In this document: positions 1 to 50,141 of the stretch, piece after piece
Layout: every line of letters starts with the position of its first letter
How positions within the stretch are numbered: position 1 is the stretch's first letter
Virus record (IMG/VR): IMGVR_UViG_3300045996_002376
Location: 1-50,141 of that record
Length of the DNA: 50,141 bases
Origin: a virus
Reading direction: 5' to 3' (one strand)
Notes under the pieces: generated by a model
Seen by the model: only the letters and a program-made list of their open reading frames with translations
Told to the model about the DNA's origin: nothing
Database searches by the model: none
Translations under genes and position numbers: made by a program

Positions 1-18
1 GATCTGCTCGTCGTTCAC
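1..18 (-). CDS. Start of a gene cut off by the left edge
   Basis: A GTG at 18-16 opens a reading frame (V-N-D-E-Q-I) that runs off the window. A purine-rich AAGGAAG/GGAAG stretch upstream could be its ribosome binding site. A 13-codon frame (56-17) sits between it and the next gene upstream, sharing GTGA overlaps at both ends, so translation is probably coupled through it. Too short to assign a function. Confidence 0.35.
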
Positions 19-52
19 GGCTTCCGGGCTTCCTTCGCGGGCTGGTAGGTGG

Positions 53-475
53 TCACCGGTCTCTCCCGTCCGGGTCGGTCGAGACGGAGGGCACCTCGGT
101 GAGCGGGCCGAACTCGACCACCAACTCCGCCCAGGGCCACCCTCTGGCGGCTCCGTCCGAGTGCCACAGGCCGTCGTTGTCGAGTCCCCACTCGTCGTCC
201 TCGACGTCCCGGACCACGCGGGCGTCGTGGGGCTCAGCGGGCGTGGTTGTGACGGTGGCGAGCCACACGCGTGCCTGCCGGGGTGGTGGGGGTGTGTCCT
301 GGGAGGACACGGGCGGCAGGTCGAGGCACAGCGAACTGGCGATGGTCCGCATGGTGTTGCACGAGTCACCGTGCTCCATGTGCTCGTCCACGACTGCGAT
401 GAGCGCGTCGAACAGGACGTCGAAGTCCTCGGTCTTCGCGAGGGAGTCGCGGACGGCCTGGTCGAGGTCGCTCAC
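53..475 (-). CDS. Hypothetical phage protein (140 aa)
   Basis: Unknown function. Last complete gene of the leftmost minus-strand operon; its start overlaps the previous stop by 4 nt (ATGA). The N-terminal half (residues 1-50) looks helical, with a DEHMEHGDSCNTMRTIASSL stretch. The middle is proline-rich, and the C-terminal half has acidic and tryptophan-rich stretches (DDEWGLDNDGLW, GWPWAELVVEFG) suggesting a small beta domain. No catalytic motif or membrane segment was seen. Confidence 0.75.
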   Translation of the reverse strand: MSDLDQAVRDSLAKTEDFDVLFDALIAVVDEHMEHGDSCNTMRTIASSLCLDLPPVSSQDTPPPPRQARVWLATVTTTPAEPHDARVVRDVEDDEWGLDNDGLWHSDGAARGWPWAELVVEFGPLTEVPSVSTDPDGRDR

Positions 476-1116
476 TGCCCACCTCGCCGGGATGCGGTGG
501 CGTGGTCGTGCTCGACGCGGACGACGTCGCAGCGGGCGGGGCAGAACTCGGTGGCCCCGTGGTACGGGCCGCAGTGCGCGCAGTCCGACGCGCCTTCGAC
601 TTCCATCGGGCCGACGTCGTGGCCGCAGCCCCGGGTGGTGTGGACGTGCTCGGCGATCAGCATCTCGCGGACGATGGCGAGCTCGGCGCGGAGTGCGGCG
701 ATCTGCTCGGAGTGCGGGGTGAGCCCGGTGTCGGGGTGGCCGATGCAGTTCTTCACCATCTGCACGGCGTCGCGGAGTGCGGCGGTCTCGGTGTCCCGGT
801 CGGCGGACTGACGGGCGATCTCGGCGGCACGCTTCGTCGCGGCCCGGTAGCCGGCGAGGTAGTCGGAGGAAGGACGGCGCTCGGGGTCCACGGCGTCGGC
901 CTGGTCGCGCTCGTCCTGCTCGATCGCCTCCGCGATGCCGCCGGTTGTGGCTGGTTGGTCGGCGAGGTGAGGGACAGCGGCCTCCAGCACGGCGCGGGCT
1001 CCTGCGTGCGCGGTCTCACGGGCGCTGTCGTCGTGGTCGTAGTCGACGCCAGCGAAGGTGCAGGCGGCGCGGGCTGCTGCGTCCACGGCCTTGTCGGTGA
1101 TGGGGTCAGCGGACAT
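472..1116 (-). CDS. Hypothetical protein with C-terminal Cys/His cluster (214 aa)
   Basis: Unknown function. Residues 1-130 are helical and charged, with an SDYLAGYRAATKRAAEIA segment that could form a coiled coil. The C-terminal 60 residues carry GCGHD, CAHCG and CPARC, enough ligands for one or two zinc sites. It overlaps the upstream gene by 11 nt and the downstream gene by 4 nt, so it belongs to a tightly coupled operon. Cysteine pairs recur in several neighbours (1106, 1535, 6406, 8074, 8253). Confidence 0.75.
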   Translation of the reverse strand: MSADPITDKAVDAAARAACTFAGVDYDHDDSARETAHAGARAVLEAAVPHLADQPATTGGIAEAIEQDERDQADAVDPERRPSSDYLAGYRAATKRAAEIARQSADRDTETAALRDAVQMVKNCIGHPDTGLTPHSEQIAALRAELAIVREMLIAEHVHTTRGCGHDVGPMEVEGASDCAHCGPYHGATEFCPARCDVVRVEHDHATASRRGGQ

Positions 1117-1351
1117 CAGACGCCTCCGGGGCGGACTCGGGCAGCGTCATGACGTCGGTGAAGTCACCGGTGACTGTGGTCACGCCGCACTCGTCGTCGG
1201 CGCACACGAACGTGGTCTGCTCGCCGATGTCGTACGGGATCACCGGGCGACCCTTGTACTCCTCGGCGGTGACCGTGAGGCCTTCGGTGTAGGCGTCACC
1301 GCCGCACTCGCCGCACTCGGCCGACAGGTAGAACATGGTCACCTCAGGCAT
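1106..1351 (-). CDS. Small zinc-ribbon-like protein (81 aa)
   Basis: Unknown function. CGECGGD near the N terminus and CADDECG near the middle give two cysteine pairs, as in a small zinc ribbon. The frame is open further upstream, but the ATG at 1351 was chosen because the upstream part is arginine/proline/serine-rich and lies inside the neighbouring gene. This start overlaps the previous stop by 8 nt, the coupling used throughout this operon. Confidence 0.7.
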   Translation of the reverse strand: MPEVTMFYLSAECGECGGDAYTEGLTVTAEEYKGRPVIPYDIGEQTTFVCADDECGVTTVTGDFTDVMTLPESAPEASDVR

Positions 1352-1538
1352 CGCTGCCCTCCTTGGTGGGGTAGGGGTCGGCGACCAGGTCGCAGGTGAA
1401 CTCGACGACGGTCCCGAACCGGTCGTTGCTGTCGAGCTCGGCGACCTCGCCGTCGTCGGTGACGATCCGGGCGCTCTGCCGGTTGCCGTTCTCGTCACGC
1501 CAGATCACCCGGGCGCCGGGGGCGAACGGGGCGGTCAT
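1344..1538 (-). CDS. Small protein, SH3-like beta barrel suspected (64 aa)
   Basis: Unknown function. Residues 7-45 (PGARVIWRDENGNRQSARIV then DDGEVAELD) resemble the short beta strands of small DNA- or protein-binding barrels; this is a pattern impression only. The start at 1538 overlaps the upstream stop by 4 nt, and the longer upstream frame is antisense-like and arginine-rich, so it was rejected. Confidence 0.7.
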   Translation of the reverse strand: MTAPFAPGARVIWRDENGNRQSARIVTDDGEVAELDSNDRFGTVVEFTCDLVADPYPTKEGSDA

Positions 1539-1897
1539 GATCGGGCCTGTTCGGGGCAGTCGCAGGTGTCGGGGCAGCAGCCGCACAGCGGGTGGTCGGC
1601 GTCCGGGTGCCCGCACACGGAGGGCTGGTGGAGCGCGCGGTACACGCCGCACATCCCACGCGCCGCAGCGGGGCCGAACTCGTCGTCGAACCGGGAGGCG
1701 ATGTTGCGCATCAGCCCCGAGCGGACCTCGTAGCTGTCGTGGCCGGGCTGGTCCATGGCGGTGCGGCAGCGCTGGACGGTGGCGAAGAGTTCGGCCAGGC
1801 CGGCGCGTTCGGTGGGGGTGAGGCGGGCGCCGGAGCGGAGCCGGTCGAGGAGGTTGTCGGCGGTGGTGGACGCGGTGGCCTGGTCGAAGGTGGTCAC
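1535..1897 (-). CDS. Hypothetical protein with Cys-rich tail (120 aa)
   Basis: Unknown function. The N-terminal 90 residues are helical (NLLDRLRSGARLTPTERAGL). The last 30 carry seven cysteines and two histidines (CGHPDADHPLCGCCPDTCDC), a probable metal site. Starts 4 nt inside the previous gene. Cysteine-rich tails of this kind are common in small actinophage proteins, but I recognise no family. Confidence 0.75.
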   Translation of the reverse strand: MTTFDQATASTTADNLLDRLRSGARLTPTERAGLAELFATVQRCRTAMDQPGHDSYEVRSGLMRNIASRFDDEFGPAAARGMCGVYRALHQPSVCGHPDADHPLCGCCPDTCDCPEQARS

Positions 1898-2070
1898 TGG
1901 TGGTCTCCGAGGTCGTCGCGGTGGTGGTCGCGGTTGGGGTCGGCCATGGCGCGGCGGAACGCGTCGGGGTCGGCGTCGAGCGGGTCGGCGTTGCGGAGGA
2001 TGTGGGCGACGACGGCCCAGGTGACGGCGAGCAGGGCGGCGCCCGCGGCGGCCAGGTAGACGGCGGTCAT
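1894..2070 (-). CDS. Small single-pass membrane protein (58 aa)
   Basis: One hydrophobic segment at residues 4-24 (VYLAAAGAALLAVTWAVVAH) is followed by a charged, probably cytoplasmic tail rich in Asp and His. Start ATG at 2070 overlaps the preceding stop by 4 nt. Role unknown. Next to another tiny membrane protein (2067-2180), so the two may act together, for example in exclusion or membrane signalling; this is only a guess from position. Confidence 0.7.
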   Translation of the reverse strand: MTAVYLAAAGAALLAVTWAVVAHILRNADPLDADPDAFRRAMADPNRDHHRDDLGDHQ

Positions 2071-2180
2071 CGGAGGCCGCCGGCGCGGTGGCGGCGGACG
2101 GTGCGGGCGTAGTCGGCGGCGATGCAGGCGATCAGGGCGACGGCGGCGGCGAGCATGGCGGCAGCGATGAGGGTGTCCAT
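2067..2180 (-). CDS. Membrane microprotein (37 aa)
   Basis: A 37-residue frame with a hydrophobic N-terminal helix (TLIAAAMLAAAVALIACIAA) and a basic C terminus (RTVRRHRAGGLR). It fits exactly between its neighbours: the start overlaps the upstream stop at 2180 and its own stop overlaps the next start by 4 nt. That coupling is the main support, since the gene is very short. Topology predicted N-out/C-in. Function unknown. Confidence 0.6.
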   Translation of the reverse strand: MDTLIAAAMLAAAVALIACIAADYARTVRRHRAGGLR

Positions 2181-2674
2181 CAGGCACCGGTCAGTGCGAT
2201 CGCAGCCCACGTCGTGCGAGTGTCGGCTTCGATCTCCGCCCGCCGTTCGGGGGTGAGCGGGTGTTCGCCGATGTAGTCGCAGCGGAGCAGATGGCGGCGG
2301 ACGAGCTCGTCGACGACGGCCGTGTGCTGCCGGCGGAGCATGTCGACCTCGGCGCGCAACCGGTCGATCTCCAGCGTTTCGTGCTGGTGTCGTGTGGTGG
2401 CGTCGGCGACCACGGCCTTCAGGGACTCGGCTGCTTCGGCATCGAGGTAGCCGGCGATCCGGACGAGGTCGTCGGCGCGGACGACGCGGTAGCAGCCGGT
2501 CCGGGTGTTGACCGTCTGGTGGGCGGTGGCGGCGATCTCGCGGAGCCGGGTGGCGCACACGAGCGGGGCGGTGGCGGACAGGACGTGGTGGGCTTGTTCG
2601 GCGGGGATGTGGTCCGCGGCGGCGACCCGGTCGGCGGCGGCGATGGCGTTGGCGTTGAACAGGGTCGCGGTCAC
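2180..2674 (-). CDS. Hypothetical helical protein (164 aa)
   Basis: Unknown function. GTG start at 2674 shares a GTGA overlap with the upstream stop. Residues 85-125 (ESLKAVVADATTRHQHETLEI onward) form a likely coiled coil; the rest is helical with TPERRAEIEADTRTTW near the end. No membrane segment or catalytic motif seen. The open frame extends upstream only as low-complexity sequence antisense to coding, so the GTG is preferred. Confidence 0.7.
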   Translation of the reverse strand: MTATLFNANAIAAADRVAAADHIPAEQAHHVLSATAPLVCATRLREIAATAHQTVNTRTGCYRVVRADDLVRIAGYLDAEAAESLKAVVADATTRHQHETLEIDRLRAEVDMLRRQHTAVVDELVRRHLLRCDYIGEHPLTPERRAEIEADTRTTWAAIALTGA

Positions 2675-3099
2675 CGGGCACCGTCCAGCGGACGCAGGTT
2701 CGTCGCGCTGACAGCCAGGTACTCGCCGTCCTCGTCCAGCCGGATGCGCACCACCGAGCCGTGCCGGGTGAGCGTGACCGCCTCGACCGTCGCTGGCTTC
2801 CACTCGCCTGCCGGGTTCCACTCCACCCGATCCCCCGGTGAGCCGGGGGCGAGAGCGAGCAGCGCGCTGTGCACGGCAGGGGTGCGGCTGATCCAGCGCA
2901 GCACCCCGACCAGCTCCTCGTGAGTGCGTTCCCGTTCGTCCATGGTCAGGTCGGGGAGGATCTCTGCGAGGTCCTCTTCGACGCTGGAGTTGCCGTACGG
3001 GCGCTTGCCGTCGATCTCTGGGGCCCCGTACTCCATCTCGGACATGCGCCAGTAGGCCGAGGACAGCAGAGCTAGGTGGTCGCGGGTGGGCTTGGTCAT
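2671..3099 (-). CDS. Hypothetical protein (142 aa)
   Basis: Unknown function. N-terminal half is helical (SSAYWRMSEMEYG, EEDLAEILPDLTMDERERTH). The C-terminal half looks beta-rich: GDRVEWNPAGEWKPATVEAV, VVRIRLDEDGEYLAVSATNL, as in small KOW/SH3-like barrels. Overlaps both neighbours by 4 nt. No metal cluster. Confidence 0.75.
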   Translation of the reverse strand: MTKPTRDHLALLSSAYWRMSEMEYGAPEIDGKRPYGNSSVEEDLAEILPDLTMDERERTHEELVGVLRWISRTPAVHSALLALAPGSPGDRVEWNPAGEWKPATVEAVTLTRHGSVVRIRLDEDGEYLAVSATNLRPLDGAR

Positions 3100-3356
3100 T
3101 GGGTGCTCCTGCGGGTGGGGAGGAGGCGGGCCAGTCGGCGGGTCCAGCGGGCGCGGCGGACCGCGCGCAAGCCCTGGCGGGTGGTGACGAGCTGAACGGC
3201 CGGGCGGCTGTCGACATCGACCCGCCAGGCGTGCAGCAGGCCGCTCAGGTCGTCGCTGACGGCTTCAGCGGGCAGTTCGAGGGCGCGGCCACCCAGGACG
3301 TCGAGCAGGGCGTCGTCGGCGCGCACAGCCGCCGTGTCGACCACGTCGGCGTTCAC
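3096..3356 (-). CDS. Small protein with RsdA-like sigma-binding motif
   Basis: An 86-residue protein starting at GTG 3356. Residues 13-66 follow the pattern of the sigma-D-binding segment of the actinobacterial anti-sigma factor RsdA: ADDALLDVLGG, a short acidic linker, DDLSGLLHAWRVDVDS, then LVTTRQGLRAV and an Arg-rich end. From memory, mycobacterial RsdA has LLLDALAE, DDALAALLGQWRDDL and LVSQDEAVAAL in the same order. The membrane helix and long tail of chromosomal RsdA are missing, so this would be a soluble minimal version. I infer a phage anti-sigma factor or sigma-appropriating protein; the function is not shown. Overlaps both neighbours by 4 nt. Confidence 0.6.
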   Translation of the reverse strand: MNADVVDTAAVRADDALLDVLGGRALELPAEAVSDDLSGLLHAWRVDVDSRPAVQLVTTRQGLRAVRRARWTRRLARLLPTRRSTQ

Positions 3357-3670
3357 CGGGCATCACCCTCGGTACGGGCGGCGATCCGGGCCCGTAACTG
3401 CTCCGCACGCTCCGCCCACTTCTGCGCCGCCACGGTGCGAGAGCCGATCGCGTCCAGCAGCGCTAAGTACGCCACCGAGTTGCCGCGGGTGACGTCGGAC
3501 TCCGCGCGGAACAGCTCGGCGAACCCCTCGTTGTCGCGCCGGTGGGCCTCGTAGCGGGCCAGCAGGGCGGAGTCGGTGTCGAGGGGGAGCTTGCCGGTCT
3601 CCCTGGTCTGCTCGACCAGTTCGTTCAGGCGGGCTTGGCGGCCTTCGGCGGTGGTGAGGTCGTGGCTCAT
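3353..3670 (-). CDS. Hypothetical helical protein (105 aa)
   Basis: Unknown function. ATG at 3670 overlaps the upstream stop by one base. Almost entirely helical and charged (ARLNELVEQTRETGKLPLDT, AQKWAERAEQLRARIAART), with no cysteines or membrane segment. Sits directly before the RsdA-like protein, so the two are translationally coupled. Confidence 0.75.
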   Translation of the reverse strand: MSHDLTTAEGRQARLNELVEQTRETGKLPLDTDSALLARYEAHRRDNEGFAELFRAESDVTRGNSVAYLALLDAIGSRTVAAQKWAERAEQLRARIAARTEGDAR

Positions 3671-3864
3671 CAGACGGTCACCAGCTTCAGGGTGGCCACG
3701 GCGCGGCGGGCCTGGCCCTGCCACTGCTGGCGTTCGGCGGCGCGGACTTGGCCGTTGGTGCGGCGGGCGGGTTTGCGGGTGCCGGTGGGGTGGGTGGCCA
3801 GTTGGCCGATGAGCGGGGCGGGGCGGGTGGTGTTCATGTCGCGGTTGTCGCGGGGGTGGGTCAT
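3670..3864 (-). CDS. Small basic protein, first gene of leftmost operon (64 aa)
   Basis: Unknown function; basic, with RTNGQVRAAERQQWQGQARR, suggesting nucleic-acid binding or a charged helix. ATG 3864 is preceded by GGGAG at a good distance. The promoter at 3903-3931 lies about 32 nt upstream of this start, making it the first gene of the operon running to the left edge. An internal ATG (residue 10) is a possible alternative start. Confidence 0.65.
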   Translation of the reverse strand: MTHPRDNRDMNTTRPAPLIGQLATHPTGTRKPARRTNGQVRAAERQQWQGQARRAVATLKLVTV

Positions 3865-3902
3865 CGGTGCTCCCGTAGTCCGGGGTGGTGTTCGCTCTCG
3901 CT

Positions 3903-3931
3903 ACTTTAGCGCTACCCGCCGCTACTAACAA
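3903..3931 (-). promoter_or_regulatory. Promoter/operator of leftmost operon
   Basis: On the minus strand: -35 TTGTTA (3931-3926), 17-bp spacer, -10 TAAAGT (3908-3903). The 35 bases 3900-3934 match 11201-11235 at 31 positions, including both hexamers. The spacer holds TAGCGCTA (3907-3914, a perfect palindrome overlapping the -10) and repeated CGCTAC, likely repressor sites. Predicted start of transcription near 3896, giving a short leader with a Shine-Dalgarno before 3864. Confidence 0.65.
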
Positions 3932-3960
3932 GCATCGCGGGCATGCGAAAACCAGCAGAA

Positions 3961-5319
3961 TCAGGCAGAGCGGGACACCGAGTACAGATCCCGAGCCCGG
4001 GCGTAGTGCGGCGCCCACTGCAGGTAGATGTCCCCACACCGGCCCTGCCGGTTCTTGTCCACGATGAACGCGATCTCCCCGTGATGCTCCTCCGACGGGT
4101 CCAGCCACAGCAGCGCGATCACATCCGCGTCCTGCTCCACCGCGCCGGACTCCCGCAGATGGGCCTTCGTCGGACGCTTGTCCGTCGCCTGCTCCGACTG
4201 CCGGTTCAACTGCGACAGCGCCACCACCGGCACCCCCAGCTCCTTCGCCAGCAACTTCAGCTCGCGGGAGAACTGGGCCACCTGTTCGTGCCGCGGTACC
4301 CGCGGGTCAGCACCGTTGAGCAACTGCAGGTAGTCCGCCACCACCAGCCCGAGACCGGCCTGGTGCCGCTTCTGGTCGCGGGCGAGGGACCGCAGCCGGG
4401 ACAGCGACAGCGAGGATGCGTCCTCGATGCGCAGCGGCACGTCCTGCAGTTGCTGGGCGGCCTGCTCGATGCGGTGCCAGTCGTCGGGGGAGAGGTGATG
4501 CCTGGTGAGCGCGCCGAGTTCGACGCTGGCGACCTGGGCGAGAACCCGGTCGGTGATCTCGTCGCGGTGCATCTCCAGCGACGCGAACACCACACCTTGG
4601 CCAGCGAGAGCGGCCTGCACCGCGAGGTTGATGCCGACCACGGACTTGCCGACGCCGGTGCGGGCACCGATGACGACGAGCTGCCCGGGGCGGAGTCCTC
4701 CGCTGAGGATGTCGTCGACGTCGGCCCAGCCGGTCGACAGTGCAGGCGGGCGCGGTTCTGCGTAGCGGCGGAGCGCGCTTTCGGCGAGGTCTCCGATCCA
4801 TGCGCCCTCTTCGTGGTTACGGTTGCGGTAGGAGGCGGTGGCGTTGTCGACGGCGGCGCGGGCACGGTCGACGACCTCGTGCATCTCGGCGCCGCCCGTG
4901 CCGCTGTAGCCGAGGGTGGCGATGCGCATACCGACCTCGACGAGCCGTCGTTGGACTGCCTTCTCGGCGACGATGTCGGCGTAGTAACCGGCGTTGGACG
5001 CGGTGGGGACGGTGGCGACGAGCGTGTGGAGGTAGGGGGCACCGCCGACCCGGACCAGTTCGTTGCGGCGTTCGAGCTCGGCGGCGACAGTGATCGGGTC
5101 GACCGGTTCCCCTCGGCCGTTGATGTCGATGATGCAGTCGAAGACAGCGGTGTGTGCGGGCCGGTAGAAGTCCTCACGGTCGAGCACGGAGGTGACGTCG
5201 CCGATGGCGTCTTTGGACAGGAGCATGCCGCCGAGGACCGACCGCTCGGCGTCCAGGTCTTGGGGTGGGGTCCGGTCGTCGACCGGCGGTTCGTCGGAGA
5301 AGCGGTCTGGGTCGGTCAT
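3961..5319 (-). CDS. dnaB: Replicative DNA helicase, DnaB-like
   Basis: Hexameric 5'-3' helicase that would unwind phage DNA at the replication fork. The 452 residues match a full-length DnaB. The N-terminal domain has DAERSVLGGML (23-33) and YLHTLVATVPTASN (96-109). The RecA-like domain has Walker A GARTGVGKS (218-226), Walker B LVVADYLQLL (325-334), SQLNRQSE (369-376) and HLRESGAVEQDADV (387-400). ATG 5319 overlaps the initiator stop by 4 nt; the longer upstream frame is low complexity. Pairing with the upstream initiator suggests self-loading or phage-directed loading, since no separate DnaC-like loader was seen. Confidence 0.95.
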   Translation of the reverse strand: MTDPDRFSDEPPVDDRTPPQDLDAERSVLGGMLLSKDAIGDVTSVLDREDFYRPAHTAVFDCIIDINGRGEPVDPITVAAELERRNELVRVGGAPYLHTLVATVPTASNAGYYADIVAEKAVQRRLVEVGMRIATLGYSGTGGAEMHEVVDRARAAVDNATASYRNRNHEEGAWIGDLAESALRRYAEPRPPALSTGWADVDDILSGGLRPGQLVVIGARTGVGKSVVGINLAVQAALAGQGVVFASLEMHRDEITDRVLAQVASVELGALTRHHLSPDDWHRIEQAAQQLQDVPLRIEDASSLSLSRLRSLARDQKRHQAGLGLVVADYLQLLNGADPRVPRHEQVAQFSRELKLLAKELGVPVVALSQLNRQSEQATDKRPTKAHLRESGAVEQDADVIALLWLDPSEEHHGEIAFIVDKNRQGRCGDIYLQWAPHYARARDLYSVSRSA

Positions 5320-6341
5320 GCGCTGGTCCTGTCCTGAGCGCTGCGACGGCGGCGCCATTCGGCCCGGCGTTCGGTGAGGCGGCGTTCGCGTGCAGCCTGG
5401 TACCAGGCGCGGCGCGCTGCGGGGTCGCCCTCTTCGATCTGGCGTGGCGCGGTTTCGGGGCTGCGGGTGTCGGGACCGAGTTCCTTGTCGAGGAACTCGC
5501 GGGTGAGTTCGCTGTCGGGGATGTCGTCGACGGCGCGGAGGTGTCGGCCGCGGTCGCTGTTGACGACTTCGTTGACGACTTCGGCGACGAGGTGGGTGCC
5601 GAGGCCCTTGCGGTTCCACTCGGTGAGGCCGGCTCGGATGTGGTCGTCGGTGAAGTCTTGGGCGAGGAGCCGGTCGACGATGGGGCCGAGTTTGGCGAGG
5701 ACGTCGGTGGGTGGCCGCTTGTTGCAGGCGCTGGCGAAGGTGTTGATCAGCTTGTGGGCTCGGGGGCTGTGGGCGGTTCCGCTGATCTCTTCGGCGCGGG
5801 CGCGACTTGTTTGGGCGCCTAGTGACCTTCCGCTGGTGGGTGACCCCTCTCTTCCCCTGTTCCCCTGTTCCCCTGTTCCAGCGCCCGGATCGCGCCGAAG
5901 TTGCGGCGGACTCTCGGCGGGTTCCGCCGAGCCCTCGGCGGGTTCCGCCGAGCTGGACTGTTTTGGCTGTTCAGGGGTGGTGCCTTCTTCGGGGTCCCAG
6001 GGTTCGCCGGTCTCGGCCCGGGGGTACTTCTCGCCGGAGCGCTTGTCGATCTTCTGGTGCTTCTGCCACGAGGGGATGCTGTAGAAGGGCCTGCCGGCGA
6101 CCTTGTAGAAATCCACTCCGAACCCTCGGCGGACTTCGCCGAGCATCCGCCGAATGTCCGCCGCGGTGAACGCGTCGTTGGGGAAGGCGAACCCGGCGAG
6201 CTCGCCGGGGTTGGCCGGGCCGCGGCCGTGGTCGTCTGCCCAGTTCCACATGGCGACGAACAGCAGCCGCGCCCAGGGGCTCATGCCTTCGTTGGCGGGT
6301 GAGCTCCAGAACTCGGGCTTGATGGTGCGGATGCGTGCCAC
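5316..6341 (-). CDS. Phage replication initiator-like protein
   Basis: 341 residues. The N terminus (MARIRTIKPEFWSS, LLFVAMWNWADDHGRG, FYSIPSWQKHQKIDK) is characteristic of phage replication proteins with a winged-helix origin-binding domain encoded next to dnaB. Residues about 110-180 form a low-complexity Glu/Pro/Ser/Gly linker; the C-terminal part (190-341) is helical and highly charged, a likely helicase-interaction region. The DNA encoding the linker holds tandem 8-mers and duplicated dyads (5852-5952) that may be the origin, as in lambda gene O. Start ATG 6341 lies 64 bp downstream of the previous gene, past a hairpin. Confidence 0.8.
   Translation of the reverse strand: MARIRTIKPEFWSSPANEGMSPWARLLFVAMWNWADDHGRGPANPGELAGFAFPNDAFTAADIRRMLGEVRRGFGVDFYKVAGRPFYSIPSWQKHQKIDKRSGEKYPRAETGEPWDPEEGTTPEQPKQSSSAEPAEGSAEPAESPPQLRRDPGAGTGEQGNRGREGSPTSGRSLGAQTSRARAEEISGTAHSPRAHKLINTFASACNKRPPTDVLAKLGPIVDRLLAQDFTDDHIRAGLTEWNRKGLGTHLVAEVVNEVVNSDRGRHLRAVDDIPDSELTREFLDKELGPDTRSPETAPRQIEEGDPAARRAWYQAARERRLTERRAEWRRRRSAQDRTSA
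5852..5952. repeat. Iteron-like repeats inside the initiator gene (possible origin)
   Basis: Three head-to-tail copies of TTCCCCTG (5852-5875) plus half a fourth are followed by a 19-bp perfect dyad, CTCGGCGG-GTT-CCGCCGAG, occurring twice with a 21-bp period (5913-5931 and 5934-5952). A related dyad CTCGGCG/CGCCGAG lies at about 6125-6143. All are within the linker-coding part of the replication initiator. Location and form recall the iterons and dyads of the lambda-type origin in gene O. Alternatively this is simple low-complexity protein coding. Confidence 0.5.
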
Positions 6342-6363
6342 GGTGTGCTCCTGGTGGTTCGGG

Positions 6364-6400
6364 TGGCGGGCTGGCCGGATCGAAGCGGGTCAGCCCGCCA
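6364..6400 (-). terminator. Hairpin between 6406 gene and initiator gene
   Basis: Arms TGGCGGGCTG (6364-6373) and CAGCCCGCCA (6391-6400) pair perfectly over 10 bp around a 17-nt loop, with no U-run on the minus strand. It fills most of the only real gap in this operon, so it may attenuate transcription into the replication genes. Confidence 0.45.
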
Positions 6401-6405
6401 GGTCT

Positions 6406-6756
6406 TCAGGTGGTGAGGGTGTGTTCTTCGGGACGTCGCCCGCTGCCCGCGCAGCGTTCCCACGGCACCTGCCCGTTGTGGCCGTGGTGGAACCGGATGC
6501 GACCGTTCGGGTCGAGCGCCCGGCCCTCCCGCTGGCACCACGGGCAGGTGACTCGCGTGGCGGTCTCGGCTTCGGCGCGGAAGGCCAGCACGACCTGCGT
6601 AGCGGCGTAGAGGCTGATGACGATCTCCTCACCGTCGGGCACGAGGATTTCGGAGGCAGCGGCCTCCAGCGCTCGGCGGATCTCGGCAGACAGTTGATCG
6701 ACAGCCACCGAAGCGGTCTGGTGTCCGCTGGCGATCTCCTTCGGCAGGTCGGTCAT
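6406..6756 (-). CDS. Hypothetical protein with CxxC site (116 aa)
   Basis: Unknown function. Residues 12-60 are helical (VDQLSAEIRRALEAAASEIL, EIVISLYAATQVVLAFRAEA). The C-terminal part has CPWCQREGRALDPNGRIRFH and a later WERCAGSG, a likely zinc-ribbon fragment. ATG 6756 overlaps the upstream stop by 4 nt; an upstream start at 6771 would lie inside that gene and is less likely. Confidence 0.7.
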   Translation of the reverse strand: MTDLPKEIASGHQTASVAVDQLSAEIRRALEAAASEILVPDGEEIVISLYAATQVVLAFRAEAETATRVTCPWCQREGRALDPNGRIRFHHGHNGQVPWERCAGSGRRPEEHTLTT

Positions 6757-7229
6757 GCCCGCACGCCCCACTTCCGGGCCTCGATCAGCGCCTTGTGGTT
6801 GAACCGGTGGATCGGCAGCGGGTGCCGTTCACCGGGTGGGAGGTGGAACCGCATCGACGTGTCGTAGATCGAGGTGACTTGGTGCACCGGGGCCATGAAG
6901 TACGACGGCCGCCGACCGGTCAGCTCGGCGAGCCGCAGGATCTGTTCCCAGGTCGGGTACAGGCGTCCGGCTTCCCAGTTGTCGACTGCGGGTTCCTGCA
7001 CACCGCAGGCCCCGTCGACCTCGGGGCCGTGTAGGTCGGCACCGTCAAGGGCCATGGTGATGTGGGCGGGCACGACCAGGCCCATGAGCCACTTCTGGCG
7101 GGCCTGCTCGTCCTCGACACCGTGTTGCTCCGTGACGCGTTGGTGGAACGCGCGGGCGGAGCGGCGCTTGCGGGTGGACTGTGGGTCGAGCCGCTGCCCG
7201 GCCCGGCCCCACTTCGGGCGGTCCGTCAC
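6753..7229 (-). CDS. HTH-like hypothetical protein (158 aa)
   Basis: GTG 7229 overlaps the DUF5131 gene stop by 4 nt. Residues 85-120 (EPAVDNWEAGRLYPTWEQIL then RLAELTGRRPSYFM) resemble the third and fourth helices of an XRE-type helix-turn-helix, where an N-W-E-x-G-R-x-x-P-T motif is common. The N terminus is very basic (RKRRSARAFHQRV). Probably a DNA-binding accessory protein of the recombination/replication operon; the target is unknown. Confidence 0.6.
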   Translation of the reverse strand: MTDRPKWGRAGQRLDPQSTRKRRSARAFHQRVTEQHGVEDEQARQKWLMGLVVPAHITMALDGADLHGPEVDGACGVQEPAVDNWEAGRLYPTWEQILRLAELTGRRPSYFMAPVHQVTSIYDTSMRFHLPPGERHPLPIHRFNHKALIEARKWGVRA

Positions 7230-8077
7230 GACGCAGCTCCGGCCAGCGCGGGGTACTCGTCGTGCGTCCGGCCGTCCAGCTCGCGTCCACCGGTCTTTGA
7301 GGTGCGGCCACCCCACTGTTTGAACAGGAACGGCACACCGCCGTCGGCGCACTGATCACGCAGGTTGCGGACCCACTGGGGGTTGACGGGCCGTGCGCCT
7401 ACCCCCGACTCGCCGCCGGTCACGACCCAGTCCAGCTCGTTGCTGTACCACGACGGGCACACCCCGCCACGGTGCGTAGCGCAGTCGTGCGGGCGCGGTC
7501 GGTCGAGGTCGATCGGCCCGAGCAGCGGTTCGGCGCTGATCCAGCGCACGGCGGCCGGGGTCTCCAGCAGGGCCGGGATGCGGACGTTCGCCCACGCCTG
7601 GTTCTCGGTGGACACTCCGAGCCACACGTTCGGCAGCGGCCACCAGCCGGCCGGGTCGTCGAACGCCGGGTTGCGCTTTACCGCGCAGGTGCGGACGTGC
7701 TCGACGAAGCTGCCGTTCGACAGCAGGCTGCGCATCCGGCCGTGCCGCTTGGTCAGCAACTGGTAGGTGTGCTGCGGCGTCAGCGCCATCACCGCGAAGA
7801 CGTCGGCGATGAAGTGGCGCGGCACGGCGTCGTGGAACAAGTCCGACATGCTGTTCACGAACACCTTGCGCGGCTTGCGCCAGGTGAACGGCAGCTGCAG
7901 TTTGTCAGGTCGCAGCACGACGTCGAAGCCCTGCTCGAAGTAGTGGCCGGGAGTGCCCCGCCACCGCTCCGCGAACGTCTTCGCGTAGCACCGGTCGCAG
8001 CCCGGCGATACCTCCGTGCACCCGGTGACCGGGTTCCACGTCGCGTCGGTCCACTCGATCGTGCTCTTGTCGCTCAT
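7226..8077 (-). CDS. Phage Gp37/Gp68-type protein (DUF5131)
   Basis: 283 residues starting with SDKSTIEWTDATWNPVTGC, the hallmark of the Gp37/Gp68 family (DUF5131). The conserved cysteines GC(x6)CDRCYA resemble a radical-SAM-type CxxxCxxC cluster but are spaced differently. Further family landmarks are FVNSMSDLFHDAVP, YQLLTKRHGRM, NVWLGVSTENQ, RWISAEPLLGPID and GGESGVGARPVNPQWVRNLRDQC. The biochemical role is not established; such genes are widespread in phages of many hosts. ATG 8077 chosen because the upstream residues are antisense-like. Confidence 0.85.
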   Translation of the reverse strand: MSDKSTIEWTDATWNPVTGCTEVSPGCDRCYAKTFAERWRGTPGHYFEQGFDVVLRPDKLQLPFTWRKPRKVFVNSMSDLFHDAVPRHFIADVFAVMALTPQHTYQLLTKRHGRMRSLLSNGSFVEHVRTCAVKRNPAFDDPAGWWPLPNVWLGVSTENQAWANVRIPALLETPAAVRWISAEPLLGPIDLDRPRPHDCATHRGGVCPSWYSNELDWVVTGGESGVGARPVNPQWVRNLRDQCADGGVPFLFKQWGGRTSKTGGRELDGRTHDEYPALAGAAS

Positions 8078-8253
8078 GCCGCCCTGCCCTTCCGCTCCTT
8101 GCGGGCGGCCAGGCGCTCGCACTCGTCATCCGGATGCGTGCCCTTCCCGAGCACGTCCCACAGATCCCCTCCACAGCCCCGGCACGTGGTGAACAGCGCC
8201 GCGAATTTGCCCCGCTCTGTGCGCACCCGGCGCGTGTTGAGGTAGGCGGGCAT
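8074..8253 (-). CDS. Small CxxC protein (59 aa)
   Basis: Unknown function. Basic protein with TTCRGCGGDLWD (one CxxC pair) and a later DDECERLAARKERKGR helix, suggesting a single zinc site with a basic tail. ATG 8253 overlaps the upstream stop base by base; the stop overlaps the DUF5131 start by 4 nt. Confidence 0.65.
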   Translation of the reverse strand: MPAYLNTRRVRTERGKFAALFTTCRGCGGDLWDVLGKGTHPDDECERLAARKERKGRAA

Positions 8254-8633
8254 CAGAACGGCACTTCCTGCGACCACACGGCCTCACCCACCCGCCGCAC
8301 CGTCCGCACGATCATCGCCACCGCGGGTCGCGCCGCCATGCGCTTGTAACGGCTGCCCCGGTCCCACCACTCCAACGCCCGCCCCATCTCCACCAGCGCC
8401 CACCGCTCACCCCGGAACTCCGCCAACCAGCGGCGCTGCTCCTGCAGCGCCTGCCGACGCCACCCCGGGTTGAACCGCTCGAAGAACATCCACCGCGGAC
8501 ACGACGGGCACTCCGCGCAGCACGGCTGGCACGTCATCGAGTCGCAGCACGACCCCAACGGGCCCCGCAGGTGGGCCGCGCAGCAGTGCGTCAGACGGCG
8601 ACCGCCGTCGGGGATCGCGAGCGCGGTGCTCAC
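8253..8633 (-). CDS. Cysteine-rich protein, probable zinc finger (126 aa)
   Basis: GTG 8633 shares a GTGA with the upstream stop. Residues 15-50 contain nine cysteines in ten clustered positions (HCCAAHLRGPLGSCCDSMTC followed by CCAECPSCPRW), sufficient for two zinc centres. The remainder is Trp/Arg-rich and helical (RWLAEFRGERWALVEMGRAL). Probably nucleic-acid binding; located immediately downstream of the recombination pair. Family not recognised. Confidence 0.65.
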   Translation of the reverse strand: MSTALAIPDGGRRLTHCCAAHLRGPLGSCCDSMTCQPCCAECPSCPRWMFFERFNPGWRRQALQEQRRWLAEFRGERWALVEMGRALEWWDRGSRYKRMAARPAVAMIVRTVRRVGEAVWSQEVPF

Positions 8634-9757
8634 CGCTGCTCCTGCGCGTCCGCGTTCGCCAGCTCCGCCAGCACCAGGTCCAGCGCCGCGGCCGGGTTGT
8701 CCTGCCGCTGCAAGTCCTCCAGCTTGTCGATCAGGGTGGTGGCCTGGTCCTTCGTCAGGTCGCTCGTCGTCGTCAACGCGGACCCGGCCAGTGTGTTCAC
8801 GGTCTCCAGCCGCTCGTCGCGGTTCTCGACCCCGAACGTCGTCAGCAGCGTGTGGAGCTTCGTCAACTGCGCACGGGACGCCTTCGCCTCGGCCGAGGCA
8901 GGCTGGTCGGCCGGCTCGTCCGGGGGAGCGGCGGCCGGTGGGCGCGGGGTGGTCGGCCCGCTCACCTCCGCCATCGTCGCCCGCAGCGGGAACGCCTCTT
9001 CCGGGGTCGTCTCGCCGCGACCCAACGACTCCCACGTGATCTTCAACTGGGCGACGTCGAACGCCGTCCACTCCCTGGCAGGCTTCCCGACCCGCGCCTC
9101 CAGCCGGGCCGCGTCGATGCCCTTGCCCTCGAACGCCGCCGCCACACGCGAGATCCGCTGCGCCAGCGTCAGCCCGTCACCGGGGTTCTCCAGCGTGCGC
9201 CGGCAGATCGTCTCAGCCTCGTCGAAGAACCAGTCCGGCACGACCCGGCGGATCGCCTCACGCAGCCGGCGGGCGCTATTGGAGATGTTCATCTCGTACA
9301 CGTCGCGCTGGTCCTGCACCCGCTCCGCGACCTTCTCGCCGTTCACCCGCTTGTCCCGCAGGTGGTGCACGATCACGATCTGCCCGAACCGGGTGTTCGC
9401 CTCCAGGTCCCAGGCGTACGCGAGCATCTCGGACCGGGCGTTGACCGGGTCCACGCTCAGCTCGGTCATGCCGAAGTCGATGTTGCCCCAGATCCTGGCC
9501 AGCTCCTGGGCGAGCTTGATGGTCGACCCGGTGACGCGCTCGTTGCCGCGCCGGTACTCGTAGAACGCCTTGTTCGCCAAGGACGGTCGTGCGCAGGCTT
9601 CCTGCATGAGCCGGATCGCGCGCTGCTCGTCGCGCGGGAAGTTCCGGGCGATGACGACCGCGGCCTGCACTTGGGCGACGGCGCGGGACTGCTCGATGGC
9701 GGTGCCCTGACTGCCCGGCATGGGCACGGCGGGCGGGGCGATGTCGATGCTGGTCAC
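8630..9757 (-). CDS. Putative recombination protein partnered with nuclease
   Basis: 375 residues. The segment with AIEQSRAVAQVQAAVVIARN, RDEQRAIRLMQEAC, LANKAFYEYRRG, KLAQELARIWGNIDFGM, AYAWDLEANTRFGQ and QRDVYEMNISNSARRLREAI is a widespread phage family that I remember from actinophages and lactobacillus phages, usually unnamed. It is encoded directly after a RecE-like PD-(D/E)XK nuclease, the position normally taken by a RecT-like single-strand annealing protein. I infer that role; it is not a classic RecT, Erf or Redbeta sequence by eye. The C-terminal 120 residues are a Pro/Ala linker and a helical tail. Confidence 0.6.
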   Translation of the reverse strand: MTSIDIAPPAVPMPGSQGTAIEQSRAVAQVQAAVVIARNFPRDEQRAIRLMQEACARPSLANKAFYEYRRGNERVTGSTIKLAQELARIWGNIDFGMTELSVDPVNARSEMLAYAWDLEANTRFGQIVIVHHLRDKRVNGEKVAERVQDQRDVYEMNISNSARRLREAIRRVVPDWFFDEAETICRRTLENPGDGLTLAQRISRVAAAFEGKGIDAARLEARVGKPAREWTAFDVAQLKITWESLGRGETTPEEAFPLRATMAEVSGPTTPRPPAAAPPDEPADQPASAEAKASRAQLTKLHTLLTTFGVENRDERLETVNTLAGSALTTTSDLTKDQATTLIDKLEDLQRQDNPAAALDLVLAELANADAQEQR

Positions 9758-9782
9758 GATCAGGATCTCCTTGGCGGTGAGG

Positions 9783-10628
9783 TCAGGCCCACGGGGGCAG
9801 GGCGACGAGGCCGATGCGGTCGTCGCTATAGCCGGGCCAGCGGTCGGAGGCGGCGCACTCGGCGTAGGTGGCCAGCGCGCGGCGGATCAGCTCGCGGCCG
9901 GCGGCGAGCGCGTGCACGTCCAGCTCGACCACGTTGATCAGGTACGGGGCGCGGCGTTCCTGGAACACGAACAGGAACAGCACCTGGTCGGCCAGCCCGA
10001 CAGCGCGGGCGGCGTCGCTGTAGAACGCGGCCTGCAGGTGGTACCGGTAGCGGTGCACCGCGCGCATCACCGACTCGTCGTCGGCCGCGTCGCAGGTCTT
10101 GTAGTCGGGGATGATCAAGCGGCCCTGGCTGGAGATCCCGTTCGGCAGCCAGTCGAACCGGGAGCGGCGCCACACGTCGAACTCGGCGTCGCGCCAGAAC
10201 AACGACTGTTCCGCGGTGCCGCGCGCCCGGTCGAACAGGGTCGACGCGGTCGGGTGACGGCGGATCGCGTCCGCCATGCCCAGCACGTCCTCCACCTCAC
10301 GCTTGAGGACGGGCACCTTGCCTGCGGCGTAGGCGTCGTCGCGCTGCTGTCGCGCGGCCTTCGTACGCCAGTCGTCGGCGTCCACCGTGGCCAGCTCCGG
10401 TCCGGTGCCGAGCACGATCTTGTGCGCGGCTTTGCCGAGGTCGAACACCCTCTTGTTCTCCGGGTGGTCACGGCGGTACCGGTACAGCGCCGGGCACCCG
10501 GGCGGCAACAGCAGCTTCGCGCCGGACGTCGACAGGCTGCCCTCCGGTACCGGGTCGGCGTGGTACTGCTCGTCGGTGAGGTCGTACAAGCCGGGCTCGG
10601 TGACGACCGGCGCGAGTACGGCGGTCAC
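9783..10628 (-). CDS. PD-(D/E)XK nuclease, RecE/DUF3799-like exonuclease
   Basis: 281 residues, GTG start at 10628 (GTGA overlap). Nuclease signatures in order: FDLGKAAHKIVLG (G65, H69), a RFDWLP segment with D159, IIPDYKTC giving the D175-x-K177 pair, and Q199xxxY203 in YHLQAAFYSDA. This is the arrangement of RecB/RecE/Cas4-type exonucleases (DUF3799). It would resect double-stranded ends to give 3' overhangs for annealing by the product of the next gene, for phage recombination or genome circularisation. Confidence 0.85.
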   Translation of the reverse strand: MTAVLAPVVTEPGLYDLTDEQYHADPVPEGSLSTSGAKLLLPPGCPALYRYRRDHPENKRVFDLGKAAHKIVLGTGPELATVDADDWRTKAARQQRDDAYAAGKVPVLKREVEDVLGMADAIRRHPTASTLFDRARGTAEQSLFWRDAEFDVWRRSRFDWLPNGISSQGRLIIPDYKTCDAADDESVMRAVHRYRYHLQAAFYSDAARAVGLADQVLFLFVFQERRAPYLINVVELDVHALAAGRELIRRALATYAECAASDRWPGYSDDRIGLVALPPWA

Positions 10629-10879
10629 GCCGTGTCCTTGTGGTGCATCGGCTCGTCGGCGCCGTCGAGGTACTCGTTGATGGCCTTGCCGGGGATGATG
10701 TAGCGCCGCCCGTTGGCGCGGGCCCGCAGATGCTTGGACCGGATGAGGCGGAGCACGGCGTCCTTCGACATGCCGAAGAACACCTGCACGTCGCGGACGC
10801 TGTAAGCGACCTGCTCGATGACGACGTCCTCGTGGCTCTGGACCAAGGGGCGGATCACGGTGGGCCGGGTGACACTCAT
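10625..10879 (-). CDS. Excisionase-type HTH protein (84 aa)
   Basis: Residues 25-75 (AYSVRDVQVFFGMSKDAVLR, LIRSKHLRARANGRRYIIPG, KAINEYL) fit the MerR-like winged helix of excisionase/AlpA proteins: SVRDVQVFFGMSKDAV is the HTH and GRRYIIP the wing. It could be the recombination directionality factor for the integrase at 12797, or a local regulator. ATG 10879 overlaps the XRE stop by 4 nt. A second Xis-like protein is encoded at 42262. Confidence 0.75.
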   Translation of the reverse strand: MSVTRPTVIRPLVQSHEDVVIEQVAYSVRDVQVFFGMSKDAVLRLIRSKHLRARANGRRYIIPGKAINEYLDGADEPMHHKDTA

Positions 10880-11196
10880 GCCGCCCCCTTGGTGACATGC
10901 AGCTTCAGGTCGGCGAGCTGTTCGCCGATCGACGCCAGGTGGGTCTCCAGCCGGGTGAAGACGTCAGCGTCGATCACTGCAGGTCCGAGGTCGACCCGCA
11001 GTTCGGAGGGGTCGATGCCGAGCGCTTTGGCAAGTCGGAGCGTGGCGGTGTCGGTGCGGGGCTTGTCGCCACTCTCAAGGAAGCCGACGTAGGAGCGGGA
11101 AAGGCCTGCCCGCTTGGCGAGCTCCTCAAGACTGAACTCGGCGCGGTGGCGGTGGTACTTCAGCGAGTGCCACGGCCGTGAGGGCGTGATGTCCAT
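10876..11196 (-). CDS. XRE-family regulator, first gene of early-left operon
   Basis: 106 residues with a canonical helix-turn-helix: FSLEELAKRAGLSRSYVGFL ... ESGDKPRTDTATLRLAKALG, followed by a helical tail that may mediate oligomerisation (RLETHLASIGEQLADLKLHV). ATG 11196 was chosen over an upstream start because the -10 box ends 8 nt before it, so the message should be leaderless. Heads the operon for recombination and replication and faces a second XRE gene at 11308, the layout of a lysis/lysogeny switch. I favour a Cro-like role here, but the roles could be reversed. Confidence 0.85.
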   Translation of the reverse strand: MDITPSRPWHSLKYHRHRAEFSLEELAKRAGLSRSYVGFLESGDKPRTDTATLRLAKALGIDPSELRVDLGPAVIDADVFTRLETHLASIGEQLADLKLHVTKGAA

Positions 11197-11203
11197 GGCC
11201 GCT

Positions 11204-11232
11204 ACTTTAGCGCCACTAGCCGCTACCAACAA
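11204..11232 (-). promoter_or_regulatory. Leaderless promoter of XRE/recombination operon
   Basis: Minus strand: -35 TTGTTG (11232-11227), 17-bp spacer, -10 TAAAGT (11209-11204), then 7 nt to the A of ATG 11196. Transcription should begin at or next to the start codon. The sequence repeats that at 3900-3934 with four differences, so one repressor probably controls both operons. Confidence 0.7.
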
Positions 11233-11271
11233 GCAAGGCCGTCGTGCAGATGCCCGTTCCGCGACCCGGCG

Positions 11272-11301
11272 TTGGCAAGGTTGCCCTTAGTACGGGATCA
11301 T
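11272..11301 (+). promoter_or_regulatory. Candidate promoter/operator of plus-strand XRE gene
   Basis: TTGGCA (11272-11277) and GATCAT (11296-11301) are 18 bp apart and 6 nt before ATG 11308, again suggesting a leaderless message. GGCAA-GG-TTGCC (11274-11285) is a dyad over the -35 region and a plausible operator. The -10 match is only 4 of 6. Confidence 0.4.
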
Positions 11302-11307
11302 CCGCCC

Positions 11308-11835
11308 ATGACCGATAGCGGGGAGCGCGACCCCGCCACTGCCTGGGCTCTCGGGCAGCGGCTGAAAGAAGCACGAGGATCCTTGTCGTTGGACAAGGTC
11401 GCCGAGACGGCAGGCGTAACTCGGGAGACCGTCCGTTCGTACGAGACCGGGCGGCGTGCCGACAACGACAAGGCCGTCAACCCTAGGCCGCAGACGTTGC
11501 GGGCGATAGCCGAAGCCCTGGGTATCCCGGTTCGGGAGGCTTTCCAAGAAGCGGGGATCGACTCCAGGCATCTGCGCCCACATGAGCGCCAAGAGGCCAA
11601 GCCGTCATCGGCCCTGGTTGCGAAGATGCATCGACTGGACCCTGAGATGCTCGGCGCTCTTGAGTTGATCGTGGATCGCATCCTGCGTGCTGGGGGTTAC
11701 ATCGCGGCGGACGCGCCGCCGCCCGTCTACTCCCACGAGGGCGAGCACCCGCCCGCGGAAGTGGAGACGGTCGGCGGCGACTACGCGGCGGGGGAGGACC
11801 CGGTCACCGAGCCCGCGGATCACCCGAGCCGGTGA
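11308..11835 (+). CDS. XRE-family repressor candidate (CI-like)
   Basis: 175 residues. The HTH is LGQRLKEARGSLSLDKVAET, AGVTRETVRSYETGRRAD, with QTLRAIAEALGIPVREAF completing the five-helix domain. Residues 95-175 are helical then acidic and Pro-rich, with no peptidase (LexA-like) motif seen, so induction by self-cleavage is unlikely. Divergent from the early operon with a 111-bp shared control region. Best candidate for maintaining lysogeny by repressing the two twin promoters at 3.9 and 11.2 kb; this is inference. ATG 11308 chosen over 11272 because of the promoter position. Confidence 0.8.
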   Translation: MTDSGERDPATAWALGQRLKEARGSLSLDKVAETAGVTRETVRSYETGRRADNDKAVNPRPQTLRAIAEALGIPVREAFQEAGIDSRHLRPHERQEAKPSSALVAKMHRLDPEMLGALELIVDRILRAGGYIAADAPPPVYSHEGEHPPAEVETVGGDYAAGEDPVTEPADHPSR

Positions 11836-12152
11836 TCTTCGTGGTGCCGCAGTGCCTTGCGCAGCAGGCCCGGTACCAAGTCGGGGTCCATGCGGCCCAG
11901 CGGGTACAACTCGTGCAGCAGGTACAGCGGCTCACCCTGGACCTCGTGTCTGGTGCGGACCAGGCCGAGGACGTCGGTGATGACCATGCCGTCGACCCAG
12001 CGTCGGGTATCGACGAGGGCGGCGTGGACGCGGGCCAGTGTGCTGACGGGATCGATGTGTCCGTGGCTGCCGTAGGGCGGGAGTTCGAGGTCGGTGTGGC
12101 GGCGACGCGGGATGTGGAGTCGACGGCTCGGGTGGTCGGTCAGGTCTGACAT
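11820..12152 (-). CDS. Hypothetical protein (110 aa), convergent with repressor
   Basis: Unknown function. Mixed alpha/beta with DTRRWVDGMVITDVLGLVRT and PLYLLHELYPLGRMDPDLVP; the LLRKALRHHEDHRLG end is basic. ATG 12152 is preceded by AGGAGGGG. The last 16 bp overlap the 3' end of the plus-strand XRE gene, so the two transcripts would interfere. A monocistronic gene at this position may have a lysogeny-related role. Confidence 0.65.
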   Translation of the reverse strand: MSDLTDHPSRRLHIPRRRHTDLELPPYGSHGHIDPVSTLARVHAALVDTRRWVDGMVITDVLGLVRTRHEVQGEPLYLLHELYPLGRMDPDLVPGLLRKALRHHEDHRLG

Positions 12153-12796
12153 GGTGCCGGATCCCCTCCTGGTTGCGGCGGCGTCTGCGGATCGCGCAGG
12201 CGAGGGAAGATCCCCACCTCATCAACCGGGTTGGCGCGTGTCAGTAGGCGCACACGACGGTTCGTCACTTCGGAGCAGCCGGACCACCGTTTCGGCGGAA
12301 TATGGTGCCTCTGCTCTACGTCGCGTGGCCCTGGATCGGCGGCCGTTTCGCCCATTCGTCGCGTAACGGATGACCCTCTCGGCGCGTTAGACCGCATGGT
12401 TGCGGTCTCGTTCGGGATCGATCCGGCGACGCAGCGGGGTCGTCTGGCTACGCGGCACCGGACGTGCGCGCCGCGGGGGAGACCGGTGGCGTGCGGGCAC
12501 GCGGACCTGCCCGGGTAAGGCGTGGCCGCCACGCTCTACCCATGCTTTACTAGCGCGTCACGCATGGTGTCGGCGTTGCGTACGGAAGCGGTATTCCGGG
12601 TGGAACGCCAGGTCACGCGCTTCCTTACGCGCCACGGCGCAACCCCGCGCAACGGATATGACCCAACCGGTATTAGGATCACAGTTCAGCCATGATCAGC
12701 ACAAGTGAGCAGGTCAAACGGCATGGCGATCAAGTCGGTAGGGGCATACGCTGATCAACACCATGCTTTACCCACGCTCAACCGTGCGAGGTCATC
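12153..12796. other. Gene-free region upstream of integrase; candidate attP
   Basis: No convincing coding frame in 644 bp, and base composition is less extreme than the neighbours in its right half. It contains CCATGCTTTAC twice (12540-12550 and 12761-12771) and CCACGCTC-T/A-ACC twice (12529-12540 and 12772-12783) in swapped order. GATCA appears four times between about 12678 and 12756, and there is a dyad GCGTGGC-C-GCCACGC (12520-12534). Such repeats upstream of int suit integrase arm-type and Xis sites. The crossover core cannot be identified without the bacterial site. GAGG at 12788-12791 serves as ribosome binding site for int. Confidence 0.45.
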
Positions 12797-14047
12797 ATGG
12801 GACGCCCACCACTGGCGCTAGGCGAAGTCGGTTCCATCCGCACCTACGGCTGGCACGCCGACCGGTGGTGGAAGAAGAGCGACCTGCCCGACGACGTGAA
12901 GCCCGAGAAGTGGAAGGCCATCGCGAACTACCGCGGTTACGACGGCATCACCGCGCCCGTCGAGCGCCACGGCCGCACCGAGGCCAAGGCCAAGTCCTCG
13001 CTCAACGCCGAAGTCCGCGACCGCGCCGGCAAGCGCGCCGCTCTGTCAGCCCGGTCCAAGTTCCGCGACTTCGCCGACCTGTGGCTGACGGAGACCGAAG
13101 AGCGCACCGCGCCGAGCACCATGGTCCGCTACCGGGCGAACCTCAAGAACCACGTACTGCCCCGACTCGGCGAGCTGCGCATCAGCGAGCTCCGCGTCAG
13201 CCTGCTCGACGACTACTTCGCCAGCCTCAAGGACGACCTGTCGCCCGGCGCCCGGCGGCAGGTCCGCACCGTGGTGAAGCAGATCATGGACATCCCGGTG
13301 CGGCGTGACCTGATCGACCACAACCCGGTCAAGTCGGTGTCCCGCATCAGCGGCGGCACCCGACGAACCCCCCGATCCCTGTCCACGACCGAGCTGGTCG
13401 ACTTCTTGACCGCGGTCGATGCGGACCGGTGGGCCGCGCGCTGTGACTTGCCGGACCTGCTGGCCGTGATGCTCGGCACCGGCATGCGCATCGGCGAGGC
13501 GTGCGGCCTGCGCTGGTGTGATGTCGTCCTCGGCAGCGCATCGGACACCAGCCTGATCCAGGTCACCGGCAACGCCGTGTACATCGCTCCCTCGCTGGGC
13601 CGGCCGGGCGGTGTCGCTCGACACGGCGGCAAGACCTTCGCGGCGCAACGCAACATCTCCGTCGCGCCGTTCCTGCACCTCGTGCTGGCGAACCGGTTCG
13701 CAGCGCTCGACGGTGCGGTCACCGCGGACAGCGAGACGCCGGTGTTCCCCAACGAGTCCGGAGGGCTGAAGAACCCGGCGGTGTTCCACAACGCCATCGC
13801 CCGGCTGCGCAGGCGCATCTCCCCGGCGGACGACCCGGATCGTTGGGCATGGCTGGTGTCGCACATCCTGCGCAAGACCGCCGCCACCCAGCTCGACGAG
13901 GGCGGCGCGACCGCACGTGAGATCGCCGACGTGCTCGGCCACGCTGACCCGTCAATGACGCAGCGGGTCTACATGGGGCGTGGGCTGCCGTCGCAGCGCG
14001 CGGCGCAGATCCTCGGTGCGGTGCGTCGCCTGCCTGTGCCGTCGTGA
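12797..14047 (+). CDS. int: Tyrosine site-specific integrase
   Basis: 416 residues. Integrates and excises the phage genome. Core-binding SAM-like domain at about 88-180 (KFRDFADLWLTETEERTAPS, RYRANLKNHVLPRLGELRIS). Catalytic residues: R231 in MLGTGMRIGEACGLRW, H356-x-x-R359 in VSHILRKTAAT, H382 in DVLGHADPSMTQ and nucleophile Y392 in RVYMG. A likely lysine lies in RHGGKTF (K279). The N-terminal 60 residues look like an arm-binding or AP2-like segment. Single gene with its own upstream region; phage genes lie on both sides, so attP in its integrated form is not visible here. Confidence 0.95.
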   Translation: MGRPPLALGEVGSIRTYGWHADRWWKKSDLPDDVKPEKWKAIANYRGYDGITAPVERHGRTEAKAKSSLNAEVRDRAGKRAALSARSKFRDFADLWLTETEERTAPSTMVRYRANLKNHVLPRLGELRISELRVSLLDDYFASLKDDLSPGARRQVRTVVKQIMDIPVRRDLIDHNPVKSVSRISGGTRRTPRSLSTTELVDFLTAVDADRWAARCDLPDLLAVMLGTGMRIGEACGLRWCDVVLGSASDTSLIQVTGNAVYIAPSLGRPGGVARHGGKTFAAQRNISVAPFLHLVLANRFAALDGAVTADSETPVFPNESGGLKNPAVFHNAIARLRRRISPADDPDRWAWLVSHILRKTAATQLDEGGATAREIADVLGHADPSMTQRVYMGRGLPSQRAAQILGAVRRLPVPS

Positions 14048-14167
14048 TGGACGGGGGCCGGCGTCGGGGAGCGCGAACACCACCGACCGGGCCAGCCCCC
14101 GCCCGATCATCATGCCCGATCGGGCGACCGGAGTAACACCACGGCGTGCGCGGACGACGTGCCGGGC

Positions 14168-14668
14168 ATGCGTACCGCGTTAACCCTCGCCGCCGCCAGC
14201 CTGCTGCTCGCCGCCTGCGGCAGCACCCCGCCCGCCGACACCGGCACCCAGTCCGAGGTCATCAACACCCCGCCACCCGCCACGACCACCACCTCGGCCG
14301 CGGCGAAGATCCTCACGTGGGGCGACACCGGCACCTCGACAGGCGTCGACATCCGCATCGACACACCCACCGTGAGCAGCGAACCCGGCCCCGCCGGCAC
14401 CCCGTTCCTGCTACTGCCGATCACCGCCACGAACAACACCCAGGGCACGGCGACGATCGCGGTGACGGCGCGCGCGGGCCAGCAGGAGGTGGACGTCTAC
14501 GACGGCCCGAACGGCGAGACTGGCAAGTTCCTGCCCGGCGAGACCGGCACCTACCAGCGACGTTTGGCGGTCCCGGCGGGGACGAGGGAACTGGTGCTGC
14601 AGGTGTACGCGAACATCGACCAGGCGCCGACGGAGAACCGGCTGGCGTTCAAGGGCCCTCTGCCCTGA
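14168..14668 (+). CDS. Secreted lipoprotein (166 aa), probable lysogenic-conversion gene
   Basis: Signal peptide of about 19 residues ending in the lipobox LLAAC, so the mature protein should be lipid-anchored outside the membrane. A Thr/Pro/Ala linker is followed by a beta-rich domain (LLLPITATNNTQGTATIAVT, RRLAVPAGTRELVLQVYANI) resembling DUF4352-type Ig-like folds. Leu-5 is encoded by TTA (14180-14182), a rare codon in such genomes. Upstream lie GCCCGATC repeats, one forming the palindrome GCCCGATCGGGC (14114-14125). Monocistronic, opposite to the late operon, as expected for a gene expressed in lysogens; superinfection exclusion is a possibility only. Confidence 0.75.
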   Translation: MRTALTLAAASLLLAACGSTPPADTGTQSEVINTPPPATTTTSAAAKILTWGDTGTSTGVDIRIDTPTVSSEPGPAGTPFLLLPITATNNTQGTATIAVTARAGQQEVDVYDGPNGETGKFLPGETGTYQRRLAVPAGTRELVLQVYANIDQAPTENRLAFKGPLP

Positions 14669-14694
14669 CCCGCGAGCAGCTGGTCGAACGCCGA

Positions 14695-14732
14695 AACGGC
14701 CCCCGCCCACCCGTAGGTGAGCGGGGGCCGTT
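14695..14732. terminator. Bidirectional terminator between lipoprotein and holin
   Basis: Perfect 12-bp arms AACGGCCCCCGC (14695-14706) and GCGGGGGCCGTT (14721-14732), extended inward by CAC/GTG. It separates the convergent lipoprotein gene from the end of the 22-kb late operon. No long T-run, as is common in actinobacteria. Confidence 0.75.
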
Positions 14733-14759
14733 GCCCTACCAGAGGGACGTCGGCAGGGG

Positions 14760-15155
14760 TCACAGGCGGTCCGGGTAGTCCGGCCCGGCCGCGGTACCGC
14801 CGCCGACGCGCAACGGCCGGCTCGGCGCGGACACCGGCGCCACGACGTTCTGGCGCACGAAGAACGCACCCAACGCCGACACGACCAGCACGACACCGGT
14901 CTCCAGCGTCGGATCCCAGTCCACACCCAGCGTGACGACGAGCGCGAAGACCGCCTTGATCGCGCCGATCAGCATGGGCAGCGCGCGCTCGGCGCTGACG
15001 AACGCCGCGGTGAGGAACCCACCGATCGCGACGGTCGCGGCGGTGGCAGCGCCGTGCACGGGCTCGTCGAGCCGCAGCGTGACGAGCACGCCGAGCATGA
15101 TGGCGACGAGCATCTCGAAGAACACGGCCGGCTCCCGGCCGAAGATCGTGCGCAT
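14760..15155 (-). CDS. Holin-like membrane protein
   Basis: 131 residues with three hydrophobic stretches: VFFEMLVAIMLGVLVTL (11-27), TAATVAIGGFLTAAF (38-52) and MLIGAIKAVFALVVTLGV (61-78), possibly a fourth at VVLVVSALGAFFV (88-100). Last gene of the late operon, overlapping the endolysin stop by one base (TGATG). Position and topology indicate a holin that would permeabilise the membrane for the amidase. It lacks the dual-start motif of lambda S. Confidence 0.7.
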   Translation of the reverse strand: MRTIFGREPAVFFEMLVAIMLGVLVTLRLDEPVHGAATAATVAIGGFLTAAFVSAERALPMLIGAIKAVFALVVTLGVDWDPTLETGVVLVVSALGAFFVRQNVVAPVSAPSRPLRVGGGTAAGPDYPDRL

Positions 15156-16108
15156 CAGTTCTCCTCGTCGTCCACGCCGGTGCGCAGCACGCTGCGCAGG
15201 GCGTCCTGGATCTGGTCGGGGGTGGTGCCCGCGGGGAGCATCGGCGCGAGCGCGGCGGCGAGCTGTGCCACGTCGACCTGCCCGCCGGTCGGCTGCGACC
15301 TGATCGCCGCCAGCAACTTCGCCTCGTCGTCGCCGAGGGTGCCGCCGAGCGCGTCGAGGCGGGCCTCGATCGCGGCGAACCGCGTCGTCATGCGGCGGGT
15401 CAGCTCGTCCACGTAGAAGTCACCGTGCTGCTGGAAGAGCGGCTTCTTCTTGCCGCTGCGCAGATCTTCCAAGCTGATCCCGATGGTGCCCTCGTAGACC
15501 GCAGCGAGGGCGCTGTTCTGGGCGGCGTCCATGTCGGGTGCTTCCTCCTGGTCCAGGTTGGTGCGGCCGTCGCGGTAGTCCGCGGCGAGCCGGTTAACGG
15601 TGGGGATTTCGCGCAAGGCCGCGTCGCCGGGGCATGCCGTCGCGACTTGGTTCGGCGCCTGCCGGTGTCCGCCGGACAGCCCGTAGACGGTCCACCAGCC
15701 CTGCTTGCGTCCGTGCTCGACGAGCCATGCGGTGGCCCGCTGCTGGGCGTCGGTCGGCGGGCGCGTGCTGTAGTCGCCGACCAGCACGATGGCGCGGGCG
15801 ATGTCGTTGCGGCCGCCGGTGTGAGCGCCCTGCCGGCCGACGCCGTGGCCTTCGTAGATCCGGCCGGACGGCATGATGGCGAACGTGTAGGACACGCCGC
15901 CCCCGAACCGCTGCTGGCCAATGTCCTCCAGCGTGCGCATCGCGCGCTCTTCGTCGTCTTCCACGCCGTCGCCGTCGGCGTCGACCCAGGTCAGATCCGG
16001 TGCGACGGTGACGGAGTGGTGGAGCCACAGTTCACGAGCGGGCAGCGGCGATGGTCCGAATCCGGCGGAGTAGCGGGCACCCCATCGGGCGCGGCTGATG
16101 ATGTCCAT
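15155..16108 (-). CDS. Endolysin, N-acetylmuramoyl-L-alanine amidase (Amidase_2/PGRP)
   Basis: 317 residues; cleaves the amide bond between N-acetylmuramic acid and the stem peptide. Amidase_2 landmarks: WLHHSVT (zinc ligand H30), VSYTFAIMPSGRIYEGHG, GAHTGGRNDIARAI, and SGGHRQAPNQVATACPGD with ligands H148 and C159. An insertion DADGDGVEDDE (43-53) looks like an EF-hand-type calcium loop. No classical signal peptide, so export needs the holin. The C-terminal 130 residues are helical, with no recognised wall-binding repeat. ATG 16108 selected because the frame upstream is antisense to plus-strand-like sequence and the RWGAR start is typical. Confidence 0.92.
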   Translation of the reverse strand: MDIISRARWGARYSAGFGPSPLPARELWLHHSVTVAPDLTWVDADGDGVEDDEERAMRTLEDIGQQRFGGGVSYTFAIMPSGRIYEGHGVGRQGAHTGGRNDIARAIVLVGDYSTRPPTDAQQRATAWLVEHGRKQGWWTVYGLSGGHRQAPNQVATACPGDAALREIPTVNRLAADYRDGRTNLDQEEAPDMDAAQNSALAAVYEGTIGISLEDLRSGKKKPLFQQHGDFYVDELTRRMTTRFAAIEARLDALGGTLGDDEAKLLAAIRSQPTGGQVDVAQLAAALAPMLPAGTTPDQIQDALRSVLRTGVDDEEN

Positions 16109-16115
16109 GGTCACC

Positions 16116-16313
16116 TCACGGTGGGTCGGGTTGTTCCGGGGTGAGGTCGCCGACAACCCAGACACGGCCCTCACGGATCTCGGTGCGCACCCGCACCGCC
16201 ACGTCGGTCAGGCCGGCCAGCGCGACGGCCTCCTCCATGCGGGCACGGACCTGCCTGACCGCCTCGTCGACCTCGTCCTGATCCACGTCCTCGGCACCGG
16301 GGGACGACTCCAC
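16116..16313 (-). CDS. Small acidic protein (65 aa)
   Basis: Unknown function. Acidic N terminus (SSPGAEDVDQDEVDEAVRQV), then RVRTEIREGRVWVVGDLTP, a short beta hairpin. Placed between the collagen-like protein and the endolysin with 3- and 7-nt gaps. Confidence 0.6.
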   Translation of the reverse strand: MESSPGAEDVDQDEVDEAVRQVRARMEEAVALAGLTDVAVRVRTEIREGRVWVVGDLTPEQPDPP

Positions 16314-16316
16314 GGC

Positions 16317-17153
16317 TCACCGCCTCGGCACAGGAAGAAGCGGATCCACAGTCGGCGGATCCGCAGTCGTCGGTTGTACGGCAACGACGCACTGCCACGT
16401 GTCCGCGGTGCCGCCGTCGGAGAGCTGGACCCGCAGTTGAGCGAACTGGCCACCGCGTGGGCACAGAACGTCAGGGTTGTCGCGGAGGTAGTCGGCCAGT
16501 GCCGCCCGGATCTCCTCGGCGGTCGGCGTGCGCCCGTCCACGCCGTCACGTCCTGGCTCCCCATCGGCGCCGGGACGTCCGTCCACACCATCGACACCGG
16601 GACGCCCGGTTTCGCCCGGAGGGGGAGGATTGGCGGCGAGATGGCTGGCGACGGCATCGCCGATCTGCTGTGGTGAAGGGCCGAACGCACCCGGACGGGC
16701 GGCGACATATTGGCTGATCGCCGCCGCCATCTGCTCGGCGGTCGGCCGCTCGGGCAGGGTGGCGAGCACCTGCGCGGTGGCGGCGGCGATCAGCGTGCCG
16801 ACGTCGCCGTCCTTCGGATCCGGGATCGGCACCTGCGGCTGACCCCGGCGCGCCAACTCCTCGTTGGCCGCACGCCCTTCGTCCGCGGCGATCTCCGCCA
16901 GCCTGCGCGCCTCCAACACCGACGCCGCGACCTGGTCCTGGCGGCCGTACAGCTGGTACACCGCCACGGCGACCGAGCTGGACACCAACAGCGACACCAG
17001 CACCGACCCCGCCACCATCCACGGCACCCAACGACCGGCCGACCGCCGGGCGGTGGCCTGCGCGGTGTGCTCCACCGCGGCCGCCGTCTCCTCGTGTACG
17101 GCCTCCCGCAGCAGCTCGATCGGGTCGTTCTCGTCCTCGGTGTGGCGACTCAT
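16317..17153 (-). CDS. Membrane-anchored protein with collagen-like repeats (278 aa)
   Basis: A charged N terminus is followed by one transmembrane helix at about 48-70 (MVAGSVLVSLLVSSSVAVAV), a coiled-coil-like region, a helical region rich in Ala/Pro, then about ten Gly-X-Y triplets (GRPGVDGVDGRPGADGEPGR and continuing) near residue 180-210, and a cysteine-containing beta tail. Collagen triplets trimerise many phage fibres, but the N-terminal membrane helix in the lysis region makes this unusual: it could be a surface protein or an envelope-spanning lysis factor. Overlaps the upstream gene by 4 nt. Confidence 0.65.
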   Translation of the reverse strand: MSRHTEDENDPIELLREAVHEETAAAVEHTAQATARRSAGRWVPWMVAGSVLVSLLVSSSVAVAVYQLYGRQDQVAASVLEARRLAEIAADEGRAANEELARRGQPQVPIPDPKDGDVGTLIAAATAQVLATLPERPTAEQMAAAISQYVAARPGAFGPSPQQIGDAVASHLAANPPPPGETGRPGVDGVDGRPGADGEPGRDGVDGRTPTAEEIRAALADYLRDNPDVLCPRGGQFAQLRVQLSDGGTADTWQCVVAVQPTTADPPTVDPLLPVPRR

Positions 17154-17518
17154 CCAACCCCCCTCCCGAGTCGGTCGATGAGGTGCTCGATGCGCATCCG
17201 CTGCTCGGCGAGCAGCACGTCTTTGGCGGCGCTCTCCCGCCTGACCTCGGCGACCTCGGCGGCCAGGCGTTTGGCCTCGATCTGGGCCTCTTCCCGCTCG
17301 CGGCGGGCGTCGTCGATCGCCTCCCGCACCAAGTCGACCGAGCTCTCGACGGCGGGTGGGGTCGGTGTCGAGGCCGCTTCGGGTCGAGTGCTTCGCTTGA
17401 CCCGCTCCACCGCCGCAGGAGCCAGTGCCACACCGAGGGCGACCACGCCGGCGATCGCGGCCAAGGCGATGGCCAGCCACGGCGGGCCGGTGGTCGCGGC
17501 CTGCGCCGTGTAGATCAC
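17150..17518 (-). CDS. Membrane protein with coiled coil (122 aa)
   Basis: N-terminal transmembrane helix at about 8-30 (GPPWLAIALAAIAGVVALGV), then a Pro/Thr-rich hinge and a long coiled coil (VREAIDDARREREEAQIEAK onward to about residue 115). GTG 17518 is preceded by GGGGGG at the right distance. Architecture recalls i-spanin or accessory lysis proteins, but actinomycetes lack an outer membrane, so the role is open. Confidence 0.6.
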   Translation of the reverse strand: MIYTAQAATTGPPWLAIALAAIAGVVALGVALAPAAVERVKRSTRPEAASTPTPPAVESSVDLVREAIDDARREREEAQIEAKRLAAEVAEVRRESAAKDVLLAEQRMRIEHLIDRLGRGVG

Positions 17519-17556
17519 GACGTCCCCCCTCGGATCCGGCGTGATCGGCCAGCGCG

Positions 17557-17931
17557 TCAACGTTCCGATCCGGTCGCGCGTTCGCGACGGTGACGCCACA
17601 GGCCCGACAGGTGAAGAGGAAGCGCCAGCAGCAGGTTGTGTATGGGACTGCCCCATCCGGACAGCTGACCGGCGGGCAAGGACCAGGCGAGGGAACCGCC
17701 CCAGAACAGGAACAGGAACACGGCAACGGCATGGCCGGCGGTGTACTGACGGGCCAGCAGCAGCAACGCTGCTGCCACAAACCCGCCGCCCCACACTGGG
17801 ACTGGCACGCCGAGCGAGCGCACCACCGAGAACGTCGAGCCGGAGTACCACTGCGCTGGGCCGAGCAAGTAGCCCGCCCCCAGCGCGAGGGCGTGGAAGG
17901 CCAGGATGTAGCGGATCGTGGGTGTCAACAT
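17557..17931 (-). CDS. Small polytopic membrane protein (124 aa)
   Basis: Four hydrophobic segments (IRYILAFHALALGAGYLLG, GGGFVAAALLLLARQYTAG, AVAVFLFLFWGGSLAWSL, IHNLLLALPLHLSGLW). ATG 17931 has AGGAGG at a good distance. A second holin or holin regulator is plausible from position next to the lysis cassette; no family recognised. Confidence 0.6.
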   Translation of the reverse strand: MLTPTIRYILAFHALALGAGYLLGPAQWYSGSTFSVVRSLGVPVPVWGGGFVAAALLLLARQYTAGHAVAVFLFLFWGGSLAWSLPAGQLSGWGSPIHNLLLALPLHLSGLWRHRRERATGSER

Positions 17932-18001
17932 CGCCTCCTGTCGAGCGTGAGGCGCTATCCCCGATGTAGCGCAGGGAGATCGACGGGCTGGTGGTGCGGC
18001 G

Positions 18002-18316
18002 CTACTCCACCGCCGGTGGCGCGCCGGCCACCGCGTCGAACACGCTGTTGACCGTGAACTGCAGGTCACCGTCGCTGGACCCGGTGGTGATCACCGGGTT
18101 CGCGGCGACGGCGTGCGCGAACCGTCGCTCGTGCCCGTCGAGGTCCGCGAAGATGTTCGTGGCCAGGAAACGGCGCAGGTTCGACCGCTCCGGCTGGTTC
18201 GGGTCCGCCTGCTCCGCGGCGACCTGCACCGCAGCGACCACCATGGCCGCCCGCACCTTGCGCCGGAACGCCGGGTCGGTTGCGAGGTCTGCGATGTCGA
18301 CCAAGATGCCTGCCAT
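18002..18316 (-). CDS. Hypothetical virion-associated protein (104 aa)
   Basis: Unknown function. Helical N-terminal half (DLATDPAFRRKVRAAMVVAA), then NLRRFLATNIFADLDGHERR. Sits between tail genes and the lysis region, where actinophages often encode small conserved proteins of this size. No membrane segment or metal motif. Confidence 0.7.
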   Translation of the reverse strand: MAGILVDIADLATDPAFRRKVRAAMVVAAVQVAAEQADPNQPERSNLRRFLATNIFADLDGHERRFAHAVAANPVITTGSSDGDLQFTVNSVFDAVAGAPPAVE

Positions 18317-18329
18317 ATCTCCCCGATCT

Positions 18330-18563
18330 CTATGCGATCTTGCCTAGGACGAGCCAGCCGTCAGGGCTGGAACAGTCGATAGCGACGACGTCCCCCGCGA
18401 CGGGGGTGTAGGTGGCCAGCCGGCGCACGGCGATCGACACGCCCTCGACGGTGACCTGCACCCTGTTGCCGGTGGCGCTGCCGGTGACGTTGCCGGTGCG
18501 GCGGGTGCGCTGGTCCAGCCAGCGGGCCAGGACGATCAGGAACGCACGCGCGAACCGATGCAT
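18330..18563 (-). CDS. Small tail-region protein (77 aa)
   Basis: Unknown function. Basic N-terminal helix, then beta-rich RVQVTVEGVSIAVRRLATYT and GDVVAIDCSSPDGWLVLGKI, resembling an OB-like fold of baseplate/tail accessory proteins. ATG 18563 is preferred to GTG 18569 because GAGGTG lies at the right spacing before it. Follows the DUF5047 gene by a few bases. Confidence 0.7.
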   Translation of the reverse strand: MHRFARAFLIVLARWLDQRTRRTGNVTGSATGNRVQVTVEGVSIAVRRLATYTPVAGDVVAIDCSSPDGWLVLGKIA

Positions 18564-18570
18564 GGTCACC

Positions 18571-19653
18571 TCACTCTTCGGGCGGCAGGTCCAGCGACCT
18601 GGTGCCGATCTGCTGCGTGCCTTCCGGGCCGAGCGGGATCGGCACCCGATCCAGGATGATCACTCGTGTGACGCCCTCGTCGACGGCCATCCACACGTCC
18701 CCCGGGTCCGCCGCCGGGTTGACGAAGTTGCTGTAGCTCACCTGCACCGCGGTGCCCTTCGACCGCGCGAGCAGCGCCTGCCCCGCGGTGGTGCACATCC
18801 CGGCGGTGGTGAGCGTGTCGCTGGAGTAGCGGCGTGACTTCCGGCCGAACGGCCCGCCCCACCTGGTGGGGGACAGTGGGTCGTCGTCGGTGACCGTGGC
18901 CATCACCCCGTCCTTACCGACCACGACCCACCGGTTGTAGACCAGCGACGTGTCGAGCACGTCGTCGGCCGTGATGATGTTCGCGGTCGGGCCGGTGCGG
19001 ATCTGCCACACCCACGACGACGACAACACCGGCTGCGGGCGGATCACCCCCGCGCCGAGCCGGTCGAAGTACACCTCCGCGCCGATGCTGAGCGCGAGCT
19101 TTTCCACGCCCTCCCATCGCTCGCGCGGCACCTCGATCTGCGCGGCGACCTGCGCCGATCCCGTCTGGTCGACCACCGCCACACCGGTGCCGAGCGTCTC
19201 CTGGATCAGGCGCCGGATCTCCACCGTGGTCAACGCCCCGGACACCGTCTGCGCCGGCGCGTCGAGCGTGTCGTCGGCCACGACCTTGGACCGGTCGACC
19301 AGCTGCACGGTGGTGTCGTCGGTGACTGGCCGCTGCCGGGAGGTGCGCGCCATGCGGTACCGGCCACACGGCACCCACTCGAACGCACCGGAGCGCAGGC
19401 CGATGCCGTACTCGATCAGCACCTCGCTACCCCACGGTGTGAGCAGATCCGTCGGGCTTTTCGGCCAGTAGGTGGGGTCGGCCTGCAACGTGCCGGTCCA
19501 GCGCACCGAGCTCGTGGCGTCACCCACGACCTGCCCGTCGGAGATCGGCAGTTCCAGCACCCCGAGGCTGGGCGAGTAGATCGTCGCGCGCGCGGACATG
19601 GGGTGGGACTCGTCCAACGCCAGGCGCGCGGCCGAGCTCAGGGCGGTCCACAT
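18571..19653 (-). CDS. Minor tail/baseplate protein, DUF5047-like
   Basis: 360 residues. Elements ISDGQVVGDATSSVRWTGTL, LLTPWGSEVLIEYGI, EWVPCGRYRMARTSRQRPV and VQLVDRSKVVADDTL match the DUF5047 pattern of actinophage tail proteins encoded after the tape measure. Later ADDVLDTSLVYNRWVVVGK and VIILDRVPIPLGPEGT look like hub/gp27-type beta domains. Predicted component of the tail tip. ATG 19653 overlaps the preceding stop. Confidence 0.75.
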   Translation of the reverse strand: MWTALSSAARLALDESHPMSARATIYSPSLGVLELPISDGQVVGDATSSVRWTGTLQADPTYWPKSPTDLLTPWGSEVLIEYGIGLRSGAFEWVPCGRYRMARTSRQRPVTDDTTVQLVDRSKVVADDTLDAPAQTVSGALTTVEIRRLIQETLGTGVAVVDQTGSAQVAAQIEVPRERWEGVEKLALSIGAEVYFDRLGAGVIRPQPVLSSSWVWQIRTGPTANIITADDVLDTSLVYNRWVVVGKDGVMATVTDDDPLSPTRWGGPFGRKSRRYSSDTLTTAGMCTTAGQALLARSKGTAVQVSYSNFVNPAADPGDVWMAVDEGVTRVIILDRVPIPLGPEGTQQIGTRSLDLPPEE

Positions 19654-21062
19654 CACGACACCAGCGCGGACGGCGCGTCCACCGGGTCGAACTCCGCGGT
19701 CAGGATCCACGCGTCCTGCCAGGCCTTACGGCCCTCCGGGTCCTCGGTCAGATCACCGAGCGACACCCAGTCCACCGCGTCGAAGTTGTACTCGGCCGGG
19801 GTGCGTAGCAGCACCGGCTGGCCGTCGTCGAACGTGGCCAGCAGCCACTCCCGCTCCGCCGCCGAGATCGCGTTGAACACCAGCGTGCCGCGCGGTGCCT
19901 GCCTGCGGGCCTCGGTCACCACCACCGGCCGGGTCCGTCCCATCGCGAGATGTCGGCCGCGGCGGATCCCGCGCACCAGCGCGGGCTTGGCCCGCAGGTC
20001 GACCGTCGCCGGTGCCCCCGGCGACGCCGGATGCGTCAGCCACGTCCGTCCCCGGGACTCCAGCACCACCGGCTCCGCGGTCATGCGGCCGCCGATCGCG
20101 GCAGGGTTGGTGAGGATGTAGGTGACCCGCCGATCCAGCGGGCACTCCCCGTCCACGACCTCGACCACGTCGGCCAGCAGGCTCGTGGACAACTCAGGCG
20201 TCCCCATCCACTGGGCGCCGAGCATGTCCCCGTCCACGTACGAGCCGTCGCTGTCCGCGGTCGGTTCGATCAGCACGCGGGTGCCGTCCATGGTGGCCCC
20301 GGCGGGCATGTCGGTCGCGGTGACCCGCAACCCGGTGAGGGTGACCGCCGCGGTCGGGGGCACCAGCACGAGGCGTTGGCGCGCCCACTGCTGAACGCTC
20401 TGCACCACCGAGGACGCAGGAGCCACCACGATCGTCGACGCGGTCGCGACCCCGGCCGCGTCGGCCCAGGTGGCGATCACGCCGAACGCTGAAGGGACGG
20501 CCGACAGCCGCACGTCCAGGGCCACCGTCAGGGTGGACGCTGTGGACACGGAGCGGGGGATGTTCACTTCGCACGTCCCGGCGGCCGCGATAGTGGCGCG
20601 CCACGCCCACGTGTCGGTGCCGGTGGAGATCCGCGACAGGGTCGGCGACCCGGCGCCCGCCGTGTAGCCGGTGAGCACGCCGTCGACCTTCGGGTTGGTG
20701 GACAGGTTCCTGCGGGTCGCCCCGGGCAGGGCGGGGTAGCCGCCGCGGACGAGGGTGATCGTGCCGTCGTCGGTCTGCCGCATCACCTGCAGCCCGACCG
20801 CGTCCGGCCACCACACCAACACCCTGCACACACCGTTGTCGTGGTCGGGGACGACGACGATGCCCCCACCGGGGTAGAGGGCGATGTTGCCGCCGCCGCC
20901 CCACACGAGCACCGACCACGCCTCGACGCCGCGTTCCAGCGTGTAGGAGAACGTCCTCGTGCCGCCGTCCACCGGCGGCGGGATCTGCTGCCCGGGACCG
21001 GGCGGCGGGGTGGTTCCACCGCCCCACGATGTGGCGCCGTAGGCGTCGAGGGACCAGGTCAT
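19653..21062 (-). CDS. Minor tail protein with jelly-roll insert
   Basis: 469 residues. The Gly/Pro-rich N terminus is followed by RRNLSTNPKVDGVLTGYTAG and a beta sandwich up to about 290 resembling carbohydrate-binding jelly rolls in phage tail proteins; this could contact the cell surface. The C-terminal part (TLVFNAISAAEREWLLATFD, QPVLLRTPAEYNFDAVDWVS) resembles the distal tail region of siphovirus Dit-like proteins. Lies between two other minor tail genes. Starts 1 bp before the previous stop. Confidence 0.7.
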   Translation of the reverse strand: MTWSLDAYGATSWGGGTTPPPGPGQQIPPPVDGGTRTFSYTLERGVEAWSVLVWGGGGNIALYPGGGIVVVPDHDNGVCRVLVWWPDAVGLQVMRQTDDGTITLVRGGYPALPGATRRNLSTNPKVDGVLTGYTAGAGSPTLSRISTGTDTWAWRATIAAAGTCEVNIPRSVSTASTLTVALDVRLSAVPSAFGVIATWADAAGVATASTIVVAPASSVVQSVQQWARQRLVLVPPTAAVTLTGLRVTATDMPAGATMDGTRVLIEPTADSDGSYVDGDMLGAQWMGTPELSTSLLADVVEVVDGECPLDRRVTYILTNPAAIGGRMTAEPVVLESRGRTWLTHPASPGAPATVDLRAKPALVRGIRRGRHLAMGRTRPVVVTEARRQAPRGTLVFNAISAAEREWLLATFDDGQPVLLRTPAEYNFDAVDWVSLGDLTEDPEGRKAWQDAWILTAEFDPVDAPSALVS

Positions 21063-21063
21063 G

Positions 21064-21870
21064 TCAGGAGCCCGCGTCCCACAATTCCAGCCGGCGCCCG
21101 TTGCCGGAGAGGGTGACGTTGTTCACCGACTGGGCGCTGAACCCCACGCTGTAGGTGGCGGTCGTCGGCACGGTGAACTGGGCCTCGATGATCAGCGGCC
21201 GGTTGTTCGTGCCGCCGTCGATCGCGTTGTCCCAGATCGCGGTGCCCACGCCGGGTGTGACCGTCGCCCCCGCCTGGTACCGCATCCGCAGTGTCGGGAA
21301 CGCGGGCGGGGCGGCGGCCAGCGAGTAGAGGCCGTGCCACTTCAGCAGATAGGTGGTGTTCGTCGACAGGGTCCGGGTGATGGTTTCCAGCATGGTCTCG
21401 GTGCCGCCCACGGTGTCGGTGCCGCGGGTCGCGGTGTTCAGCAGGCGCGCGAAGCCCTTCCATCCGACGGCCCCGAACTCGACGATGCGGCTGCCCTCGT
21501 CGGCGACCAGCGCGCGCATTCCGTAGTGCGCGTCGGTGGGGAGCGTGGACCGCGCGTAGTAGCCGATGGTGTCGCGGGTCGTGGGTGTGCACCGGAACGC
21601 CGAGCTGTTGCCCCACGCCACGGCGGTGGTGCCTTCACGGCCCCGCACGACGGTGACGTTGTTGGACGCGGCGGCGTGTCCGGTGACCCACACGACCTCT
21701 CGGACGCCCAGCGTGTCGTTGGACAGCACGAGTGGCATGTAGATGCTGGTGCTGTAGTCGGTCGGCAACGCCGCGAACGACGGAGACGTCAGCGTGACGT
21801 CGCTGATCATGGCCTCCGCGCTGAGCTGCCCGAAGAAGTAATCACGCGGGCGCCTGATCTCGTACGCCAT
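21064..21870 (-). CDS. Minor tail protein (268 aa), possible receptor binding
   Basis: Begins AYEIRRPRDYFFGQLSAEAM and contains VVWVTGHAAASNNVTVVRGR with EGTTAVAWGNSSAF, a signature of actinophage minor tail proteins. The C-terminal half (RYQAGATVTPGVGTAIWDNA, FTVPTTATYSVGFSAQSVNN) is a probable beta sandwich. First gene after the tape measure. Attachment role inferred from position. Confidence 0.7.
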   Translation of the reverse strand: MAYEIRRPRDYFFGQLSAEAMISDVTLTSPSFAALPTDYSTSIYMPLVLSNDTLGVREVVWVTGHAAASNNVTVVRGREGTTAVAWGNSSAFRCTPTTRDTIGYYARSTLPTDAHYGMRALVADEGSRIVEFGAVGWKGFARLLNTATRGTDTVGGTETMLETITRTLSTNTTYLLKWHGLYSLAAAPPAFPTLRMRYQAGATVTPGVGTAIWDNAIDGGTNNRPLIIEAQFTVPTTATYSVGFSAQSVNNVTLSGNGRRLELWDAGS

Positions 21871-21882
21871 GGGCAGGGCCTC

Positions 21883-24800
21883 CTAGATCCGTGTGCCGCG
21901 CAGCAGCGCGTCGGCCGAGTCCTGGTCGTAGTGCTCGATGCGGCCGTCCACGTACGCGGTCAGGCCGTCGCCGCTGATCGCCAACTCACCGGTGATCCGG
22001 CCGCCGCCGGAACCCACGCTCTCCATCGAGCGCCACTGCTGGTCGGTCAGTACGGGTTCGGGGCGGCCGGTGCCGTTGTAGACGGTGGAGTAGCCAGGCG
22101 GCAGGTACCCGCCCTGGTCAAACGCCCAGTGCACGTGATCGAAGTGATCGGCCTGGGTCGGCCCGTCGTAGGTGAACGGGCGACCGTTGAGGATGTTCGC
22201 GCCCGGCGTGTAGATCAACTGGGTCGAGTTGGGGAACACCTTCGCGATCCACGAGTTGATCGCACCCATCGGCCCGCCGATGTCGATCGCCCGACCCTTG
22301 CCGTGATAGCCAGGGTCACCAGGACGGAACGAGCTGTTCAACGTCGCCGAGGGGAAGGCGGCGCGGATGATGGCCCACATCGACTGCCAGCCCATCGGCG
22401 TACCGCCCGGCCCGCCCGCACCTGCCACGGCCGCCGCGGCTTCGTCGCTGGCGAACCCGAACGACGCCTTGATCTTGTTCCACAGCCAGTCCGCGCCGCT
22501 GCTGATCAGCTTCCCGGGCGTGCGGGCGACGAGGTCTGTCCACCCGGTCGACCCGATCTGCGCCTTGATGTAGGCGATCGGGTCCTTCCACAGTGAGGCG
22601 ACGTCGTCGCCGATCCCGGACATCCAGCCCAGCAAGTTCCCGACGATGCCCCCGTCGGCGAACCGCTGCACCACCCCGCCCTGCGAGAACCCCGCCGGGC
22701 CACCGGTACCCACACCGCCGTCCGAGCGGCCACCAGAGAAGTACCTGTTCGCCCAACCCACGAACCCGGCGCCCAACCCACGGACCGCCTCCGGGACCAG
22801 CCAACCCTCACCCGGGCTGGCCAGGACCGGCACGCTGTCCACACCCGGGGCGTAGCCGGGCAGGACACCGCCGTGCGCCATGTGCTGCATCGGCCTGCCG
22901 CCGCCGTTCGCGGAGCCGCCGCCGAAGTTGATCGGCGCGAGTTCACCGAGGCCGACCAGGCCCGCGACCTTGTTCCACACGGCGCGGATGCCGTTGTTGT
23001 AGACCACGTCGATGACCCACTTGATGGGCGCCGACAGGATGTCGTACACCCGATCCCACGCCGTTTTGATCATGTTGACCGCGACGTCGAAGACCGTACC
23101 CAGCGTCGACGCGGCGCTCTTGACCGCCTCGAACGTCGGCCGGATCAGCGTCTCCCACACCGCGGAGATCGCCGCACCCAGCGCGTTCCAGACGGGCTGG
23201 ATCACGTTGTGCCACACGAACGCGAACGCCGAGCCGAGCGCGGACACCGCGGCCCCGATGGCTGCGAACACCGGCATCGCCACCGTGGTCCACAACCACG
23301 ACAGTGCGGCGCCGATCGCCGACAACGCCGGGGAGATCGCGTTGGTCCACAGCCACGAGAACACCGCGCCCCACGCCTGGACATAGGCGATGATCCAGCC
23401 GATCACCGGCGACAGGATGGTCGTCCACAGCCACGACGCGGCCACACCGATCGCCTCGAACACGTACTTGAGGGCGTGTTCCCACAGCCACATCCCGATC
23501 GCGGCCAGCAGCTTGAACGCGAACACCGCCGGCAGCACGAACGCCGTGATCAGGATCGCCGCGGCGATCCGCGCGACCAGCGAGATCCCGTCGAACAGCG
23601 GCTTGAGCACGTTGACCCACAGCCACGTCGCCGCCGCGCCGACGGCCTTCACCGCCGTGACGATCCCGTCGAACGCGGGCTTCAGCGCGTTCTCCCACAC
23701 CCACACCGCGGCCCGCTGGATCCCTCCCCACACCACGGCCCACAGATCCTGGAACCACGTGGTCTGCGTCGCGATCCACACGATCGCACCGACCAGAGCG
23801 GCGATGGCGATCACGATGATGCCGATCGGGTTCAGGCCCATCGCCACGTTCAAGGCGACCTGCGACGCAGTCCACATCTGGTAGAACCGGACGATCTTCG
23901 AGATGATCAGGTAACCCTTGAGAGCGAGCGCACCAGCCACGAACCCGACCGCGATGGCCGGTAGCGCGGGCGCCAACCAGGCCAGCAGGGCAACCAAGGG
24001 CGGCAGCACGGCCGCAGCCAGCTGGCCCAGTATGGTCACCAGCGGCGCCACGGCCACCGCAGCCACCGAGAACGCCGCAGCCAGCGCCGGCACCTCGGGC
24101 CCGAGCGCGATGATCCCCGAGAACAACGCACCGGCCACCGCCTGGACACCCGGCAGCAGGTTCTGCACCACGTCGTGCAACGTGGTGAACAGCGTGGTCA
24201 GAGCGGTCTGTCCCTGCGCCGACGACAGCAGCGCCGCCACCGCCCCGGTCACCTGGATCACCGTGTCCAACAGGCCACCGCTGCTGGAGGCCTGCGCCGC
24301 CTGGAACACCGCGCCGACGATCGACCCGACGTTGCCCAGCAGGACGCCGAGCTGCTCCAGTGCCGAGAACCCGGACCGGATCCAGCCTTCCAACTGGCCG
24401 GACGCGCGGGCCTGTGCGATGAACTCCGCCGCGCCGACCGCCGCGCCGCCGAAACCGCCCGTGATGTCGGCCAGCACGATCGCGCCGACCGCAACCACGT
24501 CGCGGAGGATCGCCAGCAGCGGCTGTGTCGCGGCGACCGTGTTCCCCACCGCCACCGTGGACCGCTCGAAGATCAGCGGGACGTCGGCCAGCGTCTGCTG
24601 CTGCCGCAGGAACCCGCCGGCCTCCTTCGCCGCCGTGTTCCAGGCCCCCGCCATCTCCACCAGCCCGGTGCGGGCCATCGGCAGGTAGTCGCGGCCCAAC
24701 GTGCGGACCTCCGCCGCCACCCCCGCGAACAGACGGCCCTGCACGTCGAGCCGCAGCACGTCGAGAGCGGGCTTCATCCGCACGTACTCGCCGACCACCG

Positions 24801-25593
24801 CGCGCGCGGGCTCGGCCAAGCCCGCGGTGGCCTTGGCCAGCTTCTCCGCGTCGCCCTCGGCGGCGGCCTTCATCGCCTCGCCCAAACCGGACACGCCGAT
24901 CTTCAGCGCGCCGACCGCCGCCTGACCCGCCACCAACGCGGCCGGCAGCACCAACCCGGCACCCGCGGCCGTCCCCAGCGCGCCACCCAGCGCCGCGACC
25001 ACCGGCACCGCCGTGCCGATCGCCGACACCCCGGACGCGACCTGATAGGCGGCCAGCGAGACGCCCAGGGCCTGGCGGCGGGCGTTGCCCAGCGACCGGG
25101 CCATGTTGTCGACGCCTTCGCCCTGCTGCCACAACTTCACCAGCGCCGACGTGCCGCGCTTCGCCGACGCTTCAAGCTCGTCCATCGCCGCCGTGTTGCG
25201 GCGTTGCGCGGCTTCCAACGCCGTCGCCGCGCGCGTGGCCGTGGTCTTCGCGTCCGCTGCGGCACGCGTCGCCTTCGACAGCCGTTCCTCGGCCGCCGTG
25301 AGCTGCGCCGCCGTGGTGTTGCCCTTCGTCCGGGCCTCGGTCAGCTTTTCCTCGGCGACCCGCACCGCGCCGGTGGCGTCCGCCTCGCGCTTGCGGGCCT
25401 TGTCGAGCTTGTCCGCCAGCGCCTGCACGTCGTCGGCGGCCTTGGACGCGGCCTGCTTGTCGACCTCCGGCACGATCCGTGCCGTGGCGTGGACGTCGAT
25501 CGCCTTCAACTCGGTCGCGGTGATCTTCTGAAACCCGCGCAAGGACGGGAGTAGTTGAACGTACGCAGCACCGGCGAGATAGCGAGGAGCCAA
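21883..25593 (-). CDS. Tape measure protein with LAS/M15-like peptidase motif
   Basis: 1236 residues; sets tail length (at about 0.15 nm per residue, near 185 nm). N-terminal coiled coil (25-150), long Ala/Gly/Val hydrophobic region, then repeated Trp-containing units (SWLWTNAISPALSAIGAALS, WLWTTVAMPVFAAIGAAVSA) at about 620-870. Near the C terminus H1097-x6-D1104 (YHGKGRAIDIGG) and H1153-x-H1155 (DHFDHVHWAF) give the H-x6-D / H-x-H zinc arrangement of LAS/VanY-type peptidases, which may help wall penetration. Start is TTG 25593 behind GAGGGGG; no ATG/GTG fits better, and YVQLLPSLRGF is a typical tape-measure start. Confidence 0.93.
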   Translation of the reverse strand: MAPRYLAGAAYVQLLPSLRGFQKITATELKAIDVHATARIVPEVDKQAASKAADDVQALADKLDKARKREADATGAVRVAEEKLTEARTKGNTTAAQLTAAEERLSKATRAAADAKTTATRAATALEAAQRRNTAAMDELEASAKRGTSALVKLWQQGEGVDNMARSLGNARRQALGVSLAAYQVASGVSAIGTAVPVVAALGGALGTAAGAGLVLPAALVAGQAAVGALKIGVSGLGEAMKAAAEGDAEKLAKATAGLAEPARAVVGEYVRMKPALDVLRLDVQGRLFAGVAAEVRTLGRDYLPMARTGLVEMAGAWNTAAKEAGGFLRQQQTLADVPLIFERSTVAVGNTVAATQPLLAILRDVVAVGAIVLADITGGFGGAAVGAAEFIAQARASGQLEGWIRSGFSALEQLGVLLGNVGSIVGAVFQAAQASSSGGLLDTVIQVTGAVAALLSSAQGQTALTTLFTTLHDVVQNLLPGVQAVAGALFSGIIALGPEVPALAAAFSVAAVAVAPLVTILGQLAAAVLPPLVALLAWLAPALPAIAVGFVAGALALKGYLIISKIVRFYQMWTASQVALNVAMGLNPIGIIVIAIAALVGAIVWIATQTTWFQDLWAVVWGGIQRAAVWVWENALKPAFDGIVTAVKAVGAAATWLWVNVLKPLFDGISLVARIAAAILITAFVLPAVFAFKLLAAIGMWLWEHALKYVFEAIGVAASWLWTTILSPVIGWIIAYVQAWGAVFSWLWTNAISPALSAIGAALSWLWTTVAMPVFAAIGAAVSALGSAFAFVWHNVIQPVWNALGAAISAVWETLIRPTFEAVKSAASTLGTVFDVAVNMIKTAWDRVYDILSAPIKWVIDVVYNNGIRAVWNKVAGLVGLGELAPINFGGGSANGGGRPMQHMAHGGVLPGYAPGVDSVPVLASPGEGWLVPEAVRGLGAGFVGWANRYFSGGRSDGGVGTGGPAGFSQGGVVQRFADGGIVGNLLGWMSGIGDDVASLWKDPIAYIKAQIGSTGWTDLVARTPGKLISSGADWLWNKIKASFGFASDEAAAAVAGAGGPGGTPMGWQSMWAIIRAAFPSATLNSSFRPGDPGYHGKGRAIDIGGPMGAINSWIAKVFPNSTQLIYTPGANILNGRPFTYDGPTQADHFDHVHWAFDQGGYLPPGYSTVYNGTGRPEPVLTDQQWRSMESVGSGGGRITGELAISGDGLTAYVDGRIEHYDQDSADALLRGTRI

Positions 25594-25597
25594 GAGG

Positions 25598-26370
25598 TCA
25601 CCCCCTCGGCAGCACGCGGCTCACGATGTCCTGGTGGGTGGCGTAGTCCGCCCGGCGGGCCACACGCTGCGCCGCGGTCATGGGACGTGGCGACGGTTTG
25701 GGTCGGATCGGGTTCTTGCCCTTCGGGCGCTGCGCGTTGGCGATAGCGGCCTCAACGCGGGCGATACCGTCGCGCAGCTCGGCGCGCAGTTCCTCGAGCG
25801 GATCCCACTCACGCAGCCGCAGCCGCCCGCCCCGACCACTGTCGCCGCGGGCCGTGTGGGCGAGTTCGGCGAGCTCGTCGTCGTCGGCCAGGGTGAGCTT
25901 GTAGTTCGACCACTTCGGCAGCCGGTCGATCAGTCGGTACAGCTTTCCCCACGGGTAGACCCCCCGGAAGAAGTCCAGGAGGTCGAGCCCGAGGTGGTCG
26001 TGCAGGTCGTACTCGATGGCCTCGCCGGCGCGTTCTAGGAGCGCCGCGAGGCCCGCGAACCCCCCGGCGGCGCCTGATCGGGGGTGATGCCGAAGTGCCG
26101 CATCATGTCCTGCACCAGCGCCGTCATCGCGCCGGCCGGGGCGGGTCCGAGAAGTTCGAGCACCTGGTTGGCGTGCTTGCCGCACAGCAGCTCGAGGTTG
26201 GTGCGGGAGGAACCCGACTCCTCGACCTCCAGCATGGTGTCGCCGTCCGGGCACTCGATCTCGATGAACAGCGGCGTGCCGTCGTCGTGGCCGTCGCCGT
26301 CGATCTCCAGCACGAACGGAGGGCGCGCGGCCTCCGCGATGTACCTGCTGAACTTGTGCGTCTTGCCCAC
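25598..26370 (-). CDS. Tail assembly chaperone GT fusion by -1 frameshift (257 aa)
   Basis: Product of ribosomal slippage from the shorter chaperone gene. The heptamer GGGGGGT (coding strand 26065-26059) lies in the required X-XXY-YYZ register. After -1 slippage, residues 1-104 (ending APPGG) continue as FAGLAALLER through the second frame to the stop at 25598, adding 153 residues. The extension contains LDLLDFFRGVYPWGKLYRLI and WDPLEELRAELRDGIARVEA, typical of the T part. As with lambda G/GT, the minor product would load tail tube subunits on the tape measure encoded next. Confidence 0.85.
26035..26370 (-). CDS. Tail assembly chaperone G (111 aa)
   Basis: Un-shifted product, ending at TAG 26037-26035. 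Acidic and mixed alpha/beta: RPPFVLEIDGDGHDDGTPLF, IEIECPDGDTMLEVEES, KHANQVLELLGPAPAGAMTA. Located just before the tape measure and after the tail tube, the invariant place of G-type chaperones. Shares its first 104 residues with the fusion product. Confidence 0.88.
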   Translation of the reverse strand: MGKTHKFSRYIAEAARPPFVLEIDGDGHDDGTPLFIEIECPDGDTMLEVEESGSSRTNLELLCGKHANQVLELLGPAPAGAMTALVQDMMRHFGITPDQAPPGGSRASRRS

Positions 26371-26405
26371 GGTGTTCCTCCGGGTGTGTGGGTGGGTGGA
26401 TCAGG

Positions 26406-26711
26406 TCAGGTGGTCGGCGGTGTGCTCGTCGAGCCGGGCGTCGCCTTGCCGCCGGTCTTCGGCGGGGCCTTCGTGGTGCTGCCGACATCCGGCGTGGACG
26501 GCGCCGCTGTGCTCTCGCCCGCCGGGTCAGCCGTGGCGGCCTGAATCGCCGCTTCGGGGTCGCTGTCGCCCTTGAGGCGGTAGCCCTGGCCGTAGACCAG
26601 GTTGTTGACCGCCTCCGGGCTCCGGACGGTGACCTCGCCGCCGTCCGGAGCGACCAGCACCACCCCGTCGTCGGCGGTGTCGTCCTGCGTGTTGCTCGTG
26701 TCGTCGGACAC
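26406..26711 (-). CDS. Small acidic tail-region protein (101 aa)
   Basis: Unknown function. GTG 26711 follows AGGGAGG. Acidic N terminus, a short ordered core (GVVLVAPDGGEVTVRSPEAV, NNLVYGQGYRLKGD) and a disordered Ala/Pro/Thr tail. The core resembles small phage proteins encoded between the tail tube and chaperone genes; a head fibre or tail accessory role is possible. Confidence 0.65.
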   Translation of the reverse strand: MSDDTSNTQDDTADDGVVLVAPDGGEVTVRSPEAVNNLVYGQGYRLKGDSDPEAAIQAATADPAGESTAAPSTPDVGSTTKAPPKTGGKATPGSTSTPPTT

Positions 26712-26767
26712 GGGGCCCTCCCTGTGCTGTGGGTGACAGTCCGGGTGAGGGACGAGCAGGGCGGGGC

Positions 26768-26793
26768 GGCGCGCGTCACCCGGTGCGCGCGCC
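26768..26793 (-). terminator. Hairpin after major tail protein gene
   Basis: GGCGCGCG (26768-26775) and CGCGCGCC (26786-26793) pair perfectly over 8 bp around a 10-nt loop. It follows the tail tube gene by 12 bp and may reduce read-through, so that tube protein is made in excess over chaperones and tape measure. Confidence 0.45.
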
Positions 26794-26804
26794 ACCCCAC
26801 GTCA

Positions 26805-27467
26805 TCAGGTCAGCGCCGGGAAGCCCATGGCGACCAAGAGGCTCCGCCAGCCGGGGCCGCCGAAGTAGTGGCGCACGCTGTAGCCGGCCGTGGAGTCGAC
26901 CGCCGCCGACATCGTCATCTGGTAGGCCACCGGGTCGTCCCCGTCGGTCCACACCTGGTCACCGCGTTCCGTGACCGACGCCCGCGGCAACGACCGGCTC
27001 ACGTAGATCGCGTCCACACCGGAGCCGTCCACGAAGATCCCGTACGCCCGGTAGTACTTCGTCGACGGTCGGGTCGGCTGGGAGAACTGCACCTCGCCCG
27101 TGATCGCGGTCGGCGTCACGCCGGACAGGTCCACGTCGTAGTACATCTGCAGGCTCAGCAGCTTGGTCTCCTGCGCGGTGAACTGCAGGCCGTTGACGTC
27201 GGCGTTGATGTCGCGCCGGGTCGGGTCGAACGCACCCCACGACGTCACCTCGGACACCTCGGTCGAGCGGGACCAGGTGGCGCCGTCGTCCTTGGACACC
27301 CAGCCGATGTCCTCGTACCCGGTGGGCAGCGTGGCCAGGTCGGCGCTCGCGCCGGTGGTGAGGGTCGTGGGCAGCGTGCTGGACATCGGTGCGAAGAACA
27401 GCGACCCGGCCAGCGCCTTGCGGATCAGTTCGACCTGCTTGTTCGCCAGGTCCTCGTATGCGGGCAT
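26805..27467 (-). CDS. Major tail (tube) protein
   Basis: 220 residues. LATLPTGYEDIGWVSKDDGA, then VSEVTSWGAFDPTRRDINAD and GLQFTAQETKLLSLQMYY match the tail-tube pattern of actinophages (a beta sandwich that polymerises into hexameric rings). Gene order (after tail terminator, before chaperones and tape measure) agrees. Flanked by hairpins on both sides. Confidence 0.88.
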   Translation of the reverse strand: MPAYEDLANKQVELIRKALAGSLFFAPMSSTLPTTLTTGASADLATLPTGYEDIGWVSKDDGATWSRSTEVSEVTSWGAFDPTRRDINADVNGLQFTAQETKLLSLQMYYDVDLSGVTPTAITGEVQFSQPTRPSTKYYRAYGIFVDGSGVDAIYVSRSLPRASVTERGDQVWTDGDDPVAYQMTMSAAVDSTAGYSVRHYFGGPGWRSLLVAMGFPALT

Positions 27468-27506
27468 CCCGCGGCCTCCCTATCGGGTTCGGGGCGTGGT
27501 GAAACG

Positions 27507-27525
27507 GCCCCGTGAACAGCGGGGC
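27507..27525 (-). terminator. Small hairpin before major tail gene
   Basis: GCCCCG (27507-27512) pairs with CGGGGC (27520-27525) around a 7-nt loop, in the 88-bp gap between the tail terminator gene and the tail tube gene. Weak; could be an attenuator or an mRNA-stabilising structure for the abundant tube message. Confidence 0.3.
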
Positions 27526-27555
27526 TGAACGGACTCGGATGAAGCGGGGGTGTGG

Positions 27556-27966
27556 CTACACGCCGCGCGGCCGGCGCCACGCGAACCGGTAGGTGCCGAT
27601 CTTGCGTCGCAGGCCCGGGTTGTCGTAGGACACCCGCACCGGGGCGCTGGCGGTCTCCGCCTTGTCGATCAGCACACCGCCCGGGTAGTCCTCGGTGACG
27701 ACCGTCGTGTTCGGCGCCGCCAGGATCGTGACCAGGCAGTCGCGGGCGAGCTTGCGTGCGGCGTCGTAGGTAGTCGCGAAGCACGCCACCTCGACCAGCG
27801 GCCGGTCGGTGATGCCGTCGTCCTCGCCGCCGACCCGGGTGACCTGGATGATCGGCGCCTCGTCCTCCAGGTCCGCGTCGGTCGAGGTCGTGGTCGGCGC
27901 CCGCTGCTCAAGCAGTGCCATCACCACGTCCTCGGCGTCCGGGAACGGCGGCAACAGGGCGGCCAT
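27556..27966 (-). CDS. Tail terminator protein
   Basis: 136 residues. LPPFPDAEDVVMALLEQRAP, IIQVTRVGGEDDGITDRPLV and VEVACFATTYDAARKLARDC are typical of the lambda U/gp-like tail terminator fold that caps the tail tube. Fourth of the connector genes after the capsid. ATG 27966 overlaps the upstream stop by one base; GTG 27969 is an alternative. Confidence 0.75.
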   Translation of the reverse strand: MAALLPPFPDAEDVVMALLEQRAPTTTSTDADLEDEAPIIQVTRVGGEDDGITDRPLVEVACFATTYDAARKLARDCLVTILAAPNTTVVTEDYPGGVLIDKAETASAPVRVSYDNPGLRRKIGTYRFAWRRPRGV

Positions 27967-28283
27967 CACCCGGCCTCGATGATCGGGATAGACGAACGCA
28001 GTGCGTGGTCCCCGCCGCGTTTGTTGCGGCCGAATTCGGCGGGTGCGGAGTGGTCGGAGTCGGCGATAATGTTCGCCCCGACCCGGTCCTTGCGCAGCCC
28101 GGCGTTGCGGATGCGCTCGACGTGGATGGAGTCGGCGTGCTCACCGGTCACCCTGCTTGCCCGGCCGCGTGCGTGGGCGGCACCCAGTTCGGCGCGTTCG
28201 GCCACCAGGTCGGCCAGCTCCGGCGACTGCAGCAAGGGACGCAGGCCGACGCTGTTGGGCCGGTAGTCGGTGATGCGCGCCAT
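27966..28283 (-). CDS. Neck protein, HK97 gp10-like
   Basis: 105 residues, basic. LVAERAELGAAHARGRASRV, DSIHVERI, and FGRNKRGGDHALRSSIPI resemble the end of HK97 gp10/neck proteins (Ala-rich helix, then a conserved basic loop near residues 80-95). Lies between head-tail stopper and tail terminator, consistent with a head-proximal neck component. Confidence 0.7.
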   Translation of the reverse strand: MARITDYRPNSVGLRPLLQSPELADLVAERAELGAAHARGRASRVTGEHADSIHVERIRNAGLRKDRVGANIIADSDHSAPAEFGRNKRGGDHALRSSIPIIEAG

Positions 28284-28630
28284 CAGCCCTCCACGTTCTT
28301 CAGCACGATCTCGACGCCCGGTTTCCATCCGGTGTACGGCGACTGCCACACGCCCGGTTGGCCGTCGACGTGGTAGCGGGCGCCGTCGGGCAGCACGACC
28401 TCGTCAGTCGACTTGATGTCCGCGCCGAACGGGGCGAGCAAGACGAGCCCTTCGGTGATGGTTTCGCGGGCGGCGAGCTGCTCGCGTGCGGCGTTGCCGG
28501 AACCACGCGGGTACACCGCGCATCCCGGCACCAGGTGCTCGCTGTCCGCGCCGGTCCGGTCGCCCCATCGGTCCTTCACTGCCGGCCGCTTCACCGTGAC
28601 CGTGACGGTGTGGGTGAATCCGGAGGTCAT
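28283..28630 (-). CDS. Head-tail stopper
   Basis: 115 residues. THTVTVTVKRPAVKDRWGDR, CAVYPRGSGNAAREQLAARE and VVLPDGARYHVDGQPGVWQS fit the beta-barrel head-tail stopper (SPP1 gp16/lambda FII type) that seals the portal after packaging. ATG 28630 overlaps the adaptor stop by 4 nt. Confidence 0.75.
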   Translation of the reverse strand: MTSGFTHTVTVTVKRPAVKDRWGDRTGADSEHLVPGCAVYPRGSGNAAREQLAARETITEGLVLLAPFGADIKSTDEVVLPDGARYHVDGQPGVWQSPYTGWKPGVEIVLKNVEG

Positions 28631-29079
28631 CGCTCCGCCCAGAGGATCGAGTCGCCGCCGTACTGGTCGTCCAGCCACACCACGTCCGCGTACTCGCCGC
28701 GGGTCGTGGGCTGAGTCCACAGCCCGGGGGTGGCCAGGCGGTATTTCTCCAGCACCGCCCGCTCCTCGTCCAGGAGGTACACGCCCTTGGTCTGGTCGTC
28801 GGCCAGGCGTCGGGAGAACGGGCCGGCGTTCTCGGCAATGTTGCCGTCGGGGTTGCGCACGTCCCGGAGCGCCGCCCGCAGCGTGATCGTGACGACGACG
28901 GCGGGCGCGACCACCACGCCCTCACTGTTCACCCAGGTTCGGTTGGTCTCGGCGCGCACGATCTCTGAAGCGTCGGCCAGAGCGGCCAAGGCCTGGGCCA
29001 ACTGTGCCCCTGTGAGGGTGCCGCGGCCGAGTCGCGCTTCCAGCGCCTCGATGCTCGCCAGAGCAGGAAGATCGGCCAC
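28627..29079 (-). CDS. Head-tail adaptor
   Basis: 150 residues. The N-terminal helices (IEALEARLGRGTLTGAQLAQ, LADASEIVRAETNRTW) and VVVTITLRAALRDVRNPDGN match the gp6/gp15-like head-tail connector that binds the portal ring. First gene after the capsid, as expected. C-terminal YADVVWLDDQYGGDSILWAE is likely an extended arm. Confidence 0.75.
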   Translation of the reverse strand: MADLPALASIEALEARLGRGTLTGAQLAQALAALADASEIVRAETNRTWVNSEGVVVAPAVVVTITLRAALRDVRNPDGNIAENAGPFSRRLADDQTKGVYLLDEERAVLEKYRLATPGLWTQPTTRGEYADVVWLDDQYGGDSILWAER

Positions 29080-29094
29080 GACACCGCCCTCCGA

Positions 29095-30039
29095 TCAGGC
29101 CATCGTGATCTTGACGGCGCGCACGAAGTCCGGGTCGGTGCCCACGTCCGCGCCGTCCGTGCCGTCGGCGACGATGTTCGTGCCGATGTAGGTGTCCACC
29201 AGCGACCGGTCCTGCACGTTGCGGAAGTCGTAGTCCCGCAGCCACCGCATCGCCAGACCCTGGAACGCCTGCGCCTGGCCGAACGTCGCACCCGACGGGA
29301 CCGCCGGGGCGCGCATGCCCAACACGTAGGCCGTGCGGTGGAACGCGAAGCCGACGTTCGCGGGCAGCGCGTTGGACACGTACACCGGGCCGAAGCCCGC
29401 CAGCCGGCCGATCTGCGCGTCCCGCAGGGCGCTGTCGGAGCCGGACTTGTCGACGTCCTTGAGCTTGTCGGACTTGAGGAACACGCCCTCCATGTCCGCG
29501 CCGACCACCAGGAACCGGTCGGTGCGCGGCACGTTGGCCTTGTTCAGGGCCACGTTCGCGTCGATCGCGGTCTTGGAGGGGTCGGTGGTGTCCAGGGTGA
29601 GCGTGGTGGCGTAGGTCGCGCCCACCATCTCCGCGACCACCGCGTTCTCGATGCCCTCGGCGACGGCCCGTACCTGCGGCGCGAGGATCTGCGTGCCGAA
29701 GTCGGTGATGTCGAGGGTGAGCTCCTCGTCGGTGATCGGCACCGCGTTGTACACGTCGGTGTCGAGCGTGACGTCGACCTTCGTCTCGGTCAGCTCGTCC
29801 ATCGTGATGATGCCGGTGCCCTCCGACGCCGCCCCGCGAGCGCCGCGCAGCACTCGCGTGCGCGCCTGCGTGCGGGCCGGGACGCGGATGGTGATGGTGT
29901 CGCCGGCCGCGCCGACGTAGTTGCCGCCGGTGCTCGCGCCCGCGTCGCGCCACACCAAGGCGGGGAGCACGATGTCGCGCTCCAGCAACCCCAGCGCGGC
30001 GGCCGCGATACGCGTCGCCTTCAGGAACGTGTTCGCCAC
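29095..30039 (-). CDS. Major capsid protein (P22 coat-like, HK97 fold)
   Basis: 314 residues. Opening MANTFLKATRIAAAALGLLE then DTITIRVPARTQARTR is characteristic of the P22-type coat family in actinophages. DVYNAVPITDEELTLDITDF, RTDRFLVVGADMEGVFLKSD and FAFHRTAYVLGMRAPAVPSG are further landmarks. Preceded by a scaffold gene and followed by connector genes. Self-assembles into the icosahedral shell. Confidence 0.92.
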   Translation of the reverse strand: MANTFLKATRIAAAALGLLERDIVLPALVWRDAGASTGGNYVGAAGDTITIRVPARTQARTRVLRGARGAASEGTGIITMDELTETKVDVTLDTDVYNAVPITDEELTLDITDFGTQILAPQVRAVAEGIENAVVAEMVGATYATTLTLDTTDPSKTAIDANVALNKANVPRTDRFLVVGADMEGVFLKSDKLKDVDKSGSDSALRDAQIGRLAGFGPVYVSNALPANVGFAFHRTAYVLGMRAPAVPSGATFGQAQAFQGLAMRWLRDYDFRNVQDRSLVDTYIGTNIVADGTDGADVGTDPDFVRAVKITMA

Positions 30040-30073
30040 GGTGACCTCCTACTGGTCGTCATGTACCGCCAGC

Positions 30074-30091
30074 GGCCCACGTGGCGTGGCC
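30074..30091 (-). terminator. Hairpin between scaffold and capsid genes
   Basis: GGCCCACG (30074-30081) and CGTGGCC (30085-30091) form a bulged stem with a 3-nt loop in the short gap upstream of the capsid start. May tune relative expression or protect the capsid message. Confidence 0.3.
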
Positions 30092-30105
30092 GTGCGGGTG
30101 TCGTG

Positions 30106-30669
30106 TCAGCCCCGACGGATCAGGTCGGCGAGCTTTCGGGGATCGGTCTCCTCCGGCGCCTCGTCGGGGTCGGCGCCACCACGCAGGGCCTCCTTGGGCC
30201 GGGACGCGGGTGGGCTCTTGTGGCTACCGAGCAGCTCGTAGAGCTCGGCGGCGTCGGCGGCCAACTCCTCCGGGGAGCTGCCGGTGACGCGCTTCGCGAC
30301 GGCCGCGATCAGCTTCTTGGTGGCCCCGTCGGGGGCTGCTTCCAGCGCGGCGTTGTACTTCGCCAGGCCGACCTCGGCGGACTCCGCCCGGGTCTTGAGC
30401 GTGTCCCGGTCTCCGGTGAGCCGCTCGACCTCGGTCTTGGAGGCGTCCTCCAACTCCTGCGCCTTCCGTGCGAGGGGTTCGAGCTGCTTGAGCCGCTCAC
30501 GCAGCTTCGCGGCCTCGGAGTTCGCCTTCCGGATCTTCGCCATCGCCCGGTCCTGGTCGAACGGCTCTTCGCCCTTCGCCTTGTCGACGAGGTCAGGCTG
30601 GTCAAGCTCCTCCGGGGAGTCCGCCTGCGGGGTGTCGGCCTCGGGATCGGTGGTGATGTCGTCGGACAT
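30106..30669 (-). CDS. Capsid scaffolding protein
   Basis: 187 residues, highly acidic at the N terminus, then a coiled coil (KIRKANSEAAKLRERLKQLE, KAQELEDASKTEVERLTGDR) and a basic C terminus (DPRKLADLIRRG) that could bind the coat. Placed immediately before the capsid gene. Composition and position are those of phage scaffolds; no protease domain seen. Confidence 0.85.
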   Translation of the reverse strand: MSDDITTDPEADTPQADSPEELDQPDLVDKAKGEEPFDQDRAMAKIRKANSEAAKLRERLKQLEPLARKAQELEDASKTEVERLTGDRDTLKTRAESAEVGLAKYNAALEAAPDGATKKLIAAVAKRVTGSSPEELAADAAELYELLGSHKSPPASRPKEALRGGADPDEAPEETDPRKLADLIRRG

Positions 30670-30704
30670 GTGCCCTCCAGGGGCGGAAGTGGGTGTGCAA
30701 CAGC

Positions 30705-30721
30705 CCCGCCACCAGGGCGGG
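30705..30721 (-). terminator. Hairpin between MuF and scaffold genes
   Basis: CCCGCC (30705-30710) pairs with GGCGGG (30716-30721) around a 5-nt loop, just downstream of the MuF-like stop on the minus strand. Possible attenuator separating packaging/portal genes from the capsid block. Confidence 0.4.
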
Positions 30722-30727
30722 AAAGAC

Positions 30728-31534
30728 TCACGAGGCCCGGCTGATCGGGTCCTCAGGCAGCGGACGTCCTTCGACGGCGCGCCGGAACGCCCGGCGCGCG
30801 GTGGTACCGCCCAAGCCCCGGGTCGCGGTCGCCCACAGATTGACGTAGCGGGCGTTGTTCTCCGGCAGCGGCGCGTCGTCGACCAGGCCGGGTTCGAGGG
30901 TGCAGCCGCAGTGGTCGTGGAACTTGAACAAGCCGGTTCCGGTGAACCGATCGTTGGGGTTGCGGCCGCCGGCCTGGCCGGAAAGGTAGACGTAGCCGCG
31001 GCTGGCCATCATGGCGCAGAACCAGCAGGCGTCACCGTCGGTGACCCGCGCATACCGCACGTTCTCCAGCCCGGCCGATGTCGGATCGAGCAATACCGCA
31101 CGTCCGCCGTCGAGCACATGACGGCCGGCGGAACCAGCCACCGTCACCTGGGCCGTTTTCACCGCAGCCGACAGCGGCGTACCGGTCCGCACCAGCGACT
31201 TGATCTCCACCGGCCCGGTGACCAGCAGCGAGGTTGTCACCGCGCGGGCCTTCGCCGCGGTGAACGCCGGTAGCGTCGGCTCGCGCCCGGCCCGACCGGT
31301 CTCCGCCTCCCGGTACAGGGCCAGGTAGGTGGCCGAGGCGGTGGCCGAGCGTTGCCAGTGCCGCTGCACCAGCGGCATGGTCGCCGACAGCCACGGATCG
31401 ACAGTCCTGTCCAGCCGCCGCGGGTCCAGCAGCCCGAACAGGCGCAACAGTTCACGCAGGAACGCGGCCCGAATCGACAACTGCTGCTCGCGGTGCCGCT
31501 TCGTCAACCGGGCGCCGCGCGTCGTGGCCGCCAC
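30728..31534 (-). CDS. MuF-like minor capsid protein
   Basis: 268 residues, GTG start. The C-terminal part ARVTDGDACWFCAMMASRGY followed by FHDHCGCTLEP has the conserved Cys/His pattern of actinophage MuF-type minor head proteins encoded after the portal. The N-terminal 180 residues are helical and basic. Likely bound to the inner portal and possibly ejected with the DNA. Confidence 0.8.
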   Translation of the reverse strand: MAATTRGARLTKRHREQQLSIRAAFLRELLRLFGLLDPRRLDRTVDPWLSATMPLVQRHWQRSATASATYLALYREAETGRAGREPTLPAFTAAKARAVTTSLLVTGPVEIKSLVRTGTPLSAAVKTAQVTVAGSAGRHVLDGGRAVLLDPTSAGLENVRYARVTDGDACWFCAMMASRGYVYLSGQAGGRNPNDRFTGTGLFKFHDHCGCTLEPGLVDDAPLPENNARYVNLWATATRGLGGTTARRAFRRAVEGRPLPEDPISRAS

Positions 31535-31536
31535 CG

Positions 31537-32916
31537 CTACTCCCCGGCCAGACCGGTGGCTTGCTGCTCCAACCGGTCAGCCAACGTCACCAGCGGGTCG
31601 GCCACCTGCATCTTGGCCCACTCGTCGACGTCGGACTTCTCGACGCCGGGGATCATGCCCCACAGCGCGCGCTTCGGGATCTCCAACTGGTCGGCGAACT
31701 TCCCCAACGCGTCCGCGGCCTGCGCCAACGACCGGATGTCCATGTCCTGCCAGGTGACCCGGGCCATGACGTCGTTCGCGTCGTCCTCACGGCCCTCAAG
31801 ATGCGCCGCGAGCTGCAGCGACTGCACGTGCGAGGTGCCGGTGGTCTTCTCCCGCTCGTACACCTTCTGCCGCAACCCCGCCCTCGCCGCGGCCAGGGCG
31901 TCGGCGGAGAGGTTCACCAACTGGCCGGTCAGGGTGTGGGTGGGGGTCTGCGACACCGCCGCCAGCGCCTCGATGTCGGAGCGCCACGAGTTCACGAACG
32001 GATCCAGCGGCGTCTCGTCGAGCGTGCCGAACCGGGTGTCCTTGCTGGTGGACATGAGCATGTCGCCCTGCCGCAGCAGCAACGCCACCTTGTCCGCCTC
32101 GGCCTCGGTGTCCGGCTTCGCCATGCCGGTGGCAAAGCGGATCTTCCACGAGTTGAAGTGCTGCGCCAGCAGCCGGTCGTAGGCGGTCTTGTTGATCCGC
32201 TTCGCCGCCGGGATGAACGGCTTCACCTCGCCGTCGCTGCGCCCGTCGAGGTCGAGCATGTTCGCGTAGCGCACGAACGGCGTCACCCCCGCGCCGTGCG
32301 TGTCGTAGGAGATGTAGGTGATCCCGGAGCCGGACTTGTCGGACGACAGGTAGTGCACGTCCTGCTCGTCGTAGAGCCGCAGCATCAGTTTGTCGCCGGA
32401 CACCTCGACCTGCAGCACGAACATCGGCCAGTCGTCCTCGGCCGGGTCCTGGTACACCGCATAGGCCTTGCGCGGGGACACACCGCGCATCGACGCCGTC
32501 GGCTCACCACCCCACATGCCGGGCAGGACCCGCACGAACGCGTACCCGTAGGCCAGCATCGCCCGGTGCACCGCGATCTGCCGGTTGTCGAACTTGTTCG
32601 CCTTCCACGTGCGCCACGGACCCATCGGCGCCGGGTCATCGTCCTCGTCGTTCCCGCCGGGCGGATACAGCGGGGACCGGTAGGAGTCGACGTACATGCA
32701 CTGCGCAACGGTGGTGACCACCAGGTTCAGCCACGGCGTCTCCGACAGGTCCCGCAGCATGCGCAATTCGGGCGTCGTCTCGCGCGGCAGCGTCAACGGG
32801 TCAGGGGTCCACCGGTACCAGTTGTCGATCGTGTCCAACCGGTCCCGCTCGGCCTCCCAGCCGGGGAACAAGTCCCGCTTCACCAGGTCCACCACGGACT
32901 TCTGCGCCATCACCAC
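31537..32916 (-). CDS. Portal protein (SPP1 gp6-like)
   Basis: 459 residues. RMLRDLSETPWLNLVVTTVA, YVDSYRS, HRAMLAYGYAFVRVLPG, TPFVRYANMLDLDGRS and IEALAAVSQTPTHTLTGQLV are typical of the SPP1 gp6-like portal family. Forms the dodecameric DNA channel at the capsid vertex. GTG 32916, GTG 32913 and ATG 32910 are in frame; the GAGGGAGG upstream suits the first, but its spacing (11 nt) leaves the start uncertain by two codons. Confidence 0.92.
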   Translation of the reverse strand: MVMAQKSVVDLVKRDLFPGWEAERDRLDTIDNWYRWTPDPLTLPRETTPELRMLRDLSETPWLNLVVTTVAQCMYVDSYRSPLYPPGGNDEDDDPAPMGPWRTWKANKFDNRQIAVHRAMLAYGYAFVRVLPGMWGGEPTASMRGVSPRKAYAVYQDPAEDDWPMFVLQVEVSGDKLMLRLYDEQDVHYLSSDKSGSGITYISYDTHGAGVTPFVRYANMLDLDGRSDGEVKPFIPAAKRINKTAYDRLLAQHFNSWKIRFATGMAKPDTEAEADKVALLLRQGDMLMSTSKDTRFGTLDETPLDPFVNSWRSDIEALAAVSQTPTHTLTGQLVNLSADALAAARAGLRQKVYEREKTTGTSHVQSLQLAAHLEGREDDANDVMARVTWQDMDIRSLAQAADALGKFADQLEIPKRALWGMIPGVEKSDVDEWAKMQVADPLVTLADRLEQQATGLAGE

Positions 32917-32938
32917 GAGGACACCGGCCTCCCTCGCG

Positions 32939-34774
32939 TCAACGACCCCAGATCGTCCCGGCGTCCACCAGCTCCGGCTGCTCCACCTTGTTCAACACCA
33001 GCCGGCGCACCATCCCCGCGCCGACCATGCACACCGCCAGGTCGATCTTCTTCGAGGACTCCTTGGCGCCCTTCCACAGCGACACTCCGTACCGGTTCGG
33101 GTAGCGCTTGGCGTTGCGCACGTGCTGCCGCAACCTGCGGTCCCCGTCGTGCACCAACGCCCGCTCCTCGATCTCCGAGACCGTGCGCTCCGCGGCCGCC
33201 GTGAACTCCGCGACCCGCGCCGGAGAGGTCATGTCCCACATCACCGCGTGCCCGCTCTTGCCCGGCACCGCCCACACCCGCAACCGGGAGTGGTAGCGGC
33301 GATGCCACCGGTCGATCAGGTCGTCCCAGTAGCGTTCCTGCGTCTCGTCGTCCCGCGTGTGCGACGGGTCGGCGAAGAAACCCTGCACTTGGAAGTCCTC
33401 GAACACCGCGGCGACCCGCTGGTCCACGACCTCCCGCGGCGCCGTCCACGTCTCACCGCGACGCCCGGGCGGTTTCTGCCACAGCCCGAACACCACCCGC
33501 AGCCCGTCCGACAGGCGCGCACCGACCAGGCCGGTGGAGTCGTCGGACTTCGACCCGTCGAAGAACAGGGCGATCTCGTCACCCGGCATCAACGTCAGCA
33601 CGTCGGGGCCCGCTTCGCACAGGTCCCAGTCCTTCGGGTCGGCCCAGGCGTCCTCGTCGGCGACGATCTGGTTGAACCAGAACCGCCGACTCGTGGACAC
33701 GGCGTTGCGCTTGTCCAGGATCGACTTCACGATCCGCGCCAGCCGCAGCCACACCGAATCCCCACGCACCGACGCGATGACCTCGCCGATCACCTGCTGG
33801 ACCTGCTCCAGCGACGGCTCCTGCCCCTTCGGCAACCCCAACGCCGCCGCGATGCCATCCGGGGTGATCGGCGCGTCCGGCGCGGCCTCCAGCGAGTCGT
33901 ACAGCAGACCCGTGTCCGCCGCCGTGCCCGCCTGGACCTCCTCCCACACCTCCCGGTCGTGCTGCGCCACCGAGTCCTCGGACGGCTCGTAGGCGTTCGT
34001 GATCCGCAACGTCCGCGCCGCGCCGTCCGCCGACTTCGTGGCGTTACGCTCGATCACCTTCGCCATCTCGTGGCCCTGGTTCGACGCGTTCCAGTGCTGC
34101 GTCTCGTTCGGCAGCACGAACGTCGCCCGCGCACCCTCCAGCGTCTGAGGCGACGACGTCACCGCCTGGATGAGCCGCTCACCGCCCAGCCCGTAGACGG
34201 TCTCCTTGCCGATCTGCAGGTCGTACTCGGCTTTCGCCTCGTCGGTGAACAGCCGCGGGAACAGGCGAAACGTGTTCTTCGTCTGCTCCAGCGACACGGC
34301 GGCGGTCTGCACCCACGCGTCCGGGCAGTCCGTCGCGATCGGCTCGCCGTCGTCGTCCCAGCCCAGGAACCGGCAGGGCCCGAACGCCTCGACCCCGCAC
34401 AGGGTGGCACCGACCGGGTCCTTGCCCCATCCCTTCAACCGCTGCAGCACGCCATCGCGGTAAAGGAACTCGCCGTCGTCGTCGAGCGCGAACCAGTGCA
34501 GCACGAACCTGGCCTGCTCCAGCGTGTACCGCCACGGCTTCCCGCGCCCGTGCTGCAACCACACCCCGGTCCACCCCAGCACCGACCAGCCGAGGGTGCG
34601 CTCCGGCAACAGCCAATGCCCGTCCTCGGTGGTCTGCCACGTCGGCCCGATGATCGACGGTGCCCACCGGTAGGACTCGCGCGGCGGCGCCGGACGCGAC
34701 AACAGCGCCCGGTAGTGCTCGATGACAGGGGAGTACGGGTCGTCCTCGACAACGGCAGCGCGTCTACGCGCCAC
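32939..34774 (-). CDS. terL: Terminase large subunit
   Basis: 611 residues, GTG start. ATPase domain: LEQARFVLHWFALDDDGEFL, then KGWGKDP (114-120) as a variant Walker A in the form common to actinophage TerL, VSLEQTKNTFRLFPRLF and NETQHWNASNQGHEM. The RNase H-like nuclease begins at ALFFDGSKSDDSTGLVGARL with clustered Asp residues, followed by GFFADPSHTRDDETQERY. Drives DNA into the prohead and cuts it. Overlaps the small subunit gene by 11 nt. Confidence 0.93.
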   Translation of the reverse strand: MARRRAAVVEDDPYSPVIEHYRALLSRPAPPRESYRWAPSIIGPTWQTTEDGHWLLPERTLGWSVLGWTGVWLQHGRGKPWRYTLEQARFVLHWFALDDDGEFLYRDGVLQRLKGWGKDPVGATLCGVEAFGPCRFLGWDDDGEPIATDCPDAWVQTAAVSLEQTKNTFRLFPRLFTDEAKAEYDLQIGKETVYGLGGERLIQAVTSSPQTLEGARATFVLPNETQHWNASNQGHEMAKVIERNATKSADGAARTLRITNAYEPSEDSVAQHDREVWEEVQAGTAADTGLLYDSLEAAPDAPITPDGIAAALGLPKGQEPSLEQVQQVIGEVIASVRGDSVWLRLARIVKSILDKRNAVSTSRRFWFNQIVADEDAWADPKDWDLCEAGPDVLTLMPGDEIALFFDGSKSDDSTGLVGARLSDGLRVVFGLWQKPPGRRGETWTAPREVVDQRVAAVFEDFQVQGFFADPSHTRDDETQERYWDDLIDRWHRRYHSRLRVWAVPGKSGHAVMWDMTSPARVAEFTAAAERTVSEIEERALVHDGDRRLRQHVRNAKRYPNRYGVSLWKGAKESSKKIDLAVCMVGAGMVRRLVLNKVEQPELVDAGTIWGR

Positions 34775-35147
34775 GCTGCTTCCCGGTGCCCCAGCGTGCC
34801 TGCGCTGCCTTCCGTGCCGCCGACGACCGCTCCTCCTGCGACCTACCCGATGTGCCCGCGTCCTCCGGCAGCTTCAACGACGCGAACAACCGGGCCAGCG
34901 TGCCTCGATGCTGGCGGACCTCCGTCACCAGCGGCGACGCCACCGGCTGCCCCATCGATCCCTCGACCAGCAGATCGGAGCCCTGCAACGCCTGCTCCAG
35001 CCGCTCGATCAAGTCGATCTCGCGGCAGCAGTCCTCCAACACCCGCAGCTCGTCGGCCCGCAGGTCAAACTGGCTGGTGATGTCGTCCCACACCCGGCGG
35101 GACTTCGCGCCCAGGTTCGAGGGCCGGGCCGGCTTGGTGTTCGCCAT
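34764..35147 (-). CDS. terS: Terminase small subunit
   Basis: 127 residues. SNLGAKSRRVWDDITSQFDL, ELRVLEDCCREIDLIERLEQ and VTEVRQHRGTLARLFASLKL follow the P27-type small terminase of actinophages: N-terminal DNA-binding helices, a central oligomerisation helix pair and a basic C terminus. Directly upstream of terL. Recognises the packaging site, which is not located here. Confidence 0.85.
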   Translation of the reverse strand: MANTKPARPSNLGAKSRRVWDDITSQFDLRADELRVLEDCCREIDLIERLEQALQGSDLLVEGSMGQPVASPLVTEVRQHRGTLARLFASLKLPEDAGTSGRSQEERSSAARKAAQARWGTGKQRGA

Positions 35148-35304
35148 GACGCCCTCCAGGGGCAGAGTCGCCCCTCCCGGGGGCTACGTGAACCGATCGC
35201 GACCGCGAGGGACGCGCGCCGAACAGCAGCAACCAGCGAAAACCCCCACGGGCCGCACGCAGAACCTGAGCCGGTATGACGTCCGGTACCGGTGCCTTCG
35301 GGTA

Positions 35305-35319
35305 GGGGGAGTCACCCCC
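35305..35319 (-). terminator. Hairpin upstream of small terminase
   Basis: GGGGG (35305-35309) and CCCCC (35315-35319) around a 5-nt loop, just downstream of the SAP-domain gene. It lies in a 178-bp gap (35148-35325) that is the largest break between the HNH/SAP genes and the packaging genes; cos or pac sequence could lie here too, but nothing decisive is visible. Confidence 0.35.
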
Positions 35320-35325
35320 CAGGGG

Positions 35326-35637
35326 TCAGTCGTCGGCGGCCTGCTGCCGCTCTTGGTGCTGCTGGATTCGGTCGGCGAGTTGGGCCTTGGTGCCGCTGGT
35401 GGGCAGCCCGAGCGCCTCGGCTTGTGCCTTGAGGTCGTCCTTGTTCACGGCGTCGGGGTCGAGCGGCTCGTCCTGCTGCTCGCTGCCCGCGGTGCGGCTG
35501 GTGTCCTGCTGCTGGCTGTCGTCGTCGACTGCTTCGGCCTTGCCGTTGGTGATGAGCCAGTCGGCTTCGGTGTCGGTGGTGTCGATGAGGCTGCCCGGCT
35601 TGTTCTGGCCGAGGCGGGTGAGGAGTCGGATGCGCAT
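35326..35637 (-). CDS. Small protein with C-terminal SAP/HeH motif (103 aa)
   Basis: N terminus RIRLLTRLGQNKPGSLIDTT resembles short head-region proteins. After a disordered Gln/Asp-rich stretch, the last 35 residues (NKDDLKAQAEALGLPTSGTK, AQLADRIQQ) are a textbook SAP/HeH helix-extension-helix nucleic-acid-binding motif. Overlaps the HNH stop by one base. Possible partner of packaging or of the HNH nuclease. Confidence 0.7.
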   Translation of the reverse strand: MRIRLLTRLGQNKPGSLIDTTDTEADWLITNGKAEAVDDDSQQQDTSRTAGSEQQDEPLDPDAVNKDDLKAQAEALGLPTSGTKAQLADRIQQHQERQQAADD

Positions 35638-35954
35638 CAGTGGGCTCCTGGTGTGCGTTGGCCGGGGTGTGCTTCACGTGGGCGGTGCCGCTTGGCGCGG
35701 ATGGCCGCGCGGGCTGCGTTGCCTTCGCGTGCGCTCTTGGTGCGGTGGCAGTAGGGCGGGACGTCTTGGTGGATCTGTCCGAGGTTGGTGAGGCGGTGGT
35801 CGTCGCCGGGGTTCTTGTGGTCAACGGCGTCCGCTCCGGGTTGCCCGCAGACGTAGCAGACTCCACGGTCGCGGGCGCGGACTTGGGCGCAGCGTTCGGC
35901 CCAGTCGGTAGGGAGGCGTGCGCGTCGGTTGCTGCCCTGCCAGCCACCAGACAT
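35637..35954 (-). CDS. HNH endonuclease
   Basis: 105 residues. CYVCGQPGADAVDHKNPGDD (first zinc pair plus catalytic DH), then HRLTNLGQIHQDV and YCHRTKSAREGNAARAA complete the beta-beta-alpha metal fold; the second Cys pair is reduced to one C with His. HNH proteins encoded beside terminase are often required for DNA packaging in phages of this class. Confidence 0.88.
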   Translation of the reverse strand: MSGGWQGSNRRARLPTDWAERCAQVRARDRGVCYVCGQPGADAVDHKNPGDDHRLTNLGQIHQDVPPYCHRTKSAREGNAARAAIRAKRHRPREAHPGQRTPGAH

Positions 35955-35957
35955 GGG

Positions 35958-36203
35958 CTACTCCCACTCGGCGGGGTCGAGCGGTGTCCACGTGGGTGTG
36001 GGTGCGATGCGGTCGGTGGGCTGCCACACGGGTTCGGTGGTGACGACGTTGCTGGCCTCGCGCCGGATGCGTTTGTCGGCTTCACGTAGGGCCGCGCGGT
36101 GGGTGGGTTTGTGCACGGTGTCGCCCGAACCGAAGCCGATGGTGGGGACGTGCACGGTCCACTGCTTGGGTGCGGTGCGGCGGATGCGGATGCGGTCACG
36201 CAC
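35958..36203 (-). CDS. Hypothetical protein (81 aa)
   Basis: Unknown function. Basic, beta-then-helix: RDRIRIRRTAPKQWTVHVPT, then HRAALREADKRIRREASNVV, and a Trp/Pro-rich acidic end. Ends 3 bp before the HNH start, so co-translated with it. Confidence 0.7.
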   Translation of the reverse strand: MRDRIRIRRTAPKQWTVHVPTIGFGSGDTVHKPTHRAALREADKRIRREASNVVTTEPVWQPTDRIAPTPTWTPLDPAEWE

Positions 36204-36215
36204 GGCTCACCTCGC

Positions 36216-36389
36216 TCAGGGGTCGTGCTTGAGGTCGAGCCATGCGGCGAGTGCCTTGTGCAAGCGCTCGGCCTTGCGTCGTCGGACGCGGGCACCACCG
36301 CGGTAGCCGACGTAGATGTACAGGCCATCCGGGGCGAACTCGAAGAGGATGTCGCCAGGCTTGGTCTTCAGCTTCACCGTTCTGCTCAT
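36216..36389 (-). CDS. Small basic protein (57 aa)
   Basis: Frame from ATG 36389 to TGA 36216, reading MSRTVKLKTKPGDILFEFAP, DGLYIYVGYRGGARVRRRKA, ERLHKALAAWLDLKHDP. It fits the gap between neighbours (7 bp and 12 bp spacing) and has the same codon bias. Beta hairpin followed by a helix; function unknown. Confidence 0.65.
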   Translation of the reverse strand: MSRTVKLKTKPGDILFEFAPDGLYIYVGYRGGARVRRRKAERLHKALAAWLDLKHDP

Positions 36390-36396
36390 CGCACGA

Positions 36397-37239
36397 TCAA
36401 CTGCGGGCGACGCTGACGGTGGGTGTTCCGGGGCTGATGAGCTTGACGACGGACGGCCCGCTGCCTGTGGGTTCGACTTCGACGCTGACGATGTCGGCGG
36501 GGACGAGCCGGGTCTTGGCGCCTGCGACGGTGGGTGCGGTGCCGTCGAGGGTGTAGTAGATCGGCGCGGTGCCGGTCATGTTGGTGATGGTGACCTCCGT
36601 GACGTCGTCCGCGAAGGTGAAGGTGCTGACGGTGCTGGCGACGAGCGGGACGGCGTGGACGCCGATTTCGTCGCCCGCGATGGTGTAGTCGGCCACCTCG
36701 GGCCCTCCTTCGGGGTCGGTGTCGGTGACCAGGAGGTCGACCCAGTAGTTGGCCCTGTTGCTGGCACCCGTACCGGGGTAGGTGGTGATGGGTCCGGTGG
36801 AGAAGGAGCCTTGGGCGTCGTAGGCGGCGTCGGGGCCGGGCATGGTGAGTGGGCCGACGGTGATGCCGTCGTGTCCGGGTTGTCCGAGGCTGAAGTAGCT
36901 GCCGGTGAGTGCCCAGCGGCCTTCGACGTGGACAGCGGGTTTGTAGGCGCCGATGTCGAGGGGGATGGGTTGGGTGAAGAGGGCGGTTTTCCAGCCGGTG
37001 GTGTCGCCGAGGGCGAAGGTGACGTCGGTGTCGGGGATCGCGGTGCCGGTGGCGATACCGGTGGCTTGCCAGAGGCGGCCGGTGATGGGGGCGGTGATGT
37101 CGAGGGTGGCGCGGTACCAGCGGAGGCCGAGTGCCCAGCAGGATGTGGTGATGTTGATTTGGTGGGCGAGGTTGAGGGGGCCTTCGGGGTCGACGCTGGT
37201 GGATGGTCCGGGGGTGTCGCCGAAGATGCTGTAGTCCAC
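36397..37239 (-). CDS. DUF4082-like virion/adhesin protein (280 aa)
   Basis: First gene of the late operon. The first 160 residues (YSIFGDTPGPS, CWALGLRWYRATLD, TGRLWQATG, GWKTALFTQPIPLDIGAYKP, RWALTGSYFSLGQPG) fit the beta-sandwich DUF4082 pattern. The C-terminal 90 residues look like an Ig-like or minor head domain (VSTFTFADDVTEVTITNMTG, TRLVPADIVSVEVEPTGSGP). No signal peptide. Might be a capsid decoration or fibre; its place before terminase is unusual for a tail fibre. Confidence 0.6.
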   Translation of the reverse strand: MDYSIFGDTPGPSTSVDPEGPLNLAHQINITTSCWALGLRWYRATLDITAPITGRLWQATGIATGTAIPDTDVTFALGDTTGWKTALFTQPIPLDIGAYKPAVHVEGRWALTGSYFSLGQPGHDGITVGPLTMPGPDAAYDAQGSFSTGPITTYPGTGASNRANYWVDLLVTDTDPEGGPEVADYTIAGDEIGVHAVPLVASTVSTFTFADDVTEVTITNMTGTAPIYYTLDGTAPTVAGAKTRLVPADIVSVEVEPTGSGPSVVKLISPGTPTVSVARS

Positions 37240-37260
37240 GGCTCACCTCGCCTGGGTTGT

Positions 37261-37298
37261 GCTGCGGCCCCGTGCTCCGCCTTGCTCGGGGCCGCAGC
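37261..37298. terminator. Strong stem-loop 1 upstream of late operon
   Basis: Perfect 12-bp arms GCTGCGGCCCCG (37261-37272) and CGGGGCCGCAGC (37287-37298), 14-nt loop, TTT following on the plus strand. First of three stem-loops in the 265-bp gap between the early-right genes and the late operon. Confidence 0.65.
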
Positions 37299-37327
37299 TT
37301 TCCACCCACCGCCGGATGGGGTTGGGG

Positions 37328-37361
37328 CCCGACGTGGTCGCGCGCGAGCAAGCACGTCGGG
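37328..37361. terminator. Stem-loop 2 upstream of late operon
   Basis: Perfect 9-bp arms CCCGACGTG (37328-37336) and CACGTCGGG (37353-37361) around a 16-nt loop with a CGCGCG core. Could be a regulatory RNA element rather than a terminator. Confidence 0.5.
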
Positions 37362-37373
37362 GGTCTGGGGTGT

Positions 37374-37413
37374 GCGAAAGCCCCAGCCGCGAGGGGTGCG
37401 GCCGGGGCTTCGC
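37374..37413. terminator. Stem-loop 3 upstream of late operon
   Basis: Arms 37374-37390 and 37398-37413 pair over about 15 bp with one bulge and one mismatch (core AGCCCC/GGGGCT and GCCGC/GCGGC), 7-nt loop. The strongest terminator-like structure on the minus strand here. Confidence 0.6.
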
Positions 37414-37479
37414 TGTGATGGTGGTTCGCTGACGGGGAGTCGCGCGCCGGTTTCCGGGCAGCGTTGGTCAGCGGGTCGA

Positions 37480-37508
37480 GTTTGACTGTCCAAGTGGACG
37501 AATGTCAA
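37480..37508 (-). promoter_or_regulatory. Candidate late promoter
   Basis: Minus strand: perfect -35 TTGACA (37508-37503), 17-bp spacer, weak -10 TCAAAC (37485-37480). The spacer contains the dyad GTCCA-AG-TGGAC, a likely regulator site. All three stem-loops lie between it and the first late gene, so read-through control would be needed. Confidence 0.4.
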
Positions 37509-37888
37509 CTAGCCCGGTCGATACGGCGTTTCCGCTGGTCAGCTTGACGGTCGCGGACGTCGCCGAGTCGGACAAGGATGCGGCCTCGGCTGTCGGTGGT
37601 GTAGCGGAGCGGGTTGGGTCCGCGCCGGGTCCATTTTCGGATCATCTCGGGGCCGCCGGTGGTGTAGGCGGCGGCGTCTTCGAGGGTGAGCCAGTCGTCG
37701 TCGGTGTGGGTGACGCGTTGGGGTTCGAGCCAGGGTTCGCCGAGGGCGGTGGCGGCGCGGGCGGCTGCGGCGGCTTCGTCGGGGTCGTGGCGGGCGAGGC
37801 GGGCGTGAAGATCGCGGGCGATGGCCCGTGCCCGGTCGACGGGGGTGTCGGCGGGTGTGGGCCACTGCGGACGCCGGGGCTTCATCAT
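37505..37888 (-). CDS. HTH DNA-binding protein (127 aa), last early-right gene
   Basis: Residues 65-110 (DDWLTLEDAAAYTTGGPEMI, RKWTRRGPNPLRYTTDSRGR, ILVRLGDV) resemble an excisionase-like winged helix: LTLEDAAAYT...EMIRKWTRRG is the HTH. N terminus shares WPTPADTPVDRA with the tiny upstream frame. Located just before the late promoter, the usual place of a late-gene activator or antiterminator; that role is inferred from position only. Confidence 0.65.
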   Translation of the reverse strand: MMKPRRPQWPTPADTPVDRARAIARDLHARLARHDPDEAAAAARAATALGEPWLEPQRVTHTDDDWLTLEDAAAYTTGGPEMIRKWTRRGPNPLRYTTDSRGRILVRLGDVRDRQADQRKRRIDRAS

Positions 37889-37945
37889 GGCTCGCCCGCG
37901 CGGTCGAGGGGGGTGTCGGCGGGGTTGGGCCAGCGGGACCGGACG
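37833..37945. repeat. Imperfect direct repeat, two copies of about 43 bp
   Basis: Copy A 37833-37875 and copy B 37901-37945 share CGGTCGA, GGGGGTGTCGGCGGG and GGACGC-rich ends. They encode the related N termini of the HTH protein and of a 23-codon frame, indicating a local duplication. Confidence 0.6.
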
Positions 37946-37956
37946 CGGCGGATCAT
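37885..37956 (-). CDS. 23-aa peptide, truncated duplicate of HTH gene N terminus
   Basis: Reads MIRRVRSRWPNPADTPLDRA plus GEP and stops in the ATGATG at which the HTH gene begins. It overlaps the previous gene by 4 nt and carries RWPNPADTPLDRA, nearly the same as QWPTPADTPVDRA of the HTH protein. It may serve only to couple translation. Confidence 0.4.
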   Translation of the reverse strand: MIRRVRSRWPNPADTPLDRAGEP

Positions 37957-38168
37957 GTGAGCATCCCTCTTTCGTAAGGGATCGGCACGTAGCGGACTAC
38001 TGGCTCGGGTGGGCGCTGGTTGATGGCGATGCCTGGTGAGCCTGGGGGTATGAGGCCGAAGTCGATCCGTCCGCCTCGCCTGCGCTTGGCTGCTCGGCGG
38101 CGGTCGCGGGTGGGCGCGTGCAGCCCGAGCCGCCGTGCGGTGCCTGGTTTGATGCGCAGGGCAGTCAT
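37953..38168 (-). CDS. Small basic protein (71 aa)
   Basis: Unknown function. TALRIKPGTARRLGLHAPTR, DRRRAAKRRRGGRIDFGLIP, then PPGSPGIAINQRPPEPVVRY: a very basic central segment, probably nucleic-acid binding. ATG 38168 overlaps the upstream stop by 4 nt. Confidence 0.65.
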   Translation of the reverse strand: MTALRIKPGTARRLGLHAPTRDRRRAAKRRRGGRIDFGLIPPGSPGIAINQRPPEPVVRYVPIPYERGMLT

Positions 38169-38470
38169 GGCCGCCACTCCTCGCGGTAGCCGGGGTGGTG
38201 GCGGTAGGCCAAGGCGAGCAGGCAGATCCGTCGTTCCACGCGTGCGTCTCGTCCGCAGTCGCAGTCGCCAACGTCGTCGCGCGCGGTGCTGCCGCCGTCG
38301 CGTTCGTCGGTAGCTACCGCGCACGTGTACCAGGCGTCCTCGCACACGTAGTGCTTTTCTGCGAGCAGGTCGTCGAGAAGTGCCGTATGGGCCTGCGCTG
38401 ACGCCAGAATCGGCCTGGTCGACCCGATCCTGGTGCGGAGCCACTGCACGAGGTCATTCACGGCGTTCAC
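38165..38470 (-). CDS. DUF6221-family protein (101 aa)
   Basis: Begins NDLVQWLRTRI and ends ICLLALAYRHHPGYREEWRP, with a CDCG cysteine cluster in between: the DUF6221 pattern common in actinomycetes and their mobile elements. Function unknown. GTG 38470. Overlaps neighbours on both sides. Confidence 0.8.
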   Translation of the reverse strand: MNAVNDLVQWLRTRIGSTRPILASAQAHTALLDDLLAEKHYVCEDAWYTCAVATDERDGGSTARDDVGDCDCGRDARVERRICLLALAYRHHPGYREEWRP

Positions 38471-38657
38471 CCCAGAACCGCCAAGTGCGTGATCGCTTGA
38501 GCGGTCGGGCGCAGTCGGGGCAGCGCGGAATTGTGGAGATGGCGCGGAGGGCGGCGTCTCGTGCGTGTTCGGTCTGGACTTTCATCTGTTGGACCTCGGC
38601 GAGGATCTCCATGACTCGGGCGTGGGCCGCGAGGAGTTCGGTCCGTTCGTCAGCCAT
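38454..38657 (-). CDS. Small coiled-coil/CxxC protein (67 aa)
   Basis: Unknown function. Helix RTELLAAHARVMEILAEVQQ continuing to about residue 40, then CPDCARPLKRSRTW with a CxxC pair. Overlaps the nuclease stop by 8 nt and the DUF6221 start by 17 nt. Confidence 0.65.
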   Translation of the reverse strand: MADERTELLAAHARVMEILAEVQQMKVQTEHARDAALRAISTIPRCPDCARPLKRSRTWRFWGERRE

Positions 38658-39021
38658 GGCGGGTTCCTCCGCTGTAGGGCTGGGCGTGCCCGGCGCCGAC
38701 GAGGCGTTGGTTGATGCTGGGGGCTTGGTCGGTGTCTTCGCCGTCGCGCCAGAGGGTGACGAGGTAGCGGCCGTACTTCTCGCGCCGGTCCTTCACGGTG
38801 TGCACGAGCAGTCGGCCGAGCCACACGCCGGGTTCAGCGGGGCCGATGAGGTCGAGCAGGTAGCCGCGGGCTGCGTGTCCGGCTTCGGTGTTCATCTCGG
38901 GGGTGTTGATGCCGTGGAGGCGGCCGGTGATGTTGAGGGTGACGTCGAAGCCGAGGTCGACGGCGAGGTGGACGGTGTCGCCGTCGACGACCCGGAGCAG
39001 GGTGGCCCGGTACTCATACAT
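38650..39021 (-). CDS. Staphylococcal nuclease-like (TNase) protein
   Basis: 123 residues. RATLLRVVDGDTVHLAVDLG (metal Asp), RLHGINTPEM (Arg-35 equivalent and Glu-43 equivalent) and DRREKYGRYLVTLW (Arg-87 equivalent) are the three TNase motifs in order. The usual calcium-binding Asp of GIDTPE is Asn here. No signal peptide, so it acts inside the cell or virion. Role in phage nucleic-acid turnover inferred. Confidence 0.85.
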   Translation of the reverse strand: MYEYRATLLRVVDGDTVHLAVDLGFDVTLNITGRLHGINTPEMNTEAGHAARGYLLDLIGPAEPGVWLGRLLVHTVKDRREKYGRYLVTLWRDGEDTDQAPSINQRLVGAGHAQPYSGGTRHG

Positions 39022-39239
39022 CAGCGGTCTCCCTGCTTGGTGGGGGTGATACTGCTGAGACGGGCTTGGCGTTCGCGCAGGTAGAGCAACGCGAAGAAGA
39101 CCAGCCCGATGAGGGTGACGGCGTCGTCGAGGTAGCCCCACGGGGACCCGTCGGACAGCACAGCCCCGAGTACGCCACCCAGCTTCCAGGCGACTTCGAT
39201 CAGTGCCAGCGCGACGCAGACCCGGATGGCGACGTTCAT
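39021..39239 (-). CDS. Small membrane protein (72 aa)
   Basis: Two hydrophobic segments: NVAIRVCVALALIEVAWKLG and DAVTLIGLVFFALLYLRE, with a charged C terminus. Size and topology resemble small holins or actinophage membrane proteins of early regions. ATG 39239 overlaps the upstream stop by 4 nt. Confidence 0.65.
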   Translation of the reverse strand: MNVAIRVCVALALIEVAWKLGGVLGAVLSDGSPWGYLDDAVTLIGLVFFALLYLRERQARLSSITPTKQGDR

Positions 39240-40012
39240 GCGGCGGCTCCGGCTCCGTTGGCGTGGGCGAGGACGTCCGCGAGCTGGTCGTACTGGTCCA
39301 TGTTCATCAGGTGCCCGCAGCGCTGGCATACCACGTGCGGCGAGCCCTCTTCGCGGCGTAGGGCGAGGGTTTGGCAGCGCGGGCAGGGCGACCAGAGTTG
39401 GTGGGCCCGGTGGGTGCGTCCTTCGACCTGCTCGACCCGCTCGTGCAGGGCGAGCAGTCCGAGGGCGCCGTCGACGCCGTCTTCTTCGGTGAGGGTGGCG
39501 GCGTTGCGCCCGGAGAGGCGTTCTTCGCGGCCGTCGAGGCGGGCGACGTCGATGGGTGGGACGGAGAGGAGGGAGGGCCAGCGGCCGACGATCCAGCCGG
39601 AGGCGTAGCGGACGCGGTGCTCGGGCCGGCCGGTCTCGGTGAAGCTGAAGCCGTCGAGCTCGGCGACGGGGCCGGCCCAGATGGCGAGTTCGGTGACGAT
39701 GGCTTCTTGGAGGGTGAGCACCCCAAGGCGCAACGGCACGGGGAGGTCGCGGGTACCGCCGGTCGGGGCGCTGTGGCTGCCGCCGGTCTTCCCAAGGAGC
39801 AAGCCGAGTTCGAGGTAGTCGCGCGGCAGCTGCTCGACCGCGCGCAAGACGTGGGTGGTGTCCACGTGGCAGAGGTCGCCGTCTTCGGTGGACCAGGCGG
39901 GGAGGCGGGCGCGTCCGGTGGTGCCGTCGGGCAGGGTGGTGGTGTGGGTGCGTGCGTCGGCGCATCGGTCGCCGCGTCGGCATCGGCGGATCGTTTCTCG
40001 GACGGCGGTCAC
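39236..40012 (-). CDS. Hypothetical actinophage protein with zinc ribbon (258 aa)
   Basis: N-terminal CRRGDRCADARTHTTTLPDG cysteine motif, middle helical part (VDTTHVLRAVEQLPRDYLEL), and a C-terminal zinc ribbon CPRCQTLALRREEG ... CQRCGHLMN followed by a helix. This layout is a conserved unnamed actinophage type. GTG 40012 shares GTGA with the upstream stop. Function unknown; probably nucleic-acid binding. Confidence 0.75.
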   Translation of the reverse strand: MTAVRETIRRCRRGDRCADARTHTTTLPDGTTGRARLPAWSTEDGDLCHVDTTHVLRAVEQLPRDYLELGLLLGKTGGSHSAPTGGTRDLPVPLRLGVLTLQEAIVTELAIWAGPVAELDGFSFTETGRPEHRVRYASGWIVGRWPSLLSVPPIDVARLDGREERLSGRNAATLTEEDGVDGALGLLALHERVEQVEGRTHRAHQLWSPCPRCQTLALRREEGSPHVVCQRCGHLMNMDQYDQLADVLAHANGAGAAA

Positions 40013-40260
40013 CGTGCCTCCTTGAGTCGTTGCTGGAGGGCTATCCACACGCTGGCGGAGTGCATCTGGGCGGCCGCGAGGGCGGTCTTGAGGAGGCCTT
40101 CGGCGATCTCGTCCGGGGGCGGTTCGCCTTCGATGATGGCGTTGGCTCCGTAGAGGGTGCCTCCGGCGCTGACGGAGGCGGACAGGTAGACATGGCCGTC
40201 GCTGTCGTCGTCGGGCTCGGTATCTGTGTTGATCGAGAGTTCGTCGATGCCGCCGGTCAT
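40009..40260 (-). CDS. Hypothetical acidic protein (83 aa)
   Basis: Unknown function. Acidic N terminus (DELSINTDTEPDDDSDGHVY), a beta stretch, then helix LLKTALAAAQMHSASVWIAL. ATG 40260 overlaps the upstream stop by 4 nt; the longer upstream frame is Pro/Arg-rich and rejected. Confidence 0.7.
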   Translation of the reverse strand: MTGGIDELSINTDTEPDDDSDGHVYLSASVSAGGTLYGANAIIEGEPPPDEIAEGLLKTALAAAQMHSASVWIALQQRLKEAR

Positions 40261-40763
40261 CGGCTTCTCCGTGGGGTGATGGCGCGTGGTGGGCGCTGGC
40301 GGCGGGCGGGTCCGGTGTTGCGGTGCTGACGCAGCCACAGCGCACGCCCGTGCGGATCGGTCGGCGCCTGCTGTTCGATCTGCTCGGCCAGCGGGACGAG
40401 GGCGCCGCCGATAGCACGGAACGCCTCACCGACGGCTTCGACCGCTGGGCGCAGGGCCTCTGCAATGGCGGTGAAGGCGGCTTCCAGGTCGGCGCGGACT
40501 TCGCTGAGTCGGGCGTCGGCGGCGGCTTCGGCCTCGGGGGACCGGGCAGTGAGCCGCACGAGCAGAGCGATCATGTAGTCGGCACGGAGGTTTCCGGTGC
40601 GCGGGGGAAGTGCGACATCGGCGGTGGTGGGTGCGCCGACTTGCTCGGCGGACCAGGCGGCTTGGCAGTCTTGGTCGCAGAACAGGTCGGACGGTGAGGC
40701 GCCGAGCGGGCCTCCGCACTGTTGGCAGCCGGTGGCTGCGTCGATGGCGGTGATGATGTCCAC
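40257..40763 (-). CDS. Zinc-finger and helical protein (168 aa)
   Basis: CQQCGGPLGASPSDLFCDQD with CQAAW forms a four-Cys finger at residues 13-35. The rest is a long amphipathic helix (ADARLSEVRADLEAAFTAIA, EALRPAVEAVGEAFRAIGGA) and a basic tail. GTG 40763. Function unknown. Confidence 0.7.
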   Translation of the reverse strand: MDIITAIDAATGCQQCGGPLGASPSDLFCDQDCQAAWSAEQVGAPTTADVALPPRTGNLRADYMIALLVRLTARSPEAEAAADARLSEVRADLEAAFTAIAEALRPAVEAVGEAFRAIGGALVPLAEQIEQQAPTDPHGRALWLRQHRNTGPARRQRPPRAITPRRSR

Positions 40764-40770
40764 CGCGGGC

Positions 40771-40935
40771 CTACCGTGCGCCGCGCAGGTACTCGGCGGC
40801 GTCGTGGTAGCCGGCGGTGTGGAGGATGCGGATGTCGGCGGTGCGGGTTTCGTCGGCGGCTTTGGCGCGGATCTGGTCGGCGTGTTGTTGGACGACGAGG
40901 GCGACGGCGGCTTCGTCGATGTGAGGGTTGGTCAC
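40771..40935 (-). CDS. Small helical protein (54 aa)
   Basis: GTG 40935 to TAG 40771, reading VTNPHIDEAAVALVVQQHAD, QIRAKAADETRTADIRILHT, AGYHDAAEYLRGAR. GGAAGGGG lies just upstream at a proper distance, and it fits 7 bp before the next gene. Helical, charged, of the type of small actinophage proteins; function unknown. Confidence 0.65.
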   Translation of the reverse strand: MTNPHIDEAAVALVVQQHADQIRAKAADETRTADIRILHTAGYHDAAEYLRGAR

Positions 40936-41132
40936 GGGTTCCCCTTCCGGCGGCGTTCGGGGTGGCGTGGATTTCCGCAGGATAGGTTCCCGGTCGGGTG
41001 AAAGCTATTCGTCCGGATGGGGTGTCGTGGTTACGCCGCGAATTCGTGACGTGGGCGCTTATGTGCGCAACATAAAGGGGCGAAGGAATGCGTATACGCG
41101 CATTCTTGTAGCGTGATCCGCCGACCGGGTGC
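40936..41132. promoter_or_regulatory. Non-coding control region with two dyads
   Basis: An unusually AT-rich stretch for this genome. Contains TTATGT-GCGCA-ACATAA (41059-41075) and a stem-loop GAATGCG (41086-41092)/CGCATTC (41099-41105) with loop TATACG. A -10-like TATCCT (minus strand, 40984-40979) could drive the 40935 gene. No gene seen. Confidence 0.4.
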
Positions 41133-41354
41133 TCAGTCGGTCCCGGCTTGGCCGCGCGGCTTCCACAACCGAGGCACCACGTCCGACACCCGCTGCGAGT
41201 AGGTGGTGCGGCCGAACGTCGCTGGCTTCACCACCGCGGACAGCTCCACGTGCACCGAGCAGCCCAGCGCCACACCGGCGCGGGCTTCGGCTTCGGTCGA
41301 CCACTCCCGCCCGGTCCACACACCGGCGGCGTCCCGCTCGTACCACGGCAACAT
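41133..41354 (-). CDS. Hypothetical protein (73 aa)
   Basis: Unknown function. LPWYERDAAGVWTGREWSTE, EAEARAGVALGCSVHVELSA, then a basic VVPRLWKPRGQ tail. ATG 41354 is preceded by GAGGTG; GTG 41363 is in frame but lacks spacing to a Shine-Dalgarno. Lies 24 bp downstream of the GntR gene, so probably co-transcribed with it. Confidence 0.65.
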   Translation of the reverse strand: MLPWYERDAAGVWTGREWSTEAEARAGVALGCSVHVELSAVVKPATFGRTTYSQRVSDVVPRLWKPRGQAGTD

Positions 41355-41378
41355 GGCCGTCACCTCACGTCGCGATCG

Positions 41379-42161
41379 CTAGTCGAGTGGTACCTCGTAG
41401 ACGAGTTGGTAGCGCTCGCCGTTCATCACCATGTCGTTGATCTCCACCGGCCTGTCGGTCGTGTCGTAGGCGATCCGGGTCACCTCGAACACCGGCGAGC
41501 CCGACTGGATGCGGAGCAGTTCGGCTTCCTCGGGCGACGCGGGGCGAGCGGAAACGTACTCGACCCCGTGGTGGAGGCGATACCCGAGACCGTCGAGCAG
41601 GGCGTAGGACCCACCCTTGCCGGTGTCGACCTCTTCGATGCGCGAACCGATGGTGATGCTGCGAGGCAGGCGTGATGTTGCGAGCTGTACGGGCACGCCG
41701 TCCGCGCTCATGACCCGCGACCGGACGGTCACCTCGTCGCCGACGTTGATGTCGAGCGCTGCGGCTGTGCGTTCGTCAGCGTGCTCGAAGGAGACCGTGG
41801 TTTGGCTGTTGGCCGTGAAGCCGCTGTAGATGGCGTCCCCCATGAATGCGCCTTGGTCGATGTCACGGCGGGCGCGTCTGAGGCGGTCCAGGCCGCGACG
41901 TTGGACGGTCGGGCGCTCACGCACGAACACCCCGGCGCCGGCACGTCCTTCGATAAGCCCTTCGTCGCGTAGGACGTTGAGGGCGTTCTGGACGGTCTGG
42001 TTGGACACGCCGAAGCGATCTTTGAGTGCCGCCGTGCTGGGGAGTTGATGCCCAGGGCGGTACTCGCCGGACCGGATGGCCGCGCGCAGCTCATCGGCTA
42101 CGCGGCGAGTGCGCGCACCGCGGGCTGGCTTGTTCTCGTTGGCGTCTTCTCCCACCTGCAC
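41379..42161 (-). CDS. GntR-family regulator (HutC/UTRA type)
   Basis: 260 residues. N-terminal winged helix: RRVADELRAAIRSGEYRPGH, QLPSTAALKDRFGVSNQTVQ, NALNVLRDEGLIEGRAGAGV. C-terminal UTRA effector domain: VQLATSRLPRSITIGSRIEE, YVSARPASPEEAELLRIQSG, PVFEVTRIAYDTTDRPVEI. GntR repressors of this kind (KorSA, TraR, KorA-type) control transfer genes of actinomycete plasmids. GTG 42161 lies directly beside operator-like repeats, so it is probably autoregulated and represses the divergent module. Confidence 0.9.
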   Translation of the reverse strand: MQVGEDANENKPARGARTRRVADELRAAIRSGEYRPGHQLPSTAALKDRFGVSNQTVQNALNVLRDEGLIEGRAGAGVFVRERPTVQRRGLDRLRRARRDIDQGAFMGDAIYSGFTANSQTTVSFEHADERTAAALDINVGDEVTVRSRVMSADGVPVQLATSRLPRSITIGSRIEEVDTGKGGSYALLDGLGYRLHHGVEYVSARPASPEEAELLRIQSGSPVFEVTRIAYDTTDRPVEINDMVMNGERYQLVYEVPLD

Positions 42162-42163
42162 AG

Positions 42164-42232
42164 GCTAGATCTTTCCAGCTAGGTCTTGCGACTCCTGCAT
42201 CACCTGCTACATTCCTTACCAGACAGGTCTTA
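42164..42232. promoter_or_regulatory. GntR operators flanking plus-strand promoter
   Basis: GCTAGATCTT (42164-42173) and GCTAGGTCTT (42178-42187) are direct repeats with a 14-bp period. AGAC-AG-GTCT (42221-42230) is a dyad. Between them lies a promoter: -35 TTGCGA (42186-42191), 16 bp, extended -10 TGCTACATT (TACATT at 42208-42213), with the predicted start near 42220. Repressor bound at either element would block it. Confidence 0.6.
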
Positions 42233-42261
42233 CCGGAGAGGCTTCGACCAACGGAGAGCAG

Positions 42262-42468
42262 ATGACCACCGACGCCGACCCCGAGACGTTGATCCCGGTC
42301 ACCGAGCTCGCCAGGCAGGTGCGGGTGCACCGCACGACGATCTACCGCTACATCCGGCTCGGACTGCTTCCGGCCCACCGCATCGGCATCGGCAAGGGCA
42401 CCCTCCGCGTCGCGGAGAAGGACTGGGATGCCTACCTCGCCGCCTGCCGCGAAGCCGCCACCCCCTAG
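42262..42468 (+). CDS. Excisionase/AlpA-like HTH protein (68 aa)
   Basis: LIPVTELARQVRVHRTTIYR then YIRLGLLPAHRIGIGKGTLR and VAEKDWDAYL form the MerR-like fold of Xis proteins (HTH plus wing). ATG 42262 follows GGAGAG. First gene of the transfer-like module; in integrative conjugative elements such a gene often pairs with int, but the only integrase here is 28 kb away, so a regulatory role is equally possible. Confidence 0.8.
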   Translation: MTTDADPETLIPVTELARQVRVHRTTIYRYIRLGLLPAHRIGIGKGTLRVAEKDWDAYLAACREAATP

Positions 42469-42535
42469 ACCCGTGTCGCGCCTGGCGCCCCCGAACCCGG
42501 GCGCGGCACGGCCCACCAACCCGAAGGAGGACGAC

Positions 42536-42994
42536 GTGCGCATGACCCCCGAACTTCACCTAGGCCGCGTCGCCTACCACGAGCTCGCGCATGCCGTCGT
42601 CGCCCTCCACTTCACCGACCTGGGACTTGAGGTCGAGGGCTGCACCCTCACCCCCACCGGTAACAGTCGCTACACGGGCGTCACCGGCGTCGACTCTCCC
42701 GAGTGGGAAGACGACCGGGAGGTCGCCGACGCCCTCGTCACCGTCTACGCCGCCGGCGCGGTGGGTGCCCGCCGCTACCTCACCGGAGCCGGTATCCGCA
42801 ACGCCCGTTGGTGGGCTGAACGCAGCGCTTGGCACGACGAGCAGGCGTTCAACCTCATCGCCCGGTACAGCTCCCTCACCTGGGACGCGGCGACCGAATC
42901 AGCCGAACTCGTCCTCACCGACGCCTGGCTTCGGGTTGAGAAGGCCGCAACCAGGTTGACCACCGACATGCACCTGCCCGCACACCTCATCTGA
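42536..42994 (+). CDS. Stand-alone HExxH peptidase-like protein 1 (152 aa)
   Basis: YHELAHAVVALHF gives H15-E16-x-x-H19, followed by Asp101 in SAWHDEQAFNLIARY, which matches the third zinc ligand region of FtsH-type (M41) peptidases. The family's AAA+ ATPase and membrane helices are absent, so this is a solitary protease domain. The Gly-rich GGRxAEE segment is degenerate (AAGAVGARRY). GTG 42536 is 5 nt after AAGGAGG and is preferred to ATG 42542. Activity unproved. Confidence 0.7.
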   Translation: MRMTPELHLGRVAYHELAHAVVALHFTDLGLEVEGCTLTPTGNSRYTGVTGVDSPEWEDDREVADALVTVYAAGAVGARRYLTGAGIRNARWWAERSAWHDEQAFNLIARYSSLTWDAATESAELVLTDAWLRVEKAATRLTTDMHLPAHLI

Positions 42995-43031
42995 TCCGCC
43001 GATCACCACCACTGCACCGGAGGACACCGAG

Positions 43032-43265
43032 ATGGACTACCTCGACGCCGCCGTCGGCAGCGACAACCTGCTCACGAACCTCGCCCGACACACCCCCGAG
43101 AGGCCCGAGCAGCTCAGGTCCACGGCGGAGCAGCTCACCAAGTACGCCGCGATGCTCGCCACCCAGCCCGGCTACGGGGAGAAGGTCGCGAACCTCACCG
43201 CCCTCGCCCAGACATACCTCGCCCTGGCCGGGTCGACCACGTCCAGCCCGCAGCACACCCCCTGA
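43032..43265 (+). CDS. Small helical protein between two peptidases (77 aa)
   Basis: Unknown function. LDAAVGSDNLLTNLARHTPE, QLRSTAEQLTKYAAMLATQP, KVANLTALAQTYLALAG: three helices. Good GGAGG 8 nt before ATG 43032. Its place between two HExxH genes suggests a substrate, inhibitor or adaptor; no direct evidence. Confidence 0.65.
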   Translation: MDYLDAAVGSDNLLTNLARHTPERPEQLRSTAEQLTKYAAMLATQPGYGEKVANLTALAQTYLALAGSTTSSPQHTP

Positions 43266-43345
43266 TCCCCGGTCGGGGCGGGACGCCTCCCCCTCGACTC
43301 CCGCCCCGACCGGGCACCAACCAGCCACCACCTGGAAGGACTGCC

Positions 43346-43828
43346 GTGACGACCGTCGTGGCCACACCCACAGCAGAAGTAGCCCACCGGCTTGCCCCGT
43401 ACCGACAGTCCGCGGCCCACCACGAAGCCGGACACGTCGTCATCGGCGCACTGCTGGGCGACCCGGTCGACCGCGTCGACATCTGGTACATGCGTGACCG
43501 CGGCTGGCTGCGCGGAGAGACCTGGTCCGTCACCGGCGTGACGGAGGTTGACGTCGTCGACGCAACCCACGGGCTGCTGGTCGCTGTCGCCGGTGCGGTA
43601 GCCGAAGCCCGCTGGAGCGGCCGCCCGCTGCACGCCACGCAGGCCGCCAACCCCAGCGACAAGGCCGCCGTCACCCACTACCTCCCCGACGCCGACCTCG
43701 ACGAGCGTGTCGCCGCCGCCCACGTGGACGGATGGCTCCTCGACTACTGGGCGTCGGTGTCCGCGGTAGCCGAAGCCCTCATCGAGTACGGGTCGCTGTC
43801 CGCCGCCGATCTGTCCCGCCTCCTCTGA
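43346..43828 (+). CDS. Stand-alone HExxH peptidase-like protein 2 (160 aa)
   Basis: SAAHHEAGHVVIGALLG carries H26-E27-A-G-H30, identical to the FtsH (M41) active-site motif. AGAVAEARWSG corresponds to the family's GGRAAEE region and NPSDKAAVTHYL provides Asp105 as a possible third ligand. Again no AAA+ or membrane part. GTG 43346 follows GGAAGGA. Related to the 42536 product only in the active-site layout, so an old duplication or independent recruitment. Confidence 0.75.
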   Translation: MTTVVATPTAEVAHRLAPYRQSAAHHEAGHVVIGALLGDPVDRVDIWYMRDRGWLRGETWSVTGVTEVDVVDATHGLLVAVAGAVAEARWSGRPLHATQAANPSDKAAVTHYLPDADLDERVAAAHVDGWLLDYWASVSAVAEALIEYGSLSAADLSRLL

Positions 43829-43845
43829 CCTCTGGAGACCACACG

Positions 43846-44742
43846 ATGTTCGCGCGTACGCGCACCGACGACCGCTCCGCACGACGCTGGCCCCGCGCCG
43901 CCGTCTGGGGTGGCGCAATCGCCTCCACCGCGATGAACCTCTCGGCGAACTGGCACGCGACCACCGTCCGCGGCGTCACCACGTTCGTCGCACCGACCGC
44001 CAACGGCCTGCACCTGCCCGAGGTGACCAAGCTCGTCGTGTCGGCCGCGTTCCCCCTGCTGCTGATCTTCGCGGTGGAGTCGGCGGCACGCACGAGCCTG
44101 CGGTTCCGGTTCGGCGACCTCGGGTCGTACGCGATGCCGCTCGGCGCGCTGACGGTGTTCGCGTTCTCGGTGGGCGAGGTGACCCGGCTGCTGCTGGGCA
44201 TGGGCATGCCCCCTCATCTCGCGGCGCTGTTCGCGTTGGCCCCGGACATCCTCATCACCGCCGGGACGGTCGTGCTGATGCGTGAGCGCGCGGTGCTGCG
44301 CCAGACGGTGGCCACACCGTCGGCGCCGATCGTCGACCACTCGGTGTGGGACGTGGACATCGACGACCCGGCCCTGCCCGTCCCGACCACCTACCTGAAG
44401 GCCGTCCCGGTCGTTGCGGCGAAGGAGCCGCCCGTCCCGGTCGAGCAGGAGGACGTCCCGGCATCCCGGGAGCAGACGGCGGACGTCCCGCCTCCGAAGC
44501 CCCGGACCAAGACGTCGGCCGCGTCCCACCCGACTCGTCCCGCCCGCACGGTCGTGGCGATGTCCACCGCCGAGGACGACGCCCCGCTGATCGCCGACAT
44601 CACCAGGTACCGGGACGCCAACGGCGGGTCGTGGCCGACCGCGCACCACTGCAAGAAGAACTTCGCGACGTCCCACCGCCGGGCGTCCCGCGTCCTGGCT
44701 GCCATGCGGAGTGAGACGTCCCTGGTGGAGGTGGCGGGATGA
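43846..44742 (+). CDS. DUF2637 membrane protein with C-terminal wHTH-like domain
   Basis: 298 residues. Four membrane helices at about 20-150: VWGGAIASTAMNLSANW, LVVSAAFPLLLIFAVESA, YAMPLGALTVFAFSVGEVTR and LAALFALAPDILITAGTVVL, the DUF2637 (SpdB-like) arrangement of actinomycete plasmids. A Val-Pro-rich linker follows, then ADITRYRDANGGSWPTAHHC with FATSHRRASRVLAAMRSETS, a winged-helix-like end. Probably part of the membrane complex for intermycelial DNA spread. The linker DNA is dense in CGTCCC. GGAG precedes ATG 43846. Confidence 0.8.
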   Translation: MFARTRTDDRSARRWPRAAVWGGAIASTAMNLSANWHATTVRGVTTFVAPTANGLHLPEVTKLVVSAAFPLLLIFAVESAARTSLRFRFGDLGSYAMPLGALTVFAFSVGEVTRLLLGMGMPPHLAALFALAPDILITAGTVVLMRERAVLRQTVATPSAPIVDHSVWDVDIDDPALPVPTTYLKAVPVVAAKEPPVPVEQEDVPASREQTADVPPPKPRTKTSAASHPTRPARTVVAMSTAEDDAPLIADITRYRDANGGSWPTAHHCKKNFATSHRRASRVLAAMRSETSLVEVAG

Positions 44743-45906
44743 GCACCTCCACCCCGGGACGTCCCACCCCGCCCGCCGGGACGCCGCGTCCCGGCCCCGG
44801 CGTCCCGCCCGTCCCACCGCCTGGCCGTCCCGCGGCGTCACCCCCGCGTCCCGGGACGGCCTTCCCGGGGACGCCCCGTCCCGCGCCCGCCTCCCCCGTG
44901 GAGGACGCGGGCGGGGCGTCCTCCCTTCCGCAGATCACGACCAGCGGTGTCGACCCGCGCGTCCTGGCGTGGGCGCTGGGAGTCCCGCTGCTCGTCGCCG
45001 TCGCGGTCGCCGCCTGCGTGTGGCTGCCCGCGGCTGCGGCGTGGTCGGTGCTGGCCGTGCTGCTCGCCGCCGCCGGTCTGGCTGTCCTGCGCGGCCGGGG
45101 ACGTTCCGGTCCGGGACGGTTCGGGCGGCGTCGCGCCGGTGGTGTGTTCGGGGGGCGTCCCGGCCGTTCGGCGGGCGGGCGTCCTAGTGGGCGTGGTCTG
45201 CTCGGCAAGCTGACGCGTCCCGGTGCGGGGCGTCCCGGTGGCGGGCGCGGGCGGGACGGGCGGTTCGCGCGTCTCGGTCGCAACCTGGCGTCCCGCGCGT
45301 CCCGAAGGTTCCCGCGCGCGGCCGCGGCGGGACGTGCGGCGGCGGGACGCGCCCGCGCCGCCGTGGCCGGGACGCGGGGACGTCTGCCGCGCGCGCTGGG
45401 TGGGACGCGTCCCGCCGGGACGTCCCGCGGTGCGTCCCGGGGCAGGCGTCCCGGTGGTCGTCCCGGTGGGCGTCTCGGGTCGGTCGCGTCCCGCCTGACC
45501 GGGGGACGTCTCGGCCGGACGTCCCGCCGCAACGGGGGACGTCCGGGCGGGACGTCGAGCACCGGGACGTCACGCCGGGGGACGCGTCCCGGGAGTGGCT
45601 CGTCGGGAACGTCCCGCCGTCCCGGTTCGCGCGGCGGACTGCTCGGTCTGCTGGGCGTCCCGGGACGCGAGCAGGGGCGGGGTGGAGCGGTCGCGGCGAC
45701 CGACGGCGACATGACCGGCGGGACCTCCCGCCCCCCGGACGCCGCCACCCCGGGGGGCGTCACCCCGGACGACCCGGAGCGGGACGGCCCCCTGCCCGAC
45801 GACGAGGACGAAGGCCGGGACGTCTCGGGGCTGTCGCGGTGGCAGCGCTGGGGCTACGGCCTCGCCGACCGGCTGCAGTCCGCCGACCCACGCCGCTGGT
45901 GGGACG
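44348..45906. repeat. Dense GGGACG/CGTCCC motif cluster (57 copies)
   Basis: I count 57 copies of GGGACG or its complement CGTCCC in about 1.56 kb, one per 27 bp, against roughly 3 expected from composition (my estimate). They occur in both orientations and in all three codon phases (as Arg-Pro, Val-Pro, Gly-Thr, Gly-Arg, Ala/Thr-Ser-Arg), and form palindromes: GGGACGTCCC at 44756 and 45417, GGGACGCGTCCC at 45402 and 45579, CGTCCCGGGACG at 44847 and 45656. The following FtsK-type gene (2 kb) has a single copy. Phase independence argues for selection on the DNA itself, for example recognition sites of the downstream motor. Confidence 0.8.
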
Positions 45907-46559
45907 CGTTCATCGAACCCGCGAAACCCGCACCGCCGGACCTGACCCCCTACGACACCGACGACGACGAGCCGCCCGGGCGGCTACCACCTGGGGTGCT
46001 GCCGGACGAAGTGCCGCCGGCGCCGACGTGGCCCTCGGTCGACGAAGACGACCCGCAACGGGACGCCCCTCCCTGGCCCGACCTCGACCCCGACCCCGAA
46101 GGCCCGCCAGCCGTCGAGCCAAGACCAGAGGACGACGAGGAAGACGAGGTCGAACCGGCGTCGTCCCACCCCTCACCTCACGTCTCACCTCACCCGCGTG
46201 AGCAGCACCAACCGCATCCGGAACCGATCACCACAGGGAGCGCCACCATGGCAGTCGACGCCAGCCAGTACACCGAGAACATCGACCTTTCCACCCCTGA
46301 GAGCCGCTTCTCCAGCTGCATGACCGCAGCCGAGCGGGCCCGGACCGACGCCGCCCGCTGCGAGCGCGAGGCGCAGGAGTTCTTCGACGAGGCCGCCAAG
46401 CTCGACACCGTGCCCGGCTCCACGGCAGAGGCCGCCCGGCTGCGCCGCGAGGCCGAGTCGCTGAAGGAGGACCGTGACCGGCGCCGTGCGATCGCCGCCG
46501 GGCTGGAGAAGCGGGCCGGTGCGGCGCCGCAGCCGGTGACGGCCGGGACGACGAGGTGA
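44739..46559 (+). CDS. SpdB-like membrane protein, G/R-rich, acidic tail and coiled coil (606 aa)
   Basis: Pro-rich residues 1-65; two membrane helices at about 76-96 and 97-117; a very basic Gly/Arg/Ser region at 118-330 encoded by the GGGACG-rich DNA; an acidic Asp/Glu/Pro region at 335-490; and a coiled coil at 504-606. The frame is uninterrupted. No recognised domain beyond a resemblance to Spd (spread) proteins. Basic region may bind DNA at the membrane. A second start at 46248 with its own AGGGAG could make the last 103 residues separately. ATG 44739 overlaps the DUF2637 stop by 4 nt. Confidence 0.65.
   Translation: MSTSTPGRPTPPAGTPRPGPGVPPVPPPGRPAASPPRPGTAFPGTPRPAPASPVEDAGGASSLPQITTSGVDPRVLAWALGVPLLVAVAVAACVWLPAAAAWSVLAVLLAAAGLAVLRGRGRSGPGRFGRRRAGGVFGGRPGRSAGGRPSGRGLLGKLTRPGAGRPGGGRGRDGRFARLGRNLASRASRRFPRAAAAGRAAAGRARAAVAGTRGRLPRALGGTRPAGTSRGASRGRRPGGRPGGRLGSVASRLTGGRLGRTSRRNGGRPGGTSSTGTSRRGTRPGSGSSGTSRRPGSRGGLLGLLGVPGREQGRGGAVAATDGDMTGGTSRPPDAATPGGVTPDDPERDGPLPDDEDEGRDVSGLSRWQRWGYGLADRLQSADPRRWWDAFIEPAKPAPPDLTPYDTDDDEPPGRLPPGVLPDEVPPAPTWPSVDEDDPQRDAPPWPDLDPDPEGPPAVEPRPEDDEEDEVEPASSHPSPHVSPHPREQHQPHPEPITTGSATMAVDASQYTENIDLSTPESRFSSCMTAAERARTDAARCEREAQEFFDEAAKLDTVPGSTAEAARLRREAESLKEDRDRRRAIAAGLEKRAGAAPQPVTAGTTR
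46171..46195. repeat. Tandem CTCACCTCAC repeats upstream of motor gene
   Basis: CCTCACCTCACG followed by TCTCACCTCACC, two 12-bp units. The same unit (TCTCAT/CCTCAC) recurs twice directly and twice inverted just after the FtsK-type gene at 48593-48686. Here it encodes part of the acidic region (SPHVSPH). Confidence 0.55.
46248..46559 (+). CDS. Possible nested gene: coiled-coil protein (103 aa)
   Basis: In-frame ATG 46248 preceded by AGGGAG at 46235-46240, a better ribosome binding site than many starts in this window. The product would be AVDASQYTENIDLSTPESRF plus a charged coiled coil (ARCEREAQEFFDEAAKLDTV, AEAARLRREAESLKEDRDRR). It would be produced in addition to, or instead of, the end of the 606-aa protein. 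Confidence 0.5.
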   Translation: MAVDASQYTENIDLSTPESRFSSCMTAAERARTDAARCEREAQEFFDEAAKLDTVPGSTAEAARLRREAESLKEDRDRRRAIAAGLEKRAGAAPQPVTAGTTR

Positions 46560-48589
46560 CCCCCCGCGGCGGGTCCGCCCGTGTTTCCGCTGGTGGCGGA
46601 GTCAGTGTGAAGACGGTCGCCGTGCTCGGCGGACTGGTCGCCACCGTCTGCCTCACCCTGGTGGCGGTGGCGACGGACCCGCCGCGGTGGCTGTTGGTCG
46701 TCGTTGCCCTTGTGGTCGGCGTCGGGCTGGCCGGCGCCGGGCACTGGGTGATGGTCGACGCCGACGCCCTGGTGGAGATCCCGACCGGGCAGCGGCGTTG
46801 GATGGCGCACCTGGTCGCCGTCGCCGTGGTCGCGCACATCGCCTGCCTGGTGGTGTTCACGCTGGTCGAAGGTCTGCGCTGGCAGATCGCCGCGGCGTTG
46901 GCCTGCCTGGTGGTGCTGGAGTGGCTGGTGGCGGTGGTGTGGAACTGGACGCTCGCCCACGTACGCCCCCGGCCGCACGCCGAGGTTGTGCCGTTCGTTC
47001 CCGACGTCGAACCCGACCCCGCTCCCGAGCAGTCGCTGGAAGCCACGTTCCACCGTGCCCTCGCCTTGGAGGGCTTGCAGTACGTGCAGGTCATCCGCGC
47101 CACCGAACTGCCCTACGGCGCCTCGTTCACCTGCCGCACCCCCTCCGCGTTGGCTGCCGCGGCCGGCGGAAAACCGGCCAAGGTCGCCCCGCTGACGAGC
47201 GACGACGCCGACCGCATCGGCAACGCGCTGATGGAGGAGACCGGTATTCCGATCCAACGCGGCTGGGTCCAGGTGACCGACGAGCCCTATCCGAACGTCG
47301 TCACCGTCACCGTCACCACCCAGGACGTGCTCGCCATGGCCCACCCCTACCCGCTGGAGGAGGAACCGCTGCCGCCCGGCGCGCCGGCGACGATCGGGTT
47401 CCGCATCGACGGCGCCCCGATCGAGCTCAACGTCCACCAGCACGGCATCGTCGTGGGCAAGACCCGCTCCGGGAAGACGTCGCTGGTCAACGTGGTGCTC
47501 GCGGAGTTGATGCGCATGCCGGGCCGCAAGCAGCTGTGCGGCGCGGAGAAGGTGTACGACCTGGCCGGGCAGTGGCTGGACCCGCACTTGGGGACCGACA
47601 ACCCGCTGCCGCTGGACTGGGTACGAGAAGGACAGGACGACACCCTGGCGCTGCTCGTCGAGGGCATGAGGGAGGCGCGGTGGCGGCAGAACCTGCCGCA
47701 CGCGGACCGCGTCGGCCTGGACCCGCTGTGGATCGTGGTCGAGGAAGCCCCGCGAGTGCTCAAGGACCGGACACGCAAGGCATGGTTCGAGGGCCGCTGG
47801 TATGTGGCCACCGAGCTGGTGGCGCACATGATGCGCTCTACCGCCAGCTCCGGGGTGTTCCTGATCCTGCTGGCCCAGGAGTACGACAACGCGATGTTCG
47901 GCGACGACGCCGCGTCGATCAAGGCCAACACCGGCTACACGATCCTCATGCGGTCCAAGGACGGCGACGAGCGGAGCAGGGCGTTCGGTGCGGGCGGGGC
48001 GAAGCTGCCCAACCTGTACAACGCGGGCGAGTTCTACATCGAGGACGGCTCGGCGCCCTACCGCGGCAAGGCCCGCTACATCCAGGAGGTGGATGCGCGG
48101 ATGCGGCGGTTGCACGACGGGGCGACCCTGACCGATGTGACGGTGTCCCGGTCCCGGCTGGTTTCCGCTCTGACCGGGGGCCGCACGGCGCCTCCGACTG
48201 AGCTGTACGCGTCCCGTCCGACCCGCATGACCAGCTCTTATCGGGAGTATCTGCGTGGCATCGGCCGGGGGGACACCCCCGAACCGGAGCCGTTGGAGGC
48301 GTCGGTGGAGCGGGAGTTGGATGCGGTGTTCGCCCAGCTGGAGACCGGTGGCGCCGCGACACCGGAGACCCGGGTGGAGCTCTCCGATGTGCCTCCGGCC
48401 AAGCGGACGCTGCTGGACCGCATCGTGGAGGTGGTCACCGAGCAGGGGCCGATCGCCCGCCGGGAGGTGCTGTCCGCGCTGCAGGCGGGCGGTGCCGTGA
48501 CCGAGTCGAGCATGGACAACGCCCTGTCGAAGCTGGTGTCCCGTGGTCAGCTGGCTCGCACGCAAGAGGGTGTGTACTCGCTGCCCTGA
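46556..48589 (+). CDS. FtsK/SpoIIIE-type DNA translocase, TraB-like
   Basis: 677 residues. Four N-terminal membrane helices at about 18-38, 44-64, 83-103 and 108-130. Motor domain: Walker A VGKTRSGKTSL (300-310), Walker B PLWIVVEEAPRVL (390-402), then LILLAQEYDNAMFGDDAASI as the downstream FtsK motif. The C-terminal 60 residues (RIVEVVTEQGPIARREVLSA, SSMDNALSKLVSRGQLARTQ) are a winged helix, the position used by TraB/FtsK-gamma to read repeated DNA sites. In actinomycete plasmids such a protein alone transfers double-stranded DNA between mycelia. GTG 46556 overlaps the previous stop by 4 nt. Confidence 0.9.
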   Translation: MTPRGGSARVSAGGGVSVKTVAVLGGLVATVCLTLVAVATDPPRWLLVVVALVVGVGLAGAGHWVMVDADALVEIPTGQRRWMAHLVAVAVVAHIACLVVFTLVEGLRWQIAAALACLVVLEWLVAVVWNWTLAHVRPRPHAEVVPFVPDVEPDPAPEQSLEATFHRALALEGLQYVQVIRATELPYGASFTCRTPSALAAAAGGKPAKVAPLTSDDADRIGNALMEETGIPIQRGWVQVTDEPYPNVVTVTVTTQDVLAMAHPYPLEEEPLPPGAPATIGFRIDGAPIELNVHQHGIVVGKTRSGKTSLVNVVLAELMRMPGRKQLCGAEKVYDLAGQWLDPHLGTDNPLPLDWVREGQDDTLALLVEGMREARWRQNLPHADRVGLDPLWIVVEEAPRVLKDRTRKAWFEGRWYVATELVAHMMRSTASSGVFLILLAQEYDNAMFGDDAASIKANTGYTILMRSKDGDERSRAFGAGGAKLPNLYNAGEFYIEDGSAPYRGKARYIQEVDARMRRLHDGATLTDVTVSRSRLVSALTGGRTAPPTELYASRPTRMTSSYREYLRGIGRGDTPEPEPLEASVERELDAVFAQLETGGAATPETRVELSDVPPAKRTLLDRIVEVVTEQGPIARREVLSALQAGGAVTESSMDNALSKLVSRGQLARTQEGVYSLP

Positions 48590-48592
48590 GGC

Positions 48593-48686
48593 GTCTCATC
48601 TCACCTCTCATCTCACGTGCGGGGACAGACGTCTACCTGCACGGATGGGGGGTTTGTCGGTGGTGAGGTGAGAGGTGAGATGAGAC
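48593..48686. repeat. 24-bp inverted repeat after the FtsK-type gene
   Basis: Arms 48593-48616 and 48663-48686 are complementary at 23 of 24 positions. Each arm is itself two 12-bp units of the TCTCATCTCACC type. Between them, 48617-48642 holds a second imperfect dyad with AGACGTCT at its centre. It starts 4 bp after the stop codon. Could be a transfer or replication site, or a large hairpin in the transcript. Confidence 0.65.
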
Positions 48687-48720
48687 GAGGGCCCCGCACC
48701 GGGCTGGTGCGGGGCCCTCG
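48686..48720. terminator. Bidirectional terminator after transfer module
   Basis: Perfect 15-bp arms 48686-48700 and 48706-48720 (core GGGCCCCGCACC/GGTGCGGGGCCC) with a 5-nt loop, between the convergent FtsK-type gene and the 48733 gene. Confidence 0.8.
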
Positions 48721-48732
48721 CCGGTGAGCCGG

Positions 48733-49023
48733 TCAGCCCTGGAAGAAGTCGTCTTCGATCAAGAGGAGGTGGTTGGCTTCGCCGGCCATCCAGAGGGCGG
48801 CGTCGTGGTCGAGGTCGGTGAGCACCTTGCGGTTGGAGTCGGGAGCCAGGTGGACCGAGCCGGTCCGGACCATGGCGATCAGGGCCTCGTCCTGGGCGGG
48901 CCAGTCCCGCGGGTCGGCGCTGAGCATGGGGCGGAGCTTCGCCAGACGGACCCAGTCCTGCGGCTTCTGGCAGAGGTCTTCGTAGGCGGCGGTGATCGCG
49001 TCGATGTCGGAGTTGTAGTTCAT
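48733..49023 (-). CDS. Small wHTH-like protein (96 aa)
   Basis: PQDWVRLAKLRPMLSADPRD, WPAQDEALIAMVRTGSVHLA, PDSNRKVLTDLDHDAALWMA, GEANHLLLIEDDFF follow a pattern I recall from unnamed actinomycete mobile-element proteins that look like a winged helix. ATG 49023 has GGGGGA at the right spacing. Divergent from the 49154 regulator under a symmetric promoter. Confidence 0.7.
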   Translation of the reverse strand: MNYNSDIDAITAAYEDLCQKPQDWVRLAKLRPMLSADPRDWPAQDEALIAMVRTGSVHLAPDSNRKVLTDLDHDAALWMAGEANHLLLIEDDFFQG

Positions 49024-49059
49024 GGTGTCCCCCTGGGCTCTGGTGTGCCGTACTGATGT

Positions 49060-49151
49060 GGAGAACACTACATGACATCATGTGGAGTCGTCAACATGAC
49101 GTGACCGGGTTGTGATGTAGACGAGTCCACATGACTCATGTAGTGTTCTCC
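49060..49151. promoter_or_regulatory. Symmetric divergent promoter/operator
   Basis: Arms 49060-49092 and 49120-49151 are near-perfect inverted copies (GGAGAACACTACATGA, then TCATGTGGA-like, then GTCGTC/GACGAG). Minus-strand promoter: -35 TTGACG (49094-49089), 18 bp, -10 TAGTGT (49070-49065). Plus-strand promoter: -35 TAGACG (49118-49123), 17 bp, -10 TAGTGT (49141-49146), then 7 nt to ATG 49154, so leaderless. ACATGAC/TCATGT units recur at least five times and are probable operator sites for the 49154 product. Confidence 0.7.
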
Positions 49152-49153
49152 GC

Positions 49154-49546
49154 ATGACGACGACGCCCGCCCAACCGCACGAGATCGAGACCTGGCTCGG
49201 CGACGACCACGACCTCACCCCCGACCAGGTCGAGACCCTGCGCGCCGCCGCCGACACCATCGCCGCCCGCTACCCCGACCCGGACGACCAGGCCGAGCGG
49301 AAGGCCGCCCTCGCCACGGCGCGCCGCATCGTCACCGAGGACCCCGCGCTCGTCGTCGCCGAACTCGCCGACGCACGACGCAGGGCGCGTGAGGCGTTGG
49401 CGCTGTCCACCGCAGGCCTGTGGCAGGCCGCGGTCATGACCGTCGACGTCGGCGTGCGGGGCCGCAAGCACAGCGACTCGGAGAACGCGTTCGCCGTGCG
49501 CGCCGGTGTGGACCGCAAGACCGTGCGGACGTGGCTCGGCAAGTGA
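49154..49546 (+). CDS. HTH regulator with leaderless message (130 aa)
   Basis: N-terminal helical region (DLTPDQVETLRAAADTIAAR, RRAREALALSTAGLWQAAVM) and C-terminal SENAFAVRAGVDRKTVRTWL, a clear helix-turn-helix ending at the last residue. Expected to bind the symmetric repeats in front of its own gene. No Shine-Dalgarno; start set by the promoter spacing. High GC at third positions supports this strand over the antisense frame. Confidence 0.75.
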   Translation: MTTTPAQPHEIETWLGDDHDLTPDQVETLRAAADTIAARYPDPDDQAERKAALATARRIVTEDPALVVAELADARRRAREALALSTAGLWQAAVMTVDVGVRGRKHSDSENAFAVRAGVDRKTVRTWLGK

Positions 49547-49583
49547 CCATCGGCAGAACCGAACCGCACCTCGGAGGCACCCT

Positions 49584-49712
49584 GTGACCTGGAAGCCCCA
49601 CAACCCCGCCACCTTGGACCTGTCCGGCGAGAAGGTGTTCGTCGAGGCGGACCGGCCGTCGCGCTCGTCGAACGGCTGGGTGCCGCCGACGACGCCGTCC
49701 TGCTGGTCGTGA
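49584..49712 (+). CDS. Uncertain 42-aa gene
   Basis: GTG 49584 with GGAGG 7 nt upstream; reads VTWKPHNPATLDLSGEKVFV, EADRPSRSSNGWVPPTTPSC, WS. Follows the regulator by 37 bp. An antisense frame starts at ATG 49741 with a stronger AGGAGG, and both strands have similar codon bias here, so which is real is open. A 19-bp direct repeat (GTCGAA-C/T-GGCTGGG, at about 49669 and 49724) lies across its end. Confidence 0.35.
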   Translation: MTWKPHNPATLDLSGEKVFVEADRPSRSSNGWVPPTTPSCWS

Positions 49713-49789
49713 CCGTCACGGTCGTCGAATGGCTGGGACATGGTGCCTCCTGTGGGGTCGTGCTGCTGGGGCCTGACGTCGGGTGACGG

Positions 49790-50038
49790 TCAGGTCTGGC
49801 CGGGCATGGCGGTGCCGTGCACCTGGCCCGCGGGTGGGGGGTAGAGCAGCGGGAGCAGCTGCTCGTCGGGTACGTCGATCACGACTGCGGCGGTGGCGTG
49901 TGCCCCGCCGCGTTCCTCCGCGCAGGCGTCGCGCCAGCCCTGCGGGTTGGCCTGCACCATGGCGTCGTCCCACGCGTCGACGAGGTACGGCCGGTCGGGG
50001 CTGTCGGGTTCGGCGGCGATCAGGGCGTGGATCTTCAC
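49790..50038 (-). CDS. Hypothetical protein (82 aa)
   Basis: Unknown function. KIHALIAAEPDSPDRPYLVD, AWDDAMVQANPQGWRDACAE, AAVVIDVPDEQLLPLLYPPP: a small alpha/beta protein of the type found in actinophage early operons. GTG 50038 overlaps the upstream stop by 4 nt. Confidence 0.7.
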   Translation of the reverse strand: MKIHALIAAEPDSPDRPYLVDAWDDAMVQANPQGWRDACAEERGGAHATAAVVIDVPDEQLLPLLYPPPAGQVHGTAMPGQT

Positions 50039-50141
50039 CCGGTCACCGCCGCGGGCTTGATGACGCGCGGCAGGTGGACGTGCAGGTGCTCCACCTCGGC
50101 CGGTCGGCCGCCTGCAGTCAGGGTGCGGGCCAACTCCTCGG
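50035..50141 (-). CDS. 3' end of a gene cut by the right edge
   Basis: Thirty-four C-terminal codons ending at TGA 50037-50035: EELARTLTAGGRPAEVEHLH then VHLPRVIKPAAVTG. Codon bias is normal and the stop overlaps the next start (GTGA), so it is a real gene in the same minus-strand operon. Function not recognisable from this fragment. Confidence 0.65.
   Translation of the reverse strand, partial: EELARTLTAGGRPAEVEHLHVHLPRVIKPAAVTG

Follow-up and report, generated by a model that had tools for sequence, protein, structure and literature searches.

A putative TraB-type DNA transfer cassette, resident and apparently exchangeable in a lineage of temperate actinomycete siphoviruses

The sequences described here suggest that a lineage of temperate actinomycete siphoviruses carries, as a resident and exchangeable part of its genome, a TraB-type cassette for the transfer of double-stranded DNA, a reading to which we give a probability of about 0.6. 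The DNA analysed, hereafter the window, comprises an entire IMG/VR virus record (IMGVR_UViG_3300045996_002376; 50,141 bases, 70% G+C). A preliminary description had proposed a transfer module inside a complete phage genome. Direct searches with TraB or terminase found five further records with the same module (G001, G002, G011, G003 and G012), and gene maps place the cassette at the corresponding position in all five: it separates the early genes from the terminase and adjoins a GntR or other regulator. That a transfer-type cassette is built into the phage is upheld by this recurrence at one locus, the more so as two of the five records have terminal overlaps.

The phage genome and its cassette genes

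The full siphovirus late operon, the integrase and the replication genes claimed for the window were all matched by PHROGs, which likewise verified phage genes on both sides of the cassette. The features of the phage backbone are as follows, with PHROGs as evidence where no other is given.

14760-35147, minus strand: siphovirus late operon, terminase to endolysin, which also includes head protease, tail terminator and tail protein genes
34764-35147, minus strand: terminase small subunit
32939-34774, minus strand: terminase large subunit
31537-32916, minus strand: portal
29095-30039, minus strand: capsid
26805-27467, minus strand: major tail protein
21883-25542, minus strand: tape measure
15155-16108, minus strand: endolysin
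12797-14047, plus strand: tyrosine integrase (PHROG integrase 3e-44; 66% identical in G012)
3961-11196, minus strand: early genes (DnaB-like helicase, replication initiation protein, RecT-like, exonuclease VIII, repressor-like)
50035-50141, minus strand: g83, truncated by the right end of the record (29 aligned residues, 72% identical, match the C-terminal end of a 137-aa homologue in G003)

Terminase, portal, capsid, tape measure, lysis genes and integrase are all present, as in a temperate siphovirus. The genome is not, however, complete as first described: the record is linear and without terminal repeats, and its right end cuts g83, whose homologues have 137-140 aa. We therefore rejected the window as a closed circle, since joining it end to end does not rebuild g83. 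With that gene cut and its remainder not supplied by the other end, we conclude that the window is the near-complete, rather than closed, genome of a temperate phage of a soil actinomycete. Replication genes are present in the window (PHROGs). Given the integrase, and no partition genes having been noticed, "integrative prophage with transfer cassette" describes it as aptly as "phage-plasmid".

On the circle, the cassette and its divergent regulator (41379-48589) are flanked by the early genes on one side and the terminase region on the other. The cassette itself is a plus-strand cluster, transcribed away from the GntR/UTRA gene.

41379-42161, minus strand: GntR/UTRA regulator in a KorA/KorSA-like position (Pfam UTRA 1.2e-28, GntR 3.1e-18)
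42262-42468, plus strand: Xis/AlpA-type HTH protein, first gene of the cassette (HTH_17 2.9e-9; PHROG excisionase 4e-10)
42473-42994, plus strand: small HELAH-motif protein, M41-like below cut-off (Pfam M41, E 0.017)
43032-43265, plus strand: small ORF from the gene call, without family match in Pfam or PHROGs
43346-43828, plus strand: small HEAGH-motif protein, M41-like below cut-off (Pfam M41, 5.5e-4)
43846-44742, plus strand: DUF2637-like membrane protein (25% identical to G011_76)
44739-46559, plus strand: SpdB-like Arg/Gly/Pro-rich membrane protein, 606 aa (homologues G002_35 and G011_75)
46556-48589, plus strand, alternative start 46607: predicted TraB/FtsK-type DNA translocase, 677 aa (homology, Walker A)
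48733-49023, minus strand: small conserved gene next to the cassette (76% identical in G012, 42% in G002)

The original gene list stands for the regulator, the Xis-like protein and the ATPase, and had missed a pair of small HExxH proteins and the short ORF between them. Both Pfam matches bear out the GntR regulator, which has a 58% identical homologue at the equivalent place in G003, and the HTH_17 and excisionase matches do the same for the Xis-like protein, with homologues in G002 and G003. The HEAGH-motif protein is 32% identical to its homologue G002_32. The two membrane protein labels are tentative. DUF2637 is plausible and not proven, since the window protein has no Pfam match and its counterparts in G002 and G003 score just under the cut-off (19.7 and 21.3 bits; cut-off 22.8). 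"SpdB-like" is a label drawn from position, a hydrophobic stretch and the Arg/Gly/Pro-rich composition; as to family, the window gave no Pfam match to Spd membrane proteins.

Judged by its sequence, the ATPase is a TraB/FtsK-type translocase with a C-terminal winged helix. The window protein scores 16.5 bits against Pfam FtsK, below the 24-bit cut-off, and its G001 orthologue passes with 25.4 bits. The Walker A motif is intact (GKTRSGKT), and a TraB profile matches gp71, the FtsK-like protein of pZL12 (phage ZL12, NC_013420), a plasmid-phage of Streptomyces for which conjugation has been reported, over 435 columns that include the winged helix (hhalign probability 94, E 1e-7). AlphaFold models the winged helix at pLDDT 83-89 and predicts, with low confidence, N-terminal membrane helices; the full-length model (pLDDT 44) was too poor for a structure search. 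Among the matches listed by Foldseek and VIA-align for the C-terminal domain there are generic winged-helix proteins only, and that FtsK gamma is not one of them says nothing either way. A sequence search of solved structures gave nothing significant, the best hit being an FtsK/SpoIIIE entry at 0.03. A tblastn search of 50,697 phage records gave no match to window TraB, and the scanned GTDB genome contigs contained no close relative of it; for type-B TraB, neither 394 genomes drawn from the class nor 354 of one family gave a match.

A repeat array and an inverted repeat beside traB

Two further features adjoin traB, neither of which figures in the preliminary description.

44262-46544, no strand assigned: cluster of 46 copies of CGGGACG/CGTCCCG, a candidate clt or TraB recognition array (motif count)
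48592-48687, no strand assigned: inverted repeat with 25-bp arms, 96% complementary, and a 46-nt loop, directly 3' of traB

Of the 65 CGGGACG copies in the window, 46 fall in 2.3 kb beside traB. The 46 copies in a 3-kb region compare with 1.2 expected, a contrast that overstates significance because the motifs are the most clustered 7-mers, picked after looking. The comparison with relatives that have no traB uses the same selection of motifs: the cluster score (LLR) is 62 for the window and 14-24 for these phages of the same lineage. An unrelated Streptomyces phage scores 14; in fifth-order Markov simulations the highest score is 12 over ten runs for the window and 18 for three genomes. In each TraB-bearing phage, copies of a 7-bp motif cluster densely beside traB, and which motif it is varies with TraB: CGGGAGG in G001 and G002, CGGGCGG in G011, CGGGTAC in G003 and GGGGATC in G012. 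The G003 array packs 13 copies, all pointing the same way, into a noncoding stretch of 249 bp, and that of G012 has 6 copies in 152 bp; the G011 array is weaker, and the top cluster of that genome consists of another repeat, located at 26.8 kb. In four structural relatives in which traB was not seen (G004, G007, G008 and G009) there is no comparable array. Streptomyces TraB binds short clt repeats in or beside tra, and these repeats differ between plasmids (PMC4170104, PMC3583192). The position of the array, its repeat length, its dependence on traB and its covariation with TraB type make a cis-acting transfer site the best reading, and we regard the array as a candidate clt.

In all five relatives the motif is directed outward from a copy-free centre of about 300-500 bp, with permutation p-values (0.009 in G001, 0.001 in G002, 0.0008 in G011, 0.033 in G003 and 0.002 in G012) that are not fully independent, given that the phages are related. 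The best split of the window array is also divergent, at p 0.07 by orientation permutation and with a mixed right half; extended 8-bp forms of its motif did not restore a clear polarity. Nor was the orientation order significant in the motif cluster of the plasmid pGBA129-24a, described below. By analogy with FtsK, a divergent orientation would let motors load at the centre and pump outward.

Opposed motif arrays also resemble polar loading sites, and these might serve a translocase that moves or segregates phage DNA within one mycelium (by spread, partition into spores or clearing of dimers) and not between strains. Relatives of FtsK and SpoIIIE work at septa, the SpdB-like and DUF2637-like membrane proteins suit spreading, and no partition genes were noticed in the window. 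Such a maintenance role fits less well with the presence of a non-phage TraB relative on a plasmid that already has ParA, and with pZL12, whose conjugation is reported to require a tra gene plus its neighbours. We consider maintenance unlikely, while granting it real weight.

The SpdB-like gene holds most of the window array, and the copies could accordingly reflect low-complexity repetition in the coding sequence of an Arg/Gly/Pro-rich protein instead of serving as binding sites. Their distribution speaks against this. The copies occupy all frames and both strands; the 606-aa gene holds 37 of them, against 6.6 +/- 2.4 in synonymous shuffles, none of 2000 of which reaches the observed number; and the DUF2637-like gene holds 9 against 1.8 (0/2000). 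In the G001 gene at the DUF2637 position, taken alone, the excess is not significant (91/2000 synonymous shuffles), and the arrays of G003 and G012 run through noncoding DNA. We therefore find coding repeats an improbable source of the array.

The inverted repeat recurs in near-identical form in G001, G002 and G011, the only records matched by its 26-base arm pattern in the viral collection. The loop is conserved as well, though the window has it in inverted orientation (0/500 shuffles). It is possibly a terminator, or else a recombination or transfer site.

Probable exchange of the cassette between phages and plasmids

Two types of TraB are found at the cassette locus. The first is that of the window, G001, G002 and G011, the window protein being 41-46% identical to the other three, while the second is that of G003 and G012, which share 68% identity in TraB (26% between G003 and the window). 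For most tail and connector genes, the window and G012 are 71-97% identical, yet the TraB types of these two phages differ. Shared structural genes combined with different TraB lineages at one locus indicate that the cassette has been exchanged. The structural relatives that manage without the cassette mark it as accessory, as would be expected also of a plasmid fragment acquired by a phage and since devoid of function; with traB intact in all six phages, an array motif kept with each TraB type, and a locus that stays constant while its alleles are exchanged, we judge a relic very unlikely.

Terminal overlaps in two of the cassette-bearing relatives, an exact one of 141 bp in G002 and one of 233 bp at 99.6% in G011, are those expected of closed or terminally redundant genomes, and so place cassette and virion genes on one molecule. 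A possible att site of G003, a 12-bp end repeat with a tRNA-like 3' end by the integrase, was too short to rely on.

Both gene sets are also found together on plasmids. The Actinoalloteichus plasmid pGBA129-24a (NZ_CP016078.1) is a closed 59.4-kb circle with a phage gene set (terminase, portal, capsid, tape measure, holin) and a distant traB homologue, and phage genes accompany a traB relative on pAmyja1 of Amycolatopsis japonica and on a Streptomyces anulatus plasmid. In G535, traB adjoins phage structural genes from a different lineage. G209, a 19-kb element with ParA, GntR and a distant TraB relative, has no phage genes that we saw and is probably a plasmid; the Amycolatopsis plasmid pAS20800 also has a distant TraB relative, with no phage genes in the part viewed (about 12 kb lay outside it). 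TraB relatives on plasmids both with and without phage genes support a plasmid origin of the cassette and exchange between phages and plasmids. That the window instead joins two separate elements in one contig, a phage beside an integrated plasmid, as the preliminary description had allowed, draws on the open ends of the record and is contradicted by the same arrangement in five other records, by the one-molecule genomes of two of these and by the closed circle of pGBA129-24a, leaving it scarcely credible.

Known systems and a proposed mode of transfer

The combination of a phage with a transfer cassette already has a precedent in pZL12, a phage genome that exists as a circular plasmid and has GntR, membrane-protein and FtsK-like genes near its virion genes. 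The window shares with it a related FtsK-like gene and a GntR gene within a phage genome. It differs in that pZL12 is 90 kb, lacks an array of this kind next to its ftsK-like gene, and encodes an FtsK-like protein beyond tblastn reach of window TraB, detected by profile only. The Streptomyces TraB/clt plasmids pIJ101, pSVH1, pJV1 and pWTY27 likewise use a single FtsK-like protein, a GntR regulator and Spd-type membrane proteins. Their clt consists of short repeats within or next to tra, a role for which the phage array is a candidate by sequence. In contrast to these plasmids, the cassette described here lies inside a phage, its array, with tens of copies spread over 2 kb, is far larger, and the repeats of five relatives take opposed orientations around a centre; window TraB is only distantly related to that of pIJ101. 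Like the window, pGBA129-24a has a G-rich motif cluster adjoining its traB homologue, but this homologue shows 25% identity over 39% of TraB, and a recombinase-family gene is annotated in place of a tyrosine integrase. To our knowledge, AICEs carry no virion genes, and the window, which has them, falls outside the AICE definition. In other respects AICEs of the pSAM2 type are similar, with integrase, Xis-like and replication genes, an FtsK-type Tra and a KorSA-type GntR regulator (PMC3218068). No such lineage of siphoviruses, in which TraB cassettes are exchangeable and accompanied by large arrays of specific motifs, was found in the open-licence literature searched, an absence that is weak evidence.

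Starting from what can be read in the sequences, namely the genes, their fixed phage locus, the arrays and the link between motif and TraB type, we infer repression, binding, hexamer formation and transfer as follows. In the lysogen, the GntR repressor would keep the cassette off. On release, membrane-anchored, FtsK-like TraB would form a hexamer on the short G-rich repeats by its own gene, which its C-terminal winged helix would recognise, and would pump the excised circular phage DNA, uncut, through a hyphal septum or cell contact. The small membrane proteins may assist spread inside the mycelium. We put forward more tentatively, as possible at somewhat less than even odds, that this is a phage lineage with two routes of spread, in which TraB reads polar sites in two opposed blocks, two motors could pump the uncut circle outward, and the motif co-evolves with TraB as the cassette moves between phages and plasmids.

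The papers on phage-plasmids consulted treat conjugation via relaxase and oriT, and in PLSDB pGBA129-24a appears as a non-mobilizable plasmid and nothing else; transfer by a single protein is thus readily missed in phages. The differing motifs of otherwise similar phages provide a natural set for studying how an FtsK-type motor reads DNA. If the cassette is functional, phages of this lineage could carry lysogeny from one mycelium to another with no need of lysis or receptors, and host DNA too might be mobilised by TraB.

Inverted repeats 3' of traB

Directly downstream of traB, the cassette gene for an FtsK-type DNA translocase, lies the following element:

48592-48687, inverted repeat, 25 bp

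Three relatives carry a near-identical counterpart of this repeat 3' of traB, and its loop is conserved as well, but in the window it is turned round (inverted). The phages with the second type of TraB (type B), G003 and G012 (loci L027 and L043), have a different inverted repeat 3' of traB, TGACCTGCG.. / ..CGCAGGTCA, accompanied by TGCAAG/ATGCA repeats. At the corresponding place, the closed circular Actinoalloteichus plasmid pGBA129-24a likewise has ACCTGC / GCAGGT.

Small cassette proteins and early-gene repeats

Two small HExxH proteins are encoded within the cassette, one of which has a homologue in the related phage G002:

42473-42994, small HExxH protein
43346-43828, small HExxH protein

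Densely packed AAACCCTGCA-type repeats lie by the early genes of G002 (∼38.0 kb, L024) and of a further relative, G011 (∼26.8 kb, L040); these are perhaps replication iterons.

traB on other elements

Two circular plasmids of ∼90 kb, from S. anulatus and A. japonica (L052, L053), combine a TraB relative with structural genes of a phage; PLSDB types both plasmids as non-mobilizable. Contig 7 of genome G535 (L082-L084) holds a phage of a different lineage, with terminase, portal, capsid and tape measure genes, whose traB adjoins the tail genes and shares 32% identity with that of the window. Contig 1 of genome G209 (L074, L075, L081) is a head-to-tail repetition of a 19,058-bp unit carrying ParA, GntR and traB; it probably represents a small plasmid that the assembly rendered as a concatemer.

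Follow-up and report, generated by a model that had tools for sequence, protein, structure and literature searches.

What reads a short DNA word that is repeated dozens of times inside protein-coding sequence, and what does the repetition serve? The question is raised by an array of GGGACG/CGTCCC hexamers in the window, that is, the whole 50,141-nucleotide stretch of viral DNA analysed here (Table 1). As its sequence indicates, the window covers all or most of the genome of a temperate siphophage from an actinobacterium, and annotation with PHROGs places head, packaging, tail and integrase genes on one element with a plasmid-type transfer module. This module, at 41.4-48.7 kb, comprises a GntR repressor gene, small genes and the genes A, B and C. 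By analogy with repressors of the KorSA/TraR type, the GntR/UTRA protein probably regulates the module, and GntR genes also adjoin the modules of L003, L012, L014, L023, L026, L041 and L043 (related loci are given by number throughout). Two small proteins encoded 5' of gene A (43346-43828 and 42428-42994) contain weak Peptidase_M41-like HEXXH stretches (HEAGH, HELAH), and a similar small HEXXH protein lies ahead of gene A in L002 (2527-3111). The A-B-C gene order is common to the window and three metagenomic relatives (L001, L002, L003), and similar, more distant modules occur in pGBA129-24a, pAmyja1 and many Streptomyces plasmids. Phage head or tail genes also lie on three circular relatives, pAmyja1, pGBA129-24a and the S. 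anulatus NBC_01333 plasmid, which thus resemble phage-plasmids. Scans of genome contigs with the motor as query gave no match.

Table 1. Coordinates of features in the window, with the basis for each assignment.
Feature	Positions	Strand	Basis or remark
Integrase	12797-14047	+	PHROGs
Amidase	15155-16174	-	PHROGs
Tape measure	21883-25473	-	PHROGs
Major tail	26805-27467	-	PHROGs
Major head	29095-30039	-	PHROGs
Portal	31537-32916	-	PHROGs
Terminase	32939-34774	-	PHROGs
GntR/UTRA repressor	41379-42161	-	Pfam UTRA 1e-28, GntR 3e-18
Gene A, DUF2637-type membrane protein, 298 aa, proposed array reader	43846-44742	+	longer ORF from 43732
Gene A, predicted disordered linker, residues 156-242	44311-44571	+	AlphaFold2
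Gene A, predicted C-terminal three-helix HTH, residues 243-296, putative recognition helix 277-296	44572-44733	+	AlphaFold2, pLDDT 85-91
Array of 57 GGGACG/CGTCCC, mostly CGGGACG	44348-45906	both orientations, irregular spacing	counts, shuffles, Markov models
Gene B, SpdB2-like: P-rich N-terminus, membrane helices, G/R-rich stretch; 48 copies in all	44739-46559	+	position and composition
Gene C, FtsK/TraB-type motor ATPase, C-terminal winged helix about 48413-48586	46556-48589	+	PF01580
CTCACC-unit inverted repeat, two 25-nt arms with 46 nt between them, directly 3' of motor gene	48592-48687		candidate clt/TRS of motor

An exact recount of the hexamer within the array returned 57 copies, 24 on the plus and 33 on the minus strand, in agreement with the initial annotation, and the three palindromic arrangements named there were all located. 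Composition had been estimated to predict roughly three copies; Markov models built from the rest of the record expect 3.1 (order 1) or 1.5-1.7 (orders 2-4); a model trained on 44348-45906 itself expects 14, against the 57 seen. The remaining 48.6 kb hold 53 thinly scattered copies, the motor gene contains the single copy previously ascribed to it, and a scan of the 50-kb record for other words found none with a comparable array. The 7-nt form CGGGACG/CGTCCCG accounts for 43 of the 57 copies, and because the logo is flat further out, the unit is an asymmetric word of 6-7 bp that occurs in either orientation. Helical phasing of the window sites at 10-11 bp was tested and is absent. The record's second-strongest local word is CAGGTC, with nine copies at 12301-13500 around the integrase gene; these are possibly integrase arm or excisionase sites.

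A repeat of this kind could be a functionless by-product of slippage and biased composition in DNA for a disordered G/R/P-rich protein. Most copies do fall where the encoded protein is disordered, phase-locked repeats do occur in coiled-coil DUF2637 genes, and 31 of the 56 spacings are multiples of three, a mild excess in which the phases are mixed though not perfectly even. Against this, genes A and B each have copies in all three codon phases and on both strands, as the initial annotation had stated, and synonymous-codon shuffles, which hold protein and codon usage constant, yield far fewer copies than are seen: 4.1 +/- 1.4 versus 13 in gene A and 12.1 +/- 3.0 versus 48 in gene B (z 11.9), with a z of 13.1 for L012. 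Because phases and strands are mixed, the word exceeds its synonymous expectation and the related array of pAmyja1 is noncoding, it is essentially shown that this is a DNA-level array, in which the word is maintained and not the individual positions, and the earlier judgement that a protein-level cause is insufficient holds. Together with the constancy of the word under site turnover and the correct advance predictions described below, these observations leave the by-product account a probability close to negligible. A protein-level or slippage origin is rejected for the window array and retained for the coiled-coil DUF2637 genes, whose phase-locked GCCGAA repeats need no DNA-level cause. Inspection of where the copies fall shows 45 of the 57 in gene B and eight in the linker-coding DNA of gene A (44300-44574). 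The 192 bp that encode membrane helices in gene B have none, whereas stretches encoding disordered protein have 51-71 per kb; that is to say, the array sits where the protein tolerates it.

Some thirty related elements, sampled through relatives, were compared, with words assigned by a local over-representation scan followed by inspection of the top word. Arrays occupy the same place in L001 (CGGGAGG), L002 (CGGGAG(G), 32 copies) and L003 (GCGGGC, 48 copies). Other words are GGACGG in pGBA129-24a, CGAGACC in Streptomyces NA02950 (36 per 1.2 kb), GGCTCA in the S. anulatus group and, among further relatives, CGGACC, CGCTAC and GCGAAC. In Streptomyces phage VWB (L060), the gene for gp24, a DUF2637-type protein, carries a CACCCG array at 5601-6700 of about 30 copies in all phases and with a strand bias of 28:4. 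The CGGGGA array of pAmyja1 lies 3' of the motor gene, in DNA that has no annotated gene and a flat codon-position G+C and is thus noncoding, and two more CGGGGA arrays lie far from the operon, at 24.0-26.3 kb and 83.35-83.95 kb (L047/L048). Overall, the arrays hold 20-60 copies spread over 0.6-3.5 kb, and among 587 one-kb windows scanned, every score of at least 7 came from such an array or from a single CTCACC cluster. The idea that every DUF2637 gene has a large array did not hold: L026 and L061 have none, L011, L025 and L062 have only the phase-locked coiled-coil repeats, and L023 (7846-8011 region) and L024 (7846-7957) have a small AGGCGA cluster, eight copies in about 110 bp. In both of these linear Streptomyces plasmids the cluster separates the DUF2637 gene from the gene that follows it, and it resembles a classical clt.

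To which protein does the word belong? Across 27 loci with ten words (351 pairs), the similarity of the last 58 residues of gene A, its putative helix-turn-helix (HTH), is at least 0.33 for pairs sharing a word and at most 0.21 for pairs with different words, giving an AUC of 1.00; the gene A membrane domain reaches 0.92 over the same pairs, and, as locus pairs are not independent, these values are descriptive and carry no probability. Individual pairs show how the parts separate. L002 and L003 are alike in membrane domain and motor type and differ in HTH and word, a pattern of new HTH and new word repeated in L010/L040, L012/L021 and L041/L042. Conversely, L001 and L002 are alike in HTH and word with diverged membrane domains, and L013 and L041 likewise share a word, their HTHs being 39% identical over 44 residues. 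The group of such natural swaps also takes in L010/L013/L040/L041/L043.

The relation was also put to a prospective test, the prediction being fixed beforehand that a search by the HTH peptide alone must yield the same word, which guards the word assignments against bias. All five full-length predictions were correct. In S. microflavus and S. californicus, where the HTH is about 50% identical to that of a Kitasatospora protein, the predicted GCGAAC was found in 18 and 24 copies in 2.4 kb; all 645 control windows hold fewer than 18. Where GGCTCA was predicted, in two cases, 22 copies each were counted, and the one CGGACC prediction gave 32. The N-terminal parts of the S. microflavus and S. californicus proteins score higher against L041, whose word is CGGACC, than against L042, and yet the word is GCGAAC, so that the word goes with the HTH and not with the remainder of the protein. 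A partial, unannotated HTH match on S. clavuligerus pSCL4 (L068) was accompanied by ten copies of the predicted word. Near this partial match, positions 1301-2300 of L068 also hold another array, of 22 CGTCAC/GTGACG copies. Alignment of ten GGCTCA genes gave 49 sites, of which three occur in all ten genes and 17 in one gene only, and yet each gene keeps 15-22; the conservation of these sites exceeds that of other hexamers 1.4- to about 8-fold in every pair listed. Few common sites and a stable count indicate that the word is maintained while positions drift, which argues against mere linkage. Taken together, these comparisons strongly support the C-terminal HTH of gene A as the putative reader of the array. 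As to whether the motif is kept among homologous elements, as the initial annotation had asked, the place of the array is kept but the word is not constant, changing together with this HTH.

The initial annotation had favoured the motor itself, reading the array through its C-terminal winged helix as a transfer-recognition array of the clt/TRS kind; in such an account the FtsK/TraB-type ATPase would be loaded there for transfer of double-stranded DNA. The repeated short word does adjoin the motor gene in the window, as in clt/TRS loci, the motor has a winged helix, and arrays and motors co-occur among the relatives. There is also a precedent in TraB of pSVH1, whose C-terminal winged helix recognises repeated 8-bp motifs (PMC3583192, PMC4170104). 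Comparison contradicts the proposal. Over the 210 pairs that have a motor, the motor C-terminus predicts the word with an AUC of 0.64, versus 1.00 for the HTH. GGCTCA lies next to three unrelated motor families, the motor C-terminus is nearly the same in L011 as in L018 (148/198) and yet only L018 has the array, and the motor C-termini of L010 and L013 are alike (74/106) while their words differ. The 57 sites, moreover, contrast with the three to nine repeats of described clt sites. The motor was rejected as the array reader on these comparative grounds, since the word does not track its C-terminus, and we consider the motor-loading account very unlikely; the other suggestion of the initial annotation, that the motif serves a different DNA-binding or segregation protein, is the one that the tracking of the word by the gene A HTH supports.

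The motor has, in addition, another conserved candidate site, the inverted repeat of CTCACC units. CTCACC/GGTGAG inverted repeats with arms of 24-29 nt also occur in L001 (2233-2329), L002 (8051-8141) and L003 (8045-8135), so that CTCACC is identical in all four close relatives, whereas their array words differ. Because this word is the same in four relatives whose motor winged helices are related, the motor probably has a site of its own, and the repeat is a better clt candidate than the array. Extra CTCACC copies lie 5' of the motor gene, at 46173 and 46185. The motor assignment itself rests on PF01580, weak in the window (E 0.006) and above cut-off in L001.

HTH and word might also travel together because recombination moves them together, the array being read by gene B, by the GntR repressor or by nothing. 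The array surrounds the HTH-coding DNA; this adjacency means that recombination could carry both and that some of the correlation can be linkage. SpdB2 of pSVH1, moreover, binds DNA, although without specificity (PMC4170104). Yet the word stays constant while sites turn over, and the shared word of L013 and L041 persists at their low HTH identity. As a reader, gene B, which has no Pfam match, is disfavoured by two comparisons: it is 70% identical in L010 and L013, whose words differ, and 46% identical in L011 and L012, where the array is absent from one and present in the other. The GntR protein is opposed by L002, whose word is that of L001: L001 has GntR genes, whereas the 3.4 kb 5' of gene A in L002 have, by eye, no GntR-like gene and an XRE-like one instead. 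Linkage or another reader is, on balance, highly improbable.

For gene A, structural models suggest how such a reader might be built. We propose that it consists of N-terminal membrane helices, a linker and a C-terminal HTH; the linker and the HTH are clear in the AlphaFold2 model, in which a three-residue turn joins the last two helices, and the membrane-type helices at residues 15-155 are predicted with low confidence. A second model, for a protein of an independent group, gives the same layout of helices, linker and HTH, with membrane helices again of low confidence. A fold search with the whole gene A model returned nothing significant and a PDB sequence search was equally uninformative, so the basis of the HTH label is the predicted geometry together with weak hits of the relative L012 to HTH families. 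The term DUF2637-type was likewise assigned to gene A by position and architecture: the window protein does not match Pfam DUF2637 (PF10935), matches for L002 (E 8e-4), L003 (E 5e-4) and L014 (within 4e-4 to 8e-4) are weak and below the curated cut-off, and L011-type relatives are named DUF2637 by PGAP.

These elements combine into a model that, as a whole, we consider probable: the 57 hexamers would be binding sites of the gene A HTH, and gene A a membrane tether for spreading or segregation. The HTH would read the word at sites in gene A's own 3' end and in neighbouring gene B, while the N-terminal helices would anchor the protein and the long disordered linker would extend to the DNA. Dozens of weak 6-7-bp sites, met by many membrane-bound readers, could then add up to a strong, multivalent, element-specific link between DNA and membrane. 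Most likely, such a tether would hold the element's DNA in place at the membrane or septum, so that it can spread within the mycelium or segregate, and would bring it to the adjacent FtsK/TraB-type motor. Swapping of word and HTH as a pair would give each element lineage a private address. We infer that gene A tethers DNA to the membrane, cooperates with the motor and serves spreading or segregation; the SpdB2-like and motor neighbours point to spreading or transfer in the mycelium.

The main alternative to spreading or transfer keeps the same reader and assigns it to stable inheritance, with the array as the centromere of a partition system and gene A as its adaptor. Iterated sites beside their reader are typical of centromeres, the three arrays of pAmyja1 are unlike one transfer origin, and plasmid-spread genes can serve stability (PMC4170104). 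On the other side, the operon partners are an SpdB2-like protein and a motor rather than a filament-forming NTPase, some of the elements have separate ParA/ParB genes, and a ParM annotation occurs only in L043 and L063, on a gene farther downstream. A Pfam search and gene inspection, which covered the small genes less than exhaustively, recognised no partition NTPase in the window module. We judge a centromere role unlikely, and spreading and stable inheritance may be one function.

DUF2637 proteins are found in hundreds of Streptomyces plasmid records, and the literature searched, which left out most subscription journals, rarely names the domain and gives no description of its function. The finding proposes a function for these proteins, delimits ten HTH-word pairs and points to a recognition code overlaid in dozens of copies on protein-coding sequence. 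It could explain how mycelial bacteria transfer and spread double-stranded DNA in an element-specific manner, or how the inheritance of phage-plasmids becomes element-specific. Whether the tether generalises we regard as evenly poised: DUF2637-type proteins would then be widespread, hitherto undescribed modular DNA-membrane tethers of actinobacterial plasmids and phage-plasmids, each lineage having its own 6-7-bp address, in dozens of copies within the coding DNA of the tether operon and swapped with the HTH, and element-specific tethering could set incompatibility or exclusion.

Several known systems share parts of this arrangement. The KOPS/SRS of FtsK/SpoIIIE are short polar words, distributed genome-wide and read by the motor's gamma domain; the array resembles them as short words beside an FtsK-family motor and differs in being local, and its irregular intervals and use of both orientations speak against a KOPS-like signal for directional loading. 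Noc and RacA bind DNA and link repeated sites to the membrane. Being ParB-related or coiled-coil proteins, they are peripheral, belong to the host chromosome and have scattered sites, whereas gene A is proposed to encode an integral membrane protein, on a mobile element whose sites form a local array. In ParR/parC and TubR/tubC, arrays of short sites are bound by a small soluble adaptor that works with a filament-forming NTPase; their repeats are fewer, regular, direct and outside genes, in contrast to the irregularly spaced, bidirectional and intragenic sites found here. SpdA2/sps of pIJ101 comprises a DNA-binding protein of the spread operon whose site lies within its own coding sequence and which affects stability (PMC4170104). 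The array shares with it a location inside the gene of its own putative reader, but sps is one conserved palindrome bound by a small protein, whereas here the word is non-palindromic, forms a long array and has a putative reader with predicted membrane helices. The clt/TRS sites of pSVH1, pIJ101, pJV1 and pWTY27 span about 50-175 bp with 3-9 repeats, which the winged helix of the motor recognises (PMC3583192, PMC4170104), and that of pWTY27 includes 16 bp of traA and is thus partly coding (PMC3583192). As with these sites of Streptomyces TraB proteins, short repeats lie near an FtsK-like motor in an spd/tra module, the word is plasmid-specific and part of it falls in coding DNA; unlike them, the arrays described here reach 20-60 copies over 0.6-3.5 kb, and their word tracks the HTH of a putative membrane protein and not the motor.
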